Shown here piece after piece: positions 1 through 64,000 of a stretch of 64,000 nt of DNA. Each line of letters begins with the position of its first letter. Position 1 is the stretch's first letter. The notes under the pieces were generated by a model. It made no database searches and was not told the DNA's origin. It saw nothing but the letters and a program-made list of their open reading frames with translations. The stretch is from NCBI RefSeq assembly GCF_001922305.1, contig NZ_CP018839.1, positions 310,001 to 374,000 of the forward strand. Direction: 5' to 3'. Both the position numbers and the translations under genes were made by a program. The DNA comes from Thauera chlorobenzoica. GTDB taxonomy: Bacteria > Pseudomonadota > Gammaproteobacteria > Burkholderiales > Rhodocyclaceae.

Positions 1-485
1 ATCGGAGCCGAAACCTCGGTTACGAGGGTGTTTCCTGGGACGATGCGGGTGGTCGCTTGTTCATTGCCAAGGAAAAATCGCCGATGCGTGTCCTCATCGT
101 CAGCGGTTTTCCGGACATAGTCGCGGACAGCCCGTTCCAGCTTCGGATATCGGAATGGAAATCGCCAGGGGCGAGTACGTTGTTCATGACCGACCTGTCC
201 TCCCTGACCGTGCATGAGCCGACTGGCAACATTCTCCTGCTGAGTGACGAGTCTGCGCTGATCGTGGAGTACACCGTAGAAGGCAAGCCGGTGAGCGTAT
301 TGCCAATCTGGCGCGGCCGTCATGGTCTATCGCGTCGCGTACCGCAGGCTGAGGGGCTGGCGGTGGGGCCGAACGGGGACATATTTGTGCTTTCCGAGCC
401 AAATTTGTTCTACCGATTCGAGCGCAAACACCCTGCAAGATGGGTACAGATCGGCAAACCGGCGTCATCTGACAACGTGGAGTGA
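1..485 (+). CDS. SdiA-regulated domain protein (5' end outside window)
   Basis: The reading frame is open from the first bases of the window and ends with TGA at 483-485, so about 160 C-terminal residues are visible. The visible start, LGYEGVSWD followed by RLFIAKEKSPMRV, is typical of the SdiA-regulated (YjiK-like) family, a beta-propeller-like protein usually exported or membrane anchored and of unknown biochemical role. Later segments (VHEPTGNILLLSDES, EGLAVGPNGDIFVLSEP) are the recurring blade-like repeats of that family. The protein ends only 51 bases before an IS21-family element, but the stop looks natural and the IS sits in the following intergenic DNA. It is probably cargo of the ICE; nothing here indicates a role in conjugation. 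Confidence 0.6.
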   Translation, partial: RSRNLGYEGVSWDDAGGRLFIAKEKSPMRVLIVSGFPDIVADSPFQLRISEWKSPGASTLFMTDLSSLTVHEPTGNILLLSDESALIVEYTVEGKPVSVLPIWRGRHGLSRRVPQAEGLAVGPNGDIFVLSEPNLFYRFERKHPARWVQIGKPASSDNVE

Positions 486-531
486 GCACTTTGGGGATCG
501 ATCTTTCTTCGAGTTCTGAGCGGCGCGTGTA

Positions 532-536
532 GGCAG
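532..536. repeat. Target-site duplication GGCAG, left copy (right copy 3267-3271)
   Basis: GGCAG lies immediately outside the left IS end and again immediately outside the right end at 3267-3271. A 5-bp duplication is within the 4-8 bp known for IS21 transposition. Confidence 0.85.
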
Positions 537-549
537 TGCGTATTCCAAG

Positions 550-606
550 CAAACTGGACAGCCATTCCACGTCAAACTGGACACGCATTCCACGCCAAAC
601 TGGACA
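550..606. repeat. IS21 left-end multiple repeats
   Basis: CAAACTGGACA occurs at 550-560, 573-583 and 596-606, a strict 23-bp period, separated by CATTCCACG-like spacers. In this IS family these are IstA transposase binding sites. Confidence 0.85.
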
Positions 607-822
607 GTCGGCGCGTAGCGACGCGGGGGTGATGGGTTTTACTCCGGGCATCCCATTCGGGTCAAGCGCCGGACCTGCCGACGCTCATGCCTTTGGTCTT
701 TTTGGTCGCCGGTTCGGCGTGCGCTGCAGCGTTATCCACGGTCGCCCGCCAGACTGCGGCTCGTTCATAAGCAGGCAGGCTGGCGGGCGACGGTGGGTAA
801 CGCGTCGGGTGGGGCACGGCGC

Positions 823-1557
823 TCATTGCGGCTTGCCGTTCTTGCGCAGTGATTCGCCATCGAGGTCCAGGGTATGGGCCTGATGCACCAGACGGTCGAG
901 GATGGCGTCGGCCAGGGTCGGCTCCCCGATGGACTCGTGCCAGTGCTTCACCTTTAGCTGGCTGGTGATGATGGTCGAGCGAGCGCCGTGGCGGTCATCA
1001 AAGATCTCGAGCAGATCCCGACGACCTTCATCGGTCAGCGGGGCCAGGGCCCAGTCGTCGATTACCAGGACATCGGTCTTGGCCAACTGCGCGAGCGACT
1101 TCGCGTAGCTGCCGTCGCCACGCCCCATCGCGAGCGCCGGCAGGAGCCGGGGCAGGCGCACGTAGAGTGCGCTGTGGCCTTGCCGGCACGCCTGGTTGGC
1201 CAGTGCGCAGGCAAGGAAGGTCTTGCCGACGCCGGTCGGGCCGCAGATCAGGATGTTCTGGTGCGCCCCCACCCAGTTGCCGCTCATCAGGCGCGCGAAC
1301 AAGGGCCGGTCGAGCCCGCGTGGATGGCGCAGGTCCACGTCCTCCGGGGTGGCGGCTTGCTTGAGTTTGGCGCGCTTCAAGCGCGCCGCATTCTGGCGTG
1401 ACTCGCGCTCTGCCGCTTCGCTGTCGACGAGCAGGCCGAGACGTTCGTCAAACGAGAGCTGGTCGATCTCGGGGCTCTGTGCCTGCTGGGCCAGGGCGCG
1501 GGCCATGCCCGAGAGGCGCAGTTGATGGAGTTTGTCGACGGTCGGATGATTGAGCAT
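823..1557 (-). CDS. istB: IS21 transposition helper ATPase IstB
   Basis: This 244-aa AAA+ ATPase has a DnaA/DnaC-like fold. The Walker A motif is clear (ICGPTGVGKTFLAC), followed by a Walker B strand (DVLVIDDWALAPL) and a sensor region (STIITSQL). IstB loads on target DNA and activates the IstA transposase. It begins 11 bases after the istA stop codon on the same strand, the usual IS21 arrangement. The length matches the family (about 240-260 aa), so the gene appears intact. Confidence 0.95.
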   Translation of the reverse strand: MLNHPTVDKLHQLRLSGMARALAQQAQSPEIDQLSFDERLGLLVDSEAAERESRQNAARLKRAKLKQAATPEDVDLRHPRGLDRPLFARLMSGNWVGAHQNILICGPTGVGKTFLACALANQACRQGHSALYVRLPRLLPALAMGRGDGSYAKSLAQLAKTDVLVIDDWALAPLTDEGRRDLLEIFDDRHGARSTIITSQLKVKHWHESIGEPTLADAILDRLVHQAHTLDLDGESLRKNGKPQ

Positions 1558-1568
1558 GGTGCGTGCCT

Positions 1569-3107
1569 TCAGTGGTAGTAGCCGGGGCCACGCACATTGG
1601 CGTGATCCAGGGGTAAATTGGCTTGGGCCGGGGCGCTTGCGACCCGCTTGTCCAGACCGTTCTTGAGGATCGATTTCAGGCTGCTGTAGGAGGTCGCGCC
1701 GATGGCAACGGCGCGTTCGCAGGCCGCCTCCAGGCGGTCATCCCCGACGCTTTTACCCAGGCGCAGGATGCCCAGACAGGCCCTGAACGCCTGCTGTGGG
1801 TGGTGGCGCTGATGCAGCAAGCTTTGCACGACGGCCTTGGCATAAGGCCCGATCCGTTCGGCCCATTCGATCAGGCGCGGCGCGCTCCAGCCCTGGACTG
1901 CCTGATGGGCCGGGGTCATGTGGGCATCCACAGTGGTGTGCCGGCCGCGCAGATCGGTGCGCACATGGCTGGCGATGCGCGCACCGCGGTGAAACAACTC
2001 GACCGTGGTGGCGGTGAGGCGCACATCGATCTTCTCGCGGGCAAAGCGGTACGGCACCGAGTAGTAGTGGCCGACGACCTCGACGTGATAGTCGATGCCG
2101 ACCTTGGCCACTTTCCATTCGGCGAACTCGTACCGGGTCGCCGGCAGCGGACGCAAGGCGGGCCGGTCCAGTTCGGCAAAGGCCGACTGCCGGCAGCCGG
2201 GCAGCTTCTTGAAGGCGCGCGTGTTCAGATCGCTCATCAGCTCGGCGATGGCCCGGTTCAGTTCGCCCAGACTGAAGAAACGCTGATGACGCAGGCGGGC
2301 CAGCACCCAGCGCTCGACCACGAGCACGCCCCCTTCGGCCTTGGCTTTATCCTTGGGGCGACGGGGCCGCGCGGGGAGCACCGCCGTGCCGTAATGGCGG
2401 GCCAGGTCGCGGTAAGTCGGGTTGAGCTCGGGATCATAGAAGCAGGCGGTGGTGACGCCACTCTTCAGATTGTCCGGCACCAGCAGGGCGGGCACGCCCC
2501 CCAGATACGCGAGGGTGCGCACATGGCTGCCGATCCAGTCGGGCAGGCTCTGGCTCCAGGTGGCTTCGCAGTAGGTGTAGTTCGACGCCCCCAACACGGC
2601 GACGAAGATGGCGGCCCGATGAATTTCGCCGGTCATCGGATCGATCACCTCGACGGTGGGACCGGCGTAGTCGATGAACAGCTTCTCGCCCGGGGCATGG
2701 GTCTGACGCATGCTCACCGAGAGCCGCCCGACCCAGCGCCGGTAGTGGTCGCAGAAGCTGCTGTAGCGGTAGCCGTCCGGGTGCTCGGCCTTGAACTCCT
2801 GCCACAGCAAATCGAGGGTGACGCCCTTGCGCCGCAGCTCGCGATGCACCGCGGGCCAATCGGGCTCGGGACGCTTCTGGCTCGACGGCGCGGTCGGCGC
2901 ATACAGCAGCGCCTCCAGCCCGGCCTCGCTCATGCCGGCCGGTACCGGGTAAGCGAGCCCACATTGCCGGGCGCGGCGAAGGATCTCGCCGACCGTCGTC
3001 GGCGAGGTTCCGACGACCCGGGCGATCTCACGATGGCTACGGTCGCCCTCGTGGTGCAGCCGTAGGACTTCAACAATCTTGCGCATGGGTAACCTGCTAT
3101 TGGCCAT
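1569..3107 (-). CDS. istA: IS21 family transposase IstA
   Basis: This 512-aa DDE transposase starts with a helix-turn-helix (RSHREIARVVGTSPTTVGEIL, about residues 22-42) that binds the terminal repeats. It continues with an RNase H-like core: first acidic residue in KLFIDYAGPTVEV, second in ALLVPDNLKSGV, third in the KAKAEGGV...VERWVL helix. A Mu-like C-terminal beta-barrel follows. Length and motif order are those of an intact IS21 transposase. The gene begins about 65 bases inside the right-end repeat array, so transcription probably starts within or near those repeats. Confidence 0.95.
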   Translation of the reverse strand: MANSRLPMRKIVEVLRLHHEGDRSHREIARVVGTSPTTVGEILRRARQCGLAYPVPAGMSEAGLEALLYAPTAPSSQKRPEPDWPAVHRELRRKGVTLDLLWQEFKAEHPDGYRYSSFCDHYRRWVGRLSVSMRQTHAPGEKLFIDYAGPTVEVIDPMTGEIHRAAIFVAVLGASNYTYCEATWSQSLPDWIGSHVRTLAYLGGVPALLVPDNLKSGVTTACFYDPELNPTYRDLARHYGTAVLPARPRRPKDKAKAEGGVLVVERWVLARLRHQRFFSLGELNRAIAELMSDLNTRAFKKLPGCRQSAFAELDRPALRPLPATRYEFAEWKVAKVGIDYHVEVVGHYYSVPYRFAREKIDVRLTATTVELFHRGARIASHVRTDLRGRHTTVDAHMTPAHQAVQGWSAPRLIEWAERIGPYAKAVVQSLLHQRHHPQQAFRACLGILRLGKSVGDDRLEAACERAVAIGATSYSSLKSILKNGLDKRVASAPAQANLPLDHANVRGPGYYH

Positions 3108-3172
3108 GTGGTCCTCGGCAAACTTGCCGAGGGTGCCACGGTTACCCCGCGCGCTACGTTATTACGTTTGAC

Positions 3173-3252
3173 TGTCCAGTTTGCGCTGGAATCAGTGTCC
3201 AGTTTGCCGTGGAATCACTGTCCAGATTCGCGTGGAATCACTGTCCAGTTTG
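3173..3252. repeat. IS21 right-end multiple repeats
   Basis: The inverse motif TGTCCAGTTTG occurs at 3173-3183, 3196-3206, 3219-3229 (variant, TGTCCAGATTC) and 3242-3252, again every 23 bp. There are four copies here against three at the left end, an asymmetry often seen in IS21 elements. Confidence 0.85.
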
Positions 3253-3271
3253 GTCTGGAATACGCAGGCAG

Positions 3272-3769
3272 CACTGTTATCGCTCAATCGGCGCCTCTTC
3301 CTAGCCTTAAGCCATGGCTCAGCAATACTCACTCAGCACCCGATCTGTTCGACTCCTCCACTCAGAAACCTGCCGCTGATTCACCGATACGACGAATGTC
3401 TCTTGTGGGTCGATAGGGTGAGTTCGGGGTATCAGAGACCTGCCGTTCAACCTCGTTTGAGCGCTCGGCGACCGGTGTCGACGACATTGCCGCCGCTCGC
3501 TGGGCACAAGCTGAACGGCCCCTTCGGCCGAAGCCCGGTCATCGGCGCTTGCCGACCGAATCGGAGCGCAGCCCCAAGGTCCGCTCCGACCGAGAAGGAG
3601 ATGCTCGGTGATCAATGAGACGCCTCGGTTTTATGCAAATATAGTAAGCGAAAGTGCGCCTCGGTATCCGACGTAAAAGCGGCCGCTCCCCAACTCGTGT
3701 GGTTCGGGGCAAACAAACTACCGAACGGGAATACATGATTGCCCGCGGCGTGCAGCGGTGCATGCCCCG
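3272..3769. other. Non-coding stretch between the IS and the nuclease operon
   Basis: About 500 bases with no ORF that looks like a real protein; the open frames are short, arginine/proline-rich and lack ribosome binding sites. The inward-facing halves CCCCTTCGGCCGAAG around 3519-3533 give a short palindrome. The region was joined to the end of the SdiA-regulated gene before the IS21 insertion. I see no tRNA, terminator with a T-run, or array in it. Confidence 0.5.
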
Positions 3770-6016
3770 TTATGCGCACACATCCTCCCACACCCTACCA
3801 TTCTCGATTACTTCGACAAAACCCGACGCTTCGAAACCGCCCGGATAGAGCATCGCACGGCTTGCCGCCTGGGTCGCTTCCAGCGCCCCCCCGAGTTTCG
3901 CCCTCTCAAGGATGCGGCTCGGGTCATTTAGCAAATGACGATCGTCCCGGAGCGCAATGAGAACCTCTTCCAGCGACACCTTCAGGAAGCCGTCGAACCG
4001 TTCGTGGTCGCATTCGATCGAGGTATCGACGATCCAACCGATGATCGAACCAAGCTCGCTTGATTCGGCGACACCCAACAGTTGAGTCAGATCGGAAGTT
4101 CGTTCCAGCGCTGCACGAACCGCAACGATCTTCCGGCGAAGTTGCTGACCCGCTTTTCTCAGGGTTGTGGTCGCGTGCAGCCACGCGTCACGTTGTGATC
4201 GACGCAGGTAACTGGACTTCACCTCCATGACAATGACCACACCCTCGCGAACACAGATCAGATCCACTTCTCCGGGATTGTCCGTGCCCTCAATCGGCGG
4301 ATGCCAGTTAGCAGCGACCCTGAATCCTTTCTCGGCCAGCAGCTGGCCCAGCCGCTCCTCGATTCGTCTCGTTTCCGCCTGCGCCTCGGCCCGCCGTGCG
4401 CCCAGGCGGCGCAGACTGTTGATCGCCGCAGTGCTGTTGTTCTGAATGCCAACAACCCACGGCAGCTGAACCAGAATTTGCCCCTGCTTGATGAACGGAC
4501 GCTCCAAAAGCTCCGGCTGGAGGAGCGATTCACCGCTTCGAAGGCGCCTGCCCACCGCGCCCCAGTCGATCGTCCAGAAATCTAGGATCGCCGCGGCCAT
4601 GTGCGGGTTTCCCTTTGGAGATTCAGGGGTCACGGTCCAGCCAACGATATTGGCGATCTTCGCTGCGCGGTCGGACCAGGTCAGCGGAAACCGATTCTGG
4701 AACCCACCGGCCAGCCCCTCCAGAGCCATCAGCCTGAGGGCCTGGAGGCAATGCCCCGACCTTTCCAGATGGCCCACATAAGTCAGCAGGAAATCTCGCT
4801 GAAAGAACGCCGACGTCAGTTCCAACGACAGTAATGCCTGGAAAAGGTTGACCCGCGCCCCCGACTCGGCCGTCACAAATTCTTCTAGTCCGTACGCCTC
4901 GGTAAGTCGCAATCGGGTCCGAATCGCCTGGATGTAGGCGAGCTGGTTGGCTGCCTGGTTCTCGAGACGCCCCATTGGTGCCTCCGCCATACCTGACGCA
5001 ACAAACTCGTCCAGCGCACGATAGAACCAATAACCATGCAGACGCTCGAGTTTGGCGCCATCCCTCCACCATGCAGCCCGCCGATCGGGATCGACCACTT
5101 CGATTTCCAGATGATCGCCACACCGAACAAAACGGATCGCGTCATCGTAGCTAAAGGCATCCGCGGAGCGGGAGATAAAGCTGTTCAGCTCTACCTGGTC
5201 CAGGAGCAAGCGCTCAAACGCTTCCCGCAGGTCATGCCTTGCTACCATTCCCGAATGCGACGGGAAGAGGAATGGCGCCAGATGCATCGCTACGGAGGCA
5301 TGTATATGGTCTTCGGTCATCGCCAGTGCCGAGTCGGGGGCCGTTTTCAGTTTCCAGTGCAGTAGGTCGTTGATGGCATCCCACACCTCCTGAGCGGATG
5401 CTGTCTCTTCTGTCCTCGCATCGGCACCAAGCTGCGGCAGGTGCGGCACGAGGTGCTCAAAGGCATAGAGACTCGCATAGATCAACATCTCGAACGGCAA
5501 GAGCTCATCCAACATATGCTTGCCCATTTCAACTGCGGCAAGACGCTGTCTGTAGGCGAGATCAAAAATATCGAGGACGCGGCACAATTCGGCAATGTCC
5601 GGCGACGATGCAGCCAACTGATCGAGTTCCGAGCGTCGCGGCGAATGCTGTCGCAGAACGAGGCCGGAGTATCGGACCGCATTGCAGATGGCCTCGGGTG
5701 CCGACGACGCGAGTTCCGCTAACAATGCCGTGTTGGCCGTCCGCTCTTGCGTGAAGTATCGAGACAACGCCAGCGTGAAGGTCTTTGACTTCCACGATTC
5801 GAGCGGTATCGCTTGGACGAGGTGGCTGCTCCAGAACGCTAGGTTTCGGTCGGCACCGGTAAGTCGCGTCTTCTTGTCTCGCTGACGCGGCTTGCCGTCG
5901 AGGTAGTCCTCGACCACGGCGAGCGCTGCGATCTCCGACGACTGTCCGTGCTCGGTCAGGCGCGCGTAGAGCTTGTCGTATAAGTTAAGCGCCGTGTCAC
6001 GATCCGCCGTTGTCAT
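3770..6016 (-). CDS. Large PD-(D/E)XK nuclease-domain protein, function unknown
   Basis: A 748-aa protein counted from the ATG at 6016, which has GAGGCG just upstream and lies 8 bases after the stop of the preceding gene; the longer frame to 6121 has an arginine-rich tail typical of non-coding extension. The first two thirds are predominantly helical with no recognised domain. Near residues 565-600 is a restriction-endonuclease-like core: GEVDLICVREGVVIVMEVKSS, with the D, E and K of a PD-(D/E)XK site, a pattern also seen in nuclease-related (NERD-like) domains. It is last in a three-gene minus-strand operon with Mrr-like and CoiA-like genes. A DNA-degrading defence role is plausible but inferred. 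Confidence 0.6.
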   Translation of the reverse strand: MTTADRDTALNLYDKLYARLTEHGQSSEIAALAVVEDYLDGKPRQRDKKTRLTGADRNLAFWSSHLVQAIPLESWKSKTFTLALSRYFTQERTANTALLAELASSAPEAICNAVRYSGLVLRQHSPRRSELDQLAASSPDIAELCRVLDIFDLAYRQRLAAVEMGKHMLDELLPFEMLIYASLYAFEHLVPHLPQLGADARTEETASAQEVWDAINDLLHWKLKTAPDSALAMTEDHIHASVAMHLAPFLFPSHSGMVARHDLREAFERLLLDQVELNSFISRSADAFSYDDAIRFVRCGDHLEIEVVDPDRRAAWWRDGAKLERLHGYWFYRALDEFVASGMAEAPMGRLENQAANQLAYIQAIRTRLRLTEAYGLEEFVTAESGARVNLFQALLSLELTSAFFQRDFLLTYVGHLERSGHCLQALRLMALEGLAGGFQNRFPLTWSDRAAKIANIVGWTVTPESPKGNPHMAAAILDFWTIDWGAVGRRLRSGESLLQPELLERPFIKQGQILVQLPWVVGIQNNSTAAINSLRRLGARRAEAQAETRRIEERLGQLLAEKGFRVAANWHPPIEGTDNPGEVDLICVREGVVIVMEVKSSYLRRSQRDAWLHATTTLRKAGQQLRRKIVAVRAALERTSDLTQLLGVAESSELGSIIGWIVDTSIECDHERFDGFLKVSLEEVLIALRDDRHLLNDPSRILERAKLGGALEATQAASRAMLYPGGFEASGFVEVIENGRVWEDVCA

Positions 6017-6023
6017 CGTCGCC

Positions 6024-6986
6024 TCAAGCGGTAGATTGGGCCGACGCCGCGCGCATCGGGATCGTCGCGCGACACTTCGGGTAGCGGATGCAGCCCCAGA
6101 ATCTGCCGCGCGCGCTGTCACGGGCAGCCATTTTCACCCCGCAGCTCGGGCAGGTGGGGGTCGTCCAATCGCCCTCCGTCGCGAACGCCAGCAAAGCCTG
6201 TCGCCCCGCCTCCGGAAGGCGCTCCAGCATCGCAAAGATCAGCTTGCCATTAAGGAGGGTGATTCCGTTCTCCGCCGCGAATGTCCGAGCATCGTCAGTA
6301 AAGCCATTCGGCGCCATGAAGAATCCTTTCTCGACCTTCTCGTGTGCCATCACGCCGCGCAGCTCCCGCACGGGCTTGACGCCGACGGCCTGACTCCACG
6401 CCTTGCATTGAACCACCGTGGTACAACGCGTCGGTTGAGACTCATCCTGAAACAGGCGAATGTCGACGCCGCCGTCAGCACCGAGGCGGGTTGTTTCGGC
6501 GCGAATGCCCTTCACAAGATAGAACTTGCAACACAGATCCTCGAATCGCTTCCATTCCATCATATCGATGACTTTGGGCGACCACACCGTAGGCTTGACC
6601 TCCGAAGATGATGGGCATTGCGGCGACAGGGTAACGGCGAGGAGCGCTTTATCCAGCGGCGACAGCGGCGGGCTCGTACGCGCGCTCGGCTCAGCACGGC
6701 GCGACGCGGCGGCGGGTTGATCGGGCACCATCGAGGAATCCGGCCGTTGCTTCATATAGCGCAGCAGGGAGATGCCGCCAAACACGGCTGCCAACAACCA
6801 GGCGAGCGATTTGAACATGGTCATCAGCGGAACCAGCACGGGTTTTCCCCCAAGAAATCCGGGGATGATCAAACTGGCGAATAACACGCACACACCAGCC
6901 ATGCCGGCCGAAAGCTTCCAGTCGGAAGTCAGTGCGAATTCGAGCAGGCCGGGGGAGCGGCGGGATCTACGGGAGCGACGAGTCAT
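6024..6986 (-). CDS. Membrane-anchored Mrr-like restriction endonuclease with topoisomerase-type zinc finger
   Basis: 320 aa from the ATG at 6986; the longer upstream frame is cysteine/arginine-rich and not protein-like. After a basic N-terminus (MTRRSRRSRRS) two hydrophobic segments span about residues 20-45 and 52-72. The Mrr catalytic domain follows: GADGGVDIRLF gives the D and VVQCKAW the Q-x-K of the active site, ending with FFMAPNGFTDDARTFA. A C4 zinc finger of the DNA topoisomerase I type is at the C-terminus (CPSCG ... CIRYPKC). Related Mrr/DUF2034-type proteins cut modified or foreign DNA. It lies 70 bases after the CoiA-like gene and 8 before the large nuclease gene, so the three are probably co-transcribed. 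Confidence 0.75.
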   Translation of the reverse strand: MTRRSRRSRRSPGLLEFALTSDWKLSAGMAGVCVLFASLIIPGFLGGKPVLVPLMTMFKSLAWLLAAVFGGISLLRYMKQRPDSSMVPDQPAAASRRAEPSARTSPPLSPLDKALLAVTLSPQCPSSSEVKPTVWSPKVIDMMEWKRFEDLCCKFYLVKGIRAETTRLGADGGVDIRLFQDESQPTRCTTVVQCKAWSQAVGVKPVRELRGVMAHEKVEKGFFMAPNGFTDDARTFAAENGITLLNGKLIFAMLERLPEAGRQALLAFATEGDWTTPTCPSCGVKMAARDSARGRFWGCIRYPKCRATIPMRAASAQSTA

Positions 6987-7056
6987 GATGTGATGGTATT
7001 TGATACACGGATTCAAGGGACAGGAAGATACATGACAGCTGCACAGTGCGGCAGCG

Positions 7057-8205
7057 CTATAGATCAGACGCAGGTAGACCCTCCGCTGCAGTGCTGCGCG
7101 CCAACGCCGAAAAAAAGCGATCCAACTGCTCATGACACTGCGGGCCACGCACTTCACGGGTTCCGGCGATCGCGAAATCGACGCAATGCAGCCCGGCAGA
7201 ACGGGCGAACTCAGACAGTGCTGCGTCATAGGCACTTTTGCGGCCGCCCGGACTGCGCCCACCAATGGTCACCCAACACGACCCATCGCCGTGCGGATGC
7301 CGCCGGAGAAATGCGACCGCACCGGACAGTTCGTATCGCGTCGGCTCCGGATAAACCTGCGCGATAAAGGCAAGCCGCTTGGCGGGATCTCGCGGAATCA
7401 AGCCCATTGCCGGGTCAAATACCAGCGGTGCCCAATCCATGGCCTTCGATCCAGCGCACCCGCTAAGCACAGGGTCCGGCGCTTCTCCCTCGTGATCGTG
7501 CGCAACGCCAGTCCATGGCACTTCCATACGGGTAAGGGGGCGCGCACTCGCCTCGCTATCTTCGCGCAGTTGCCGTCTAAGCCTCGCCTCTTCAACGTGA
7601 TACGCCCAGCGCTGGATCCCGACGTCGGTCCTCAACGCATGCTCAAGCGTCGCAAGGGTCCAAGAACCTTCGCGATGCATCCCCGCCAGGTCAAACTCCA
7701 AGGTTGATATCGCGTGCCGCCCAAGCCGAGCGCGCTTCGAATCACCAACTGCATGCGTCACCAGAATTTCAGCCCAGATTGTTTCGCCTTCAGCATGCAT
7801 TACGACATCCGGACGCACCCGATCGCGCCCCCAGTAAGTGGCGCCGCGCATGTCGTCAGGCAACTCGCTCGACCGGATCGAGATCACGCGCCCCGGGATC
7901 GACGCCCGTCGGCCTGCCTCCTCGACCAATAGCGCAGGCAGTTCAATCGTGCACCACCCAGCAACGAGCTGTCTCGCTGCCGCATGCAATGCGCTCTCGC
8001 GTCCACCGCCGCACAGCCCTGTGGCGCGACCGGCAACGTAATGGGCAAAGTGGTGGCGGTTTTTACGCCCCTTTTTTGCCTGCAGCAGGGCGCCGCAGTG
8101 GGCGCAGACGCAGTCGCATGCCAATCCCCGTGCGACCATCGTGACATCGACCATATGGCCGGTCTTGCGGGATAGGGCAAAATCCAAACCTTCGTCATTT
8201 TTCAT
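7057..8205 (-). CDS. CoiA-like / DUF6035-type nuclease-domain protein
   Basis: 382 aa from the ATG at 8205 (MKNDEGLDFALS). The N-terminal part carries CAHCG and KNRHHFAH, the zinc-ribbon and HFAH signature seen at the start of competence protein CoiA-like proteins. About residues 130-165 contain a PD-(D/E)XK-like core (RPDVVMHAEG then IWAEILVTHAV), again as in CoiA-like nucleases. The C-terminal 200 residues are unassigned. It is first of three minus-strand genes, all with nuclease-like domains. Its start is only 11 bases from the start of a divergent membrane protein gene, so the promoters must overlap the coding regions. Confidence 0.6.
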   Translation of the reverse strand: MKNDEGLDFALSRKTGHMVDVTMVARGLACDCVCAHCGALLQAKKGRKNRHHFAHYVAGRATGLCGGGRESALHAAARQLVAGWCTIELPALLVEEAGRRASIPGRVISIRSSELPDDMRGATYWGRDRVRPDVVMHAEGETIWAEILVTHAVGDSKRARLGRHAISTLEFDLAGMHREGSWTLATLEHALRTDVGIQRWAYHVEEARLRRQLREDSEASARPLTRMEVPWTGVAHDHEGEAPDPVLSGCAGSKAMDWAPLVFDPAMGLIPRDPAKRLAFIAQVYPEPTRYELSGAVAFLRRHPHGDGSCWVTIGGRSPGGRKSAYDAALSEFARSAGLHCVDFAIAGTREVRGPQCHEQLDRFFSALARSTAAEGLPASDL

Positions 8206-8216
8206 TGGAATGCTCC

Positions 8217-9347
8217 ATGAGTGCCAAGGACACACCCATGCTCCATGCCGAGCACCAGACAAACGAGGGAAGACTCTGGGAAGAGTCCGGAGAGATCCCG
8301 GAAGGTGATGAATCTAAGCCACTTTTTTCGCAGGCGGCGTTACTGTCTTACGCCGCTCAGGTCGGCGCACAGGCGGCTGCCGATTGTCGCGAAAGCGGCT
8401 GGAGAGGCGATTGGCTGGTGTTGCTGCAGGCGCTGTGCGCCCTGACGGCACGACATGCCGAATCCGGCAATCCTGCGCCGACGTTTACTGCTGAGCGTCT
8501 TCGCGAGGAGATCGCGCAGATTGTCGGGACACCTGAGACCCAGTGGTGGCTCGGTGACACGGACTCGGCGCGAAAGAAGTTCACCAACGCATGGAAGACA
8601 CTCGCCACCGATTTCCCACGTTTGGGTGAGAACCTACGCGGACGCGCCATCAAAGGCGGCGTGCCCGGGATGATCACATTGGCAGAGCCCGAACGGCTCG
8701 GCACGACCAACGCAATGGGGTACGGACTTGCGGTCTTGGCGCTGGACCTCCCGGTGACAAGGGCCAAGCCAGCCACCTCGCCGTCCGCGCAACCAGTCAG
8801 CTTGGCGGGCACACCTGCGTTTGAGATCGACTATCAGGAGGAAATGGAGGTCTATCCGATTCCAGGTGTTCGACGCCCACTGAGGATTTCGCTCCCCGGC
8901 TGGCGTGGGATGCTTGTCGTGGCGCCCCTTTTCGGGGCACTAGTCGTAGGCGGTTTTCTCGCTTGGCTGCTGTTTACCCTGTGGATGTCCAATGAACCGC
9001 CGCGCGTCCTGTTCCAATGGACCATTCTCACCGGCATCATCGGTGCGATGTTGGCCTGGTTCTGCCACCCGTTCCACACCCTGCTCAATAACCGCATCGT
9101 TCGCGCGCCGACCGTGCTTGAGGCAATGCTGCCCCTGGGTCACGTCCTGGTGCTGCGTCGCGAGGCGGACGACCGTGTGTTGCGGATGGTGCGCTTCACC
9201 GCGCATTGCCCGATCTGTGAAGGCGAGATCACCATCGAGAAAGGCCGACGACAGCACCGGGGACGTCTGGTCGGCGAATGCGGCCGCAATCCAGTGGAAC
9301 ACGTTTTCAGCTTTGACTTTGTGACGGCAAAAGGGCGACAGCTATGA
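8217..9347 (+). CDS. Two-TM membrane protein, function unknown
   Basis: 376 aa from the ATG at 8217 (an in-frame TTG at 8205 would add four residues). The first 210 residues are soluble and helical. Two strongly hydrophobic segments lie near residues 225-253 (MLVVAPLFGALVVGGFLAWL) and 262-282 (WTILTGIIGAMLAWF). A C-terminal cytoplasmic domain of about 90 residues includes CPICEGEI and GECGRNP, which could bind metal. I do not recognise the family. It is divergent from the CoiA-like nuclease gene and could be its partner or immunity/effector component, but that rests only on position. Confidence 0.5.
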   Translation: MSAKDTPMLHAEHQTNEGRLWEESGEIPEGDESKPLFSQAALLSYAAQVGAQAAADCRESGWRGDWLVLLQALCALTARHAESGNPAPTFTAERLREEIAQIVGTPETQWWLGDTDSARKKFTNAWKTLATDFPRLGENLRGRAIKGGVPGMITLAEPERLGTTNAMGYGLAVLALDLPVTRAKPATSPSAQPVSLAGTPAFEIDYQEEMEVYPIPGVRRPLRISLPGWRGMLVVAPLFGALVVGGFLAWLLFTLWMSNEPPRVLFQWTILTGIIGAMLAWFCHPFHTLLNNRIVRAPTVLEAMLPLGHVLVLRREADDRVLRMVRFTAHCPICEGEITIEKGRRQHRGRLVGECGRNPVEHVFSFDFVTAKGRQL

Positions 9348-9408
9348 GGTCTTTACGGGCAGCGCAGCGTTAATTGCCCATGGCCATGAATTGAATCATT
9401 TCCCCGCA

Positions 9409-9573
9409 TCACAGCCGCCCCGGTTCCGCCATCAGCGATTCATCCGCACACGGACGCAGCAGGACCCGCATGCCGTCCGCGCTGTCGGCATCCAGCCAAA
9501 CGTCCAGCGCATGGCCGTGCCCACAGGGGCAACAGGCCGAAGGTGCCGACGACGCAGGACCACCCGCCCCCAT
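9409..9573 (-). CDS. Possible small ORF or gene remnant, 54 aa
   Basis: In the 370-base gap before pilL a minus-strand frame runs from ATG 9573 to TGA 9411-9409. It contains PCGHGHALDVWLDADSADGM and RPCADES, which reads like genuine protein with normal codon use. No good Shine-Dalgarno sequence precedes the ATG. A neighbouring frame upstream (APLIYKPPDGGGWSCVVGTFG) also looks protein-like and would join in phase if one C of a four-C run near 9519-9522 were removed, so this may be a frameshifted longer gene. Function unknown. Confidence 0.3.
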   Translation of the reverse strand: MGAGGPASSAPSACCPCGHGHALDVWLDADSADGMRVLLRPCADESLMAEPGRL

Positions 9574-9717
9574 CGGGCGGCTTGTAGATCAGCGGCGCGG
9601 GGCTCCCAGGGTACCTGACCGGCTCAAGGAATCAGATCCAGCGCATTTCACATTCTTTGCTGTCCCCGTTGGGGCATGCAGCGAAGGTATCGGCTCATCG
9701 CAACAGAGAGCCGACCC

Positions 9718-10311
9718 ATGCCAGCACTCCACCTCTTTCGACGCCAGGTTGCCAGCGGTCTGCTGGCCGCAACGGCGGCAATTAGCGGCTGCGCCTCCAT
9801 CGGCGAGCCGGTCGTCCTGCCCGATGTTCAGGAGGCGGACACCGCACCACAGACGCCCACGCATGAATTTATTCCGGTCGTGCGCTACGGGCGCTACACC
9901 CTTGTGGAGCTGGTCGCAACGGCGGCGCAGCGCGACTTGCTGCTGCAGGTGGTGGAGGTGGTCATGCCCGAGGATGCCCGCACCACGGTTGCCGACGGCC
10001 TGCGCCACGTGCTCAAGCGCAGCGGCTACCGGCTTTGCGAGCCGACACCAGCCATTGCCGACCTGTACGCGCTGCCAATGCCTGCGGCGCACCTGCACCT
10101 CGGCCCGCTGACCCTGCGCGATGCGCTGCTGACCCTGGCTGGCCCGGCGTGGGACGTGAACGTGGATGACCGGGCACGTCAGGTCTGTTTCGCCCACACA
10201 GGCGAAGCACCCGACAGCCCGGCTGCGGACGCGGCCGCCGTTGCACCAGTCACCGCGCCCACCGCTGGGGCGGCTCAAACCTTTCCCCTTGCTTCGGGAG
10301 AACAGCCATGA
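9718..10311 (+). CDS. pilL: PilL, PFGI-1-type ICE lipoprotein (TIGR03748-like)
   Basis: 197 aa from ATG 9718. The signal sequence ends in the lipobox AISGC (about residue 25), so the mature protein is probably an outer-membrane-associated lipoprotein. The body (TLVELVATAAQRDLLLQVV, DGLRHVLKRSGYRLC, PLTLRDALLTLAGPAWDV) matches the PilL N-terminal domain conserved at the head of this T4SS operon; the fold is secretin-associated (TcpQ/PilL-like). It overlaps the next gene by 4 bases. Its position as first gene of the transfer operon supports the assignment. Confidence 0.85.
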   Translation: MPALHLFRRQVASGLLAATAAISGCASIGEPVVLPDVQEADTAPQTPTHEFIPVVRYGRYTLVELVATAAQRDLLLQVVEVVMPEDARTTVADGLRHVLKRSGYRLCEPTPAIADLYALPMPAAHLHLGPLTLRDALLTLAGPAWDVNVDDRARQVCFAHTGEAPDSPAADAAAVAPVTAPTAGAAQTFPLASGEQP

Positions 10312-10973
10312 ACGCGCTTTTCCCCGGCACGCCGCGCTCGCGTGCGGTGGCCGTGTTTCATATCGTTCTCTGCACGTGGCTGATCGGCTTGAGTGTGTTG
10401 GTATTCATCAGCCTGCGGATGACGGACAGCCTGGCGCAGCAGGATCAACTCGATCTAGCGCAGCGGCAGCAGCAACTGCTGGAGACCCGTCTCACGGCGC
10501 TGGCCGAGAACCTCCAGGCGCTTCGCGCACTGCCGCAAGCCGCCACGGTGACGGTGCTGCAAAGCACCCGCGAATCATTGGAGGCACGTTTGGCCGCCGT
10601 GGAGCAGGCCGTATCCGCACTGGCGACGGCTGATGACGTGGCGGTATTGCGTACGGCAGTGGAACAGATCAATGCTCGGCAAGCGACCACTCGAACCTCG
10701 ACCAAAGCCCGGCCCCGCGCCGCACGGCCTGTGGTCACGGCTCCCAAGGATGAGCCGCTGCCGTTCCGGGTGATCGCCGCGGAGTTGCGGGCAGGACAGC
10801 GCAGCGTCTCGGTGGCCCCCTTGGCGACATCCCCCTCGGGGCCACTGTCCGCCGACCAGCTTCAACCTGTGTTGCCTGGCGAATCGGTCGGCGCTTGGCG
10901 TCTCGAAGCCATCGAAGACCAGACGGCGGTGTTCCGCTCAGGTGAGCAGACACGCCGCCTGGCGATTCCTTGA
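10308..10973 (+). CDS. ICE-associated inner-membrane protein with coiled coil
   Basis: 221 aa. One transmembrane helix near residues 16-38 (VFHIVLCTWLIGLSVLVFIS) is followed by a glutamine/leucine-rich coiled coil (about 45-130) and a globular C-terminal domain in the periplasm (about 150-221). ATGA overlap with pilL upstream and close spacing to the next gene place it in the transfer operon. It is a conserved hypothetical in clc-type elements at this position; I cannot assign it to a named family with confidence. Confidence 0.7.
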   Translation: MNALFPGTPRSRAVAVFHIVLCTWLIGLSVLVFISLRMTDSLAQQDQLDLAQRQQQLLETRLTALAENLQALRALPQAATVTVLQSTRESLEARLAAVEQAVSALATADDVAVLRTAVEQINARQATTRTSTKARPRAARPVVTAPKDEPLPFRVIAAELRAGQRSVSVAPLATSPSGPLSADQLQPVLPGESVGAWRLEAIEDQTAVFRSGEQTRRLAIP

Positions 10974-10987
10974 GCGGAGGCCGCTCC

Positions 10988-11719
10988 ATGAAACAACTGA
11001 TTACCTTGGCGGCGGCCCTCCTGGCCGCGTTACCGTTTGCGGCGGTGGCGCAGCAGGCATCAACCGCACAGTCCCGCGTTGCGCAAAGCCAGATCGAGCA
11101 CAGCCAGGAAGAGCGCCTGGCGCACGAATGGGGACTGCGCACCGAAGAGTGGGCGCGCTACCAGCAACTAATGCAGGGGCCGCTGGGCATTTATTCGCCC
11201 AATCTCGACCCGCTTTCCGCGCTCGGCGTGGAGGCGCGTTCGGACGAGGAGCGCCGCCGTTATGCGGAACTCCAGGTGCAGGCCGAAGCCCGCCGAGTCG
11301 AGAAACTGCTGGCCTACCAGCGTGCCTATGACGACGCCTGGCAACGGCTGCAACCTGGTGCCCAGCGGGTGAACATGCCCGATGCCTCGTCGGGACGGGC
11401 TAGCAGCCCTGCCAACAGCGGCGTGGCGGGCAGCGGACGAACGGCGGTCTTTGTGCGCGACAACTGCGCGCCATGCGAGCAGGCCGTGCAGCGCTTGCAG
11501 GCGATAGGCAGCACGTTCGACATCTACGTCGTGGGCAGCCGCGCCGACGATACCCGTATCAGGGACTGGGCACGTCGCAGCAAGATCGACCCCGCGCGGG
11601 TGCGCACCCGCACGATCACCCTCAATCACGATGGCGGACGCTGGCTGTCCCTCGGCCTGCCCGGCGAACTGCCCGCCGTGGTGCGTCAGGTCAACGGTCA
11701 ATGGCAGCGCCAACCGTGA
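10988..11719 (+). CDS. TIGR03759-type integrating conjugative element protein
   Basis: 243 aa from ATG 10988 (GGAGG seven bases upstream; the upstream TTG at 10970 is less likely). A cleavable signal peptide ends near AAVAQQ. After a helical stretch beginning EWGLRTEEWARYQQLMQGPLG, typical of this family, a C-terminal thioredoxin-like region carries a CAPC motif (DNCAPCEQAVQRL). The protein is predicted to be periplasmic and may help fold or cross-link T4SS parts. Its 3' end overlaps the next gene by 19 bases. Confidence 0.85.
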   Translation: MKQLITLAAALLAALPFAAVAQQASTAQSRVAQSQIEHSQEERLAHEWGLRTEEWARYQQLMQGPLGIYSPNLDPLSALGVEARSDEERRRYAELQVQAEARRVEKLLAYQRAYDDAWQRLQPGAQRVNMPDASSGRASSPANSGVAGSGRTAVFVRDNCAPCEQAVQRLQAIGSTFDIYVVGSRADDTRIRDWARRSKIDPARVRTRTITLNHDGGRWLSLGLPGELPAVVRQVNGQWQRQP

Positions 11720-12315
11720 CCCTGCCGCGCCCGCTGGCAGCAGGCACGTCGATGGCACTGCTGGCCGCCAGCCTGGCCGCTGGCAGCGCGCACGCACAGG
11801 AAACCCCGCCACCGGCCTACCAGTTGGCCGCCAAGCGCGCAGGCATTCCTTCCTCTGTGTTGTACGCAGTGGCCCTGCAAGAAAGCGGTGTGCGCCGGGA
11901 TGGTCGCCTCATCCCCTGGCCGTGGTCGCTCAATGTCGCCGGGCAGTCGCGCCGCTACGTCAGTCGTGCTGACGCATGCGCGGGGCTGCACCAGGCGCTG
12001 CGGCAGGTGCCACCCACCCGCGTCGATGTGGGCCTGGGGCAGATCAATCTGGGCTACCAGAAGCATCGCTACACCCAGCCCTGCGATGTGCTCGACCCCT
12101 ACGCCAACCTGGCCATGGCCGCCGAGATTCTGCGCGAGCAGCACACCCCGGGCGAGGACTGGCTGTTGGCGATAGGCCGCTACCACCGCCCGGCAGGCGG
12201 CGAGCCCGCCGCGCGCTACCGGCGCAGTGTGTCTCAGCACCTCGACCGGGTGCGGGGCACGGGCCGAACGACACACCACGTCCTGCAAAGCAGCCACAAC
12301 GAGACCGCGCCATGA
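11701..12315 (+). CDS. Lytic transglycosylase of the conjugation apparatus
   Basis: 204 aa from ATG 11701, with an alternative start at 11752 directly at the signal peptide (MALLAASLAAGSAHA). The SLT domain is evident: catalytic glutamate in ALQESGV, the family motif VGLGQINLGYQ, then NLAMAAEIL and AIGRYHRP. It opens peptidoglycan locally for the T4SS (VirB1-like role). It is translationally coupled to both neighbours by overlaps. Confidence 0.85.
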   Translation: MAAPTVTLPRPLAAGTSMALLAASLAAGSAHAQETPPPAYQLAAKRAGIPSSVLYAVALQESGVRRDGRLIPWPWSLNVAGQSRRYVSRADACAGLHQALRQVPPTRVDVGLGQINLGYQKHRYTQPCDVLDPYANLAMAAEILREQHTPGEDWLLAIGRYHRPAGGEPAARYRRSVSQHLDRVRGTGRTTHHVLQSSHNETAP

Positions 12316-12887
12316 TTCCTTTCCCCCAGATCGCCCGCCGCTGGATCATCCGTGCCCTGCCGGCCCTGTGCGCCTTGGCTGCGCTGCCGGTGCCGGCCGC
12401 CGAACCGCTTATCGTGGTCGAAGATCACGGCGGCACTTCGGCGTTGCCGTACTACGAGGTGCTCAACCTGCAGCCACGCCCGGCTGGCGGTGGCAAGCCA
12501 TCCTTCGCCTTTCCTGCGCAGACCTCACCGATGCCGCCCATCACCCCCAGGCAGGCCAGCGAAGCGGACATGCTGCCAGTGCGTAGCGCCAGGCTGACAC
12601 CGGGCACCGTGGTCCGCCGCGTGATCGAAGCGCCGGGACTGCAAGCATTCTTCCTGGTCGGCGATGACGAGGCGTCGCACGCCTGGCTGCGCCGCCATGC
12701 GGCATCCCTGCGCGAGCGCGGTGCGGTGGGTCTGGTGGTCAATGTCGCCAGCGCCGCTGCGCTCGCGCGTCTACGGGCGGCAGCGCCCGGCCTGCAACTC
12801 GCTCCCGTTGCCGCCGACGAGCTGGCCGAGCGCCTGGGCGTACGCCACTACCCCGTGCTGATCACCAGCACTGGCATCGAGCAATGA
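12312..12887 (+). CDS. TIGR03765-type (PFL_4695) integrating conjugative element protein
   Basis: 191 aa from ATG 12312, overlapping the upstream stop by 4 bases. Signal peptide ending near PVPAAEP. The segment VVEDHGGTSALPYYEVLN is highly characteristic of this ICE family, and the C-terminal half (AFFLVGDD, LGVRHYPVLITSTGIEQ) resembles a thioredoxin/TraW-like fold without cysteines. Exported, probably periplasmic; exact role unknown. Next gene (traD) starts 4 bases later. Confidence 0.85.
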   Translation: MIPFPQIARRWIIRALPALCALAALPVPAAEPLIVVEDHGGTSALPYYEVLNLQPRPAGGGKPSFAFPAQTSPMPPITPRQASEADMLPVRSARLTPGTVVRRVIEAPGLQAFFLVGDDEASHAWLRRHAASLRERGAVGLVVNVASAAALARLRAAAPGLQLAPVAADELAERLGVRHYPVLITSTGIEQ

Positions 12888-12891
12888 AGCC

Positions 12892-15093
12892 ATGGCGCAG
12901 ACCCAGCCGGTTGAAGTTCTGTTGCGCCCAGCGGTGGAGCTATACACCGCTGCGGTTTGCGCCGGCGCCGCGTTTCTGTCCGTGGTGGCCCCATGGGCGC
13001 TCGCGCTGAATCCGGTGCTGGGAATCGGCAGCGCGCTGGCATTCTCGCTGTTCGGCAGCATTCGCCTGCACCAGGCGCTGGGAATTCTTCGCTACCGCCG
13101 CAACATCCGCCGCTTGCCGCGCTATGTGATGACCAGTCGCGACGTGCCGGTCAGCCAGCAGCGCCTGTTCATCGGCAGGGGCTTCCAGTGGGAGCAGAAG
13201 CACACGCACCGGCTGATGCAGACCTACCGGCCCGAGTTCCGGCGCTATGCCGAACCGACCCCGGCCTACCTGCTGGCCCGGCGCCTTGAAGAGCGGCTGG
13301 AGTTCGCACCGTTTCCGCTGTCGCATTTGACCCGGCTCACGAGTTGGGATGTGGCTCTCAATCCCGTTCGACCCTTACCGCCCGTGGGGGGACTGCCGCG
13401 CCTGCACGGTATCGAGCCTGACGAGGTCGATGTCAGCCTGCCATTGGGCGAGCGGGTCGGGCATTCCCTGGTGCTGGGCACCACGCGCGTGGGCAAGACA
13501 CGGCTGGCCGAGTTGTTCATCACCCAGGACATTCGGCGCAGGGATGTCCTGGGCGAGCATGAGGTGGTGATCGTGTTCGACCCCAAAGGCGATGCCGACC
13601 TGCTCAAACGCATGTACGTCGAGGCCAAGCGGGCTGGGCGTGAGCGCGAGTTCTATGTGTTTCACCTGGGCTGGCCAGATATTTCCGCACGGTACAACGC
13701 CGTGGGGCGCTTTGGGCGCATCTCGGAGGTTGCTACACGGATCGCGGGGCAGCTTTCGGGGGAAGGCAATTCGGCGGCGTTCCGCGAGTTCGCCTGGCGC
13801 TTCGTCAACATCATTGCCAGGGCGTTGATCGAGCTGGGGCAGCGGCCCGACTATCTGCTGATCCAGCGGCACGTCATCAACATCGATGCGCTGTTCATCG
13901 AATACGCCCAGCATTACTTCGCCAAGACCGAACCCAAAGCCTGGGAAATCATCGTCCAGCTCGAAGCCCGACTAAACGACAAGAACATCCCCAGGAACAT
14001 GATCGGGCGCGAGAAGCGCGTGGTCGCCCTGGAGCAGTACCTCTCGCAGGTGCGCAACTACGACCCGGTGCTCGATGGCCTGCGCAGCGCCGTGCGCTAC
14101 GACAAGACCTACTTCGACAAGATCGTGGCATCGCTGCTGCCGCTGCTGGAGAAGCTCACCAGTGGCAAGATCGCCCAGCTTCTGGCCCCAAACTACGCCG
14201 ACTTGGCCGATCCGAGACCGATCTTCGACTGGATGCAGATCATCCGCAAACGCGCGGTGGTCTATGTGGGCCTGGATGCGCTGTCCGATGCCGAGGTCGC
14301 TGCGGCTGTGGGCAATTCCATGTTCAGCGACCTGGTGTCGGTGTCCGGGCACATCTACAAGTTCGGCATCGACGACGGCCTGCCGGGTGCCCGCGCCGGG
14401 GACAAGGTGCCGATCAACCTGCACGCCGACGAGTTCAACGAGCTGATGGGCGATGAGTTCATCCCCATGATCAACAAGGGCGGCGGTGCGGGTATCCAGG
14501 TCACGGCTTACACCCAGACCCTCTCCGACATCGAGGCGCGCATCGGCAATCGGGCCAAAGCCGGTCAGGTGGTGGGCAACTTCAACAACCTGTTCATGTT
14601 GCGCGTGCGCGAGACTGCCACCGCCGAGCTGCTGACGCGGCAGCTTCCGAAGGTGGAGGTGTACACGACCACGGTGGTCAGCGGCGCGACCGACAGCTCG
14701 GACATTCGCGGGGCGACGGATTTCACGTCGAATACGCAGGATCGCATCAGCATGTCCAGCGTGCCGATGATCGAGCCGTCGCATGTGGTGAGTCTGCCCA
14801 AGGGCCAGTGCTTCGCGCTCATCCAGGGCGGTAACCTCTGGAAAGTCCGCATGCCGCTGCCCGCGCCCGACCCGGACGAGGTCATGCCCAAGGATTTACA
14901 GCAACTGGCCGGATACATGCGCCAGAGCTACACCGAAACCGGTCAGTGGTGGGACAGCATCGCAATTCCTGGCCTGCAAGAGCAGCCCTTGCCTGCGGAT
15001 TTGCTGGATGCCTCGGAGCACGATGCGACCCCCGACCAGGATGAAGCCGCTGCTTCCGCGCCGCCAAATCCGCCTGATGAGGCGCAGCCATGA
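12892..15093 (+). CDS. traD: TraD-type type IV coupling protein
   Basis: 733-aa coupling ATPase (SXT TraD type, TIGR03743-like) that brings relaxase-bound DNA to the T4SS channel. Two N-terminal TM helices lie near residues 18-58. Walker A is LGTTRVGKTRLAEL (about 198-211) and Walker B VVIVFDPKGDADL. Later ATPase motifs include HADEFNELMGDEF and GGAGIQVTAYTQT. An acidic/proline-rich tail (residues 700-733) may contact the relaxosome. It overlaps the next gene by 4 bases. Confidence 0.93.
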   Translation: MAQTQPVEVLLRPAVELYTAAVCAGAAFLSVVAPWALALNPVLGIGSALAFSLFGSIRLHQALGILRYRRNIRRLPRYVMTSRDVPVSQQRLFIGRGFQWEQKHTHRLMQTYRPEFRRYAEPTPAYLLARRLEERLEFAPFPLSHLTRLTSWDVALNPVRPLPPVGGLPRLHGIEPDEVDVSLPLGERVGHSLVLGTTRVGKTRLAELFITQDIRRRDVLGEHEVVIVFDPKGDADLLKRMYVEAKRAGREREFYVFHLGWPDISARYNAVGRFGRISEVATRIAGQLSGEGNSAAFREFAWRFVNIIARALIELGQRPDYLLIQRHVINIDALFIEYAQHYFAKTEPKAWEIIVQLEARLNDKNIPRNMIGREKRVVALEQYLSQVRNYDPVLDGLRSAVRYDKTYFDKIVASLLPLLEKLTSGKIAQLLAPNYADLADPRPIFDWMQIIRKRAVVYVGLDALSDAEVAAAVGNSMFSDLVSVSGHIYKFGIDDGLPGARAGDKVPINLHADEFNELMGDEFIPMINKGGGAGIQVTAYTQTLSDIEARIGNRAKAGQVVGNFNNLFMLRVRETATAELLTRQLPKVEVYTTTVVSGATDSSDIRGATDFTSNTQDRISMSSVPMIEPSHVVSLPKGQCFALIQGGNLWKVRMPLPAPDPDEVMPKDLQQLAGYMRQSYTETGQWWDSIAIPGLQEQPLPADLLDASEHDATPDQDEAAASAPPNPPDEAQP

Positions 15094-15839
15094 GCGATAC
15101 TGCCTCCACGGCCAAGCATCAGCAGGCCCAGCGCCCTGGCCTGATTCTGAGCATGCTCACCATGCCGTTCCGCTTGTTCGGGGTGCTGGTCGGGTCATTG
15201 CTGATCTCCATCGTGTTCGAATGCGTGGGCATGCACCTGTTCTGGAAGGATCAGGGCTGGCGTCATTCCCAGGCCATGCTGCAATACGAGTTGTCGCATC
15301 TTTCGGGCCACTTCACCCGCAGCGTGGTCGTGCAGGAGCCAGGGCGCACGGCACACCATCTGGTGGATACCGGCTACCGCTGGGTGTTCGTGAAGACGGG
15401 GCTACTGGAGCGGGTGAACCGCACCGCAGAGCAGGCCAGAGCGCCCAGCCAGGGCAGCGGGCGGGACTTCCGGTACTACATCAGCCAAGCCTACGTGTGG
15501 GCCGAGAAGTACCTGATCGCGACGGCCTTCACGACACTGACCTTTCTGGTCAGGCTGCTCGTGCTGATCCTGACGCTGCCGCTGTTTTTCATGGCAGCCT
15601 TCGTCGGCTTTGTCGATGGGCTGGTGCGCCGCGATGTTCGCAAGTTCGGCGCGGGCCGGGAATCCGGCTTCGTCTATCACCGGGCCAAAGCCTCGCTGCT
15701 GCCGCTGGCCGTGCTGCCGTGGGTGGCGTATCTGGCCTTGCCGATCTCAATGCACCCGCTGCTGATCCTGCTGCCCAGTGCGGCGCTGCTGGGGCTGGCG
15801 GTGAATCTGACGGCAGGCAGCTTCAAGAAGTATCTGTAA
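15090..15839 (+). CDS. TIGR03747-type ICE membrane protein
   Basis: 249 aa with about four to five hydrophobic helices: FRLFGVLVGSLLISIVF near the N-terminus, FTTLTFLVRLLVLILTLPLF in the middle and VLPWVAYLALP / LLILLPSAALLGLAVNL at the end. This family always follows traD in clc-type elements and is thought to act with it in the inner membrane. ATGA-type coupling with traD supports joint translation. About 120 non-coding bases follow before the next gene. Confidence 0.85.
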   Translation: MSDTASTAKHQQAQRPGLILSMLTMPFRLFGVLVGSLLISIVFECVGMHLFWKDQGWRHSQAMLQYELSHLSGHFTRSVVVQEPGRTAHHLVDTGYRWVFVKTGLLERVNRTAEQARAPSQGSGRDFRYYISQAYVWAEKYLIATAFTTLTFLVRLLVLILTLPLFFMAAFVGFVDGLVRRDVRKFGAGRESGFVYHRAKASLLPLAVLPWVAYLALPISMHPLLILLPSAALLGLAVNLTAGSFKKYL

Positions 15840-15961
15840 CGCCTCTCGTACCGCAATGGCGATGCCATCAATCCGGGCCGCCCTGAGTTCCTATTGTTTG
15901 CAGCACGCACCGCTGACCCTCGCCACGATCACGCCATTGCTGATCTGACGAGGAAGGTGCG

Positions 15962-16360
15962 ATGGAGCATTCACTTCGATCCCGCGCCGCCGGCCGTGGC
16001 GCGCTGATCCTTCCGTTGCTGGCCTTTGCGGGGACGGTGGGCGCGCTGCCTTTGAACGCATGGGCCGACACGCCCATGCAGCGCCAGGAACTGAGCGCCG
16101 CCCTGCGGCAGGTTCAAGCTCTGGAACGCCTGATTGAGACGAGTGCCGCATCTACGCCTGGCGAACCCGGCCAGCGCTACCACTTCGACTATCCGCGCCT
16201 GCGTGCCGATCTCGAACGTGTGCGCGCCGGATTGCAGGACTACCTCACGCCGCCCCGCGCCCAGCCCCGAGATCCGGCAGAGCTGGCGGGCCAATACCGC
16301 CTGGAGCCCGGCGCTGCCCACGAAACGGCAGCGGAGGCAAAGGCGGGGGAGCGGCCATGA
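15962..16360 (+). CDS. RAQPRD family ICE protein
   Basis: 132 aa with an N-terminal signal peptide (LLAFAGTVGALPLNAWA). It contains the eponymous motif within PPRAQPRDPAEL, plus AALRQVQALERLIETS and FDYPRLRADLERVRAGL. Small exported protein of unknown function conserved in this T4SS class. GAGGAAGGT lies upstream of the ATG, so this gene may be an internal translational restart after the gap following the TIGR03747-type gene. Confidence 0.9.
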   Translation: MEHSLRSRAAGRGALILPLLAFAGTVGALPLNAWADTPMQRQELSAALRQVQALERLIETSAASTPGEPGQRYHFDYPRLRADLERVRAGLQDYLTPPRAQPRDPAELAGQYRLEPGAAHETAAEAKAGERP

Positions 16361-16590
16361 ACAGCGCCCAGCTCATAGCCTTCCAGGCCAACAGCGGCAT
16401 CACGCCCTCCGTGATGGCGACCGCCCTGGTCGGCGTGGTGTTCGCCGTGCTGCTGCTATGGGGCGTCTGGGCCATCCGCACGGCCTACGTCGGCTGGGCC
16501 GAGAACCGCATCAACCAGCGTCAGTTCCTCGGGGTCATCGTGCGCTTCCTGGCGATGTACGTGGTGCTGACTTTTTTCCTCCTCTCCTGA
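16357..16590 (+). CDS. TIGR03758-type small ICE membrane protein
   Basis: 77 aa with two hydrophobic helices (ALVGVVFAVLLLWGVWAI and FLAMYVVLTFFLLS). Overlaps the RAQPRD gene by 4 bases. Small size, topology and position between the RAQPRD and TIGR03745 genes identify the family; probably a VirB2/VirB3-like inner-membrane component. Confidence 0.85.
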   Translation: MNSAQLIAFQANSGITPSVMATALVGVVFAVLLLWGVWAIRTAYVGWAENRINQRQFLGVIVRFLAMYVVLTFFLLS

Positions 16591-16606
16591 CCTGAAGGAC
16601 GCGACC

Positions 16607-16978
16607 ATGAAGACCCACCTTGATTCCCGCTTTGTTCCCCAGCGCCTTGCCAACCGCATGGTGCTTGCCGCCAGCGTCTTCGCGCTGCCCGCACTGTCGT
16701 TCGCCCAGGGTTTGCCCACCCTGGAGAACCCCTCCCGTGGTACGGGCAGCGGCATCATGCAGACGATCCGCAACTACGGCTACGACATCGTGCTGCTGGT
16801 TGCGCTGCTCGTGGTGGCCTCCATGTTCGTCGGCGTGTGCTACCACGCCTATGGCACCTACGCGGAAATCCATACCGGCAAGAAGACCTGGGGCCAGTTC
16901 GGCCTCACCGTGGCGATTGGCGCGGTGTTGCTGGTGATCGGCATCTGGCTGCTCACCGAAGCGACCGGCATCCTTTGA
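16607..16978 (+). CDS. TIGR03745-type ICE membrane protein (pilin-like)
   Basis: 123 aa: signal peptide (ASVFALPALSFAQG), then two TM helices (YDIVLLVALLVVASMFVGVCY and LTVAIGAVLLVIGIWLLTEAT). This arrangement resembles VirB2-type pilins and the family sits in the pilin/TraA-like position of G-type systems; the pilin role is inferred. GAAGGACGCG precedes the ATG. Confidence 0.85.
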   Translation: MKTHLDSRFVPQRLANRMVLAASVFALPALSFAQGLPTLENPSRGTGSGIMQTIRNYGYDIVLLVALLVVASMFVGVCYHAYGTYAEIHTGKKTWGQFGLTVAIGAVLLVIGIWLLTEATGIL

Positions 16979-16988
16979 GGTCGCGGCC

Positions 16989-17387
16989 ATGTCCGAGCAT
17001 CAGCATGTCCGCGCGGACGGCACGGTGTCCTTCCTGCCGCACCGGCTTAACCGTCATCCGGTGGTCGTGCGCGGTCTGACCGCTGACGAGTTGTGGGTGT
17101 GCTGCGGCCTGTCCGCTGCGGTCGGGCTGCTCATCGGCGCACCGCTGTCCTGGGTGTTCTCGACCATTGCCATTGCGCCCACCTGCATCGTGTTTGGCAT
17201 CGCCCTGGGCGTGTTCGTCGGGGGCGGGATTTTGCGGCGGCACAAGCGCGGCAGGCCCGATACCTGGCTGTATCGGCAGTTGCAGTGGTGGCTGGCGATG
17301 CGCCATCCCTTGCTCGCGGGCTGGACGGGCGGGCAGGTGCTGGTCACACGCTCCGGGCGCTGGTCGGTACGGAGGGCCACGCCATGA
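16989..17387 (+). CDS. TIGR03750-type ICE protein (TraL/VirB3-like)
   Basis: 132 aa. Begins with a soluble stretch (VSFLPHRLNRHPVVVRGLTADELW) characteristic of the family, then two TM helices (residues about 37-80) and a basic cytoplasmic tail. Size and topology match TraL/VirB3-like channel proteins. Overlaps the following gene by 4 bases. Confidence 0.85.
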   Translation: MSEHQHVRADGTVSFLPHRLNRHPVVVRGLTADELWVCCGLSAAVGLLIGAPLSWVFSTIAIAPTCIVFGIALGVFVGGGILRRHKRGRPDTWLYRQLQWWLAMRHPLLAGWTGGQVLVTRSGRWSVRRATP

Positions 17388-18064
17388 GCCGCTTCAAGAA
17401 CGAGGTCACGCACCTGCAGGCCCACATCAAGACGTTGCGCCTGGGCACGGGGGCGCTGTTGGTGGTGGCGCTCGTCATGGGCGGCGGCTGGTGGAGCGCC
17501 CCGCGCGACCTGACCATCCACGTTCCACCGGATCTGCGCTCTGGCAGTACGCGCAAATGGTGGGAGGTGCCGCCGGAGTCGGTTTACACGTTCACGTTCT
17601 ACGTCTTCCAGCAGCTCAATCGCTGGCCAACCGACGGTGAAGCCGATTATGCCCGCAACCTGCATGTGCTTTCGCCGTACTTCACCCCGGCGTGCCAGGC
17701 ATTTCTGCAATCGGACTACGAGTTTCGGCGCAATGCCGGGGAGTTGCGCCAGCGCGTGCGGGGCATCTACGAGATTCCCGGTCGCGGCTACGGCGACAAC
17801 CCCGGCGCACGGGTGCAGGTGGTCTCGGATCGCGATTGGCTGGTGACGCTGGATGTCAGCGCCGACGAGTACCACGGCTCCGAGCGGGTCAAGCGCGCCT
17901 TGGTGCGTTATCCGATCAAGGTGGTGCGGGCCGATGTCGATCCCGCCCGCAACCCGTTCGGCCTCGCGCTCGACTGCTACGAGCAAGCGCCGCAGCGCAT
18001 CGCCACGCCTGCCCCGCAAGCGCCTGCCCGTGGCGGTCTGGGTTCCCAAGGAGACGCCCCATGA
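17384..18064 (+). CDS. TIGR03746-type (PFL_4703) ICE protein (TraE/VirB8-like)
   Basis: 226 aa from ATG 17384 (the ORF is open further upstream but that part is the shifted frame of the preceding gene). One N-terminal TM helix (LGTGALLVVALVMGGGWW) and a periplasmic domain starting DLTIHVPPDLRSG and YTFTFYVFQQLNRWP. Topology and position match TraE/VirB8 assembly factors. Overlaps the next gene by 4 bases. Confidence 0.87.
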   Translation: MSRFKNEVTHLQAHIKTLRLGTGALLVVALVMGGGWWSAPRDLTIHVPPDLRSGSTRKWWEVPPESVYTFTFYVFQQLNRWPTDGEADYARNLHVLSPYFTPACQAFLQSDYEFRRNAGELRQRVRGIYEIPGRGYGDNPGARVQVVSDRDWLVTLDVSADEYHGSERVKRALVRYPIKVVRADVDPARNPFGLALDCYEQAPQRIATPAPQAPARGGLGSQGDAP

Positions 18065-18963
18065 AAACCCTTTCGTTGGCCGGCCTGGGCGCGCTGCTGG
18101 CACTCTCCGCATTGCCTGCCCATGCTGTGGAAATCCTGCGCTGGGAGCGCCTGCCGCTGACCGTGCCCCTGGTGGTTGGCCAGGAGCGCATCGTGTTCAT
18201 CGACCGCAACGTCCGGGTCGGCGTGCCTGCCAGTCTGGGTGAGCGGCTGCGCATCCAGAGCGCAGGCGGCGCGGTGTATCTGCGCGCCAGCGAGGCCATC
18301 GAGCCGACCCGGTTGCAGCTTCAGGACGCGGACACGGGGGCGCTGATCCTGCTGGACATTGCCGCCGAACCGGCGCGTGAAGGCATGGCTCCCCTGGAGC
18401 CGGTTCGTATCGTCGAAGGCCAGGCCACCGCCGCACGCTATGGGGAACGCGAGAACCCTTCTGATGCCGGGGCCACCCGTGACCAGCCTCGCCAGGCCCA
18501 GCGCGAAACGCCGATCGCCGTGGTGCTGACCCGCTACGCGGCGCAGAACCTGTATGCGCCGCTGCGCACAGTGGAGCCCGTTCCGGGCGTCATTCGTGTC
18601 AATCTGCGCCGCGATCTGGCGCTCGATACGCTGTTGCCCACCTTAGCTGTGCGGGCCACGGCATTGGCGGCCTGGCGGCTGGAAGACCAGTGGATCACCG
18701 CCGTGCGGCTGAACAACTGCAGCGCGGGCTGGATCGGCCTCGATCCGCGTGCGCTGCAGGGCGACATCCTCACTGCCACGTTCCAGCACGCCAGCTTGGG
18801 GCCGCAGGGCACCGCCGAGGACACCACCGTGGTGTATCTGGTGACGCGCGGACGTGGCCTGGCGCAGTCGCTGCTGCCCGCCATCCACCGGTTCGACCCT
18901 GCGGCTCACCTGTCGCAGGCAGGCGCCCACCACAGCGCCAAGGAGGCCGATCATGCGCAGTAA
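18061..18963 (+). CDS. TIGR03749-type (PFL_4704) ICE protein (TraK/VirB9-like)
   Basis: 300 aa from ATG 18061. Signal peptide ending at LPAHAVEIL, then a beta-rich periplasmic protein (LRWERLPLTVPLVVGQERIVF, RVGVPASLGERLRIQSAGG). This is the TraK/VirB9-like core-complex component in these elements. It overlaps the start of the next gene by 11 bases. Confidence 0.87.
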   Translation: MKTLSLAGLGALLALSALPAHAVEILRWERLPLTVPLVVGQERIVFIDRNVRVGVPASLGERLRIQSAGGAVYLRASEAIEPTRLQLQDADTGALILLDIAAEPAREGMAPLEPVRIVEGQATAARYGERENPSDAGATRDQPRQAQRETPIAVVLTRYAAQNLYAPLRTVEPVPGVIRVNLRRDLALDTLLPTLAVRATALAAWRLEDQWITAVRLNNCSAGWIGLDPRALQGDILTATFQHASLGPQGTAEDTTVVYLVTRGRGLAQSLLPAIHRFDPAAHLSQAGAHHSAKEADHAQ

Positions 18964-20398
18964 CGGCTTACTCAAGTGGCTGATGATCCCTGTGGCGCTG
19001 CTGGTGCTGTTTGTCGGCATCCGACTGTTTTCTGGGGGTGGCAACGACGCTGCGCCCCGAACCCAGACCGCAAGCGCGCTCACGCCTGACGAGATGAAGG
19101 CGCTGGGCATTGAGGGCGACACCCCGAACGACACCGTTGCCACGCTGGTGGCGCAGGTCAAGCAGTTGCGCACCGAGTTGCAGACGGCCATGACTGACAG
19201 CAAAGCTCAGCGTTCCGAGAATGAGCGCCTGCGTCAGCGCGAAGCCGCCATCGACCAGCGCATCAGCACCGCCCTGGAGACCGAGCGTGCCAACCTGCGC
19301 CGCGATCAGGAGCGTCTGGCCAGCGACCGGCAACAGGCCGAGGGCTTGCTGGAGGACATCCAGCGTCGGCTGGAGAGCATCGGCAACCGGGGCGAACATG
19401 CCGACCTGCCGGTGGGGCTGGGTCTGCGCGAGGGTGATGCCGAAGGAATGCCCGGCACGGGCATCGCTGGCATGCGCTGGGTCGAACCCGACGATGCCCG
19501 TGCCAGCGACGCCCGCAGCGGCGCGGGAGCCCAGCTCAGTTTCCCGACCCGTTTCGGCCCCGCGCAGCGAACGCTGGACAACACGATCGAAACGGTCGCC
19601 GATGCCGGAACCCGCGCTGGTACGGCAACCGGTGTGGTGGGCGCGGCGGGCCCGTACAGCGCCAAGGCGGTCTATACGGTGCCGAGCAACTCCACCCTGA
19701 TGGGGTCGGTCGCCATGACCGCGCTCATTGGCCGGGTGCCGATCGACGGGACGGTGAATGACCCGTACCCGTTCAAGGTGCTGGTCGGTCCCGACAACCT
19801 GACGGCCAACGGCATCGACCTTCCCGATGTGGCCGGGGCTGTCTTCAGCGGCACGGCGTCTGGCGACTGGACGCTCTCATGTGTGCGTGGCCAGGTGCGT
19901 TCCATCACCTTTGTTTTCAACGACGGCACGATCCGCACCCTCCCCGAAGACCGTGACGGCAGGCAGCAAGCCAACAACCAGCAGGAAGGCCTGGGCTGGA
20001 TCAGCGACCCGCACGGCATTCCCTGCGTCAGCGGCGAGCGCCGCAGCAATGCGCAGCAGTACCTCGGCACACAGGCGCTGATCACGGCAGCAGGTGCTGG
20101 AGCCGCATCCCTCATCAAGTCCGACAGCGGGCAGATGTCCTATGTCGGCTCGGACGGCTCCATCGGCACGGTCGGTATCAGCGGCAACGAGGCCATGGGC
20201 CGCATCCTGGCCGGTGGCGTGCAGGAAATGTCGCAGTGGGTCAACAAGCTCTACGGCCAGGCGTTCGCAGCGGTGTACGTGCAGCCCGGAGCCCAGGTGG
20301 CCGTCCACCTCGAAAAACCGCTGGCCATCGACTACGACCCCGAAGGCCGCAAGGTCGATCACCGCGCAGGAGAAACCCATGCCCTGGAACTGGACTAA
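18953..20398 (+). CDS. traB: TIGR03752-type (PFL_4705) ICE protein (TraB/VirB10-like)
   Basis: 481 aa from ATG 18953 (AAGGAGG 11 bases upstream). One N-terminal TM helix (LMIPVALLVLFVGIRLF), a coiled coil near residues 65-145 (EDIQRRLESIGNRGEH at its end), then a VirB10-like beta-barrel domain (YTVPSNSTLMGSVAMTALIG). It spans the periplasm and forms the core-complex scaffold. Overlaps genes on both sides. Confidence 0.9.
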   Translation: MRSNGLLKWLMIPVALLVLFVGIRLFSGGGNDAAPRTQTASALTPDEMKALGIEGDTPNDTVATLVAQVKQLRTELQTAMTDSKAQRSENERLRQREAAIDQRISTALETERANLRRDQERLASDRQQAEGLLEDIQRRLESIGNRGEHADLPVGLGLREGDAEGMPGTGIAGMRWVEPDDARASDARSGAGAQLSFPTRFGPAQRTLDNTIETVADAGTRAGTATGVVGAAGPYSAKAVYTVPSNSTLMGSVAMTALIGRVPIDGTVNDPYPFKVLVGPDNLTANGIDLPDVAGAVFSGTASGDWTLSCVRGQVRSITFVFNDGTIRTLPEDRDGRQQANNQQEGLGWISDPHGIPCVSGERRSNAQQYLGTQALITAAGAGAASLIKSDSGQMSYVGSDGSIGTVGISGNEAMGRILAGGVQEMSQWVNKLYGQAFAAVYVQPGAQVAVHLEKPLAIDYDPEGRKVDHRAGETHALELD

Positions 20399-20816
20399 AC
20401 CCCTGATGCTTGCCCTGCTGGCGGTCACTGCCGCCGGTTGCGCCACCAACAAGGAAGAACTGCTCACCCACGGCGGCCGCACCATGCAGGACATCTGGCG
20501 GCAGGAAGCCGGGGATGGTGGCAGCGGCGGCAATGTCGCCGGCCGGCAACTGCTCGATGCCCGCCAGAGCCTGCGCCGCCCGCTCATCAAGGCAGACGAG
20601 CAGGCCGCGGCTGCCCAGCAGGCCCGCTACACGCGCACAGCCGCCAATGAAATCCAGCGCCAGTTCCACCGCCTGCCCAATCCCGACCTGGTGATGTACG
20701 TGTTCCCCCACCTGGCGGGCAGCGATCCGGTGCCCGTGCCGGGTTACTCGACGGTGTTTCCGCTGTACCAGCGCGTGCAATACGCCATGCCCGGCGAACG
20801 GGTGGAGGACTACTGA
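20379..20816 (+). CDS. TIGR03751-type ICE lipoprotein (TraV/VirB7-like)
   Basis: 145 aa from ATG 20379. The lipobox is VTAAGC (Cys near residue 21), so a lipoprotein is expected. Family features: EELLTHGGRTMQDIW and FHRLPNPDLVMYVFPHLAG, ending VPVPGYSTVFPLYQRVQYA. Outer-membrane core-complex lipoprotein of the T4SS by position and type. TGATG overlap with traC (1 base) implies translational coupling. Confidence 0.88.
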   Translation: MPWNWTKPLMLALLAVTAAGCATNKEELLTHGGRTMQDIWRQEAGDGGSGGNVAGRQLLDARQSLRRPLIKADEQAAAAQQARYTRTAANEIQRQFHRLPNPDLVMYVFPHLAGSDPVPVPGYSTVFPLYQRVQYAMPGERVEDY

Positions 20817-23698
20817 TGGCCTGGTCATTGCCTTGGCGCAAGAGCCCCGATGCCCATGCTGCATCTTCTGCTTGCGATGACACTGCCGACGGCTGGGGTG
20901 AATACTTGCGGGCGCTGCAGCAGGCGGGCCTGCCCGAACCGGGCGAAGCCGTGCAAGGCGCCCGTGCCGCCACGCTGGCCGACGAACAGGCCCTGTATGA
21001 CGTAGCCCCTTCGCTCGTGGCCTTGCTGCCCTGGGTCGAGTTTCTGCCGCATTCCCAGACAATGCTACTGGAGGATGGCCAATCGGTGGCCGCGTTCTTC
21101 GAGGTGACGCCCCTGGGCACAGAAGGGCGCGAAGCCACCTGGCTCGCCCAGGCCCGCGATGCGCTGGAAAACGCCTTGCAGGACAGCTTCGACGAGTTGG
21201 ATCAAGACCCCTGGGTAGTGCAGCTCTATGCCCAGGACGAAGCACACTTCGATCAATACTTGGAGACGCTGCGGCGCTACATCCAGCCACGTGCGCAAGG
21301 CTCGCGCTTCACCGACTTCTATCTGCGCTTCTTTGCCCACCACCTGCGCGCCGTCGCCAAACCCGGCGGCTTGTTCGAGGACACCGTCGTGACCCGGCTG
21401 CGCTGGCGTGGGCAAAGCCGCCGCGTGCGGATGGTGGTGTACCGCCGTACCAGCGGCCCCAGCAGCCGCCGAGGGCAAACGCCCGAGCAAGCTTTGAACA
21501 TGGTCTGCGACCGACTGGTCGGCGGCCTGGCCAATGCCGGCATCCAGACCCAACGCCTGGATGCCGCCCGCATCCACGACTGGCTACTGCGCTGGTTCAA
21601 CCCGAACCCCACCTTGATCGGCCACGAGGCAGAAGACCGCGAACGCTTCTACACCTTGGCACGCTATCCCGAGGAGACGGAAGAGGGCGAGATTGAACAG
21701 GCCAGCGGGCGGGATTTCAGCCAGCGGCTGTTCTTTGGCCAGCCGCGCTCGGACGTGGGCCAGGGGCTGTGGTACTTCGACGGCATGCCGCACCAGGTCA
21801 TGGTTACCGACCGACTGCGCACGCCGCCCGCCACCGGCCACCTCACGGGCGAGACGCGCAAGGGCGATGCGATCAACACCTTGTTCGACCAGATGCCCGA
21901 GGACACGATGCTGTGCCTGACCCTGGTGGCCACGCCGCAGGACGTGCTGGAGTCGCACCTGAACCACCTCGCCAAGAAGGCCGTGGGCGAGACCCTGGCC
22001 TCCGAGCAGACGCTCAAGGATGTACAAGAAGCGCGCTCGCTGATCGGCAGCGCCCACAAGCTGTACCGGGGCACCCTGGCGTTCTTCCTGCGGGGCCGGG
22101 ACGAGGCCGAGCTGGATCAACGCGGCTTGCAATTGGCCAACGTCATGCTCAACGCCGGGCTGCAACCCGTGCGGGAGGAGGATGAGGTCGCGCCGCTCAA
22201 CAGCTACCTGCGCTGGTTGCCCTGTGTGTATCACCCGGCCCAGGATCGCAAGCAGTGGTACACGCAATTAATGTTCGCCCAGCACGCGGCGAACCTGTCG
22301 CCCGTGTGGGGACGCAGCCAGGGCACGGGCCGCCCCGGCATCACCTTCTTCAACCGGGGCGGCGGGGTCATCACCTTCGATCCATTCAACCGGCTCGACC
22401 GGCAGATGAACGCCCACCTGTTCCTGTTCGGGCCGACCGGCTCGGGCAAGTCGGCCACGCTCAACATCATCCTCAACCAGGTCGCGGCCATCTACCGCCC
22501 GCGCATGTTCATCGTCGAGGCGGGCAATTCGTTCGGCCTGTTCGCCGAGTTCGCCCGGCAGTTGGGCATGACGGTGAACCGGGTCAAGCTGACCCCCGGG
22601 TCGGGCGTGAGCCTGGCCCCGTTCGCCGATGCGCGCCGGTTGATCGAAACGCCCAGCGATGTGCAAACGCTCGATGCCGATGCGCTGGACGAGGAGCAGC
22701 CGGCCCCTGCCGAGGCCAGCGAGACGGATGAGCAGCGCGACGTGCTGGGCGAACTAGAAATCACCGCCCGACTGATGATCACGGGCGGCGAGGACAAGGA
22801 AGAGGCCCGCATGACCCGCGCCGATCGTTCGCTGATCCGCCAGTGCATTCTGGATGCCGCCCAGCGTTGTGTGGCTGAACATCGTACGGTGCTCACGCGG
22901 GATGTACGCGACGCGCTGCGCGAGCGCGGCCGCGATGCCACGCTGCCGGAGATTCGGCGCACCCGCCTGCTGGAAATGGCCGATGCGATGGACATGTTCT
23001 GCCAGGGCACAGACGGCGAGATGTTCGACCGTCCCGGCACACCCTGGCCGGAGGCCGACATCACCATCGTCGATCTGGCGACCTACGCCCGCGAAGGCTA
23101 CAACGCCCAACTCTCGATCTCCTACATCTCGCTGATCAGCACCGTGAACAACATCGCCGAGCGCGATCAGTTCCTGGGGCGTCCCATCCTGAACGTGACC
23201 GACGAAGGCCACGTCATCACCAAGAACCCGCTGCTGTCGCCCTATGTGGTCAAGATCACCAAGATGTGGCGCAAGCTCGGTGCGTGGTATTGGCTGGCCA
23301 CGCAGAACGTGGACGATCTGCCCAAGGCCGCCGAGCCCATGCTCAACATGATCGAGTGGTGGATCTGCCTGTCCATGCCGCCGGATGAGGTCGAGAAGAT
23401 CGCCAAATTCCGCGAGCTGTCTCCGGCCCAGAAGGCGCTGATGCTGTCTGCGCGCAAGGAGGCGGGCAAGTTCAGCGAGGGAGTCATCCTCTCGAAAAGC
23501 ATGGAAGTGCTGTTCCGGGCCGTGCCGCCCAGCCTGTACCTGGCGCTGGCCCAGACCGAACCGGAAGAGAAGGCCGAGCGTTTCCAGTTGATGCAGCAGC
23601 ACGGCATCTCCGAGCTGGAAGCGGCTTTCAAGGTGGCCGAGAAGATCGACCGTGCGCGTGGCATCACGCCGCTGACCTGCGACGACGTGTTTGCCTGA
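20816..23698 (+). CDS. traC: TraC-type conjugative transfer ATPase (VirB4-like)
   Basis: 960 aa, TIGR03744-like. The N-terminal half carries family motifs (YDVAPSLVALLPWVEFLPHSQ). Walker A is FGPTGSGKSATLN (about residues 540-552). The C-terminal ATPase core includes ADITIVDLATYAREGYNAQ, NVTDEGHVITKNPLLSPYVV as the Walker B region, and WLATQNVDDLPKAAEPML. It energises pilus assembly and DNA transfer at the inner membrane. The acidic insert near residues 620-645 (DALDEEQPAPAEASETDEQ) is probably a flexible linker. Confidence 0.93.
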   Translation: MAWSLPWRKSPDAHAASSACDDTADGWGEYLRALQQAGLPEPGEAVQGARAATLADEQALYDVAPSLVALLPWVEFLPHSQTMLLEDGQSVAAFFEVTPLGTEGREATWLAQARDALENALQDSFDELDQDPWVVQLYAQDEAHFDQYLETLRRYIQPRAQGSRFTDFYLRFFAHHLRAVAKPGGLFEDTVVTRLRWRGQSRRVRMVVYRRTSGPSSRRGQTPEQALNMVCDRLVGGLANAGIQTQRLDAARIHDWLLRWFNPNPTLIGHEAEDRERFYTLARYPEETEEGEIEQASGRDFSQRLFFGQPRSDVGQGLWYFDGMPHQVMVTDRLRTPPATGHLTGETRKGDAINTLFDQMPEDTMLCLTLVATPQDVLESHLNHLAKKAVGETLASEQTLKDVQEARSLIGSAHKLYRGTLAFFLRGRDEAELDQRGLQLANVMLNAGLQPVREEDEVAPLNSYLRWLPCVYHPAQDRKQWYTQLMFAQHAANLSPVWGRSQGTGRPGITFFNRGGGVITFDPFNRLDRQMNAHLFLFGPTGSGKSATLNIILNQVAAIYRPRMFIVEAGNSFGLFAEFARQLGMTVNRVKLTPGSGVSLAPFADARRLIETPSDVQTLDADALDEEQPAPAEASETDEQRDVLGELEITARLMITGGEDKEEARMTRADRSLIRQCILDAAQRCVAEHRTVLTRDVRDALRERGRDATLPEIRRTRLLEMADAMDMFCQGTDGEMFDRPGTPWPEADITIVDLATYAREGYNAQLSISYISLISTVNNIAERDQFLGRPILNVTDEGHVITKNPLLSPYVVKITKMWRKLGAWYWLATQNVDDLPKAAEPMLNMIEWWICLSMPPDEVEKIAKFRELSPAQKALMLSARKEAGKFSEGVILSKSMEVLFRAVPPSLYLALAQTEPEEKAERFQLMQQHGISELEAAFKVAEKIDRARGITPLTCDDVFA

Positions 23699-23711
23699 CC
23701 CCGGAGCCGCC

Positions 23712-24479
23712 ATGTCCACGACACCATCCCAAGCTTTGCGCCTGGCCCAACACCAGCGGCGCTGGCGGGCCTTCGCCGCCGCTGCCGCCATGGTAGCTGT
23801 GGCAGCGTGCCTCATCGTACTGAACCTCCAGCGCTCCCAGGATCACGCACAGCCTGCCGGACCAAGCCCATCGGCAGACTTGCCACATCCCTCCGGCCCG
23901 CCCTGGCGCTACGGCCCGGGCGCAGCCCGGTTCACGGTGATCGTGTATGCCGATCTGGAGTGCCCGTTCTGCCAGTCCTACACCCCGGAGCTGCAGCAAT
24001 GGATAGCCTCTCAGCATGATGTGAACCTGCAATGGCACCACCTGCCGCTTAGCATCCACCAGCCCGCAGCCACGCAACAGGCGCTCTGGATCGAATGCGT
24101 GGGCGAAGCGATCGGCCATGCGGGGTTCTGGGATGCTGTTTCCTGGGTGTATGCCCACACGCGCAGCGACGGCCTGGGCCTGCCACCGGGCGTGGCCTAT
24201 CCGGAACACGGTTCACCCGAGCAGCAGCAGGCCGTGCGCGCCTGCCTGGCGAGCGAGCGGCCCGCCGCCGTGGTCAGCGCCCAAGCTCAGGAAGCCCGTC
24301 AGGCGGGCGTGGACGCCACACCTTCGCTGCGCCTGATCGACCATTCCAGCGAACGCTCGATGCTGTTGAGTGGCCCGGTGATTGGCGATGCGCTGTTGTC
24401 CGCGCTCGATCTGCTGTCATCTCCCGAAGCCACCGCCGCTGAATTGTCCGCTGATGTAGTCAGCGACATGCCCAGGTAG
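23712..24479 (+). CDS. DsbA/DsbC-like thioredoxin-fold protein of the ICE
   Basis: 255 aa from ATG 23712. One N-terminal TM helix or uncleaved signal ([18 protein letters not shown]) anchors a periplasmic thioredoxin-fold domain with active site CPFC ([12 protein letters not shown]) and the cis-proline region [10 protein letters not shown]. It probably forms or isomerises disulfides in exported T4SS components such as TraU, which is cysteine-rich. It follows traC by 13 bases and is the last gene before a 172-base leader. Confidence 0.85.
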
Positions 24480-24598
24480 TCAGCGATCCACAAGGCTACG
24501 GCGCGGCACTCGCCACGCTGATCGCACCCAGTCCGCTTCACATCCCATGCGCGGACGCCTGCCGTTTCGACGGCAGCGGATGTGCCATTCATCAACCA

Positions 24599-24647
24599 CC
24601 CAGGAGGGTTTCCCTCCTGGGGAAAGCCTCCCATTCATCAGGAGGCT
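24599..24647 (+). promoter_or_regulatory. Two-hairpin leader covering the radC-like gene's ribosome binding site
   Basis: A perfect 10-bp stem CCCAGGAGGG (24599-24608) / CCCTCCTGGG (24612-24621) with loop TTT is followed by a second stem AGCCTCC (24625-24631) / GGAGGCT (24641-24647). The right arm of the second stem is the Shine-Dalgarno of the gene starting at 24652. The CCTCC of the first stem (24613-24617) could also pair with that GGAGG. No T-run follows the first hairpin, so it is not an ordinary terminator. A translational switch is inferred. Confidence 0.5.
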
Positions 24648-24651
24648 CACC

Positions 24652-25149
24652 ATGAGTACCGCTCTTGTCGCCCAGGACAGCGCTACGCTGTTTCAGATGC
24701 TGGATACCCAGCACGAAGACTGGATCATCGCCCGCGCGATGGAAATCATCGAAAGTCGCGTCTTTTGCCATAGTGACGCCTTGACCGGCCCCGATCTGGT
24801 CAAAGCCTTCCTGCGGGCCAAGCTCAATGGCGAACGTCGCGAGGTTTTCGCCGCCATCTTTCTTAACAGCAGTCATCGTGTGCTGGCCTATGAGGCGCTC
24901 TTTTGGGGCACCATCGACCAGAGTGCGGTCTATCCACGGGTGGTCGTGACCAAGGCGTTGGAGCACAACGCAGCCGCTTTGATTCTGGCCCACAACCATC
25001 CTTCCGGCATGACGGAGCCCAGCGCTGCCGATAAGGTGCTCACCACCCAGCTCAAGACAGCATTGGCGCTCGTCGATGTCCGGGTGCTGGATCACATGAT
25101 CGTTGGCGAAGGACCGCCGTATTCCATGGCAGAGCATGGATTGATCTGA
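24652..25149 (+). CDS. radC: RadC-like JAB-domain protein of the ICE
   Basis: 165 aa from ATG 24652 (GGAGG six bases upstream). It carries the JAB/JAMM signature of the RadC family: [19 protein letters not shown] gives HxHPx6SxxD, with a plausible metal-ligand glutamate in [10 protein letters not shown]. It lacks the N-terminal helix-hairpin-helix of chromosomal RadC, as is usual for mobile-element copies. The cellular RadC function is unresolved. It is isolated from flanking T4SS genes by a structured leader and a strong terminator, so it is probably expressed separately. Confidence 0.9.
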
Positions 25150-25171
25150 GCCTGCCTGAATCATCCACCAG

Positions 25172-25202
25172 TGACCACCTATCATGGGTGGTCATATTTT
25201 TC
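25172..25202 (+). terminator. Rho-independent terminator after radC
   Basis: TGACCACC (25172-25179) pairs with GGTGGTCA (25187-25194) around a 7-base loop, followed by TA and six Ts (25197-25202). An 8-bp perfect stem with a T-run 22 bases after the radC stop is a textbook intrinsic terminator. Confidence 0.85.
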
Positions 25203-25340
25203 CAGACGGCGCAACGCTCGCTGCCGTGCGACCCCGGGCAAATGAGGACACGCCACGATTCGCATTGTTCGTGGCCTGCGACTGCGCAATGGTTTGGACT
25301 ACCGGGGTCACCCACATCCTGACACAGCGCCATCCCGACC

Positions 25341-25766
25341 ATGCCCACGCTCTCTTGTTCGCGCCGATCCGCATTGGCACTCCTGGTTGGCATCGTCTGC
25401 TCGGGCGCTGCCGCCGCTCAGGAGGTCTGGGTCATCACCGAATCCGGGCAGCCGATGCAGGGCACGCACAAACCCGCGCGCGTCATTGAACTGGATGCCC
25501 CTCAGCGCATCGAGGCCGAACTGACGACGGGCTTGCCCGGCGATCCACAAAAGGCTGCGCCCATCGTGCGCCAGCGCCTCAAGGACGGGGGAGCGTCTCT
25601 GCAACAGCGCATGCAGACCGCGTACCAGGGCGTCACCGATGCCTGGAGCATGGGCATCACCACGATACCCGCCGTCGTCGTGGATCAACGCTATGTTCTC
25701 TACGGCGAAACCAACATCGACCGGGCGCTTGCACGCATCGCGCAGCACCGCAAGGAACGGCCATGA
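25341..25766 (+). CDS. TIGR03757-type (PFL_4709) ICE protein
   Basis: 141 aa. Signal peptide ending near GAAAAQE, then EVWVITESGQPMQ. The segment YQGVTDAWSMGITTIPAVVVDQRYVLYG is characteristic: a thioredoxin-like fold, TrbC-type, without catalytic cysteines. Predicted periplasmic; likely pairs with the TraU-like protein encoded next, whose ATG overlaps its stop by 4 bases. Confidence 0.85.
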   Translation: MPTLSCSRRSALALLVGIVCSGAAAAQEVWVITESGQPMQGTHKPARVIELDAPQRIEAELTTGLPGDPQKAAPIVRQRLKDGGASLQQRMQTAYQGVTDAWSMGITTIPAVVVDQRYVLYGETNIDRALARIAQHRKERP

Positions 25767-26704
25767 AATCCCGCATTCCCCGCCGACTGCGGCTCGGTGC
25801 CGCTATTGCGCTCTTGTGTGGCGCCACCTCGAGCTTGGCCCTGAACACCGCCAGCATCGTGGCCTCGGCCTTGTCGCCGGATTGCCTGGAATACCGGGTG
25901 GTCGGCATCTGCTACTGGCTGTATTGCACGTGGGGTGGCTGTTCGGTGCGCACCTCGATCAAGGTGCGGCACTACGTTCCTGACGCGGTGGTGTCCAGCT
26001 ACACCAACACGGGCGAAAACCCGTGGATCGAGGTGCGGGCCGTGAGCATGCCGAATCCCACGGCACAGGCCGGAGGCGATGGCACGACCAATCACGACAA
26101 CGAGAACAACCTCGCCAAGTTCAAGAACGCGGACGTGATCGGGCACCCGGCCACGCTCGCCTTCAGCGAGTTCGCGGCCAGCTTCGGCTACTCCTGCGAA
26201 GGGGCGGGATCCGCCTACATGCCGTACCTGCTCAGTACACTCGACACGCTGGCCTGGCGCTACAACATCCCTGAGGCCGTCTATCCCGAAGCCTTGACTC
26301 CGGGCATGCGCGAGATCGGCGCACGCACCACGCGGAACCTGTGGGGGGCCGTCTATCCACGCGGCGGCTTTTTGCACCAGACCGACGATCACAAGGCCGG
26401 GGCCGTGGTGGCCCAGCGCGCCGGGGATGTGGTCACGCGACGCGGCCAGCTGCATGTCTATCAGCCCTTGCTCGCCAGTTCCCGCGATGGTTACTGGCCC
26501 GCTGGCGCACTGATGGAGACCGATGCCTCCACCGGCAAGTGGCAGGAGCTGACGCCGCGCATGTCGTCGTCCTGCACGGTCTTCCCGCGCAACGGTTTCC
26601 TGACCCAGGCTCAGCAAGGCGACTACGCCTGGGCGTTGTGGCGTCCGTATAGCTGCTGCCGGCGCCGGGGACAGGTGTTCCTGGGTAGTGTCGATTTCCT
26701 TTGA
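25763..26704 (+). CDS. traU: TIGR03756-type (PFL_4710) TraU-like ICE protein
   Basis: 313 aa. Signal peptide ending near SSLALNT, then the TraU signature CLEYRVVGICYWLYC and the cysteine-rich CTWGGCS. Later Cys residues (GFGYSC-like GYSCEG, SSCTVF, SCCRRRG at the C-terminus) suggest several disulfides, which fits the DsbA-like gene in the same operon. In F-like systems TraU is needed for DNA transfer and pilus-linked mating. Overlaps the preceding gene by 4 bases. Confidence 0.88.
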   Translation: MKSRIPRRLRLGAAIALLCGATSSLALNTASIVASALSPDCLEYRVVGICYWLYCTWGGCSVRTSIKVRHYVPDAVVSSYTNTGENPWIEVRAVSMPNPTAQAGGDGTTNHDNENNLAKFKNADVIGHPATLAFSEFAASFGYSCEGAGSAYMPYLLSTLDTLAWRYNIPEAVYPEALTPGMREIGARTTRNLWGAVYPRGGFLHQTDDHKAGAVVAQRAGDVVTRRGQLHVYQPLLASSRDGYWPAGALMETDASTGKWQELTPRMSSSCTVFPRNGFLTQAQQGDYAWALWRPYSCCRRRGQVFLGSVDFL

Positions 26705-26714
26705 GGGTCAAACC

Positions 26715-28115
26715 ATGAAGCATCCTGACAACCCCACTTCCATTTTGCGCCGCTGGCCGATCCGCAGTCATTCCGCCATCCTGGTGAGCGCCTTGGCATT
26801 GGCCAGCGGCTTGGCATTGGCCCAAGGTTCCAATCTCCAGACCAGCGGCAGCGTGATTGGCGATGAGGTCATGTATTCGATTGGCGGCGGCAATGCCGTG
26901 TCGATGAGCCATGCGGCGGGCATGCGCTCGATTGGCGTGGGGGTGGGCTGGAACAGCAATCTGATCTGCGGCGACATGAGCATCAGCACGACGATCAGGA
27001 ACCAGCTCAACGGCCTGACCAACGGTTTCCAGAACATCATGAGCAGCGTGATCCAGAGCGCCACCAGCGCGGTGGCCTCGTTGCCTGCACTCATCATCCA
27101 GCGCGCCGATCCGGGCCTCTACAACCTGCTGACCAATGGCGTGCTGCAGGCCCGGCTGGACTACGACCGCTCCAAGCTCACCTGCCGCGCGATGGCCGAG
27201 AAGATGGCCGACATGGCCGGCGGCCAGATGGGCTGGAACCAGATTGCCGATGGCATGGCCCTGAGCCAGGCCGTTGCCAGCACCGATGCCGTCTCGGCCA
27301 TCGAGCAGGCTGAAGCCAGCCGGGGCAACGATGGCGTGCCCTGGGTCGGCGGCAACAATGCTGGAGGCGCGGGCCAGCCGGCCGTCAAGGTGGTGGGCGA
27401 TGTGACTCGCGCCGGGTACAACCTGGTCAATGGCCGTGGAGTGACGGACACCTCGGCGATCAGCGCGGCAAGTTGCAACAGCCTGGCCTGCCAGACCTGG
27501 CCGTCACCCCAGGCCGCAGTCGAATGGGCCACGCGGGTATTGGGAGAGCGAGAGCAGCGCACCTGCGAGAGCTGCATCAAGACCGCCACGGTGCCCGGCG
27601 TCGGCCTCACGCCGCTGATCCAGGAGGAGTACGAAACCAAGCTGCAAGCCCTGCAGGAACTGATCGCCGGCAGCCGCAACACCACGTTCGAGAACCTGCG
27701 CACGGCGGGCAGCACCTCGCTACCCATCACCCGTGGCGTGATCGAGGCGCTGCGTGACGAGCCCGACCAGGACATTCTGGCCCGCCGCCTGGCCTCGGAG
27801 GTGGCCCTGTCCTCGGTGCTGGAGAAGGCATTGTTGCTGCAACGCACGCTGCTGACCGGTAAGAAGGAGCCCAACGTCGCGGCCAACCAGTTGGCGGTGG
27901 ATGCCGTGAACCACGAAAGCGACACCCTCGACCGGGAAATCATCAACCTCAAGACCGAGCTGGAACTGCGGCGCGAGCTGGCGAACAACTCACCCATGGC
28001 GATCATCCAGCGCCATGGCACACGGGCCGCTGGCTCTCGTGGCGTGTACGAAGGCGACCCGGTGCCCAACCGTCTCAACCAGCTCCAGCGCCGCACGCCG
28101 GGAGGCACGCCATGA
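26715..28115 (+). CDS. TIGR03755-type (PFL_4711) ICE protein
   Basis: 466 aa from ATG 26715. After a signal peptide (LVSALALASGLALAQG) comes DEVMYSIGGGNAVSMSHAAG, a highly typical segment of this family, then a TraH-like central region with helical repeats and coiled-coil stretches (INLKTELELRRELANNSPMA near the C-terminus). Predicted periplasmic/outer-membrane-associated, TraH-like role in pilus assembly. ATGA overlap with the next gene. Confidence 0.87.
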   Translation: MKHPDNPTSILRRWPIRSHSAILVSALALASGLALAQGSNLQTSGSVIGDEVMYSIGGGNAVSMSHAAGMRSIGVGVGWNSNLICGDMSISTTIRNQLNGLTNGFQNIMSSVIQSATSAVASLPALIIQRADPGLYNLLTNGVLQARLDYDRSKLTCRAMAEKMADMAGGQMGWNQIADGMALSQAVASTDAVSAIEQAEASRGNDGVPWVGGNNAGGAGQPAVKVVGDVTRAGYNLVNGRGVTDTSAISAASCNSLACQTWPSPQAAVEWATRVLGEREQRTCESCIKTATVPGVGLTPLIQEEYETKLQALQELIAGSRNTTFENLRTAGSTSLPITRGVIEALRDEPDQDILARRLASEVALSSVLEKALLLQRTLLTGKKEPNVAANQLAVDAVNHESDTLDREIINLKTELELRRELANNSPMAIIQRHGTRAAGSRGVYEGDPVPNRLNQLQRRTPGGTP

Positions 28116-28462
28116 ATGCAGACCGGCTCCGACTGCGGTGGCTGTTCAACCGCCGCACACGCCGGGCGCTGCTGTGGACGCTGATCCTGCTGACCCTGGC
28201 CGTGGCCGCCAACGTGGCGGGCATCTACCTGATGGGGAGCGTGGCAGGGTGGGAGCGCTGGATGGCGCAGGCCAGCGGCTACTTCCTGCTGTGGCGGCTG
28301 TGCCTCTACGGTGCAACGGCTTACGGCTGGCTGTGGATGCGTCGCCGACTGCTGGCGCGCGAGCCGGGCGAGGAAGCCAGGCGCCGCCTGATCCGCGCCG
28401 AGGTGGCCGGAGCCGTCGCGATGGTGGCATTGGAGGCCAGCCTGTTCCTACAGGCCGCATGA
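28112..28462 (+). CDS. Small ICE membrane protein, function unknown
   Basis: 116 aa with about three hydrophobic helices: LLWTLILLTLAVAANVAGIYL, YFLLWRLCLYGATAYGWLW and VAGAVAMVALEASLFLQ. Basic N-terminus (NRRTRR). Conserved hypothetical between the TIGR03755-type gene and traG in clc-type elements. It overlaps the gene before by 4 bases and ends 15 bases before traG. Confidence 0.75.
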   Translation: MNADRLRLRWLFNRRTRRALLWTLILLTLAVAANVAGIYLMGSVAGWERWMAQASGYFLLWRLCLYGATAYGWLWMRRRLLAREPGEEARRRLIRAEVAGAVAMVALEASLFLQAA

Positions 28463-28477
28463 CGGGGGACCCGAGAC

Positions 28478-29998
28478 ATGACGCTCTTCACCACCGACTA
28501 TCTGGAGTACTACCTCACACTTGTGGGGTGGATCGTCCATAACGGCATCTGGGCCGTGCTCGTCTCCAGCGGCGTGTTCGCCTTGCCATTTGTGGCCATC
28601 ATCATCCAGGAGTGGCTCAAGGCCCGCGCCGAGGGGGCCGACGAGGGCAATAAAGGTGTGCTGTCCTCGGTGCGTATCGAAAACCGCGTGTGGGTGGCCA
28701 TCGTGGTGGTGATGTTCGCCGGCATACCGTTCATCGACGTGGATCTGAGCATGATCCGCTTCGACACTTCACGCTCCGCGCAATGCCAGGTCAGCGTGGC
28801 CCAGCCTTCCGACACCGGCTGGAGCCAGTCCTTCACCACGCTCAACAACCAAAGCGCCAAGGTGCCGGTGTGGTGGGCATTCATGCACACAGTTTCCAGG
28901 GCGGTAACAGGGGCGTCGATTGCAGCAATCCCGTGCGGCACCGACCTGCGGCAGATGCGAATCGAGGTCGATGCCACGCGCATCGATGACCCGGTTCTGG
29001 CCCAGGAAGTGGCCGACTTCACGCATGACTGCTACGGCCCGGCCCGCGCCAAACTGTTCATGAGCCGGCCCGCGCTCGACGAGGCCCAGATGCACGACGT
29101 GACCTGGATCGGTTCGCGCTTCTTCCTCGACTCTGCCGGGTATTACGACACCTACCGCGCCAATACCCCGCGCGACGGCTGGCCCTACGACAGCAACCGG
29201 GATGCGGGACTGGCCCAGGTGCCCAGCGGGGCAGGCTACCCCACCTGCAGGCAGTGGTGGAGCGCCGGCGGCAACAGCCTGCGCGCGCGCCTGCTTGGCC
29301 AGGTCGACCCTGGCCTACTGACCCGGCTGGCTGGCTGGGCAGGCTTCATGAGCCGCACCGAGGTGGATGATTCGGTGATCCGAGCCATTGCCTCGCCCCG
29401 CCAGCAAAAACTCAACCAAGGTGCGATTTATGCCGATTACGGGGGGGAGATCGAAAAGACTCTCCCAAACATCGTGACCCGCGCAGCAGGCGACGTGGGG
29501 TTGGCGGTGGGTTCGCTCGGCTTCTTTCCCGCCATGGACGTGGTTCGTCAAGCGCTGCCGATGGTGCTGTCGCTGCTCAAGATGGCGCTGGTCATCTGCA
29601 TTCCGCTGGTGCTGGTGATCGGCACCTATGACCTGAAGACGGTCATCACGGTCAGCGTGGTGCAATTCGCCTTGTTCTTTGTGGACTTCTGGTTTCAGCT
29701 TGCCCGCTGGATCGACAGCACGATCCTCGATGCGCTCTACGGGTGGGGATGGGGCTGGAATCGGCCGCATTCCAACTTCGACCCGATCATGGGCCTGAAC
29801 AATGCCTTTGGGGACATGCTGCTGAACTTCGTGATGGCGACGACGTTCCTGGTGCTGCCGGCATTTTGGCTGGCGAGCCTAACCTGGGTCGGGATTCGGG
29901 CCGGACATACGATCCAAGGACTCTCAGATGGCAGCAAAAGTGCTGGCCAAGCAGGTGGCAAGGGTGCAAGTGCGCTCACCGGCGGCAAGCTGAAATAG
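28478..29998 (+). CDS. traG: TraG N-terminal-domain conjugal transfer protein
   Basis: 506 aa. The start TLFTTDYLEYYLTLVGWIVHNGIW is typical of ICE TraG. TM helices lie at about 20-42, 70-85, near 350-410 (VLSLLKMALVICIPLVLVIG and VITVSVVQFALFFVDFWFQL) and 450-480. The large loop between is periplasmic and contains CGTDLR and CYGPAR. Mating-pair formation/stabilisation at the inner membrane. It is the last gene of the transfer operon and converges on a minus-strand gene 11 bases away. Confidence 0.9.
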   Translation: MTLFTTDYLEYYLTLVGWIVHNGIWAVLVSSGVFALPFVAIIIQEWLKARAEGADEGNKGVLSSVRIENRVWVAIVVVMFAGIPFIDVDLSMIRFDTSRSAQCQVSVAQPSDTGWSQSFTTLNNQSAKVPVWWAFMHTVSRAVTGASIAAIPCGTDLRQMRIEVDATRIDDPVLAQEVADFTHDCYGPARAKLFMSRPALDEAQMHDVTWIGSRFFLDSAGYYDTYRANTPRDGWPYDSNRDAGLAQVPSGAGYPTCRQWWSAGGNSLRARLLGQVDPGLLTRLAGWAGFMSRTEVDDSVIRAIASPRQQKLNQGAIYADYGGEIEKTLPNIVTRAAGDVGLAVGSLGFFPAMDVVRQALPMVLSLLKMALVICIPLVLVIGTYDLKTVITVSVVQFALFFVDFWFQLARWIDSTILDALYGWGWGWNRPHSNFDPIMGLNNAFGDMLLNFVMATTFLVLPAFWLASLTWVGIRAGHTIQGLSDGSKSAGQAGGKGASALTGGKLK

Positions 29999-30009
29999 CG
30001 CGGAGGCCG

Positions 30010-30375
30010 TCAATCGTCGGTGTACAACTCGTGTGACGTGTCGTTGTACAGATTGGGATCGTAGCCGGGCGATTTCCGCAACTCGGTGAGGTCGGTGAAA
30101 GGCCACTCTTCCTCATCAGGGGTGTTGGCGGCAGCAGCCCATCCTGCCACCGCCACACCCAGCAGCAATACTGCCGCCCAGAAAGCCACGTAGAGCAACA
30201 GCCCCAGGGCGACAAGTTTGGTTGCCCACAGCAGTGCGGCGGCGACAGCCACTGGAAGCCCCTTGGAGTCCAACCAAACCAACACCCGCCGCTCGCGGCA
30301 CGCGTAGCCCCGCCAGCCGCGGCCGAGCCAGCGGCCCAGGCGTTCTGCGGCGCTGATATGGGTTGTCGTGTTCAT
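30010..30375 (-). CDS. DUF3742 family ICE membrane protein
   Basis: 121 aa. N-terminal basic helix (AERLGRWLGRGWRGYACRER), then two hydrophobic helices (residues about 43-80), and an acidic C-terminus ending YDPNLYNDTSHELYTDD. These are features of the DUF3742 proteins found at the end of the transfer operon of clc-type elements. Function unknown. Convergent with traG. Confidence 0.8.
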   Translation of the reverse strand: MNTTTHISAAERLGRWLGRGWRGYACRERRVLVWLDSKGLPVAVAAALLWATKLVALGLLLYVAFWAAVLLLGVAVAGWAAAANTPDEEEWPFTDLTELRKSPGYDPNLYNDTSHELYTDD

Positions 30376-30402
30376 GGCTGTCTCATGCTACATGAGGAAT
30401 AC

Positions 30403-30861
30403 CTATTCCAGTTTGCACCAATCCTGCTTGCTGGCCAGCATCAGTGCGTTCCAGTCATCGGGTGGGTTGCCCCGGCCCAGCATCTTCTCGAATACCGCAT
30501 ACGGGTCGGATTTACTACCTGCCGATCGCAGCGTCTGTTCATCGTTGACCCAGGCATAGACGATCACCTTGGCCTTCGAGTCATAGCGGAAGAACAGCCG
30601 GTACCGCCTTCCGAGCTTGGCCCGCCGCCAGTGGCGGTAGGCCGTCCCCAGCGTGTTGCCCTGGCGGTATTCGTCCCGCGCAGGGTCGCTCGGCACTACG
30701 TCTTGCATCAACTGGACCAAGGCCCGGAAGAACTTGACGTTGGCATTGGACTCGAAGCCCGCGGAGTCGTTCTCTTGTGCACGCAGCACGGCCGCGCGCA
30801 GTTTCATCAACTGTTCGATCAGGTTGTCGTGGAACAGCAGCGTCCAGCCATGCTGTTGCAT
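30403..30861 (-). CDS. yhaV: Type II toxin YhaV (RelE-superfamily ribonuclease)
   Basis: 152 aa. Sequence segments GWTLLFHDNLIEQL, NVKFFRALVQLMQDVVPSDP and RYRLFFRYDSKAKVIVYAWVND are typical of YhaV, a RelE-fold endoribonuclease that cleaves mRNA. Its start overlaps the antitoxin stop by one base (TGATG), the usual prlF-yhaV order. In the ICE it probably serves as an addiction module that selects against loss of the element. Confidence 0.93.
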   Translation of the reverse strand: MQQHGWTLLFHDNLIEQLMKLRAAVLRAQENDSAGFESNANVKFFRALVQLMQDVVPSDPARDEYRQGNTLGTAYRHWRRAKLGRRYRLFFRYDSKAKVIVYAWVNDEQTLRSAGSKSDPYAVFEKMLGRGNPPDDWNALMLASKQDWCKLE

Positions 30862-31178
30862 CAGATTTCCACGTCCTCATCGAAGTCGTCGCCCAGGTTC
30901 ACCTGGTGGCCCGCATGCTCCAGCATCGTGCGAGCCAAGTCTTCCGGCAGACCCCGAATGTTCCGGCCAGCCTCGATATCGCGAGCCAGCACGGTCAAGA
31001 ACGCTGCAATGGCGGGGTCTTCATGTTCGGCATCGGCACGGCTGACGACAACTTCGCCGCCGCGCAAGTCGAACGCAACTTTGCCGCCGGTATCCACCCC
31101 CAGCGCCTGCCGGATGGACTTGGGCAACGTGATCTGGCCTTTGGAGGTCAGCGTGGCAACTTCGTGGATGGCAGGCAT
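30861..31178 (-). CDS. prlF: Antitoxin PrlF (SohA), AbrB-type
   Basis: 105 aa counted from ATG 31178, which has CAGGAG at 7 bases; an in-frame ATG at 31184 sits too close to that Shine-Dalgarno. The N-terminal swapped-hairpin AbrB DNA-binding motif is ATLTSKGQITLPKSIRQALG. The C-terminal half (AAFLTVLARDIEAG, RGLPEDLARTM) binds toxin. PrlF/YhaV complexes repress their own promoter; a perfect inverted repeat 30 bases upstream is a candidate operator. Confidence 0.92.
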   Translation of the reverse strand: MPAIHEVATLTSKGQITLPKSIRQALGVDTGGKVAFDLRGGEVVVSRADAEHEDPAIAAFLTVLARDIEAGRNIRGLPEDLARTMLEHAGHQVNLGDDFDEDVEI

Positions 31179-31207
31179 GGCCATTCTCCTGATAGCAACG
31201 CCTACAG

Positions 31208-31227
31208 GGTAAGGAAAATCCCTTACC
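31208..31227. promoter_or_regulatory. Inverted repeat upstream of prlF, candidate PrlF-YhaV operator
   Basis: GGTAAGG (31208-31214), six-base spacer AAAATC, CCTTACC (31221-31227): a perfect 7-bp inverted repeat 30 bases upstream of the antitoxin start. PrlF-YhaV of E. coli is autoregulated, so this palindrome is the natural operator candidate. The rest of the 31185-31494 divergent region holds no gene; it has A/G-rich stretches (31381-31460) that could carry the mobH promoter. Confidence 0.55.
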
Positions 31228-31494
31228 TCGTCAATATGGGGCATCATTGCGTCCTCCCGAATCCAATAAGCGGACCATCGTAGGGCCGGAACAGCCAGCC
31301 TTCCCGCATCAATCCGACCTTGGTCCATCCCGCATTGACTGTGGACGGCCGTTGCCCGTTGCCCTATATCCAAAGGCTTCCAAAGGCCAAAGGGCTGAAA
31401 GGGGCAAAGGGCAAGGGAATGGGGCACAAGGGGAAAGGCCCTACCTGAAAAGGCCAAAAGACTCCCCCGGTCCGCTCACCATTCGGGATTGCCC

Positions 31495-33324
31495 ATGCTC
31501 TCGCTGTTCCAGTGCAAACGGGTGTTGCCTGCCGCCATCGCGACACCAGCCCCCACCGCCGAAGCGCCCAAAGGGATGATGCGGCCCGAGCGGGCCGCAT
31601 CACTGCTGGCGACACCACGGCGCACGAAGCTGCTGGAACACATCTGGCAGCGCACCTCGTTGTCGCGCAAGCAGTTCGCGCTGCTGTACCAAGCCCCACT
31701 CGAGCACTATGCCGAACTGGTGCAGCAGTTTCCCGCATCAGAAGCCCATCACCACGCCTATCCAGGGGGGATGCTGGATCATGGTCTGGAGATCGTCGCC
31801 TACGCGCTCAAGCTGAGGCAGTCCCATCTGCTCCCGGCTGGGGCCACACCTGAAGACCAGGCTGCCCAAGCCGAAGCCTGGACAGCAGCGGTCGCCTACG
31901 CCGCGCTCCTGCACGACCTGGGCAAGATCGCGGTCGATCTGCATATCGAGTGCGCGAATGGCTCCGTGTGGCATCCGTGGCACGGCCCACTGACGCAGCC
32001 GTACCGCTTCCGCTACCGAGAGGATCGGGAGTACAGGCTGCACAGCGCTGCCACCGGTTTGCTCTATCGCCAGGTTCTCTCTCCGGCGATTCTGGACTGG
32101 CTCAGTCAATACCCGCCACTGTGGTCTGCGCTCCTGTATGTGCTGGCCGGGCAGTATGAGCACGCTGGGGTACTGGGCGAACTGGTGGTGCAGGCAGACC
32201 GGGCATCCGTGGCGCAGGAACTCGGCGGAGATCCGGCCAAGGCCATGGCCGCGCCCAAACATGCGCTCCAGCGCAAACTGCTGGACGGCCTGCGCTACTT
32301 GCTTCGGGAGGAACTCAAGCTGAACCAGCCGCAAGCCTCGGACGGATGGCTGACCCAGGATGCGCTGTGGCTGGTGAGCAAAACGGTCTCGGACAAACTA
32401 CGCGCCCATCTGCTGGCCCAGGGCATCGACGGCATCCCATCCAGCAATACCGCGGTCTTCAACGTGCTGCAGGAGCATGGCATCGCGCTGGCCACGCCGG
32501 ACGGCAAGGCGATCTGGAAGGCCACCATCACCAGCGACGCGGGCTGGTCCCATACCTTCACGCTCCTGCGTCTCGCCCCCTCCCTGATCTGGGAAGGCAA
32601 TGAGCGGCCTGCGCCGTTCGCCGGCACGGTGGCGGTAGTGCAGGAAGATGGGGAGCCAACCGTTCCTGTGCCCTCGCCAGCCGCGGCGGATTCGGCCGCA
32701 TCCGAGCCTTTGCCGGTGCAGTCGGCCGGCGATGGCGTCGAAGCACTTCTGGATCTGCTCGGCACTTCCGACATGGCGCCGACGGATCTCTCGTCAACCA
32801 CCAAACTACTTCCGCCAACCATGAAAGAGCCGCTCCTCGAATCCGTTGAGTCAAGGGCGCCAGTCGACTCGATGACGCCGGCTCTCATAACGACTCCAGG
32901 ATTGGAGGAAACGCCGTCAGGTGCGCATTTTGTCGCCTGGCTGCGTCGGTGTATGGAAGAGCGTCGGCTCATCATCAACGACGCCAAAGCGCTGGTGCAT
33001 ACGGTCGACGACTCCGCTTATCTGGTCAGTCCCGGAGTATTCCAGCGCTACGCTCAGGAACATCCCGAGACCGCCGTCCTTGCCAAGCAAGACCAGCTAG
33101 CCGACTGGCAATGGGTGCAGAAGCGCTTCGAGAAGCTGCAACTCCACCGCAAGCAGGAGAACGGTCTGAATATCTGGACCTGCGCAGTCACGGGGCCGCG
33201 GAAGTCGCGGCGTCTCCATGGTTACCTGCTGGAAGACCCGCGCGTTCTGTTCATCGATTTACCACCGAACAACCCTTACCTGTCTCTATCGCTCTCCACT
33301 GACTCCGTGCGCCAGCCTTCGTAG
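31495..33324 (+). CDS. traI: MobH-family relaxase (TraI) with HD domain
   Basis: 609 aa from ATG 31495 (MLSLFQCKR; a TTG at 31489 is in frame). The N-terminal relaxase domain carries HHHAYPGGMLDHGLEI and the HD motif YAALLHDLGKIAVD, the hallmark of MobH relaxases (TIGR03760-like). The C-terminal domain (about 470-600: HFVAWLRRCMEERRLIIN, YLVSPGVFQRY) is the ICE-type TraI C-terminal winged helix. The enzyme nicks oriT and pilots the strand. It stands alone, divergent from prlF-yhaV. The accessory island begins right after it. Confidence 0.93.
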   Translation: MLSLFQCKRVLPAAIATPAPTAEAPKGMMRPERAASLLATPRRTKLLEHIWQRTSLSRKQFALLYQAPLEHYAELVQQFPASEAHHHAYPGGMLDHGLEIVAYALKLRQSHLLPAGATPEDQAAQAEAWTAAVAYAALLHDLGKIAVDLHIECANGSVWHPWHGPLTQPYRFRYREDREYRLHSAATGLLYRQVLSPAILDWLSQYPPLWSALLYVLAGQYEHAGVLGELVVQADRASVAQELGGDPAKAMAAPKHALQRKLLDGLRYLLREELKLNQPQASDGWLTQDALWLVSKTVSDKLRAHLLAQGIDGIPSSNTAVFNVLQEHGIALATPDGKAIWKATITSDAGWSHTFTLLRLAPSLIWEGNERPAPFAGTVAVVQEDGEPTVPVPSPAAADSAASEPLPVQSAGDGVEALLDLLGTSDMAPTDLSSTTKLLPPTMKEPLLESVESRAPVDSMTPALITTPGLEETPSGAHFVAWLRRCMEERRLIINDAKALVHTVDDSAYLVSPGVFQRYAQEHPETAVLAKQDQLADWQWVQKRFEKLQLHRKQENGLNIWTCAVTGPRKSRRLHGYLLEDPRVLFIDLPPNNPYLSLSLSTDSVRQPS

Positions 33325-33536
33325 AAGGGTGTGGTTGAGGTGGTCGCCGACCGTCCCAGGCGGCCAGTGTCTTGAACTGCTCCGCAGTCCCCTTTGCCCA
33401 GGACTGCAGCCGCGCTGACACTTGCGTCAGCTTCGCTTTCGCCTGCTCGGCATGGGCATGCAACCCGCGAGCCCGCCGGGACGCACGCAATATTGTCAGC
33501 AGGAAGTTGAAAAGCAGTGCTGCCCCTTAACCACAC

Positions 33537-34607
33537 TCAACTTTCTTGATCTTCGGGATACGCCGCTTGGGGAACCGGTACCCAGCCATCGCGGGTGATG
33601 CCTGCCCCGATGCGTATGTTCTTGCTTTCGGTGGCCGCCCAGTGCCCACCCCGGTGCAATACAGCGCGAATCACCGATTTCCGTGGATGATCCTCATCCG
33701 CCTTAGCAGAACTGCATATGGCATTCCAAGTATGCTTGTCCGGCATACTGTCCCACCGTGGACCAACCAGTTGATCCAGAATTTCAGTCGAAACATTGTG
33801 CCGCCCACCATGGTGAGGCACCTGGAAATACCGAATACCTGGCAGCGCGAGTCCAGCAAAAGGCGCGTAGTCGATCACCTCTTTCAGCGCTTCACGCCCG
33901 GCATCGCCAGTAAGCATGATGCGATGGCCGTTTAAGACAGTCGTCTGCACCACACTCATTTCATTTTCACGACTGGTCGGCTCAGGCGGAAAATACTCCT
34001 CCCCCCACAAGGACTTGATGTAGGCGGTCGCGGCCTTCACTACCCGGAATATGCTGCTCAGCGCGCTATCCAAAGCACTTTCTTCAACAGCTTCCGGTGT
34101 CTTCGCGGAGTCCACGATCAGGTCGAAGTAGCGCCCTAGGGTTGGTGCCATCACCATGAAGGGACCGATGCTCTGCCCCTGAAGAGGGGCATGGATTGGA
34201 ATTCCCTTCTCCACCGCAATATCCTCAAGAATTGCCGTGGCGTCATAGATGGAGCGCAACTTCCGTCTCAGTGCTTCAACTGATTCATAGTTCTCGAATC
34301 GATCAATCAACTGATCTGCGTATATCCACGGCCTGTTGATCCAAAGATTTCTGACCGTGCATTGCTCCAGGACTTTTCTCAGCCCGTTGGCGTGATCGCG
34401 ATCAGGGTGCGTGAGGATCACATTGTCGATGACAGTTGTTCCATAGTAGGTCTTCAGGTGCTCGACAATCTGATCTCCCGTATCCAGATACCCACCGTCA
34501 ACGACGTGCACGCCCTCAGTGCCATTCACCGAATAGCGCAGCGTGATCGCATCCCCGCTTTTCGCTGTTTCGACGCCAAGAAAATCGATCTCGAAGTAGT
34601 CAGCCAT
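33537..34607 (-). CDS. ComEC/Rec2-like metallo-beta-lactamase-fold protein (MBL 1)
   Basis: 356 aa from ATG 34607 (GAGGG upstream). Metal-binding motif LTHPDRDHANG gives the HxxxDH-type site of ComEC-like MBL proteins; the early strand is VHVVDGGYLDTG, later metal ligands are in MLTGDAGREAL and the VPHHGGRHN motif near residue 275. Such domains are nucleases, phosphodiesterases or hydrolases. No signal peptide or TM segment, so it is cytoplasmic, unlike ComEC. Encoded 45 bases downstream of the E2-E1-JAB fusion gene, probably co-transcribed. Substrate unknown. Confidence 0.75.
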   Translation of the reverse strand: MADYFEIDFLGVETAKSGDAITLRYSVNGTEGVHVVDGGYLDTGDQIVEHLKTYYGTTVIDNVILTHPDRDHANGLRKVLEQCTVRNLWINRPWIYADQLIDRFENYESVEALRRKLRSIYDATAILEDIAVEKGIPIHAPLQGQSIGPFMVMAPTLGRYFDLIVDSAKTPEAVEESALDSALSSIFRVVKAATAYIKSLWGEEYFPPEPTSRENEMSVVQTTVLNGHRIMLTGDAGREALKEVIDYAPFAGLALPGIRYFQVPHHGGRHNVSTEILDQLVGPRWDSMPDKHTWNAICSSAKADEDHPRKSVIRAVLHRGGHWAATESKNIRIGAGITRDGWVPVPQAAYPEDQES

Positions 34608-34652
34608 ACATCCCTCTTGTTTTATGCCAACAAAGTGCCGGTGGCTTTGCAC

Positions 34653-36908
34653 CTACCAGCGATCCACCACACATGTGAGTCCTGTCGGAGTCCATACCAA
34701 CGACACGGCGGGAAGCCCACCAGCATCCTCGGCGATGCCGCGCAATGTTTTTCGGTCTATACCCGAATGTGCGCCGCCTTTCGGGTGGCTGTGCCAAGTG
34801 CCGATGAAGGCGAGATATCCCAAAGAGGCAGCATTTGCAGCGCGCAAATTTTGAACAAGCCCATTGGTTCCGAGGACGAAGCGAGCGGCCTCTCGAACGC
34901 TGTCAGGCGGTGCGTCAACAAGGCCCGCAATGGTGATGGTTCGATTTTCAAACGAGATGCGGCCGACCAATGCGCCGCCTGTCTCCAGAGCGCCCCAGCG
35001 CAGCGCATCAGCATGGATCGCTTGCGCGACCGGGTGCAGAATCCGAATGTTCCAGCCACCATCGTCTGCTACATCGAGCACAGTGGTCAGGCCAAGGCTG
35101 GCGTGGGTCCATGCCATGCCGAGGCCTTCGGCATCCGAGATCCCAGCGCAAAGCGTCCCTTCCTTCGGAAGCCCGTCAACGAGCCAGCGTTCCAGTTGCA
35201 GCCCCGCCAGTGACGCAGACCGCGAAACAACGGCGTCAGACATTGGCATGGTCAGTGATCGGCAGTTGTCACCCACAAAAATGCGCGTTGGCTCAGACGT
35301 ATCACCGGCAATCGACGCACGCAGTTCCGGCACAAACCGGCAGCACTCGAACAAGAATGCCGTGAGGTCGTCAACCCGACCGGCGCGACCAGGTCCTTCA
35401 AGCAAAACCGCGACACAGCGGCCCTGACCATACATCGCGATCCGTACCAGCCGGGCAGGGGATTGGTCCAATACTGCCGATTGTGTTTCTGCGGCCAGCA
35501 CCTGAAGCGAAGCCGTTGCGTCCACGATGAGCGCCGCATCCTGCGGAACGGTTGTGGTGAACTGTGCTGGATCGACCAGGAGGGTCACTGCGTCGGCGTC
35601 GAACGCGCGCGATTGAAGATGCGACAGCTCCTCAAAGGCCGTCTTCATCAGCGCCGACTTCCGAGGTGGGACCAGCACCGATGCCCGCTCAATGAGTGCA
35701 TGCCGCGCTGCGTTGTGAGGCGACATGGATTCGTTGTCGACGAAAGTCATTGAGCCGAAACCGGCTCGCCCCAGGTGCATCGCGATTTTCGATCCTACGC
35801 TTCCGCAGCCGAGAATAACCAGCGGCTGCGATGTGGCCGCCGACGGAATGCCGGACGTCCTTGCCAGCAGTTCGGGAGACAACGCATGCGCGTGAAAGGC
35901 TGGGTGAACCGTGGCGTTTCGCTCCAGGAGCGATTGAGCGTTGAGTTCATAGCGCACCACGTAGGGCAATACCTCGACACTTCTCCCAGGTGAGCCCACA
36001 AGCGACGCTGGCCTTTGTACAGTCAGAATAACAATCGCGTACAAACCATGCATCCAGCCACGCGAGTCCTGCTGCATATCCAGGATCGAGCGTCCGTAAT
36101 AACCATCCAAGCTTTGGGCCAAAGCTTCGCAATCGATGCCGAGTTCCACTGCTCGATCAAGCAGCGTTGCGAGATCGACAACCGTCTCCGGTTGATAGCG
36201 TCCGACCACATGCGGGTGTTCGCCGGTCATTGGAGCCCGTGCAATGAAGGCCGCAGTATGGCCGTTTCCCCATTTACCCAGCTTGTCGTTGTGAACGTCC
36301 TGGTAAAACACAGGATCGACTTGCGCGGTCAGTTCGGCATTGATGATGGCGTACAGACCGCCATCGATCGTCACGTAGCCTGCGGGAACCACCAGAATCG
36401 TGCCGTCAGCGGGAGCGGCGGCAGCGACCTTCTCGGCACTGAATACTACGGTCGAAGGACAACTGTCTCTCCGCGTCGGCTCCCACCCCTGTTCAAGGTC
36501 AAGCAATGTCCCAGCTGCGGCCTTGTGCAGCCAATCGATCAACTGATCGACAATGGCGTCCAGACCAAACCGATGCAGCAACTCGTCCAATGACCCCTCG
36601 AACAGGCAAGGCGAGACCAGCTCACCTTCGCAATGGGGATTGATGTGCGGCAAGTTGAGCGGAAAGTCCGCGCGTAGAAATACCTTCGGCGCGGTCAGGG
36701 GCCAGTCAGAGCCGAATACCAGAACGCATGTCTCGACCGAGCGCACTCCAGTTTCGGATACGCCGTTGCGCCGAGACCTGTTCGGCAGTTGGACAGCAAC
36801 ATCGACGTCAATCTGCGTCGATTCACCACTTGCCCTTGGCTCGCCAACGCGGATCAGGCCTCTATGCCGCTGAAGTTGATGCAGTGCGTCTGCGATGGTG
36901 CCCGTCAT
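34653..36908 (-). CDS. E2-E1-JAB fusion protein (bacterial ubiquitin-like conjugation/deconjugation)
   Basis: 751 aa with three domains in one chain. Residues 1-140: Prok-E2 (UBC-like) domain, with the conserved H-x-C region HCEGELVSPCLFEGS; Cys101 is the likely catalytic residue. Residues about 360-580: ThiF/E1 adenylation domain, with nucleotide motif LVILGCGSVGSKIAMHLG (365-380), MSPHNAARHAL and IVDATAS; Cys549 (GDNCRS) is a candidate E1 cysteine. Residues about 625-751: JAB/JAMM peptidase with Glu642 (ETGG) and WHSHPKGGAHSGID, ligands H706, H708, D718; the H-to-S spacing is one residue shorter than in RadC. Residues 150-350 are an unassigned linker domain. Related E2-E1 and JAB pairs (Cap2/Cap3, Bil) act in phage defence. 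Overlaps MBL 2 by 4 bases. Confidence 0.8.
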   Translation of the reverse strand: MTGTIADALHQLQRHRGLIRVGEPRASGESTQIDVDVAVQLPNRSRRNGVSETGVRSVETCVLVFGSDWPLTAPKVFLRADFPLNLPHINPHCEGELVSPCLFEGSLDELLHRFGLDAIVDQLIDWLHKAAAGTLLDLEQGWEPTRRDSCPSTVVFSAEKVAAAAPADGTILVVPAGYVTIDGGLYAIINAELTAQVDPVFYQDVHNDKLGKWGNGHTAAFIARAPMTGEHPHVVGRYQPETVVDLATLLDRAVELGIDCEALAQSLDGYYGRSILDMQQDSRGWMHGLYAIVILTVQRPASLVGSPGRSVEVLPYVVRYELNAQSLLERNATVHPAFHAHALSPELLARTSGIPSAATSQPLVILGCGSVGSKIAMHLGRAGFGSMTFVDNESMSPHNAARHALIERASVLVPPRKSALMKTAFEELSHLQSRAFDADAVTLLVDPAQFTTTVPQDAALIVDATASLQVLAAETQSAVLDQSPARLVRIAMYGQGRCVAVLLEGPGRAGRVDDLTAFLFECCRFVPELRASIAGDTSEPTRIFVGDNCRSLTMPMSDAVVSRSASLAGLQLERWLVDGLPKEGTLCAGISDAEGLGMAWTHASLGLTTVLDVADDGGWNIRILHPVAQAIHADALRWGALETGGALVGRISFENRTITIAGLVDAPPDSVREAARFVLGTNGLVQNLRAANAASLGYLAFIGTWHSHPKGGAHSGIDRKTLRGIAEDAGGLPAVSLVWTPTGLTCVVDRW

Positions 36909-38098
36909 GATGCCCCGTGCGGCATGGGAGTGCGCGCAGAGGTCACCACGGCAGCGGTCTTCGATCCGGACTCCTTCTTCGAGGGAGGCTGCACACCCTG
37001 AGCGGTTACGGTGAAAACGAGTGGCTCCGCGGATTTTTCGCTCGGGTACTCGCCCGTGCAGTAGAACTCGCCTTTTGCTTCGTCCACGATCGCCACGTAC
37101 TCACGCTTCGCGCGGATGCAGGGCGGATCGCTGTCGTCGTCTGCAATCAGCTTGCAACTGGCGACGATGACGGCACCGTCACGGGTCTGCGAAAGCGCCT
37201 TGCGGGCGTCGGCATCGAGTTTGGCCTTTTCGCCGTAGTCGGACCAACTGTCATAGGACAGCGAATGCCAGGAACAGTGATGCGGTGCCTGCATGATGTC
37301 GTATTCAAGCACATCGGCTTCGGCCTTGTGGCGCTGCCACTGCCGGTTCCAGATGAATACCTCAGCATCGCCACTAGTAAGGAATTTCGCGCCATCCGGC
37401 GTCTGTGCATCAGCTGCCAATGTGATGTTCAGGATCACGCTGGACTGGTTCTTGACCAGGCACTCTTCCTCTTCCTCGTCGTCCGGGGCATCCAGAGGGG
37501 CCAGAAGAAACGCGGAGAAGAATGCGGAACTCTTGCCATTGATCGTCGAGAAGCTCGTGTCCACCTTCCGCACAATGGAGGTGAGATCATCGGTTTTTCC
37601 GTCGATGTCCTCGCCCATGATCTGAATGCGGTCACCGTTCCCGACGGCGAAATTCTTGTCGCGGTTCAGTTGTACGCGTCGACGCGCCTCCGTGTTGAAT
37701 GCCTTGGCGTCTTCGCTCAAGGTGTGCGTCTTGCTGGCGCGTCGAAACACGATCGGGGAGGACCACATCTCGCGGATCACGATCTTTTTGTCCTTGTCGT
37801 CCTTCTTGTCATCCGGGTACTTGTCCAGCGACCCCAAGTGGAAGTGCCGCGTCAGGCCTCGGCAATGGTCTTGATCCGGGTGGCTCAGCAGGAACGCATC
37901 GACATACGGCCTGCCGTTCTCGTCCTTCTTCAGTCGGTCGCGCAGGTCCTTGGCGACATCGCGCGCCTCCCCGTCAGGGTCGTCGGCGTCTTGCCTGATG
38001 TTTACGTCGATCAGCAGGGTGGTTGCGTCGAGATCGCCGAACTTGATGAGGGTCATGTCCCCGTTGTCGACGGGGAAAAACGTGATGGTTGTGGTCAT
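36905..38098 (-). CDS. ComEC-like metallo-beta-lactamase-fold protein (MBL 2)
   Basis: 397 aa. An N-terminal strand FFPVDNGDMTLIKFG leads to the metal site LLSHPDQDHCRGL and later FLTSGDAEVFIW and QAPHHCSWHS. It lacks TM segments. It differs from MBL 1 by a highly charged insert (YPDDKKDDKDKK) and an extra C-terminal 80 residues with CIRAKREYVAIVDEA. First gene of the minus-strand unit; its promoter must lie in 38099-38187 shared with the WYL gene. Pairing two related MBL proteins around one E2-E1-JAB chain suggests a heteromeric or sequential activity, but this is inference. Confidence 0.72.
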   Translation of the reverse strand: MTTTITFFPVDNGDMTLIKFGDLDATTLLIDVNIRQDADDPDGEARDVAKDLRDRLKKDENGRPYVDAFLLSHPDQDHCRGLTRHFHLGSLDKYPDDKKDDKDKKIVIREMWSSPIVFRRASKTHTLSEDAKAFNTEARRRVQLNRDKNFAVGNGDRIQIMGEDIDGKTDDLTSIVRKVDTSFSTINGKSSAFFSAFLLAPLDAPDDEEEEECLVKNQSSVILNITLAADAQTPDGAKFLTSGDAEVFIWNRQWQRHKAEADVLEYDIMQAPHHCSWHSLSYDSWSDYGEKAKLDADARKALSQTRDGAVIVASCKLIADDDSDPPCIRAKREYVAIVDEAKGEFYCTGEYPSEKSAEPLVFTVTAQGVQPPSKKESGSKTAAVVTSARTPMPHGAS

Positions 38099-38148
38099 TG
38101 GGGTCTCCGGGTAGACGACCGAAGGATGATCGCGTATAGTTAATGTAC

Positions 38149-38177
38149 GTCTATTTTTTATATTAGTCTATTTTTTA
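38149..38177. promoter_or_regulatory. Tandem direct repeat in the divergent MBL 2 / WYL promoter region
   Basis: GTCTATTTTTTA occurs twice, at 38149-38160 and 38166-38177, exactly 17 bp apart, within an AT-rich patch that is unusual for this GC-rich window. It ends 10 bases before the WYL gene start, so bound regulator would block that gene and probably MBL 2. WYL regulators of the BrxR/CapW type bind paired repeats, so this is the likely operator. Confidence 0.55.
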
Positions 38178-38187
38178 GGCGCAACTG

Positions 38188-39090
38188 ATGCAAGAACCCC
38201 CTGTCACTGCCACCGATCCTGCTGAGCCCAAGGGGCTAAGTTGGGGGTTGGAGAGCAGACTTCAATTCATCGATTTCCGTTTGCGCTGGGAGCGGCGCAT
38301 CAATCGAATGGATCTCACTGAGCACTTCGGCATATCGGTTCCCCAGGCGTCACTGGACATCGCCAAGTACACGGAGTTGGCGCCGAGCAACCTGACTTAC
38401 GACCGCAGTTCCAAGACCTACACGGCGGCGCCGAGTTTTCATCCGCTTTACCAACGAAGCTCGGCGCAACGCTATCTAGCGGAGCTGCTGGCGACCAAGA
38501 TGGGAGTTGTCGAGCCGGCGGCCAGCTTTATCGGCTCCGCGCCGGAGACAGATTGGGCGCCTTCCCCGTGGCGCACGATCAATGAGCAGACCGTCGAAGC
38601 AGTGGTCCGGGCAATCCGGCAACAGGAAGCTATTCGGGTGAGCTATCAGTCCATGACTTCCTTGGACGAATCGATTCGCCTGCTGTCCCCGCACGCCCTT
38701 GGCAACGACGGTTTTCGCTGGCACGTGCGCGCGTTTTGCCACAAGCGCCAGCGTTTCAGCGATTTCGTCCTTGCCCGAATCCTGCGTATCGACGGTTTCG
38801 AGCCGAGCCAAGTGGACTTCAGCCAGGATGCGCATTGGCATACTGTGCTGATGCTGGTCCTTGCGCCGCACCCTGATTTGCCCGCGGCCAAGAAACGAGT
38901 CTTGGAGCTGGACTACGGCATGGAAGACGGACAGATCAAACTTCCATGCCGCCAAGCGTTTCTGTACTACACGCTGAGGCGTTTGGGCTTGCATACCAAG
39001 GAAGCGCCAGACCCTCTCGCGCAGCAGATCACGCTGAAAAACCGCGATGAAATCCAACCCTACATTGATGCCTTGACAGCACAGGCTTGA
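38188..39090 (+). CDS. WYL-domain transcription regulator (CapW/BrxR-like)
   Basis: 300 aa: N-terminal winged helix-turn-helix (NRMDLTEHFGISVPQASLDIA, about residues 32-55), a WYL domain (IRVSYQSMTSLDESIRLLSPHALGNDG, then FRWHVRAFCHKRQRFSDFVLARI) and a WCX C-terminal extension. CapW and BrxR proteins share this architecture and repress CBASS or BREX operons until infection. It is divergent from the MBL/E2-E1-JAB genes and 6 bases upstream of the membrane protein gene, so it probably regulates both units through the tandem repeat just upstream. Confidence 0.85.
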   Translation: MQEPPVTATDPAEPKGLSWGLESRLQFIDFRLRWERRINRMDLTEHFGISVPQASLDIAKYTELAPSNLTYDRSSKTYTAAPSFHPLYQRSSAQRYLAELLATKMGVVEPAASFIGSAPETDWAPSPWRTINEQTVEAVVRAIRQQEAIRVSYQSMTSLDESIRLLSPHALGNDGFRWHVRAFCHKRQRFSDFVLARILRIDGFEPSQVDFSQDAHWHTVLMLVLAPHPDLPAAKKRVLELDYGMEDGQIKLPCRQAFLYYTLRRLGLHTKEAPDPLAQQITLKNRDEIQPYIDALTAQA

Positions 39091-39096
39091 CTTCCC

Positions 39097-39885
39097 ATGA
39101 CAACAATTTTTGAACTGGTCAAGGACCCCTACGAGCGCAAGGCACGCGTTGTTCCTGGACTTCTTGTGGCCTTGCCGGTACTGGTGCCGCTGTTGTGCGT
39201 CTATGGGGCAAAGCATCCTGTGCTTACAGGTGTGATCGGCCTGCTTGGCGGCTGCGGTGCCATTTATGCGCTTGCGAGTGTGGCTCGCGGGCGCGGGAAA
39301 AAGCTTGAAGAGATCCTGGTTGCAAAGTGGGGCGGCATGCCCACAACCATCGCTCTACGCCATCGTGACAAGTTTCTCGATAGTGTCAGCAAGCAGCGCT
39401 ACCACACGGCGATCACGGCCAAGCTGGGTATTGTCATGCCGACGGCAGAGGAAGAATCAACAAGCCCCGACAAGGCAGACGACATCTACGTCGGTGCAAC
39501 CAAACGGCTTCGAGAACTCACGCGTTCTAACAAGCAGCTCTTGCTGAAAGAGAACATTGCATATGGGTTTCACCGCAATATGCTGGCGATGAAGCCAGTC
39601 GGCATCGTATCGTGCGTCCTTGGTATCCTCTACGGATTGTTGATTGCAAAGGTTCTCCAGGTAACACCTCCCCACTTTGACCCTTTGCACTTTGCCGATC
39701 CGGGGCTCGCCGCAGGCTTGACGCTGCTCATTTCGCTGGCGCTACTTGCCGCTTGGCTACTGTATTTCGATCAGAGCGCGGTCAGGCGCATGGGATTCGT
39801 CTATGCGGAACGCCTATTTGAGTGCTTGCCGTCATTACCGTCTTCAGCCTCACGGAAAAAGCCGCTGGCCGCACAGCGCCCTTGA
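39097..39885 (+). CDS. Four-TM membrane protein, candidate effector of the E2-E1-JAB module
   Basis: 262 aa. Two N-terminal TM helices (VALPVLVPLLCVYGA and VLTGVIGLLGGCGAIYAL, residues about 22-65), a soluble helical domain of about 100 residues, then two more TM helices (IVSCVLGILYGLLIAKVL and GLTLLISLALLAAWLLYF). No family recognised with certainty. It starts 6 bases after the WYL gene and is therefore probably under the same control as the conjugation genes. Two-plus-two TM architecture with a cytoplasmic sensor-like middle is common among abortive-infection effectors; the effector role is inferred from context. Confidence 0.6.
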   Translation: MTTIFELVKDPYERKARVVPGLLVALPVLVPLLCVYGAKHPVLTGVIGLLGGCGAIYALASVARGRGKKLEEILVAKWGGMPTTIALRHRDKFLDSVSKQRYHTAITAKLGIVMPTAEEESTSPDKADDIYVGATKRLRELTRSNKQLLLKENIAYGFHRNMLAMKPVGIVSCVLGILYGLLIAKVLQVTPPHFDPLHFADPGLAAGLTLLISLALLAAWLLYFDQSAVRRMGFVYAERLFECLPSLPSSASRKKPLAAQRP

Positions 39886-39960
39886 CGGCACGACGCCGAA
39901 AGCGTTCTACATTCGCCAATGTGCCCGCGCTGCAGAAAGCGGCGTAGAAATGACCAATGA

Positions 39961-40680
39961 CTACCTCTGACGCAAAGCGACGAACTGGTTACTCGGGCCT
40001 TCCGACCGGAGGTCGAGGCTCGGGCTGTTCGACACCACGTAGGCCAGGGGCCGCGTCAAGTTGAACGGGAACAGCACGGGCAGCGACTGCAGACTGGGTA
40101 CTGAAACGGGCTTACCCGCGTAGCGCACAGCAGCTTCGATCAGCCAAGCAGTGAGCGCATCGTTGTCGATGCTCGTCTGTGGCAAGCGAATGACGCGCTT
40201 GCCTTTCTCGACCCGCTCCACGGCGCCCCAGCTCGCCTGGCTCTGGATGACCATGTTGGTCATACGCCGGGTGCCTTCGCGCTCCCCATAGGTTTCACTC
40301 ATGCGCCGATGGACCTCGGCGGACGCACAGTCACCCTGAATGGCGGACAGGCGGCCCACCAGCTCGGCCACCTTGCCAAAGAACGGGTACGTCGCCACGG
40401 ACATGCCCCAGCACAGCGCTGAGACGGGAATGTCCGGCTGCGTCTTGTGGATGGCCACGCCGCGATCCGCGTAATCGACCAGTTCGGCGCGTGGCTCCAG
40501 CCACAACCGATTCAGTACGGTGCGTGTTTTTTTCTTGGCTTCCACGCCAAGTTCGGCTGCATCAAGCAGTGCATTCAGATCATCTAGCCCAGCCACGCCT
40601 GCACGAACATTCAGTGCCGCAGCCGCCCAATCAAGCTGAATGAACCGATCAAAGCCGATTTGAGGGGCTAATGAATTCAT
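39961..40680 (-). CDS. brxA: BrxA-like protein of BREX-3
   Basis: 239 aa from ATG 40680, whose ATGA overlaps the pglZ stop; an ATG at 40689 is in frame but lies inside pglZ. The helical protein (LDDLNALLDAAELGVEAKKKTRTVLNRLW, the PDIPVSALCWGMSVATYPFF segment and the C-terminal AAVRYAGKPVSV) resembles DUF1819/BrxA-like winged-helix DNA-binding proteins. Last gene of the operon, the position of brxA in type 3 systems. Sequence similarity to type 1 BrxA is weak by eye, so the name rests partly on position. Confidence 0.7.
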   Translation of the reverse strand: MNSLAPQIGFDRFIQLDWAAAALNVRAGVAGLDDLNALLDAAELGVEAKKKTRTVLNRLWLEPRAELVDYADRGVAIHKTQPDIPVSALCWGMSVATYPFFGKVAELVGRLSAIQGDCASAEVHRRMSETYGEREGTRRMTNMVIQSQASWGAVERVEKGKRVIRLPQTSIDNDALTAWLIEAAVRYAGKPVSVPSLQSLPVLFPFNLTRPLAYVVSNSPSLDLRSEGPSNQFVALRQR

Positions 40681-42688
40681 TCGGTACAAATCACATAACT
40701 GACTTTCACAAAGGGCACGATCAACTCTTCGACCGACACCCCGCCGTGGACCACCACCTGCTCGCCCTCGGGCACAAAGGCGGTTCGTCCGCCTGCGAAT
40801 AGGGGCATGAAGTTCGCGGGCAGTCCAGCGATGTCCAACCTGACTGTGGTGGGATAGGCCGCAGCGGAATCGGCCAGCAATGGCTCACTCCGGTAGACCC
40901 GAACACGCTCTCCGCGCGTCTCGGCAATCACGCCCTGGCTGGGCCTACCGACGCCGGTGGACTCAACGTTGCCGTGGTCCGCCGTGAGATAGATGTGGTA
41001 TCCCTTGTCCAGCAGCAGCGAGAACAGCCGGTCGACGAAACCGGTCGTCAGCCAGTTCCCGATCCACATCGCCACGTCCTTCTTGGACCGCTCCTTGTGG
41101 AGCCGATCGTCCACCTCATCGATGACCAGGCCCACCACTTTCGGTCGACGGTCATTCAAATCCGCTTCCAGTGCGTCGAGCTGATGGGTCTGACGCAGCG
41201 CGCGTCGATACATCACCTCATTCGAATTGACGCCTTCGTTCTGCCAGAACGTCTTCCACAAGGATTCCTCCTTGTCCGTCCTGTCGATGGAGTCGTCGAA
41301 CTCTCGCGGTTTCAGCCCGGAGAACAGCGCCTGACGCGACACCGACGTCACGGTCGGCAGCCATGCAAACGCGGTTCCCTCGTCGAACGCGAAACGTTTC
41401 GTGGTGGCGATCAGGCGCTCGCGGATTTGCACCCACTGGTCGAAGGCCAGCCCGTCGAATACCAGCAGAGCCACCTTGGTTTCCCCTGCGGACCGCCGAT
41501 GCCGCAAGAAGCGCGGCACGTGGTGCACCATCACCGGACCTTTGGTCACCGGCTGCAGGATCAGGTCGGCGTAATGCTTGGCTGCGACCCAGGCTCGCAG
41601 ACCCTCGTCTGATTGCGCATGCAAGGTCTTGATCCGCTCTCGAATCACCGGCAGGTGTTCGCTGCCTTCCGTACCTGGCAGACCATGCGTGCGGGCCAGG
41701 ATCTCACCGTAGCGTTTGGCGAACTCGCTCCAGTCCTTGTGCGAAGAGGCCGCTGTTGGGGTCGTCTCGATCAGGCCATCGATGCCTTTGAGCACCAATG
41801 CCTGCAGTGCCGCCGGGTCCTGAACAATGCCAGCCTTGATCCAACTCGGCATCCCCGCCGGAACACTGTGAACCGCGAGCGGATGCAAGCTGCCGTCGAG
41901 AAACATGGAATCGACCAGCACCTGCACATCGGAGTGGTCGAACGGAATCACGATCTTCGCGACGTAGTCCGGTGGCGGCGGCTCGCCTGTACGCGTGCCA
42001 TCCAGCCCCAGGGTCGTCAGGTAGCGATACCACGCATCCTGCACCACACGCAGCAGCGCGCTCTTGGACGCCAGCCATGTGGCGACGGGAAGGTCCAGGA
42101 ACAGTCCCTTGCCCTGGATGATGCCTGCCGCGTGCTGGGCAAACAGGGGTGGCAACGAGCGGTTGGCGAAGTGCATTCGCAGCAGCTCACGCCAGAAGTC
42201 CACCGGGTTGCGAATCGACCTCGGCGCCAGTTGGCAGACGTGCTCGAGGATGAAGTCCTTGGACTCGTTCTCGCCGCGCGCGGACTGCAATTCGGTCTGG
42301 TGGGCATGAAACAGTCCAGCAAAATGCTCCGGCTCGACTTGCTGTACCGCGCTGTATGCCAGTCTGGGGAAGAGCTCCGCAAGGCTCAATCGAACCACAC
42401 GTCCGTGGTGCACGATGTCCCAAGGCAGCGCATTCGCGTCGGCGCTGCGCAGATGCAGAACCAGCGAAGGCGCTGGCCCCGGCTCACCGCAATCCCAGGC
42501 TGCGCGATAGCGTTCCTCGTATTCAGCACGGAAGGCGAACGGGTCTTCGTACAGCATCACCTCGAAGCCGCGACCGCGCAGTTCGGACAACAGCTTTTCG
42601 TCCAGCAGCACATCGTCGGGGTCGCACGCCACCCACAGCCGGGTGAGATCGGCCGTAAAGTGGCTGAGAATACGTTCTGACCACTGGC

Positions 42689-42692
<4 letters not shown>
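40677..42692 (-). CDS. pglZ: PglZ, BREX alkaline-phosphatase-superfamily protein
   Basis: 671 aa. The PglZ core has the metal-binding segments VALLVFDGLAFDQWVQ, PTVTSVSRQALFSG and YLTADHGNVESTGV, matching the alkaline-phosphatase fold of PglZ. An N-terminal half of about 330 residues carries no recognised motif, as in other type 3 PglZ. Essential BREX component, present in all types. Overlaps brxHII stop (4 bases) and brxA start. Confidence 0.9.
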
Positions 42693-45517
<2,825 letters not shown>

Positions 45518-45529
45518 GCGGATCAGCTC

Positions 45530-46828
45530 TCAGGAACGACTGACATTGACTTGGCCGTCTACTGCCTTGGCCGCATCAAAGTCATGGTTCCAGTCGCCCA
45601 TCTGCTTGCGTTTGGCGGCTGGCAAGGCCTTGTCAACCTTCGCGCGAAACTCCGGGTTTTTCGTTTGCTCGTAGGTCACATCCTTGAACACGAGCTTCAC
45701 CTCAGGCACCTCATCTTTGGTCCGATCCAGACTTTTCTGAATACTGTCCCGCAGTTGTTTCTCATCAAGCTTGGACCCCGTCCGAGCTGCGCGCTCGGCG
45801 ATCAGCTTGGCAGCTTCATCGATGATCTTGCCCGCCTGCGCGTCCAGTCGCTGCCGAATCGCCTCGGAATAGGCTTCCAGCTGAACGCGGTAGGCTGCGA
45901 CCAAACGCTCCAAGTCTTGCTTGTCGTCCTTGGCGATCAGGCGGCCGAAACCCGGCACATTGAACAGGTAGCGGCGCTCCAGCTCATTGCGCTGCCTTTG
46001 CAGGGACGCTTCGCTGACCTTCTCCATCAGCCGTTTCTGGCTGCTGTCGAACACCTCATTGCCGTTGTTGAACGCCGGCACTTCAACTTCCTCGTCCCGA
46101 AAGTCGCCAAATGCGCGCAATCTGGATTCCACCAGGCCCTTCAGCTCGCCCTGGATATCCGCGTTCATGTAGTCGTTGGAAACCTTCAGCTCGCGCTTGG
46201 AAAACTTCGCGCCCTTCACCGTGAACTCGGCGAACTGCAGCTTGGTGCTGAATACACGGGTAATGCGCGCCAGATCCACCGGAATCGGTGGATTCTTGGC
46301 CAGACCGTCCAGTGTCTTTTGCACCCTCTCTTTGGTGACCACCTCTACGCCGACCTCCGCATCGAATGGGAGCGTATCGGTGCCGGCGGCCGACACCGCA
46401 TGCGCCAATTGCTCGCCAGGATTGGCGCCAAGCAACAGGCCGTTGGGCGATCGTTCGGTTGGGGAGGCAGCGTTTCCGAGCGGGGCTGCTTCCACCGAGC
46501 GCGGTGTAGGCGACCACACCAAGGTGACGTCATCCACCAAGAGCACGCCAACCCGAAGCCCCGGCTGCGCCATCAACGCGAAGCTCTGGCGCTCGGCGTA
46601 ACTGCTCAACAACTCAAGTCCCTTGGCATCGCCGTAGCCAATGCGGCATACATCCTCATCCGGATCGATCACCACCGTGACCTGAAGTCGATCGACCTCG
46701 GCCAGTCGCTGCCCAAGCGCCTCCGCAACGGTCTGATGCACGCCCGGCGCGACAAACACCACACGTTGCTGCGCCTCGCCGATGAGTTTGATCAGCGATG
46801 CATCATTGACCTCCTGGAAGGTGCTCAT
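45530..46828 (-). CDS. PLD-like-fold protein in the BREX-3 operon
   Basis: 432 aa. The first 180 residues (SLIKLIGEAQQRVVFVAPGVHQ, then VTVVIDPDEDVCRIGYGD and VGVLLVDDVTLVWSPTPRSVE) have the alternating strand/helix pattern of one phospholipase D-like domain, but the HKD catalytic motif is absent, so it is probably non-catalytic. The remaining 250 residues are helical/coiled coil (RNELERRYLFNVPG, DEAAKLIAERAAR). It overlaps pglX by 4 bases and is not one of the six canonical type 3 genes, though such a gene is found in some type 3 loci. A DNA-scaffolding or regulatory role is guesswork. Confidence 0.65.
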   Translation of the reverse strand: MSTFQEVNDASLIKLIGEAQQRVVFVAPGVHQTVAEALGQRLAEVDRLQVTVVIDPDEDVCRIGYGDAKGLELLSSYAERQSFALMAQPGLRVGVLLVDDVTLVWSPTPRSVEAAPLGNAASPTERSPNGLLLGANPGEQLAHAVSAAGTDTLPFDAEVGVEVVTKERVQKTLDGLAKNPPIPVDLARITRVFSTKLQFAEFTVKGAKFSKRELKVSNDYMNADIQGELKGLVESRLRAFGDFRDEEVEVPAFNNGNEVFDSSQKRLMEKVSEASLQRQRNELERRYLFNVPGFGRLIAKDDKQDLERLVAAYRVQLEAYSEAIRQRLDAQAGKIIDEAAKLIAERAARTGSKLDEKQLRDSIQKSLDRTKDEVPEVKLVFKDVTYEQTKNPEFRAKVDKALPAAKRKQMGDWNHDFDAAKAVDGQVNVSRS

Positions 46829-49680
46829 GCCCCGTCCTCGGTACGGGTCAGCGCGAGGTCATAGAGGGTGAGAAGCTTCTCGTCCTCTTGAAGTGTGGCA
46901 TCGGGCAATTTGTCGGCAATACTGATGATCGTCGCGTAGTCCTTGCTGGCCCACGCAGCGCGGAAACCAGCACGCAGCACCTCCAGACGCGACTCCTTGA
47001 TCTTGCGACCAGTGAACGACCGATAGGCCTCGAACTCCTTGAGCAGCGCCTTCTCGCGTTTCTTCTCCAGGTCCTGTGCCTTGTTCGGGTCGGGCACGTA
47101 CCAGCGATCTTTCGCTTTGGCCATAAGCGCTGGACTGTTCTTCTCTAACCCGCGTAGATCCTTGTGGTTGCTTGAAAGGTAGCTGTGAATCTGGCTTGGT
47201 ACATCGCCAACCCCGTCGTACTGGATAAAGTTCAGCTCCAACAGCGAAGACAACTCAGGCTTTGCCTCGTGCTTTTTCCATCCCGCTCCAAGTTGGCTGA
47301 TGAACTCTGGGTGTATTTCTTGATATGTAGACGGGCGCTGCTTCAAAAAGTCTGTCAGCCAATCAATTGCACTACGCTCGTCTGTAACGAACATCTCCAT
47401 CTGAGGCGCTTGCGATGCCAACGCACGCTTTCTGTCATATTCGGCAACCTGCTCCGGGAGAAAAATCATTCCATCACGTGTGATAAACCTCTGCGCAAGT
47501 CCTGATTGAAACTCCTGTGACGACATGGGTACTGGAACGTTATGCCGAAAGAACCATGCAACCATGCGATCGAAAATGATCCTAGGCTCCCGTTCGACAA
47601 CAAACTCTAATTCCCTTCCGTTTAGCTTAACGGTTGGCAGATAAGTCAAGTGCGTTCGCACAAAATCCCAGGCAGAGTCCTCTGATCCTCCACTCCTGGA
47701 GAATCGATCCTCGAGACCGCCATTTGGCTTGTATGCGGATATGACTAGATCCTGCTTGACCGCAGTGGTAGTCGTTACAGCCTTAAAGCCTTTGTGTGTT
47801 TTCTCTAGAACAGAAACGTTGCCAACAACGAAGCCCGCCTCCTGTAGCGAGGTCTGAATCGCGTTCCAAACACTTGCCTTTGTGTTTGAAAATTCGACCG
47901 TCATCCATCTCCCAGGCTTCAAGACTCTATATGCCTCTAGGAAGCACCCCAGCATCAGACGCCTGTAGTCATCGACAGATTTATTCTGAGTTCTATTTTC
48001 TATCGCTTCCTGCTTTGAATTTGTCGTTACCTTTAACCAGGACTCCCAAAGAAAATTAAGCTCCGAGTACATGATGTTTGATCCAAACGGAGGGTCAATA
48101 AACAGATAGTCAACCGAGGCAGAGGGAATGTTGGTGACAGCTGCACTACCTGTTGAAACGATCGCCTTGTTTGACGGCGCCGTGAAGGGAACAGAGGATA
48201 TGCGCAGCGAAAATCGTTCTAATGGATTTGTTTCGACCGCGATAGAGCTGATATAAAGAGTTCCTTGGAGGGTCTGGCCGATTACGCCACCGCCACCTCC
48301 GAAGTAATTTGATGCCAGCAAGCGGTTAAGGCGATTTGTCCATGCGAGGGTGGAAGTAAACCAAAGTCCAAGAGCCGGCATGGAATGCATTTGAGAAAAT
48401 ATCTTCGCCCGAATATCAGCAAGAACAAGCAATGTTCGATGTGTGTAGAAGTGATGCGCATTAGTGACGCCAATTCGCAGCGGCTCGCCTGTTTTATCGC
48501 CAATCATTAGCTCATTGGCGGGGAACCAGGATACAGGCGTCTCTTGCAGCGATTTCTTGAACAATTCAATGTCGGCCGCATCCAAAGACTTCTCAAATCG
48601 CTTTTTCCCGACCGTATAGTTTATTGCGACGGGAACCTGCTTTGTCTGTCGATGTGTTTTCCCGAGCGCATTGTCGAATGCACTTGTCCACGCTCTGTCG
48701 ATGGATCGTTTTGATAAGCTTGCCCCACAACCAGTGCAGCCGAACTCATCCATTACCTTGCCGGCGTCTCTGTCTACAGCTGCGTCCCAGAAAACAACCT
48801 CCTGCGAACACTCTGGGCAAACAAAGACATCAGACCAAATTAAGAAATTTACCCACCCCACCTGGCCGACTTGTTTCAAGTCAGGCTTGCCCTCTTTCTC
48901 AATCAACCGCACTGCAGAATTGAGCTGATCTGGCGTCGGCTGGTGAAGGGTTTGATACATCCATCCATGGTTCTCCTCGACTGATTTCAGTATCTCCCTA
49001 GCGCGACGTTCAAAGTCGTGCGCCTCAACAGGGGAATTGAAATTATGAGCAATGAAGCTCGCTGCAGGAGCAAGATCGTTTAGGACCGGCATTCTCGGTC
49101 CAAGCCTCGAAAATGGCTTCCACTCAACGCGACCATCTTGGTCTTGGCGATCATAGATGACACCATCCTGATCGACTCGGTAACCTAGGGATTCGACTTC
49201 CCTCCTATCCCCACAAAGCTGTGCAGCGACGCCGCTCATGCCTGTCCCACAGAACCCGTCAAATAAAACATCACCAGGCTGCGTGTAATGCAGGATGTAT
49301 CGCATCACAGCCTTATGAGGAACCTTCGTGTGATAACTGTGCGCGTTATAGATGGGTGCATTCTTGCCTTCGCTCACGTCGGCAGTGAACGGCTCTTTGC
49401 TATAAGGGACCGACGAATCGTATGGTTTGCCGTAATGCCGAATGAAGTCCTCGATGAATGGATTCGGACATGCCGTGTAGTACGGCGGGTCAGAAAGCGC
49501 CAAGATGTCTTCGTCCGAGCCAATAGGAAAACCTTCGATCTTCCGGAACGCGGGATCTTTGAGCTTCTCCGCAAGCAGCTTCAGGTAGTGCTCGCGACGC
49601 GCCTCATCATTCGGGAACGTTTGCCCGAGGCATTCAACGGGGCCGGATTTGGCCGCGAGGTTCTGGAAAAGATCATTCAT
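46825..49680 (-). CDS. pglX: PglX-type adenine-specific DNA methyltransferase of BREX-3
   Basis: 951 aa. Methyltransferase motifs: DPPYYTACPNPF (residues 64-75, motif IV) precedes VLFDGFCGTGMSGVA (motif I, near 138), a permuted beta-class-like order; a second DPPF site is in FIDPPFGSNIMYSELNFLW near residue 527. A zinc-ribbon-like stretch CPECSQ ... CTGCG lies near 286-318. It methylates the host recognition sequence in BREX. Its middle (about 47,110-49,480) is visibly richer in A and T than the ends and neighbouring genes, which points to replacement of the specificity part. Overlaps the PLD-like gene. Confidence 0.88.
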   Translation of the reverse strand: MNDLFQNLAAKSGPVECLGQTFPNDEARREHYLKLLAEKLKDPAFRKIEGFPIGSDEDILALSDPPYYTACPNPFIEDFIRHYGKPYDSSVPYSKEPFTADVSEGKNAPIYNAHSYHTKVPHKAVMRYILHYTQPGDVLFDGFCGTGMSGVAAQLCGDRREVESLGYRVDQDGVIYDRQDQDGRVEWKPFSRLGPRMPVLNDLAPAASFIAHNFNSPVEAHDFERRAREILKSVEENHGWMYQTLHQPTPDQLNSAVRLIEKEGKPDLKQVGQVGWVNFLIWSDVFVCPECSQEVVFWDAAVDRDAGKVMDEFGCTGCGASLSKRSIDRAWTSAFDNALGKTHRQTKQVPVAINYTVGKKRFEKSLDAADIELFKKSLQETPVSWFPANELMIGDKTGEPLRIGVTNAHHFYTHRTLLVLADIRAKIFSQMHSMPALGLWFTSTLAWTNRLNRLLASNYFGGGGGVIGQTLQGTLYISSIAVETNPLERFSLRISSVPFTAPSNKAIVSTGSAAVTNIPSASVDYLFIDPPFGSNIMYSELNFLWESWLKVTTNSKQEAIENRTQNKSVDDYRRLMLGCFLEAYRVLKPGRWMTVEFSNTKASVWNAIQTSLQEAGFVVGNVSVLEKTHKGFKAVTTTTAVKQDLVISAYKPNGGLEDRFSRSGGSEDSAWDFVRTHLTYLPTVKLNGRELEFVVEREPRIIFDRMVAWFFRHNVPVPMSSQEFQSGLAQRFITRDGMIFLPEQVAEYDRKRALASQAPQMEMFVTDERSAIDWLTDFLKQRPSTYQEIHPEFISQLGAGWKKHEAKPELSSLLELNFIQYDGVGDVPSQIHSYLSSNHKDLRGLEKNSPALMAKAKDRWYVPDPNKAQDLEKKREKALLKEFEAYRSFTGRKIKESRLEVLRAGFRAAWASKDYATIISIADKLPDATLQEDEKLLTLYDLALTRTEDGA

Positions 49681-49728
49681 CAGTCGTTCCTCTAATTCCT
49701 TTTGTCATGGTCGGGTGATCACGTTGTG

Positions 49729-52700
49729 TCACTCGATCACGAAGCGCAGCTTGGTGGCATCCTTGCCCTTGCAGCGCTCGTTCATGAATGTGTCGAAGCG
49801 CTTACGCAGATCGTCCGGCGTGGCCGGTGAGCCGCCTTGCAGCAGCGCCTGCTTGATCTCGTCGCCCTTGACCGCGATCTTCTCCAGCCCCGACAGCGCC
49901 TCTTGCACGGCATTGGCGAACTCGGTGGTCATCGGGTCCGGCAGCTTGCGCGAGGCCAGGAAGGCGTCGATCAGTTTCTTGGACGCGGGCGGCAACAGGC
50001 CCAGGCTGTCCTGCGTGAACGGGTCTTCCAGGTTCTCCAGCAGGGTCTGCTGCCAGTTGGCCACCAACTGATCCAGGTCGTCGTCCAGCTTGTGCAGACG
50101 GTTGGCCGCCGGGATCAGCTCCAACTGCTCGGCAGACGGGCGGAACTGGCAGTGCGGGCATACCGCCGCTGTCGTCAGCGTGGGCTCGTCCAGCGACGAA
50201 CAGCTCTTGAGGCCGTTGAGTGACTCCTCGAAGGCAGTGAGTTGGCTGGTGGGCATCAGCGACACGCCGGCCAACACGCGTAGCGCCAGCAGGCGGTCGT
50301 CTTTGCGCAGGGCGTTGCGGGTCTTGTCCTCGGCCACGCCCAGCCGCGCCTTGCTGTGGCTGGCGATGTAGGCTGTGATGTAGTCCTTCTTGAGCTGGTT
50401 GAGCGTCTGCCGGTATTCGGCGGCGTGCTCGGCTGTGCGGTCCTGGCTCAGCTTCTCCTGTAGCGCCTTGCGGGCGGTCTCGGCCTGCTTCACCCACGGG
50501 TGCTCGGCGGGCAACACCATTTCGGCCTGCGAGAGGTAGGACGCCGTGCTGCCCAACTCCACCACCAGTTCGAGCAGACGCTCGACGGCGGCCAGGATCT
50601 CCAGATTTTTCTTCTGGCCGTCCAGGTCTTCCTGGGTGACGCGCAGATTCTTGAGCTTGCCGACGGTGTTGTAAGGCGCCAGCGACTCGGTGAACTTCTT
50701 CAGCGAATCGAGCCGGGCGTGCCAGTCTTTGGCTTCTTCTTCGCGCAGCAGGTTCTGGCCCCAAAAACCGAGCTTGCCTTGCTGCAGGTCGGAACCGGCC
50801 TTGAGGACGCGCGGCACCAGGCCGCTGACTTTCTCCTGCAGTTTGATGACCGGCTCGGTATCACCCTGACTGGCCTTCTGGGCCAGGCCGGAAGGCAGGT
50901 CGAACAATTCGAACAACGCACGCAGCACCGCGAGGTTGATCTCCTTGGGTGCCTCGACGTGCTTGAACTGCTTGAGTTCCTCCAGCGAGCGTTCTGCCAG
51001 TTGCGCCAGCTTGCCGGAATCGATCTTGTCGCCGGTGATCGACAGCACGATGTCGCCGGAGTAGACGAGGCCGCCCAGCACGGTGACCAGCAGGTCGGGT
51101 TCCAGCCGGTACTTGATCGGCGCGAAGTACTCGACGTCCGAGGTACCCGACAGCAGTTCGCTGCGGTTGAGCACCTGGCCGTGGCCCTTGGCCTTGAGGC
51201 GATTCAACACCTCCTGCGCGTAGCGGGAATTGGCCGGCTCGACGCGGTCGCCATCGAGCAACTCCAGCGCATCGAGCACGGCGAGCGCATCCTTGGTGCG
51301 AGTACCGCCGGCCAGTGCGCGCAGCGCGTTGCCGATCAGTTGCTTGCGGTTGGCCTCGGTGACCAGCACTGAGAAGGTGGGGTATTCCGGCGAGAGATCG
51401 ACGAAACGCTGGCCCAGCACCAAACCTGAGATGACGTTCACCACGTCGCGGAAGTTGATGCGCTCGTCCGCGCCCAGTCGCGCCCGGTCACGCAGCGACA
51501 CGCCTTTGGCCCATTCCTGCAGGTTCTTTTTCTTGCCCTGGTAGGTGACCTCGAAGGCGGTCATCTGCTTTTCCTGCAGCCACTTGCTCATGGCGCGCAG
51601 GAAGTCCTGTGCCTTGGACAGGTAGATGGCCTTGGCACCGCCACTGGCGGTGGATGCCAAATCGAGCGCCGCCGCGTAGGACGACAGGTGCCGCTTGAGA
51701 TCGTCGTCCAGGCCTGTGAGGCGGAAGAACACCTCGTCCGACAGGTTGTTATCGGCGAACTTCGGCTTGTCGAAGGGCTGGATGAAGTAGACGTAGAAGT
51801 CGCGCTCGGGCTGGGCTGTGGGGCGATCGTTCGGCGCCCCGAAAAACAGGTAGCCCATGCGTTCGACACGGCGCTCCTGCCATTCGAGCTGGTACTGCCA
51901 GATCTGGAAGCCGGGGTAACGCAGGTCGTCGCTGCATTCCATCAGCGCTTTGACGGCGCTGTAGTAGGCGCGGTCAAGTGCGTCGTCTGACAGGGCTTCG
52001 GCGCGTTTTTCGATCTGCGCGTCGTAGTCGATGTCCTTCTTGAGGTCGAGGTAGTACTGCTCGGTGTCCGGCGCCTTGGAGATGAACTGGCCGTTGACGG
52101 TCTTCAGCACTTCCCGCATCACGGTCTGCACCATCGACAGCAGGTTCTCGGCCGGATCGCCCGGCATGTCCTCCACGCCCGGCTGGAACAGGCACAGAGC
52201 GTCGCGCAACTCGGCGGCAGTGGGGCCGATCGGAATGTGAATGTCCCCACCCGTGGTCAGACGGTGCACGGCCAGCGCGTTGATGACGCGCAGCGCCATC
52301 GGCTTGTAGGTCGGGCGCGTGAATGCTTGCTGGACCCGCGACTCCAGTACTTCGGAGACGCGCATCACTTCCTTGATGTTGGGGTCGGCGCGCAAGACCG
52401 AGTTGGTCTTGATGGTGTTCCAGAAGCTCTCGTAGCTGATGAACAGCGGCTTGTCGGCGGGCACGTCCTGGTCAAGGATGGCCAGCATGGCGGACTCGAT
52501 AGTCTTGAGTGCGCCACGCTTCTCGGTGAAGTGGATCTGCTCGAAGGTCTTCAGGTAATCCGGGTGAACGGGGAACAACCGCACGTACTCGTCCATGCGC
52601 TCGTTCATGGAGCCGTAGAACTTGGCGAACGGCGTGAGGTATTCGCGGATCTTGTTCTGCTGGTCGACAGTCTTCTTGAGCAGGCGCGCGGAGACGACGA

Positions 52701-53469
52701 AGCTGACGTCCTGGCGGTCGATCAGGATCTGGGTGAAGCGCTCGTTGACGCGGCGCATGCTGTCGGCAACGTGCTGGAAGCGCACGCTGTCGAAGATGGC
52801 TTCCTGCACACCGGCCACGAAGCGGAACTTCAAGTGCTTGGTGACTTCGCCGATCTGACGCAGGATGGCCAGGTCCTGCACCAGTTCGTGATCGCGACGG
52901 GACTGCAGGTATTCCAGGAACTCGTCGACAACCAGCAGCACACCCTGGTCCGGGAATTTCTCCGCGAACGCGGCCATCATCTCCTCGAAGGAGTCCTTGT
53001 TGTTGAGCTCTTTGTCGGCGGTCGGGAAGGTGTAGTCGACGCCGATCTTTTCCAGGAAGCGCTCAAGCTGCAGGGTGATGATCTGGCGCAGCGGCATCTG
53101 CAGCCCGCCCACCTCGATGCGCAGCACCTTGAAGCGGCCAGCGATCGGGGCAACCGCCTCGGCGACCTTGGGGTGGCGGATCATCGGTGCGTAGGCCGCA
53201 TCCTCGGCCACCAGCGACAGCACCGACATCAAGTGCGACTTACCGGTGCCGTAGTTGCCGACGATCAGCACGCCCTTGTGATCGACTGAGTCGTCGAAAC
53301 TGAGCTGAGGAACCATGAGCTTGGAGATCCGCTCGGCCATGTCGTCGGAGATGACATAGGTCGCGACGAGCTTCTTAGCCTCGTCCGGGCGCCCGGCATC
53401 GAGCAGCTGAATGACTGACTCGATCTGCTCGAACTGGATCAGATCTCCGTATTTCATGTTCTTGGCCAT
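49729..53469 (-). CDS. brxC: BrxC (DUF6079-type AAA+ ATPase) of BREX-3
   Basis: 1246 aa from ATG 53469 (GGAAGAGAGAAC upstream); the ORF extends nine more codons but without a better site. Walker A is LIVGNYGTGKSHLMSVL (about residues 64-80) and Walker B GVLLVVDEFLEYLQ. The rest is a long helical protein with a CPHC zinc-like pair near residue 1100 (CPHCQFRPSAEQL). BrxC/PglY proteins form large ATPase assemblies required for BREX immunity. 23 bases separate it from brxF. Confidence 0.9.
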   Translation of the reverse strand: MAKNMKYGDLIQFEQIESVIQLLDAGRPDEAKKLVATYVISDDMAERISKLMVPQLSFDDSVDHKGVLIVGNYGTGKSHLMSVLSLVAEDAAYAPMIRHPKVAEAVAPIAGRFKVLRIEVGGLQMPLRQIITLQLERFLEKIGVDYTFPTADKELNNKDSFEEMMAAFAEKFPDQGVLLVVDEFLEYLQSRRDHELVQDLAILRQIGEVTKHLKFRFVAGVQEAIFDSVRFQHVADSMRRVNERFTQILIDRQDVSFVVSARLLKKTVDQQNKIREYLTPFAKFYGSMNERMDEYVRLFPVHPDYLKTFEQIHFTEKRGALKTIESAMLAILDQDVPADKPLFISYESFWNTIKTNSVLRADPNIKEVMRVSEVLESRVQQAFTRPTYKPMALRVINALAVHRLTTGGDIHIPIGPTAAELRDALCLFQPGVEDMPGDPAENLLSMVQTVMREVLKTVNGQFISKAPDTEQYYLDLKKDIDYDAQIEKRAEALSDDALDRAYYSAVKALMECSDDLRYPGFQIWQYQLEWQERRVERMGYLFFGAPNDRPTAQPERDFYVYFIQPFDKPKFADNNLSDEVFFRLTGLDDDLKRHLSSYAAALDLASTASGGAKAIYLSKAQDFLRAMSKWLQEKQMTAFEVTYQGKKKNLQEWAKGVSLRDRARLGADERINFRDVVNVISGLVLGQRFVDLSPEYPTFSVLVTEANRKQLIGNALRALAGGTRTKDALAVLDALELLDGDRVEPANSRYAQEVLNRLKAKGHGQVLNRSELLSGTSDVEYFAPIKYRLEPDLLVTVLGGLVYSGDIVLSITGDKIDSGKLAQLAERSLEELKQFKHVEAPKEINLAVLRALFELFDLPSGLAQKASQGDTEPVIKLQEKVSGLVPRVLKAGSDLQQGKLGFWGQNLLREEEAKDWHARLDSLKKFTESLAPYNTVGKLKNLRVTQEDLDGQKKNLEILAAVERLLELVVELGSTASYLSQAEMVLPAEHPWVKQAETARKALQEKLSQDRTAEHAAEYRQTLNQLKKDYITAYIASHSKARLGVAEDKTRNALRKDDRLLALRVLAGVSLMPTSQLTAFEESLNGLKSCSSLDEPTLTTAAVCPHCQFRPSAEQLELIPAANRLHKLDDDLDQLVANWQQTLLENLEDPFTQDSLGLLPPASKKLIDAFLASRKLPDPMTTEFANAVQEALSGLEKIAVKGDEIKQALLQGGSPATPDDLRKRFDTFMNERCKGKDATKLRFVIE

Positions 53470-53492
53470 ATGGTTCTCTCTTCCCCGTAGCG

Positions 53493-53948
53493 TCAAATTT
53501 CGAGTACGACCACGCCGTCACGGCTGTAGTCACGATGTTCTGGATGGCTCATGTCGGCGTACACCAAGCGATCACCACGCAGCTCGCCAGGCCAGACGGC
53601 CACGACGCGCTTGGAGTGAGCCAGCCGCCTGACGAGGTCAAGCGGGTTGATCTGCAAGCCCGGCTCGAACAACAACTCGAGGTTGTCGAGCAGCAGCGGG
53701 TCTTCAGTTCGTTCCTTGTCCGCAATTTCCCGCAGCAGTTCGCCTGCCGAGAAGCCGCGCTTGTTATTCGGCGTGGCGGCCAAACGGCGCCCCAACTCCA
53801 GGCCGACGTTGAGCGGCTCGATGTTGAGCTTGGCGCTGAGTTGGCGCAGCAGTTGGGTCTTGCCACTGCGGCTGGGACCGACCAGCAGGATCAACTTGCT
53901 GTTGAGGTCGCCGATTTCGCCGATGAGTCGTTCGAGTTTTGCGAGCAT
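53493..53948 (-). CDS. brxF: BrxF, small P-loop protein of BREX-3
   Basis: 151 aa from ATG 53948, which has GAGGGG at six bases; the ATG at 53954 directly abuts that Shine-Dalgarno and is less likely. Walker A is ILLVGPSRSGKTQLL; Walker B-like region is DPLLLDNLELLFEP. Compact size and position (right after the WYL gene, before brxC) match the type 3-specific BrxF ATPase. The junction with the upstream WYL gene is a few bases, implying co-translation. Confidence 0.87.
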   Translation of the reverse strand: MLAKLERLIGEIGDLNSKLILLVGPSRSGKTQLLRQLSAKLNIEPLNVGLELGRRLAATPNNKRGFSAGELLREIADKERTEDPLLLDNLELLFEPGLQINPLDLVRRLAHSKRVVAVWPGELRGDRLVYADMSHPEHRDYSRDGVVVLEI

Positions 53949-53958
53949 GCTCATCCCC

Positions 53959-54873
53959 TCAGTCCGACTCGGCTTCAAGCCGCTGTTGATCGGGGGAGCG
54001 GTAACCCGGCGCCAGCACGGCATTGCGCACACCGTAGATGGCAAGGGGGTCTTTCAACCAAAGCCGGTACTCATGGCCGCGCAGGCTGTGGTCCGGGGAG
54101 CAGTCCACACTCCATTTGCGCAGGATGTATCCGGCCGTGGCGGCGCGCAGCTTCATCCGCAGCAGGCCGTCGCGCATGCCGTAATCCATTTCGGTGATCT
54201 CCGGCCGGGGTTGATCCGGGTGCGGCACCAACTCCAGCTCGACGATCCGGGTCCACTGAATGTCTTGATCGCTCGCCTCGTGGGGCGCCACTGGCTGCCC
54301 CTTGAGCACCATGGGGCGCTTGATCCGGGTGATGACGAAATCCCGGAACTCCTGGGACTTCCGGTCGAAAGCGCGGACGTGCCAACGGAGGCCGTTGTCG
54401 ATCAGCGCGAACGGGACGATCTCCCGCTCATTGCGGCCACTGGAGATGGAGTGGTACTCGACGCCGAGCGGACACTCCTGGTGAATCGCACGGGTCACGC
54501 TCGCCAGCACATCCAGATCCGGGTGCGTGAGCCGGGATGGACTCTCACTGGCCACCCACGCCTTGAGCCGCATCGGCTCACCATCGCCAAAGCCCTGGGT
54601 CAGCCACGACAGCACACGCTCTGGGGGAAAGTCGAATACGGGCCGGAAGTCCGGCCCCAGGACGTAGGACTTGCCTTTGGCGTCGTAGTCGATGTTGCCG
54701 GGGGCCAAGTCCTTGTACAGCGCCAGATCCCTTGAAGCAGCGGCGGACTGGATGCCAAACCGCGTCACCAGGGCCTGACGGCGTATCTCCCCAATGAAGC
54801 GCACGCGCAACTCCACGAACGCGAGCCGATCGCGTTGTGGCTGGGTTAGATCTGCAAGCTGTTCGTTCGACAT
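53959..54873 (-). CDS. WYL-domain regulator of the BREX operon (BrxR-like)
   Basis: 304 aa. N-terminal wHTH (IRRQALVTRFGIQSAAASRDLA, about residues 30-52), WYL domain (LGVEYHSISSGRNEREIVPFALIDNG then LRWHVRAFDRKSQEFRDFVIT) and WCX tail. Same architecture as the regulator at 38188, with shared RWHVRAF and DYGM segments but otherwise clearly diverged. First gene of the BREX operon, so it probably autoregulates it through direct repeats upstream. Repression relieved by a phage-linked signal is known for BrxR/CapW relatives. Confidence 0.87.
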   Translation of the reverse strand: MSNEQLADLTQPQRDRLAFVELRVRFIGEIRRQALVTRFGIQSAAASRDLALYKDLAPGNIDYDAKGKSYVLGPDFRPVFDFPPERVLSWLTQGFGDGEPMRLKAWVASESPSRLTHPDLDVLASVTRAIHQECPLGVEYHSISSGRNEREIVPFALIDNGLRWHVRAFDRKSQEFRDFVITRIKRPMVLKGQPVAPHEASDQDIQWTRIVELELVPHPDQPRPEITEMDYGMRDGLLRMKLRAATAGYILRKWSVDCSPDHSLRGHEYRLWLKDPLAIYGVRNAVLAPGYRSPDQQRLEAESD

Positions 54874-54888
54874 CCTGGCTGGCTCATT

Positions 54889-54915
54889 CGGGTTAGCGAA
54901 TGCTTATACGGGTTA
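54889..54915. promoter_or_regulatory. Direct repeats upstream of the BREX WYL gene, candidate operator
   Basis: CGGGTTA occurs at 54889-54895 and 54909-54915, 20 bp apart (two helical turns), starting 16 bases upstream of the regulator start at 54873. Read on the minus strand they are TAACCCG repeats with TATAAG between them, so a bound regulator would cover the -10 region. Confidence 0.5.
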
Positions 54916-55490
54916 TTGCGGAAAGTATATGGTCTCCCATAGAGCCCGTCCATTAATCTATTTTGATTTGTGTATTCGTCGCTTTGTGATAACCACTACA
55001 CTGTTTCGGCAAGATGGTCTCTACGGACACCATGCAGAGCTTCTGCCGAGCGTCACCTCGAGCCGAGGTCCCTGGCGCGGCGCAGGTTGCCAGACATTCC
55101 GTACCACGTTCCGGCTGCCGATATGCAGTCGCTCTGCGCGCGAAATCGTGTTCGACCATCTTGGTGCTGTTCCGGGTTTGCCCTTCGGCCACCTAATGCA
55201 GCCTGGAAGAGCCTCCTGGGAGGCCTCGCAGATAGTGACGAACTTTGGTCTTTCACCGCGCGCTGGCAGACGACATGGGGCCAGGAAGAGCTTCGAGAAC
55301 GATATGTTCTGGTCCGAAACGGCAGCCCTGGCGATCGCTTCCTGACGGTGTGGAAGGATCTTCCAGGGGAGGAAGGAACACGTGTGAACTTCACAGGGAT
55401 GGATCGTTGAACCAATGGTAATGAAAGATGACTATCCAGTTGCGATCATAGGGTAGCCATGATCTCATCATACGATTGGGGGGACAGCCT
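54916..55490. other. Intergenic stretch between BREX and the LysR gene, with a possible gene remnant
   Basis: About 575 bases without a convincing gene. A plus-strand frame at 54970-55410 ends in a protein-like stretch (LADSDELWSFTARWQTTWGQ, then YVLVRNGSPGDRFLTVW) but its first half is cysteine/arginine-rich and unlike protein. A second frame upstream (FDHLGAVPGLPFGHLMQPG) also looks protein-like. The pair may be a decayed gene with a frameshift. No RNA gene or array was seen. Confidence 0.35.
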
Positions 55491-56417
55491 ATGGAGCTGC
55501 GACACCTTCGGTGCTTTACTGTTCTGGCTGAGGAACTTCATTTCACCCGGGCCGCCGAACGGTTGCATATTGAACAATCCCCTCTGTCCCGCACCATCAA
55601 GGAGCTGGAAGAGGATTTGGGCGTTTTACTATTTGATCGAGACCGGCGCGGCACCAAGTTGACCCAAGCAGGCTCCGTTTTTCTACAAGATGTTCGTCGG
55701 GTCTTTACGACGCTGGAACAAGCGCGAGAAAACGTCCGGGCCATAGCAGCCGGATATCACGGCTCTTTGCGCATAGCAGTCTCTGACGGAGCCGCAGGCC
55801 CAAAATTGTCCGCATTCCTTGCTCGCTGTCGCGAGGATTTGCCAGAAGTGGAAGTCCGCATCAGCGAAACACCTCTCTCTGAACAGTGCCATGGATTGCG
55901 CAATGGGAGTTTACATCTGGGATTTGCTTATGCGGATGAAGTTGGCGTGGATATTATTGCCGAACCGATTTGGCAAGAGCCGCTGGTGCTGGCTATTCCG
56001 TCCCGCCATCCTTTGCTTGCGTTCAAGAGCGTACCTCTTGAGGAGTTGGCTCGCTATCCGTTGCTAATGTGCGATACGAACGAATGTGAAAGCTTCAATC
56101 GCGCACTTCAACGTATTCTGCGCAAGATTGATGTAGAGCCTATTGTTGCTGAAACCGTGATATCCAGGGACATGATGTTCACTTTGGTTGCCGCCGGTTA
56201 TGGCATCGGCTTCACCACAGCAACCAAGCTTGCCGTTTGCGGGCATCTCGACGTCATTTCTCGGCCTTTGGATACAGACGCCGCTTTCATCACGACATAC
56301 CTGCTGCGTTCCGAAAGCAGCAGCACTCCGACCTATCTGGATGAATTTGTCGCTCGTCTTCATGCACTTACTGAGACTGAGGACGACACAAGTGCCCCTG
56401 GAACTTCTGCGCTCTAG
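55491..56417 (+). CDS. LysR-family transcription regulator of the ICE
   Basis: 308 aa from ATG 55491 (GGGGGGAC upstream). Helix-turn-helix MELRHLRCFTVLAEELHFTRAA and SPLSRTIKELEEDLGVLLFD at the N-terminus, then a type 2 periplasmic-binding-like ligand domain (SLRIAVSDGAAGPKLSAFLARC, LHLGFAYADE). LysR regulators next to the integrase are common in clc-type elements, where they influence excision or cargo. The stop codon overlaps the convergent XRE gene's stop in the shared bases CTAG (56414-56417). Confidence 0.88.
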   Translation: MELRHLRCFTVLAEELHFTRAAERLHIEQSPLSRTIKELEEDLGVLLFDRDRRGTKLTQAGSVFLQDVRRVFTTLEQARENVRAIAAGYHGSLRIAVSDGAAGPKLSAFLARCREDLPEVEVRISETPLSEQCHGLRNGSLHLGFAYADEVGVDIIAEPIWQEPLVLAIPSRHPLLAFKSVPLEELARYPLLMCDTNECESFNRALQRILRKIDVEPIVAETVISRDMMFTLVAAGYGIGFTTATKLAVCGHLDVISRPLDTDAAFITTYLLRSESSSTPTYLDEFVARLHALTETEDDTSAPGTSAL

Positions 56418-56707
56418 TTTTCCGTCTTTGAACGAAGATTCGATTCGGTCACAGCCATCAAGTCAGCAGCCGAAACATCCAACGCCGCCGCGATCTTCAA
56501 TATCAATGCAAGCGTCGGCATGTGCTCTCCACGCTCGATCTTCCCCATGTGAGAACGCTCGATACTAGCCAAGGCTGCCATCTCTTCCTGGGCAATACCT
56601 CGCTCTGCTCGCAATGCTCGAACGGCCTGACCAAAAGCGATCGCAGGCTCTGCTTGGAAGGTGGTTGATCCGGCGGGGCGACCTCGCTTGACTGTGTGCT
56701 TTTGCAT
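56414..56707 (-). CDS. XRE-family helix-turn-helix regulator
   Basis: 97 aa from ATG 56707; the longer frame to 56887 runs into the divergent gene and is rejected. HTH: AFGQAVRALRAERGIAQEEMAALASIERSHMGKIERGEH, split here as VRALRAERGIAQEEMA and ERSHMGKIERGEHMP, a standard Cro/C1-type domain; basic N-terminal tail KRGRPAGS is AT-hook-like. Divergent from the LysR-ligand-domain gene across a region with a perfect palindrome. Probably part of the ICE switch. Confidence 0.87.
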   Translation of the reverse strand: MQKHTVKRGRPAGSTTFQAEPAIAFGQAVRALRAERGIAQEEMAALASIERSHMGKIERGEHMPTLALILKIAAALDVSAADLMAVTESNLRSKTEN

Positions 56708-56744
56708 CAGCAAAAGCGTCGTTCGGCAGCCCAATCTAAACCAC

Positions 56745-56756
56745 GTTAAATTTAAC
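56745..56756. promoter_or_regulatory. 12-bp perfect palindrome between divergent XRE and LysR-like genes
   Basis: GTTAAATTTAAC at 56745-56756 is a perfect palindrome, 38 bases upstream of the XRE start and 58 upstream of the divergent gene. In a GC-rich genome such an AT palindrome is a good operator candidate for the XRE protein. A likely minus-strand promoter overlaps it. Confidence 0.5.
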
Positions 56757-56813
56757 TCTTGATAAGATGAGGCGTTAGTTTCTCGACCAACCGCACCCGT
56801 TGAGAGGGCATGC

Positions 56814-57440
56814 ATGTCCGCTTCCAAGCCAGCCACAGTCATCAAGCTTGCTGTCACTGAGGGAGTGCCTTCTGCCAGCCTGGCCAAGCTGTTGGCATGG
56901 CAACGTGCTGAGGAGCCTCAAACGCCTGTCGAACCTCTTTTGGTATCGGCGGGTGAGTCGCTTTCAGGACTTCAAGATGGTCGCTACGATCTCGGGATCT
57001 CCCTGCAGGAGAATGTGCCGTTACCGCTACACGGACTGCCGCTGTGGCGTGCCAACCTGGCTGTGGCACTGCCTCCTCAATCCCCCCTGGCGAGTCACAA
57101 GCCTATCGCGCTGGATGAACTGATCGATGTTTCTTTGCTGCGCTGGCAGGGCGAGCCGTGCGCAGCTTTGGATGAGCGAATTTCTATGGCCAGAAGGAGG
57201 TTCTCCATCCAGGTCGTCACCTCATTCGAGATGATGGTCATGATGGTTGTGGCAGGACTCGGTGTGGGGATTTCCACTCATTCGCGCATCACCCAGGCGC
57301 AGGCGTGGGGAATCTGCCTGCGCCCATTGGCGGATGGGCCCTATGAGGTCGTGGCCCACTTGCTCAGGCCCACCGGACATCTCCATCCAACGACAGAGCG
57401 ATTCGTACAGAGGGTGCTTCGGGTGGCAGTGAACGTCTGA
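56814..57440 (+). CDS. LysR substrate-binding domain protein without a DNA-binding domain
   Basis: 208 aa from ATG 56814. The whole protein is the effector-binding half of a LysR regulator (VIKLAVTEGVPSASLAKLLAW, YDLGISLQENVP, MMVVAGLGVGISTHSRI) with no HTH upstream: the preceding DNA is the divergent promoter region. Such single-domain proteins occur beside the integrase in many clc-type elements and may bind a signal or sequester a partner regulator. Convergent-free, ends 45 bases before the integrase stop. Confidence 0.82.
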   Translation: MSASKPATVIKLAVTEGVPSASLAKLLAWQRAEEPQTPVEPLLVSAGESLSGLQDGRYDLGISLQENVPLPLHGLPLWRANLAVALPPQSPLASHKPIALDELIDVSLLRWQGEPCAALDERISMARRRFSIQVVTSFEMMVMMVVAGLGVGISTHSRITQAQAWGICLRPLADGPYEVVAHLLRPTGHLHPTTERFVQRVLRVAVNV

Positions 57441-57484
57441 GTCTGGCGACACTCCCATTCCCCCCGTTACTGGCTCACCATGCT

Positions 57485-59392
57485 TTATTGGGCATTTGCC
57501 ACGATGGCATTTTGAACCAGCCGCTGCACGCTTTGCTGGACCTGAGTCTGATAGTCCTCAGGCGCTGGTAGCGCATCCTGCTGCAAGCATTGTTCGAGCA
57601 CGACGCGCACCGCGGTCGCCATGTTTCCGTGCGTCACCGCATCGAGCGGCGAGAGGTTGCCAAGCGATTCATGGGGACGCTGCAAGGCATGATAGATCTC
57701 CCAGGTGTCCACGCCGCGCGGGGTTTGCCGAAGAATGCATTGGATCAGTTGGCGCTTGAGCGGCTCAAGCTGCCAGACCGGAACGCGCTGCCCCTTGTTG
57801 CCCAACTGGATGGACAGTAGGTTGCCTGCCTGAATTTCGTAGGTGATCCAGCGCCGCGATTTACCGACCAGCTTGGCGTAGTCCGCCACCACCAGGTTGT
57901 CCGGCCCCTCGAAGATGTCCAGTAGCTTCAAATGTTCACGTTGCAGATCGGACATCTTGGGCTGCGCGTATTCCGGCGTCTTCACGGCAGACAGCCGTTG
58001 GGTTGGACTTGCTTCCGTCGGCATTTCCTGCCCATTGGGCGCAACCAGCATGATCGGGGCGTGCTGCCCCGGCGTTGGCAGTGGCGTGGTCTGCTGCCCG
58101 GCGATCGTCGGCAGCCCTTGCAAGTGAATCGTCAGGTGCATGCTGGCGACCTGTACTTGGCCTTGCTCGAACAAGTCGAGGCGGTCGGCCCAGTCCTGCA
58201 TCATCACCCGCCGCTGTTCAACGTACTCCGCATGGTTGTAGGTGGCACTGATGCGATTGGGGTCAGCGTGGGACAGTTGCGAGTCCACCCATACCTTCGG
58301 ATATCCCAGCTCGTTGAGCGCTGTCGAAATCGTGGCCCGGATGCCATGACCGGTCAGCCTGCCGTCGTAACCCAGACCCTTGATCGCAAAATTCACGGTG
58401 TTCTCGCTCATGCGGTCCGTGACGCGCTTGACGCCAGAGAACAGGTATTTCTGGGCAGGCTTGAAGTCATCCAGCATGTGCCGAACGATCTCCACCGCCT
58501 GGACGGAGAGCGGGACGATGTACGGCGGGATGTCGGTGACGCGCTTGCGCTTCTTGCGCGTGAGCATCTTGCGCTGCTTCAGCGACAGCACCGGGATGAT
58601 CCACAGCCCCCGATCGAGATCGAACTGTTCGGGAGTTGCCAGACGCAGCTCGCCGGTACGGACGCCGGTCAGCAATAGCAGCCGGATCGCCAGTTGCGTC
58701 TTCAGCATGCCCCGGTATTTGCGCAGCCCCTGCAGGAACAACGGCAGCTCGGCCATGCGCAGGAAGGGGTTGTGCTCGACCGGCGGCAGCGGGATGGCCA
58801 CCACATGCAGGTCGGTAGCCGGGTGGGTTTCCATGGACGGGATCACGACCATGGCGTAATCGAACAACTGCTTGAGCCAGGTGCGCATTTTTTCCGCGAC
58901 AGACAGCGAGCCCCGCTTTTCGATGCGGGCGATGACTTCCAGCAGCAGCGGGCGGGTGATCTCGTATATGGTCAGCCGCTTCAAGTGCGGGAAGACATCG
59001 TTCTTGAAGGCGCGGCGGATCTGATCGAGCGAGCTTTGACGGCCCTCTTCAAGGGTGAGCTGCCTATGCTCCAGCCACTTCTCATAGACCGCCATGAAGG
59101 TGTTTTCGCCTGCCAGCTTGATGGCTTGGCGCTTTTGCTTGCGGTCGCTACGGGGGTTGATGCCCTTGGCAAGCAAGGCACGCGCTTCGTCCCGCAAATT
59201 ACGGGCTTCACGCAGCGACAGCTCGGGATAGCTACCCAAAGAGATGCGAGCGCGCTGGCCAACCCATGTGTACCGAAAGTGCCAGAGTTTGGCACCGTTG
59301 GCCGATACGAAGAGTGAGAGGCCGTCGAAGTCTGCGATGGTGTAGGGCTTGCCGGTGGCCTTGGCCTGCCGAGCCATCATGTCGGTGAGCAT
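57485..59392 (-). CDS. int: Tyrosine integrase of the ICE (IntB13-like)
   Basis: 635 aa. DUF4102/arm-binding domain at the N-terminus (IADFDGLSLFVSANGAKLWHF-like), core-binding domain, then the catalytic domain with R in LTGVRTGELRL, HxxR in GHGIRATI, the H of SHADPNR and the nucleophile Tyr in ISATYNHAEYVEQRR. About 220 extra C-terminal residues after the Tyr region contain an HTH-like segment (VADYAKLVGKSRRWITYEIQ) that is typical of the large ICEclc-type integrases. It begins 239 bases from the tRNA-Gly 3' end and points away from it, the usual arrangement. Confidence 0.93.
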   Translation of the reverse strand: MLTDMMARQAKATGKPYTIADFDGLSLFVSANGAKLWHFRYTWVGQRARISLGSYPELSLREARNLRDEARALLAKGINPRSDRKQKRQAIKLAGENTFMAVYEKWLEHRQLTLEEGRQSSLDQIRRAFKNDVFPHLKRLTIYEITRPLLLEVIARIEKRGSLSVAEKMRTWLKQLFDYAMVVIPSMETHPATDLHVVAIPLPPVEHNPFLRMAELPLFLQGLRKYRGMLKTQLAIRLLLLTGVRTGELRLATPEQFDLDRGLWIIPVLSLKQRKMLTRKKRKRVTDIPPYIVPLSVQAVEIVRHMLDDFKPAQKYLFSGVKRVTDRMSENTVNFAIKGLGYDGRLTGHGIRATISTALNELGYPKVWVDSQLSHADPNRISATYNHAEYVEQRRVMMQDWADRLDLFEQGQVQVASMHLTIHLQGLPTIAGQQTTPLPTPGQHAPIMLVAPNGQEMPTEASPTQRLSAVKTPEYAQPKMSDLQREHLKLLDIFEGPDNLVVADYAKLVGKSRRWITYEIQAGNLLSIQLGNKGQRVPVWQLEPLKRQLIQCILRQTPRGVDTWEIYHALQRPHESLGNLSPLDAVTHGNMATAVRVVLEQCLQQDALPAPEDYQTQVQQSVQRLVQNAIVANAQ

Positions 59393-59420
59393 GTTTCCAA
59401 CTCCTCAGAGATGAGTTGGA
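59393..59420 (-). promoter_or_regulatory. Hairpin over the integrase ribosome binding site
   Basis: TCCAACTC (59396-59403) and GAGTTGGA (59413-59420) form an 8-bp perfect inverted repeat with a 9-base spacer, ending 3 bases before the integrase ATG (59392). In the mRNA the GAGGAG Shine-Dalgarno spans the spacer and the right arm, so folding would limit translation initiation. It could equally be an operator. Confidence 0.5.
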
Positions 59421-59524
59421 CCCAATGTTCGATACCGTCGCCTGGCTCCTCCAGCAACAATGCGGCACGGGGGCTGACCGCATTGGATGTACCACTTTAT
59501 GTACCGAAATGTACCGGTAGTCAG

Positions 59525-59554
59525 TGGATTTCGCTGGATGTCACTGGATCGAGA
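59525..59554. repeat. 10-bp-phased repeats, outer cluster near the att site
   Basis: TGGAT recurs at 59525, 59535 and 59545, exactly 10 bp apart (TGGATTTCGC, TGGATGTCAC, TGGATCGAGA). Helically phased short repeats next to an att site resemble excisionase or integrase arm-binding sites; the assignment is inferred. Confidence 0.45.
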
Positions 59555-59597
59555 TTCTGTAAAATTCTCAATCGTGACAATAACTTATGACGCTCCC

Positions 59598-59627
59598 TGG
59601 ATTTCCTTGGAGGTCCTTGGAAAGTCA
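59598..59627. repeat. 10-bp-phased repeats, inner cluster adjoining the tRNA 3' end
   Basis: TGGA recurs at 59598, 59608 and 59618 (TGGATTTCCT, TGGAGGTCCT, TGGAAAGTCA), again 10 bp apart, with a further TGGA at 59631 that is the tRNA's own CCA end read in reverse. It closely resembles the outer cluster. Confidence 0.45.
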
Positions 59628-59630
59628 TCG

Positions 59631-59705
59631 TGGAGCGGGTGAAGGGAATCGAACCCTCGTCATCAGCTTGGGAAGCTGAGGTAATAGCCATTATACGACA
59701 CCCGC
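59631..59705 (-). tRNA. tRNA-Gly(CCC), ICE attachment site
   Basis: Read on the minus strand: acceptor stem GCGGGTG pairs with CACCCGC, D-arm GTATAATGGCTATTAC, anticodon arm TCAGC-TTCCCAA-GCTGA giving anticodon CCC (plus-strand GGG at 59670-59672), T-arm GAGGG-TTCGATT-CCCTT, and an encoded CCA end (59631-59633). The structure is complete, so insertion regenerated the gene. The ICE integrase lies just past its 3' end, identifying this as the attachment site. Confidence 0.93.
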
Positions 59706-59746
59706 GAGGGCAGCCAGCGCTGCCGGCCGCCGTGCGACAGGGCGCC

Positions 59747-59776
59747 ATTCTACTGGTGCAGCGGGTTGGAGCGCAA
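59747..59776 (-). promoter_or_regulatory. Probable tRNA-Gly promoter
   Basis: On the minus strand TTGCGC (59771-59776) and TAGAAT (59747-59752) are separated by 18 bp and lie about 41 bases upstream of the tRNA 5' end. The boxes are close to sigma-70 consensus. Confidence 0.5.
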
Positions 59777-59790
59777 CGCTGTCGGTGGCG

Positions 59791-61521
59791 TCAGGTGGCG
59801 AGGCGCTCCACGGCTTCGCGGATGCGCGCGGGTTCGTCCATCTTCAGGATGCGCTGGACGCGGGGGGCGAGCTCGCCGAGCGTGCTGCGCAGCACCTGCT
59901 GCTTGATCTCCAGGATGTTGCCCGGATGCATCGAAAAGCTGCGCAGCCCCATGCCGAGGAGCAAGGCGGTGTACTTGGAATCGCCCGCCATTTCGCCGCA
60001 TACCGCAACCGGCAGGCTGTAACGGGCGCCGGTGGCGATGGTGCCGGCGATCAGCTTGAGCACGGCTGGATGGAGCGGGTCGTAGAGATGGACCACCGCT
60101 TCGTCCGAACGGTCGATCGCCAGCGTGTACTGGATCAGGTCGTTGGTACCGATCGACAGGAAGGACAGGCGGCGGGTGAACATGCCCAGCGACAGCGCGG
60201 CGGCGGGGACTTCGATCATGCCGCCGATCTGGATGCCTTCGTCGAACTTGATCTTTTCCGCGCGCAGCTCGGCCTTGGCCTTTTCCACCAGGGCCAGGCT
60301 CTGGTCGATTTCCTGGGCGTGCGACAGCATCGGAATCATGATCTGCAGCCGGCCGTGCGCCGAGGCGCGGAGCAGGGCGCGCAGCTGGGTCAGGAACATC
60401 TTCGGTTCGGCCAGCGAGTAGCGCACCGCGCGCAGGCCGAGCGCGGGGTTGGGTTCGATGCGGCTGTGGCTGCCGTTGAGTGCCTTGTCGGCGCCGACGT
60501 CGAAGCTGCGGATGGTGACCGGCTTGCCCGGCATCGCCTTCACCACGGCGCGATAGGCTTCGTACTGCTCTTCCTCGTCGGGCAGGGTGTCGCGGCCGAG
60601 GAAGAGGAACTCGGTGCGGTACAGGCCGATGCCGTCGGCGTTGGCGGTCTTCGCCGCGGGCAGGTCCTTGGGGCCTTCGATGTTGGCGAGCAGGTGGATG
60701 GTTTCGCCGTCGAGGGTGGCGGCGTGCGCGTCGCGCAGGCGGTTGAGCTTGGAGCGCTCGATCTCGAGCTCGCTGCGGCGCAGGCGGTATTCCTCGACGA
60801 TGCGCTCGTCGGGGGCGACGATGATCAGGCCGCGGGTGCCGTCCACGATGACCAGTTCGTCGTCCTCGACCAGGTCGCGCACGCGGTGCAGGCCGACCAC
60901 CGCGGGGATCTTCAGGTTGCGCGCGACGATCGCGGTATGGCTGGTTGGGCCGCCGACGTCGGTGACGAAGCCGGCGATGTTGTGGTCGCGGAAGCTGATG
61001 GTGTCGGCCGGCGACAGGTCGTGGGCGACGATGATGGTGCCCAGGCCGTCGCGGCGCTTGGGCGGAAGATGGCCTGGGTGGCCGAGGAGCACCTTCACCA
61101 GGCGCTCGACGACCTGCACGACGTCGGCCTGGCGCTCGCGCAGGTAGGGGTCTTCGATCTGGCGGAACTGCTCTACGAGGAGCTCCATCTGTTGCACCAG
61201 CGCCCATTCGGTGTTGCAGCGGCGCGACTCGACGAGCTCGCGGGCGGCGTCGATCAGCAGCGGGTCGGACAGCATCATCAGCTGGAGGTCGACGAAGGCG
61301 CCGACTTCGCTGTGGGTGTGGCCGGAGGTGGCGGCCGCCTTCAGCCCCATCAGCTCGCCCTGGACGGTGGCGACGGCGTCGTCGAGGCGGAGCAGCTCCT
61401 CGGCGAGGTATTTCTGCGCGACGTGGTAGTGATTGACTTCGAGCAGGGCGCGCGAGACCAGATGCACGTGGCCGATCGCGATGCCCTGGGAGACGGCGAG
61501 GCCATGGACGGTGAACGGCAT
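59791..61521 (-). CDS. ptsI: PTS Enzyme I (phosphoenolpyruvate-protein phosphotransferase)
   Basis: 576 aa. HPr-binding N-terminal domain starts TVHGLAVSQGIAIGHVHL; the phosphorylated histidine is in GGPTSHTAIVARNL; the PEP-binding TIM barrel carries FRTEFLFLGRDTLPDEEEQ, MIPMLSHAQEI, SIGTNDLIQYTLAIDRS and the cysteine/asparagine region VAVCGEMAGD. Full length for Enzyme I. It starts one base after the ptsH stop. In betaproteobacteria EIIA(Man), HPr and EI form a regulatory PTS without sugar permeases, acting in carbon and PHB/nitrogen control. Confidence 0.96.
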   Translation of the reverse strand: MPFTVHGLAVSQGIAIGHVHLVSRALLEVNHYHVAQKYLAEELLRLDDAVATVQGELMGLKAAATSGHTHSEVGAFVDLQLMMLSDPLLIDAARELVESRRCNTEWALVQQMELLVEQFRQIEDPYLRERQADVVQVVERLVKVLLGHPGHLPPKRRDGLGTIIVAHDLSPADTISFRDHNIAGFVTDVGGPTSHTAIVARNLKIPAVVGLHRVRDLVEDDELVIVDGTRGLIIVAPDERIVEEYRLRRSELEIERSKLNRLRDAHAATLDGETIHLLANIEGPKDLPAAKTANADGIGLYRTEFLFLGRDTLPDEEEQYEAYRAVVKAMPGKPVTIRSFDVGADKALNGSHSRIEPNPALGLRAVRYSLAEPKMFLTQLRALLRASAHGRLQIMIPMLSHAQEIDQSLALVEKAKAELRAEKIKFDEGIQIGGMIEVPAAALSLGMFTRRLSFLSIGTNDLIQYTLAIDRSDEAVVHLYDPLHPAVLKLIAGTIATGARYSLPVAVCGEMAGDSKYTALLLGMGLRSFSMHPGNILEIKQQVLRSTLGELAPRVQRILKMDEPARIREAVERLAT

Positions 61522-61522
61522 C

Positions 61523-61792
61523 TCATTCCTCCTCGCCGAAGCGCTCGGCGATCAGCTGCTGCAAAGCCTGCAGGGCTTCCTCGGCGCGTTCGCCGCGCGT
61601 GTCGATGGTGATCGCGCTGCCCTTTGCTGCGGCCAGCATCATCACTCCCATGATGCTTTTTGCATTGACGCGGCGGCCGTTGCGCTCCAGCCAGACCTCG
61701 CACGGGAAGCTGCTGGCGAGCTGGGTGAGCTTGGCCGATGCGCGGGCGTGCAGGCCGAGCCTGTTGATGATCGGGGCTTCTGCGGTGGGCAT
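61523..61792 (-). CDS. ptsH: PTS phosphocarrier HPr
   Basis: 89 aa. His-15-type site in NRLGLHARASAKLTQLAS and the Ser-46 region in VNAKSIMGVMMLAAAKGS, so both EI phosphorylation and HPr-kinase-type regulation are possible. It lies between the EIIA(Man) and ptsI genes on the same strand. Confidence 0.96.
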   Translation of the reverse strand: MPTAEAPIINRLGLHARASAKLTQLASSFPCEVWLERNGRRVNAKSIMGVMMLAAAKGSAITIDTRGERAEEALQALQQLIAERFGEEE

Positions 61793-61837
61793 CGGGGTGT
61801 CCTTTTTCCGGTCGGGTGCGGCGGCGCGTTCCGGCTT

Positions 61838-62227
61838 TTAGTTGGTGCGGACCTGCATCACCCCATCGCAGCCTCCGGCGATGGCGCGCGCGAGCAGGGT
61901 GGGCAGGGTGCGCTCGCGGTAGGTGAGCACGCGCAGCAGCATCGGCAGGTTCACCCCCGCGATCAGTTCGATGCGTCCGGGTTCGCGCAGCTTGGCCGCG
62001 ACGTTGCAGGGCGTGGCGCCGTAGATGTCGGTGAGCATCAGTACGCCGTGGCCGTCGTTCACCCAGCCGAGCATCGTGCGCGCGGTGGGGAGGATGTCGA
62101 GCGGGTCGTCCTGGGCCGACAGGCCGAGCTGGGCGATCTGCGGTGGACGCTGGTTCAGCACGTGGCAGGCGCACTGGATCAGGGATTCGCCGAGGGTGCC
62201 GTGGGTTATCAGGAAAATGCCGATCAT
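61838..62227 (-). CDS. PTS EIIA, mannose/fructose type
   Basis: 129 aa. Phospho-histidine in GIFLITHGTLGESLI, then GVLMLTDIYGATPCNVAAKL, the hallmark of the EIIA(Man) superfamily. No EIIB or EIIC is adjacent, so it belongs to the incomplete regulatory PTS typical of these bacteria. First gene of the operon, 45 bases before ptsH; promoter expected in 62228-62468. Confidence 0.93.
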   Translation of the reverse strand: MIGIFLITHGTLGESLIQCACHVLNQRPPQIAQLGLSAQDDPLDILPTARTMLGWVNDGHGVLMLTDIYGATPCNVAAKLREPGRIELIAGVNLPMLLRVLTYRERTLPTLLARAIAGGCDGVMQVRTN

Positions 62228-62345
62228 GTCCTCTCTCCGCCGGACATGATTCTAGCCGAGTCGCCGGCGGCCGTGCCGAAGTGGCGAGCGCGGCGCATTC
62301 ACGGGGCCGGCGCAAGCGCCTGCTCAATGACATCGGGTTTGGAAA

Positions 62346-62373
62346 TGGAGGCGCGGGGCAAGGTGTGCCTCCA
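62346..62373. repeat. Inverted repeat in the EIIA / BCCT divergent promoter region
   Basis: TGGAGGC (62346-62352) and GCCTCCA (62367-62373) form a 7-bp inverted repeat with a 14-base spacer. An AT-rich stretch follows (62375-62408) that could hold the BCCT promoter. Role unknown. Confidence 0.35.
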
Positions 62374-62468
62374 TTTGCGTAAAACATATTTTCAGAAATG
62401 ATAAAATCTACGGCCCGATCGCCTGCAGCCCCGCGCTGGTGCGGGTGCCGAAACGACAAGGAGCCGAG

Positions 62469-64000
62469 ATGGCAGAGAGCAGGGATCCGATGTCCCCTGA
62501 CGGCGCGGTCAACCCGATCGACACCGACTACAAGGTTGGCCAGGACAACATCATCGTCAATGTCGGCCCCTTCGGGCTCGACATCCACAACCGCGTGTTC
62601 GCGATCTCCGGCCTGCTGGTGGTTGCCTTCGTCGTCCTGACGCTGGCGTTCCAGAACCAGGTCGAGCCGCTATTCACCGCCATGCGCGGGTGGCTGACCT
62701 CGAACCTCGAGGGCTTTTTCATCGCCTCCGGCAACCTCTTCGTGCTGGTCTGCCTGGGCCTGGCCATCTCGCCGCTCGGCAAGGTGCGTCTGGGGGGCAC
62801 CGAGGCGACGCCCGACTACACCTACCTGGGCTGGTTTTCGATGTTGTTCGCCGCCGGCATGGGGATCGGCCTGATGTTCTTCGGCGTCTCCGAACCGCTG
62901 TCGCACTTCGGCAGTGCGTTCGGCGGGACGACGGTCGAAAACGGCGTGCGCACCGACTGGGCGCCGCTCGGTGCGGCGGCGGGCGACGCCGCGGCGGCGA
63001 CCCGCCTCGCGATGGCGGCGACGATCTACCACTGGGCGCTGCATCCGTGGGCGATGTATGCCACGATCGCGCTCGGCCTGGCCTTGTTCTCGTTCAACAA
63101 GGGCCTGCCGCTGACCGTGCGTTCGGTGTTCTACCCGCTGCTCGGCGAGCGCGTGTGGGGCTGGCCGGGCCACGTCATCGACATCCTTGCAGTGCTGGCG
63201 ACGCTGTTCGGCCTGGCGACCTCGCTCGGCTACGGCGCGGCGCAGGCCAGCTCCGGGCTGCACTTCCTGTTCGACGTGCCGCTCGGCAACACCACCCAGA
63301 TCGTGCTGGTGATCGGCATTACCGCGATCGCACTGTTTTCGGTGGTCGCCGGTCTCGACGCCGGGGTCAAGCGCCTGTCCGAGATCAACATGATCCTGGC
63401 CGTGCTGCTGATGCTGTTCGTGATCGCGGTCGGTCCGACGTCGGACATCCTCGGCGGCTTCTTCGCCAACCTCGGCGCCTATGTCCAGCACCTGCCGGCG
63501 TTGTCCAACCCGGTCGGGCGCGAGGATGCCAACTTCTCTCAAGGCTGGACCGCCTTCTACTGGGCGTGGTGGATCTCGTGGTCGCCCTTCGTCGGCATGT
63601 TCATCGCGCGCGTGTCGCGCGGGCGCACGGTGCGTGAGTTCATCCTCTCGGTGCTGATCGTGCCGTCGCTCGCCTGCGTGCTGTGGATGACGGTGTTCGG
63701 CGAGACCGCGATCCTGCAGTTCGTGCGCGACGGCTACGCGGCGGCCACCGAGGCCGAACTGCCGCTGCAGCTGTTTACCATGCTCGATGCGCTGCCGCTC
63801 GCCTCGATCACGTCCTTCCTTGCGATCGTGCTGGTGGTGGTGTTCTTCGTGACCTCGTCGGACTCCGGCTCGCTGGTGATCGACGTCATCGCCGCCGGCG
63901 GCAAGGTCGATGCGCCGCTGCCGCAGCGCGTGTTCTGGTGCGCATTCGAAGGCCTGGTGGCGATCGCGCTGATCCTCGGCGGCGGCCTGGTGGCGCTGCA
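62469..64000 (+). CDS. BCCT family betaine/choline/carnitine transporter (3' end outside window)
   Basis: At least 510 aa from ATG 62469, with AAGGAG at 62458-62463 as Shine-Dalgarno. BCCT signature: FSMLFAAGMGIGLMFFGVSEP near residues 120-140, then a tryptophan-rich stretch HWALHPWAMYA and FYWAWWISWSPFVGMFIARVSRGRT. Twelve TM helices expected; about ten are visible. It imports quaternary ammonium compounds (osmoprotection or catabolism); substrate cannot be told from sequence. The frame runs off the end of the window. Confidence 0.92.
   Translation, partial: MAESRDPMSPDGAVNPIDTDYKVGQDNIIVNVGPFGLDIHNRVFAISGLLVVAFVVLTLAFQNQVEPLFTAMRGWLTSNLEGFFIASGNLFVLVCLGLAISPLGKVRLGGTEATPDYTYLGWFSMLFAAGMGIGLMFFGVSEPLSHFGSAFGGTTVENGVRTDWAPLGAAAGDAAAATRLAMAATIYHWALHPWAMYATIALGLALFSFNKGLPLTVRSVFYPLLGERVWGWPGHVIDILAVLATLFGLATSLGYGAAQASSGLHFLFDVPLGNTTQIVLVIGITAIALFSVVAGLDAGVKRLSEINMILAVLLMLFVIAVGPTSDILGGFFANLGAYVQHLPALSNPVGREDANFSQGWTAFYWAWWISWSPFVGMFIARVSRGRTVREFILSVLIVPSLACVLWMTVFGETAILQFVRDGYAAATEAELPLQLFTMLDALPLASITSFLAIVLVVVFFVTSSDSGSLVIDVIAAGGKVDAPLPQRVFWCAFEGLVAIALILGGGLVAL

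Follow-up and report, generated by a model that had tools for sequence, protein, structure and literature searches.

A metallo-beta-lactamase as candidate conjugated modifier in the 6A-MBL operon of Thauera chlorobenzoica

A stretch of 64,000 nucleotides of Thauera chlorobenzoica DNA (the window) encodes one protein in which an E2, an E1 and a JAB domain are joined, and the question raised by this triple protein is what it conjugates. A preliminary description of the locus saw no substrate beside the gene and concluded that the target of conjugation had to be encoded elsewhere or be of a new kind. We analyzed the triple protein, its neighbours and related loci from other genomes (given L numbers below). 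The protein encoded by the overlapping upstream gene, a metallo-beta-lactamase (MBL) named MBL1, is the likely modifier because it carries a glycine signature of the Cap2/cGAS type beside a fusion that resembles Cap2 and Cap3. The question can thus be answered with a named and testable residue, Gly395 of this next-door protein.

The triple protein and its family

The gene for the triple protein (6A-MBL cap2_3, 751 amino acids) occupies 34653..36908 on the minus strand, as do the domains within it. Pfam placed an E2 domain (Prok-E2_A) at residues 5-165 (36414..36896), in which Cys101 is encoded at 36606-36608. A ThiF-type E1 adenylation domain at about residues 355-605 (35094..35846) contains the candidate E1 cysteine, Cys549, and a JAB isopeptidase domain with E642, H706, H708 and D718 covers residues 606-751 (34656..35093). 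Cys101 and His88 of the E2 domain were identical in all 28 aligned triple proteins. The protein scored 558.9 bits against NCBIfam profile NF058523 (6A-MBL_cap2_3), for which the curated cut-off is 320, and the cut-off was also passed by all nine triple proteins tested from related loci, which represented the HG, RAG, YG and FG tail classes described below. In the predicted structure, residues 1-605 matched Cap2 and residues 606-751 matched Cap3 of type II CBASS, and structure comparison of the model showed Cap2 to be the closest structural relative. The model had a pTM of 0.67, so the placement of its domains relative to each other is uncertain. Cys549 sits in a disordered loop of the model, and its assignment was based on conservation and loop position and not on residue superposition. 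The Pfam domains, the NF058523 match and the model bear out the fusion reported in the preliminary description, and also its proposal that one chain, related to both Cap2 and Cap3, holds the predicted activities for ligation and for removal of a modifier.

The same description set the fusion against known defence relatives with separate proteins, but the fusion was already described in 2006 and now has its own curated family in NCBIfam. The passages on operon type 6a in Iyer, Burroughs and Aravind (PMC1779556) describe a triple-module protein with E2-like, E1-like and JAB modules, adjoined in most operons by a "specialized" metallo-beta-lactamase. The window has the E2, E1-like and JAB domains in that order in one chain, with an MBL gene adjacent. 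In NCBIfam release 20.0, "6A-MBL_cap2_3" and "6A-MBL_enzyme" are curated equivalogs assigned to an "anti-phage 6A-MBL system", in which the anti-phage label is the NCBIfam name only; both core proteins of the window exceeded the cut-offs and are encoded by adjacent genes. The terms 6A-MBL and E2-E1-JAB were not found in the open-access literature. A "new architecture" for the triple protein was therefore rejected, given row 6a of 2006 and the NCBIfam equivalog. Since it is already named and curated, the architecture is ordinary, and the assignment of MBL1 as substrate is the useful part of this analysis.

As the preliminary description stated, neither a CD-NTase gene nor a beta-grasp gene was found beside the triple gene. 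The neighbours in the operon are the MBL, WYL and membrane protein genes, and no SMODS profile match was present in the whole genome. A CD-NTase supplied in trans was rejected on the basis of this genome result.

MBL1 and its glycine tail

MBL1, a ComEC-like metallo-beta-lactamase of 397 amino acids and the candidate conjugated modifier, is encoded at 36905..38098 on the minus strand, with a 4-base overlap with the triple gene. Its metal motif HPDQDH lies at residues 73-78 (37865..37882, minus strand). MBL1 scored 439.4 bits against NF058524 (6A-MBL_enzyme; curated cut-off 220), and all ten MBL proteins tested from relatives also exceeded the cut-off. The NF058524 match stops at residue 368 with the profile complete, so the glycine tail lies outside this model. 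Over residues 1-375 structure comparison of MBL1 matched ComEC and other MBL folds; the fold is that of an MBL and not beta-grasp. Together, HxDxDH and HHxS were present in 26 of the 28 MBL1 representatives described below, and the other two are broken reading frames. Among 69 loci with a full-length triple, MBL1 lies beside it on the same strand in 66; one of the three exceptions is cut by a contig end, and L106, in which the frame is broken, is counted among the 66.

The predicted structure of MBL1 is ordered to about residue 374, and pLDDT is below 50 at residues 375-397. The tail, assigned from pLDDT and the conserved glycine motif, extends over about residues 373-397 (36908..36982, minus strand) and ends PMPHG|AS, with Gly395 encoded at 36914-36916 on the minus strand. 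MBL1 therefore has the flexible tail with a C-terminal glycine, in many cases followed by an extension, that is expected of a ubiquitin-like modifier. The preliminary description had stated that no neighbouring protein ends in a di-glycine-like tail; it had overlooked MBL1. With this tail next door, a substrate encoded elsewhere is not required, while its suggestion of a substrate of a new kind may hold in one sense, since the fold of the candidate modifier is neither beta-grasp nor CD-NTase.

Gly395 was one of 21 invariant columns in an alignment of 13 proteins, the 12 others being 22-70% identical to the MBL1 of the window. In a 35-row alignment (A3) the glycine column was nearly invariant, and the RAG tails of L053, L054 and L058 were shifted against it. 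The motif was found in 119 of 120 database relatives, 118 times as HG; these relatives were mostly close (54-95% identical) and were found with a profile that included the tail. The sole miss was P0199, a protein of 380 amino acids. The tails of 47 of the 120 relatives stop exactly at the glycine, and 72 carry one to six further variable residues, mostly two.

For a broader count, 68 locus proteins and the 120 relatives were clustered at 60% identity, which gave 28 representatives. The counts exclude own-genome copies (L001 and L044) and a set of short copies (L045-L050 and L069-L080) that L094-L109 replaced. Each reading frame was taken to begin at the first start codon that follows a stop, which makes some proteins longer at the N terminus than their annotated versions. 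In 27 of the 28 representatives, the last 12 residues contained HG, RAG, YG or FG with 0-6 further residues behind it; the positives include L093, the C-terminal piece of a broken gene, and L102, which was scored as HG here and as RAG in the tree analysis. The single miss was L106, in which the reading frame is broken, and a separate ORF of the same gene (L078 and L080) ends VAPRAG. The same motif was present in 266 of 5,600 internal 12-mers (4.75%), in 7.3% of shuffled tails, and at none of 27 triple C-termini or 19 membrane-protein C-termini. Because the motif was derived from the same tails, these controls measure its chance rarity and are not an independent discovery. Loci that were retrieved with the triple protein alone as query also showed the glycine tail. 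No earlier report of an MBL glycine tail was found in the open-access literature (PubMed Central).

Recognition of this tail by the triple protein could also lead to a product other than a protein conjugate, either a lipid conjugate as with Atg8 or proteolytic release and activation of MBL1. The variable residues after the glycine would suit proteolytic trimming, the candidate effectors described below are membrane proteins or patatins, and the part of Jenson et al. that deals with the target of cGAS leaves a lipid open (PMC10097602). However, 11 of the 27 motif-bearing representative tails and the 47 relatives mentioned above already end at the glycine and need no trimming, and a UBC-type E2 with an invariant catalytic cysteine would be superfluous for proteolysis alone. 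We consider this alternative unlikely.

The second MBL protein of the locus, MBL2, was also considered as the modifier. Its accessory gene lies downstream of the triple gene at 33537..34607 on the minus strand (start ATG at 34607; ORF open from 34652), and it matched the PADLOC candidate PDC-M48B with 506.6 bits; no mention of PADLOC "PDC-M48" was found in the open-access literature. MBL2 ends in PEDQES, a tail that lacks glycine, and it was rejected as modifier because the last 10 residues contain no glycine in the window, L037 or L097. Its loss elsewhere further rules it out: L008 and L022 have a broken copy, and no copy was found in L026 or L028.

Tail class, exchangeable genes and genomic setting

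The tail classes were compared with trees of the triple protein and of the MBL1 body, the latter built without the tail columns. The trees covered 41 loci and were made by a quick method; L043, L051, L029 and 22 of the 26 loci L002-L027 were omitted, as were loci with a triple shorter than 700 amino acids, an MBL1 shorter than 300 amino acids or no adjacent pair, and L103 and L098 formed long branches. The triple tree put the FG, RAG and HG/YG tails into separate clades and needed three changes of tail class, the fewest possible with four states. The MBL1-body tree required four, because six loci (L040, L053, L054, L058, L092 and L097) pair MBL1 bodies of the HG clade with triple proteins of the RAG clade and RAG tails. 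The MBL1 bodies of these six were 53-58% identical to that of the window. Forcing the 16 RAG rows into one clade on the MBL1-body tree was rejected (p-AU 0.0002), and a triple tree constrained to group the six loci with the HG/YG rows was rejected as well (p-AU 0.0003), the six rows having been picked after inspection of the trees. Tail class goes with the triple tree, even where the triple stands beside an MBL1 body from another clade. The conflict between the two trees comes down to essentially a single exchange, and recombination within the 3' end of the MBL1 gene could yield the same picture, with the tail moving together with the enzyme. Therefore, the linkage of tail and triple may be positional as well as functional.

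These results bear on a further alternative, in which the modifier is a beta-grasp protein from elsewhere in the genome (ThiS/MoaD-like or unrecognised) and MBL1 is merely a target or effector. A genome search gave four ThiS-family matches above the cut-off, and ThiF-type E1 domains act on such proteins; in addition, two genomes (L099 and L100) retain a full triple although a search of the entire genome found no MBL1, so the triple can persist without its MBL1 partner. However, none of the four matches lies near the operon, 11 of 14 control genomes also contain the family, which is thus widespread, and both the conserved tail of MBL1 and its agreement with the triple tree would be left unexplained. 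Moreover, the substrate of Cap2, the closest structural relative, is described by Jenson et al. as an enzyme from its own operon (PMC10097602). A beta-grasp modifier is accordingly quite improbable in our judgement. The solitary full-length E2-E1-JAB proteins of the two genomes (L099:5784-8270 and L100:5670-8039) share the same neighbourhood, and each is possibly a domesticated enzyme with a different substrate.

The candidate effector of the window is a membrane protein of 262 amino acids, encoded on the plus strand at 39097..39885, in which a hydropathy scan predicted two pairs of transmembrane segments. It is homologous to the third gene, after the triple, in seven loci (L038, L085, L086, L087, L088, L094 and L095), with phmmer scores of 79.6 to 104.8 bits and E values of 2.2e-25 to 4.7e-33 that refer to a set of just 19 sequences. 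A second family of membrane proteins was the third gene in L036, L037, L091, L096 and L103, and a third family in L040, L054 and L092. Patatins follow the triple in L041, L042, L090 and L108, and by record annotation adjoin it in L082, L083 and L084; L033 and L104 encode triple and patatin as a single fused E2-E1-JAB-patatin chain. Third genes were assigned at loci other than L028, L039, L052, L053, L058, L081, L101, L102, L105 and L106, and locus-by-locus inspection was confined to loci other than L003-L027. The third gene of the operon is exchangeable. The membrane protein at 39097-39885 is likely the effector, a role that patatins would take at other loci.

Several details of the patatin loci were recorded. 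The four-part fusions span L033:6948-10448 and L104:4469-8002, and the adjacent MBL1 has a tail of the FG class. The patatin after the triple in L090 (7367-8555) seems to be split into two overlapping ORFs, with the Pfam match on the first, and in L081 an annotated patatin lies about 3 kb upstream of MBL1.

Divergently from MBL1, a WYL-domain regulator (Pfam WYL, 1.7e-12) is encoded at 38188..39090 on the plus strand, and WYL genes are annotated near MBL1 in eight relatives (L038, L039, L040, L043, L081, L084, L091 and L092). The possibility that this gene serves solely as a BREX regulator was rejected, because L040, L043 and L092 have such a gene near MBL1 with no BREX gene in the sequence taken from each locus; it may control both the 6A-MBL operon and the BREX set. 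At L087 (2252-3498), genes for an ImmA/IrrE peptidase and a helix-turn-helix protein are found upstream of MBL1, in the position held by the WYL gene elsewhere, which recalls the CapH and CapP regulators as described in part of PMC13373217.

The operon lies within an integrative conjugative element, with a MobH relaxase (31489-33324), TraG and an integrase (57485-59392). It is adjoined by a BREX set on the minus strand (39961-54044) that consists of BrxA, PglZ, BrxHI, a 432-amino-acid protein (45530-46828), PglX, BrxC and BrxF (53493-54044); the 432-amino-acid protein had no PADLOC match at E 0.001. Elsewhere, the operon adjoins a type I restriction system (L036) or DUF1819/DUF1788 genes (L083). 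The setting is that of a defence island. A YhaV-type toxin and a PrlF/MazE-type antitoxin are also encoded among the conjugation genes of the window (30403-31385, minus strand).

Alternatively, the operon might serve the element itself, in its maintenance, entry or exclusion, and not defence. Its position between the conjugation genes and the integrase speaks for this, as do 300 plasmid records with a match to the triple, which in 31 records spans 80% or more of its length. On the other hand, defence genes adjoin the operon in the window and at the two other loci just named, NCBIfam names the system anti-phage, and WYL regulators and patatins recur. A service to the element is very improbable.

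With E values up to 1e-20 accepted, the triple profile had matches in 7 of 398 genomes sampled from the phylum, 8 of 369 from the class and 4 of 385 from another class; the first two counts include the genome of the window, and a few matches cover the JAB part only. Close matches to the L040 version were present in 36 of 5,426 complete Escherichia coli genomes, and in 29 of these the match covered 80% or more of the query; one copy, 99.9% identical, lies on a plasmid of E. coli SE11 (NC_011413.1). Since versions of the system are present in E. coli, direct tests are possible in laboratory strains. A tblastn search of phage records with MBL1 (E up to 1e-5) gave no match. However, contigs that IMG/VR classes as viral carry the operon, among them L051, L053, L054 and L058; these copies may be prophage-borne, or the contigs may be miscalled. 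In the Hymenobacter locus L039 (triple at 3972-6212), the annotation starts the gene at 4476, but its reading frame extends back to 3972 without a stop. This start is probably an error, because the longer frame takes in the E2 region and its conserved His and Cys.

Proposed pathway and comparison with known systems

The observed gene order, domains, catalytic residues, conserved tail, co-inheritance of tail and triple, and exchangeable third gene, along with the predicted folds, were considered together. The putative anti-phage 6A-MBL operon probably works like type II CBASS, with a metallo-beta-lactamase in the place of the CD-NTase and MBL1 as the conjugated modifier. JAB would remove the short extension after Gly395. 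The E1 domain would then adenylate Gly395 and hand it on via Cys549 to Cys101 of the E2, as the residues and the Cap2 fold suggest. By analogy with Cap2 and cGAS, the flexible tail of MBL1 would be joined to its target, either a protein lysine or a lipid, and the joining may switch on or place the hydrolase activity of MBL1. As with Cap3, JAB could undo the joining. Activated MBL1, probably with nucleic acid or a nucleotide as its substrate, would lead to membrane damage through the 2+2 transmembrane protein at 39097-39885, or through a patatin at other loci, and the membrane protein or patatin would then kill the infected cell.

We also lean, with some reserve, towards a more specific proposal. 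MBL1 would represent a third kind of modifier, after beta-grasp proteins and CD-NTases: an active MBL precursor of the ComEC-like nuclease type that is trimmed after a class-specific glycine (HG, RAG, YG or FG) and conjugated by a dedicated E2-E1-JAB protein, with tail and enzyme co-adapting upon module exchange. This idea may already be present in the source behind the NCBIfam name "6A-MBL". If it is true, the membrane and patatin effectors would make this a CBASS-like pathway around a hydrolase and not a nucleotide cyclase. On at least two occasions, bacterial ubiquitin-type conjugation enzymes would then have been adapted to an immune enzyme that is encoded in their own operon and is not ubiquitin-like, a nucleotide cyclase in one case and a metallo-beta-lactamase in the other. 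Searches for such glycine tails could then reveal more modifiers of this type.

Among known MBL proteins, the nuclease-type MBL domain of ComEC/Rec2 and the MBL proteins LmuA and Avs1a were compared with MBL1, which differs in the lack of a channel domain, in its glycine tail and in its E2-E1-JAB operon. Bil and Bub are defence operons with E1, E2 and JAB activities and a dedicated ubiquitin-like modifier. BubCD structures were among the Foldseek matches of the triple protein. However, no ubiquitin-like modifier was found beside the window operon, and its enzymes form a single chain. With 6A-MBL (type 6a), the operon shares the E2-E1-JAB order and the adjacent MBL gene, and nothing excludes it from that family; the membrane protein gene, the WYL gene and MBL2 are additions described here.

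CBASS also has membrane effectors. The window operon differs from type II CBASS in that an MBL replaces the CD-NTase, Cap2 and Cap3 are fused, and many members of its family carry residues after the glycine. Type II CBASS shares with the triple protein both the Cap2-like E2-E1 and the Cap3-like JAB folds. Patatin effectors are shared as well, CapV being described as a phospholipase, and so are WYL regulators, represented there by CapW, a WYL repressor that controls a CBASS operon according to part of PMC9122588. The passages of Jenson et al. on conjugation report that Cap2 makes a thioester with the C-terminal glycine of cGAS, that Cap3 cleaves after this glycine, and that conservation of a C-terminal Gly/Ala is restricted to operons that encode Cap2 and Cap3 (PMC10097602). 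The two systems thus share a glycine tail on an enzyme from the same operon, which is the CD-NTase in type II CBASS and MBL1 here.
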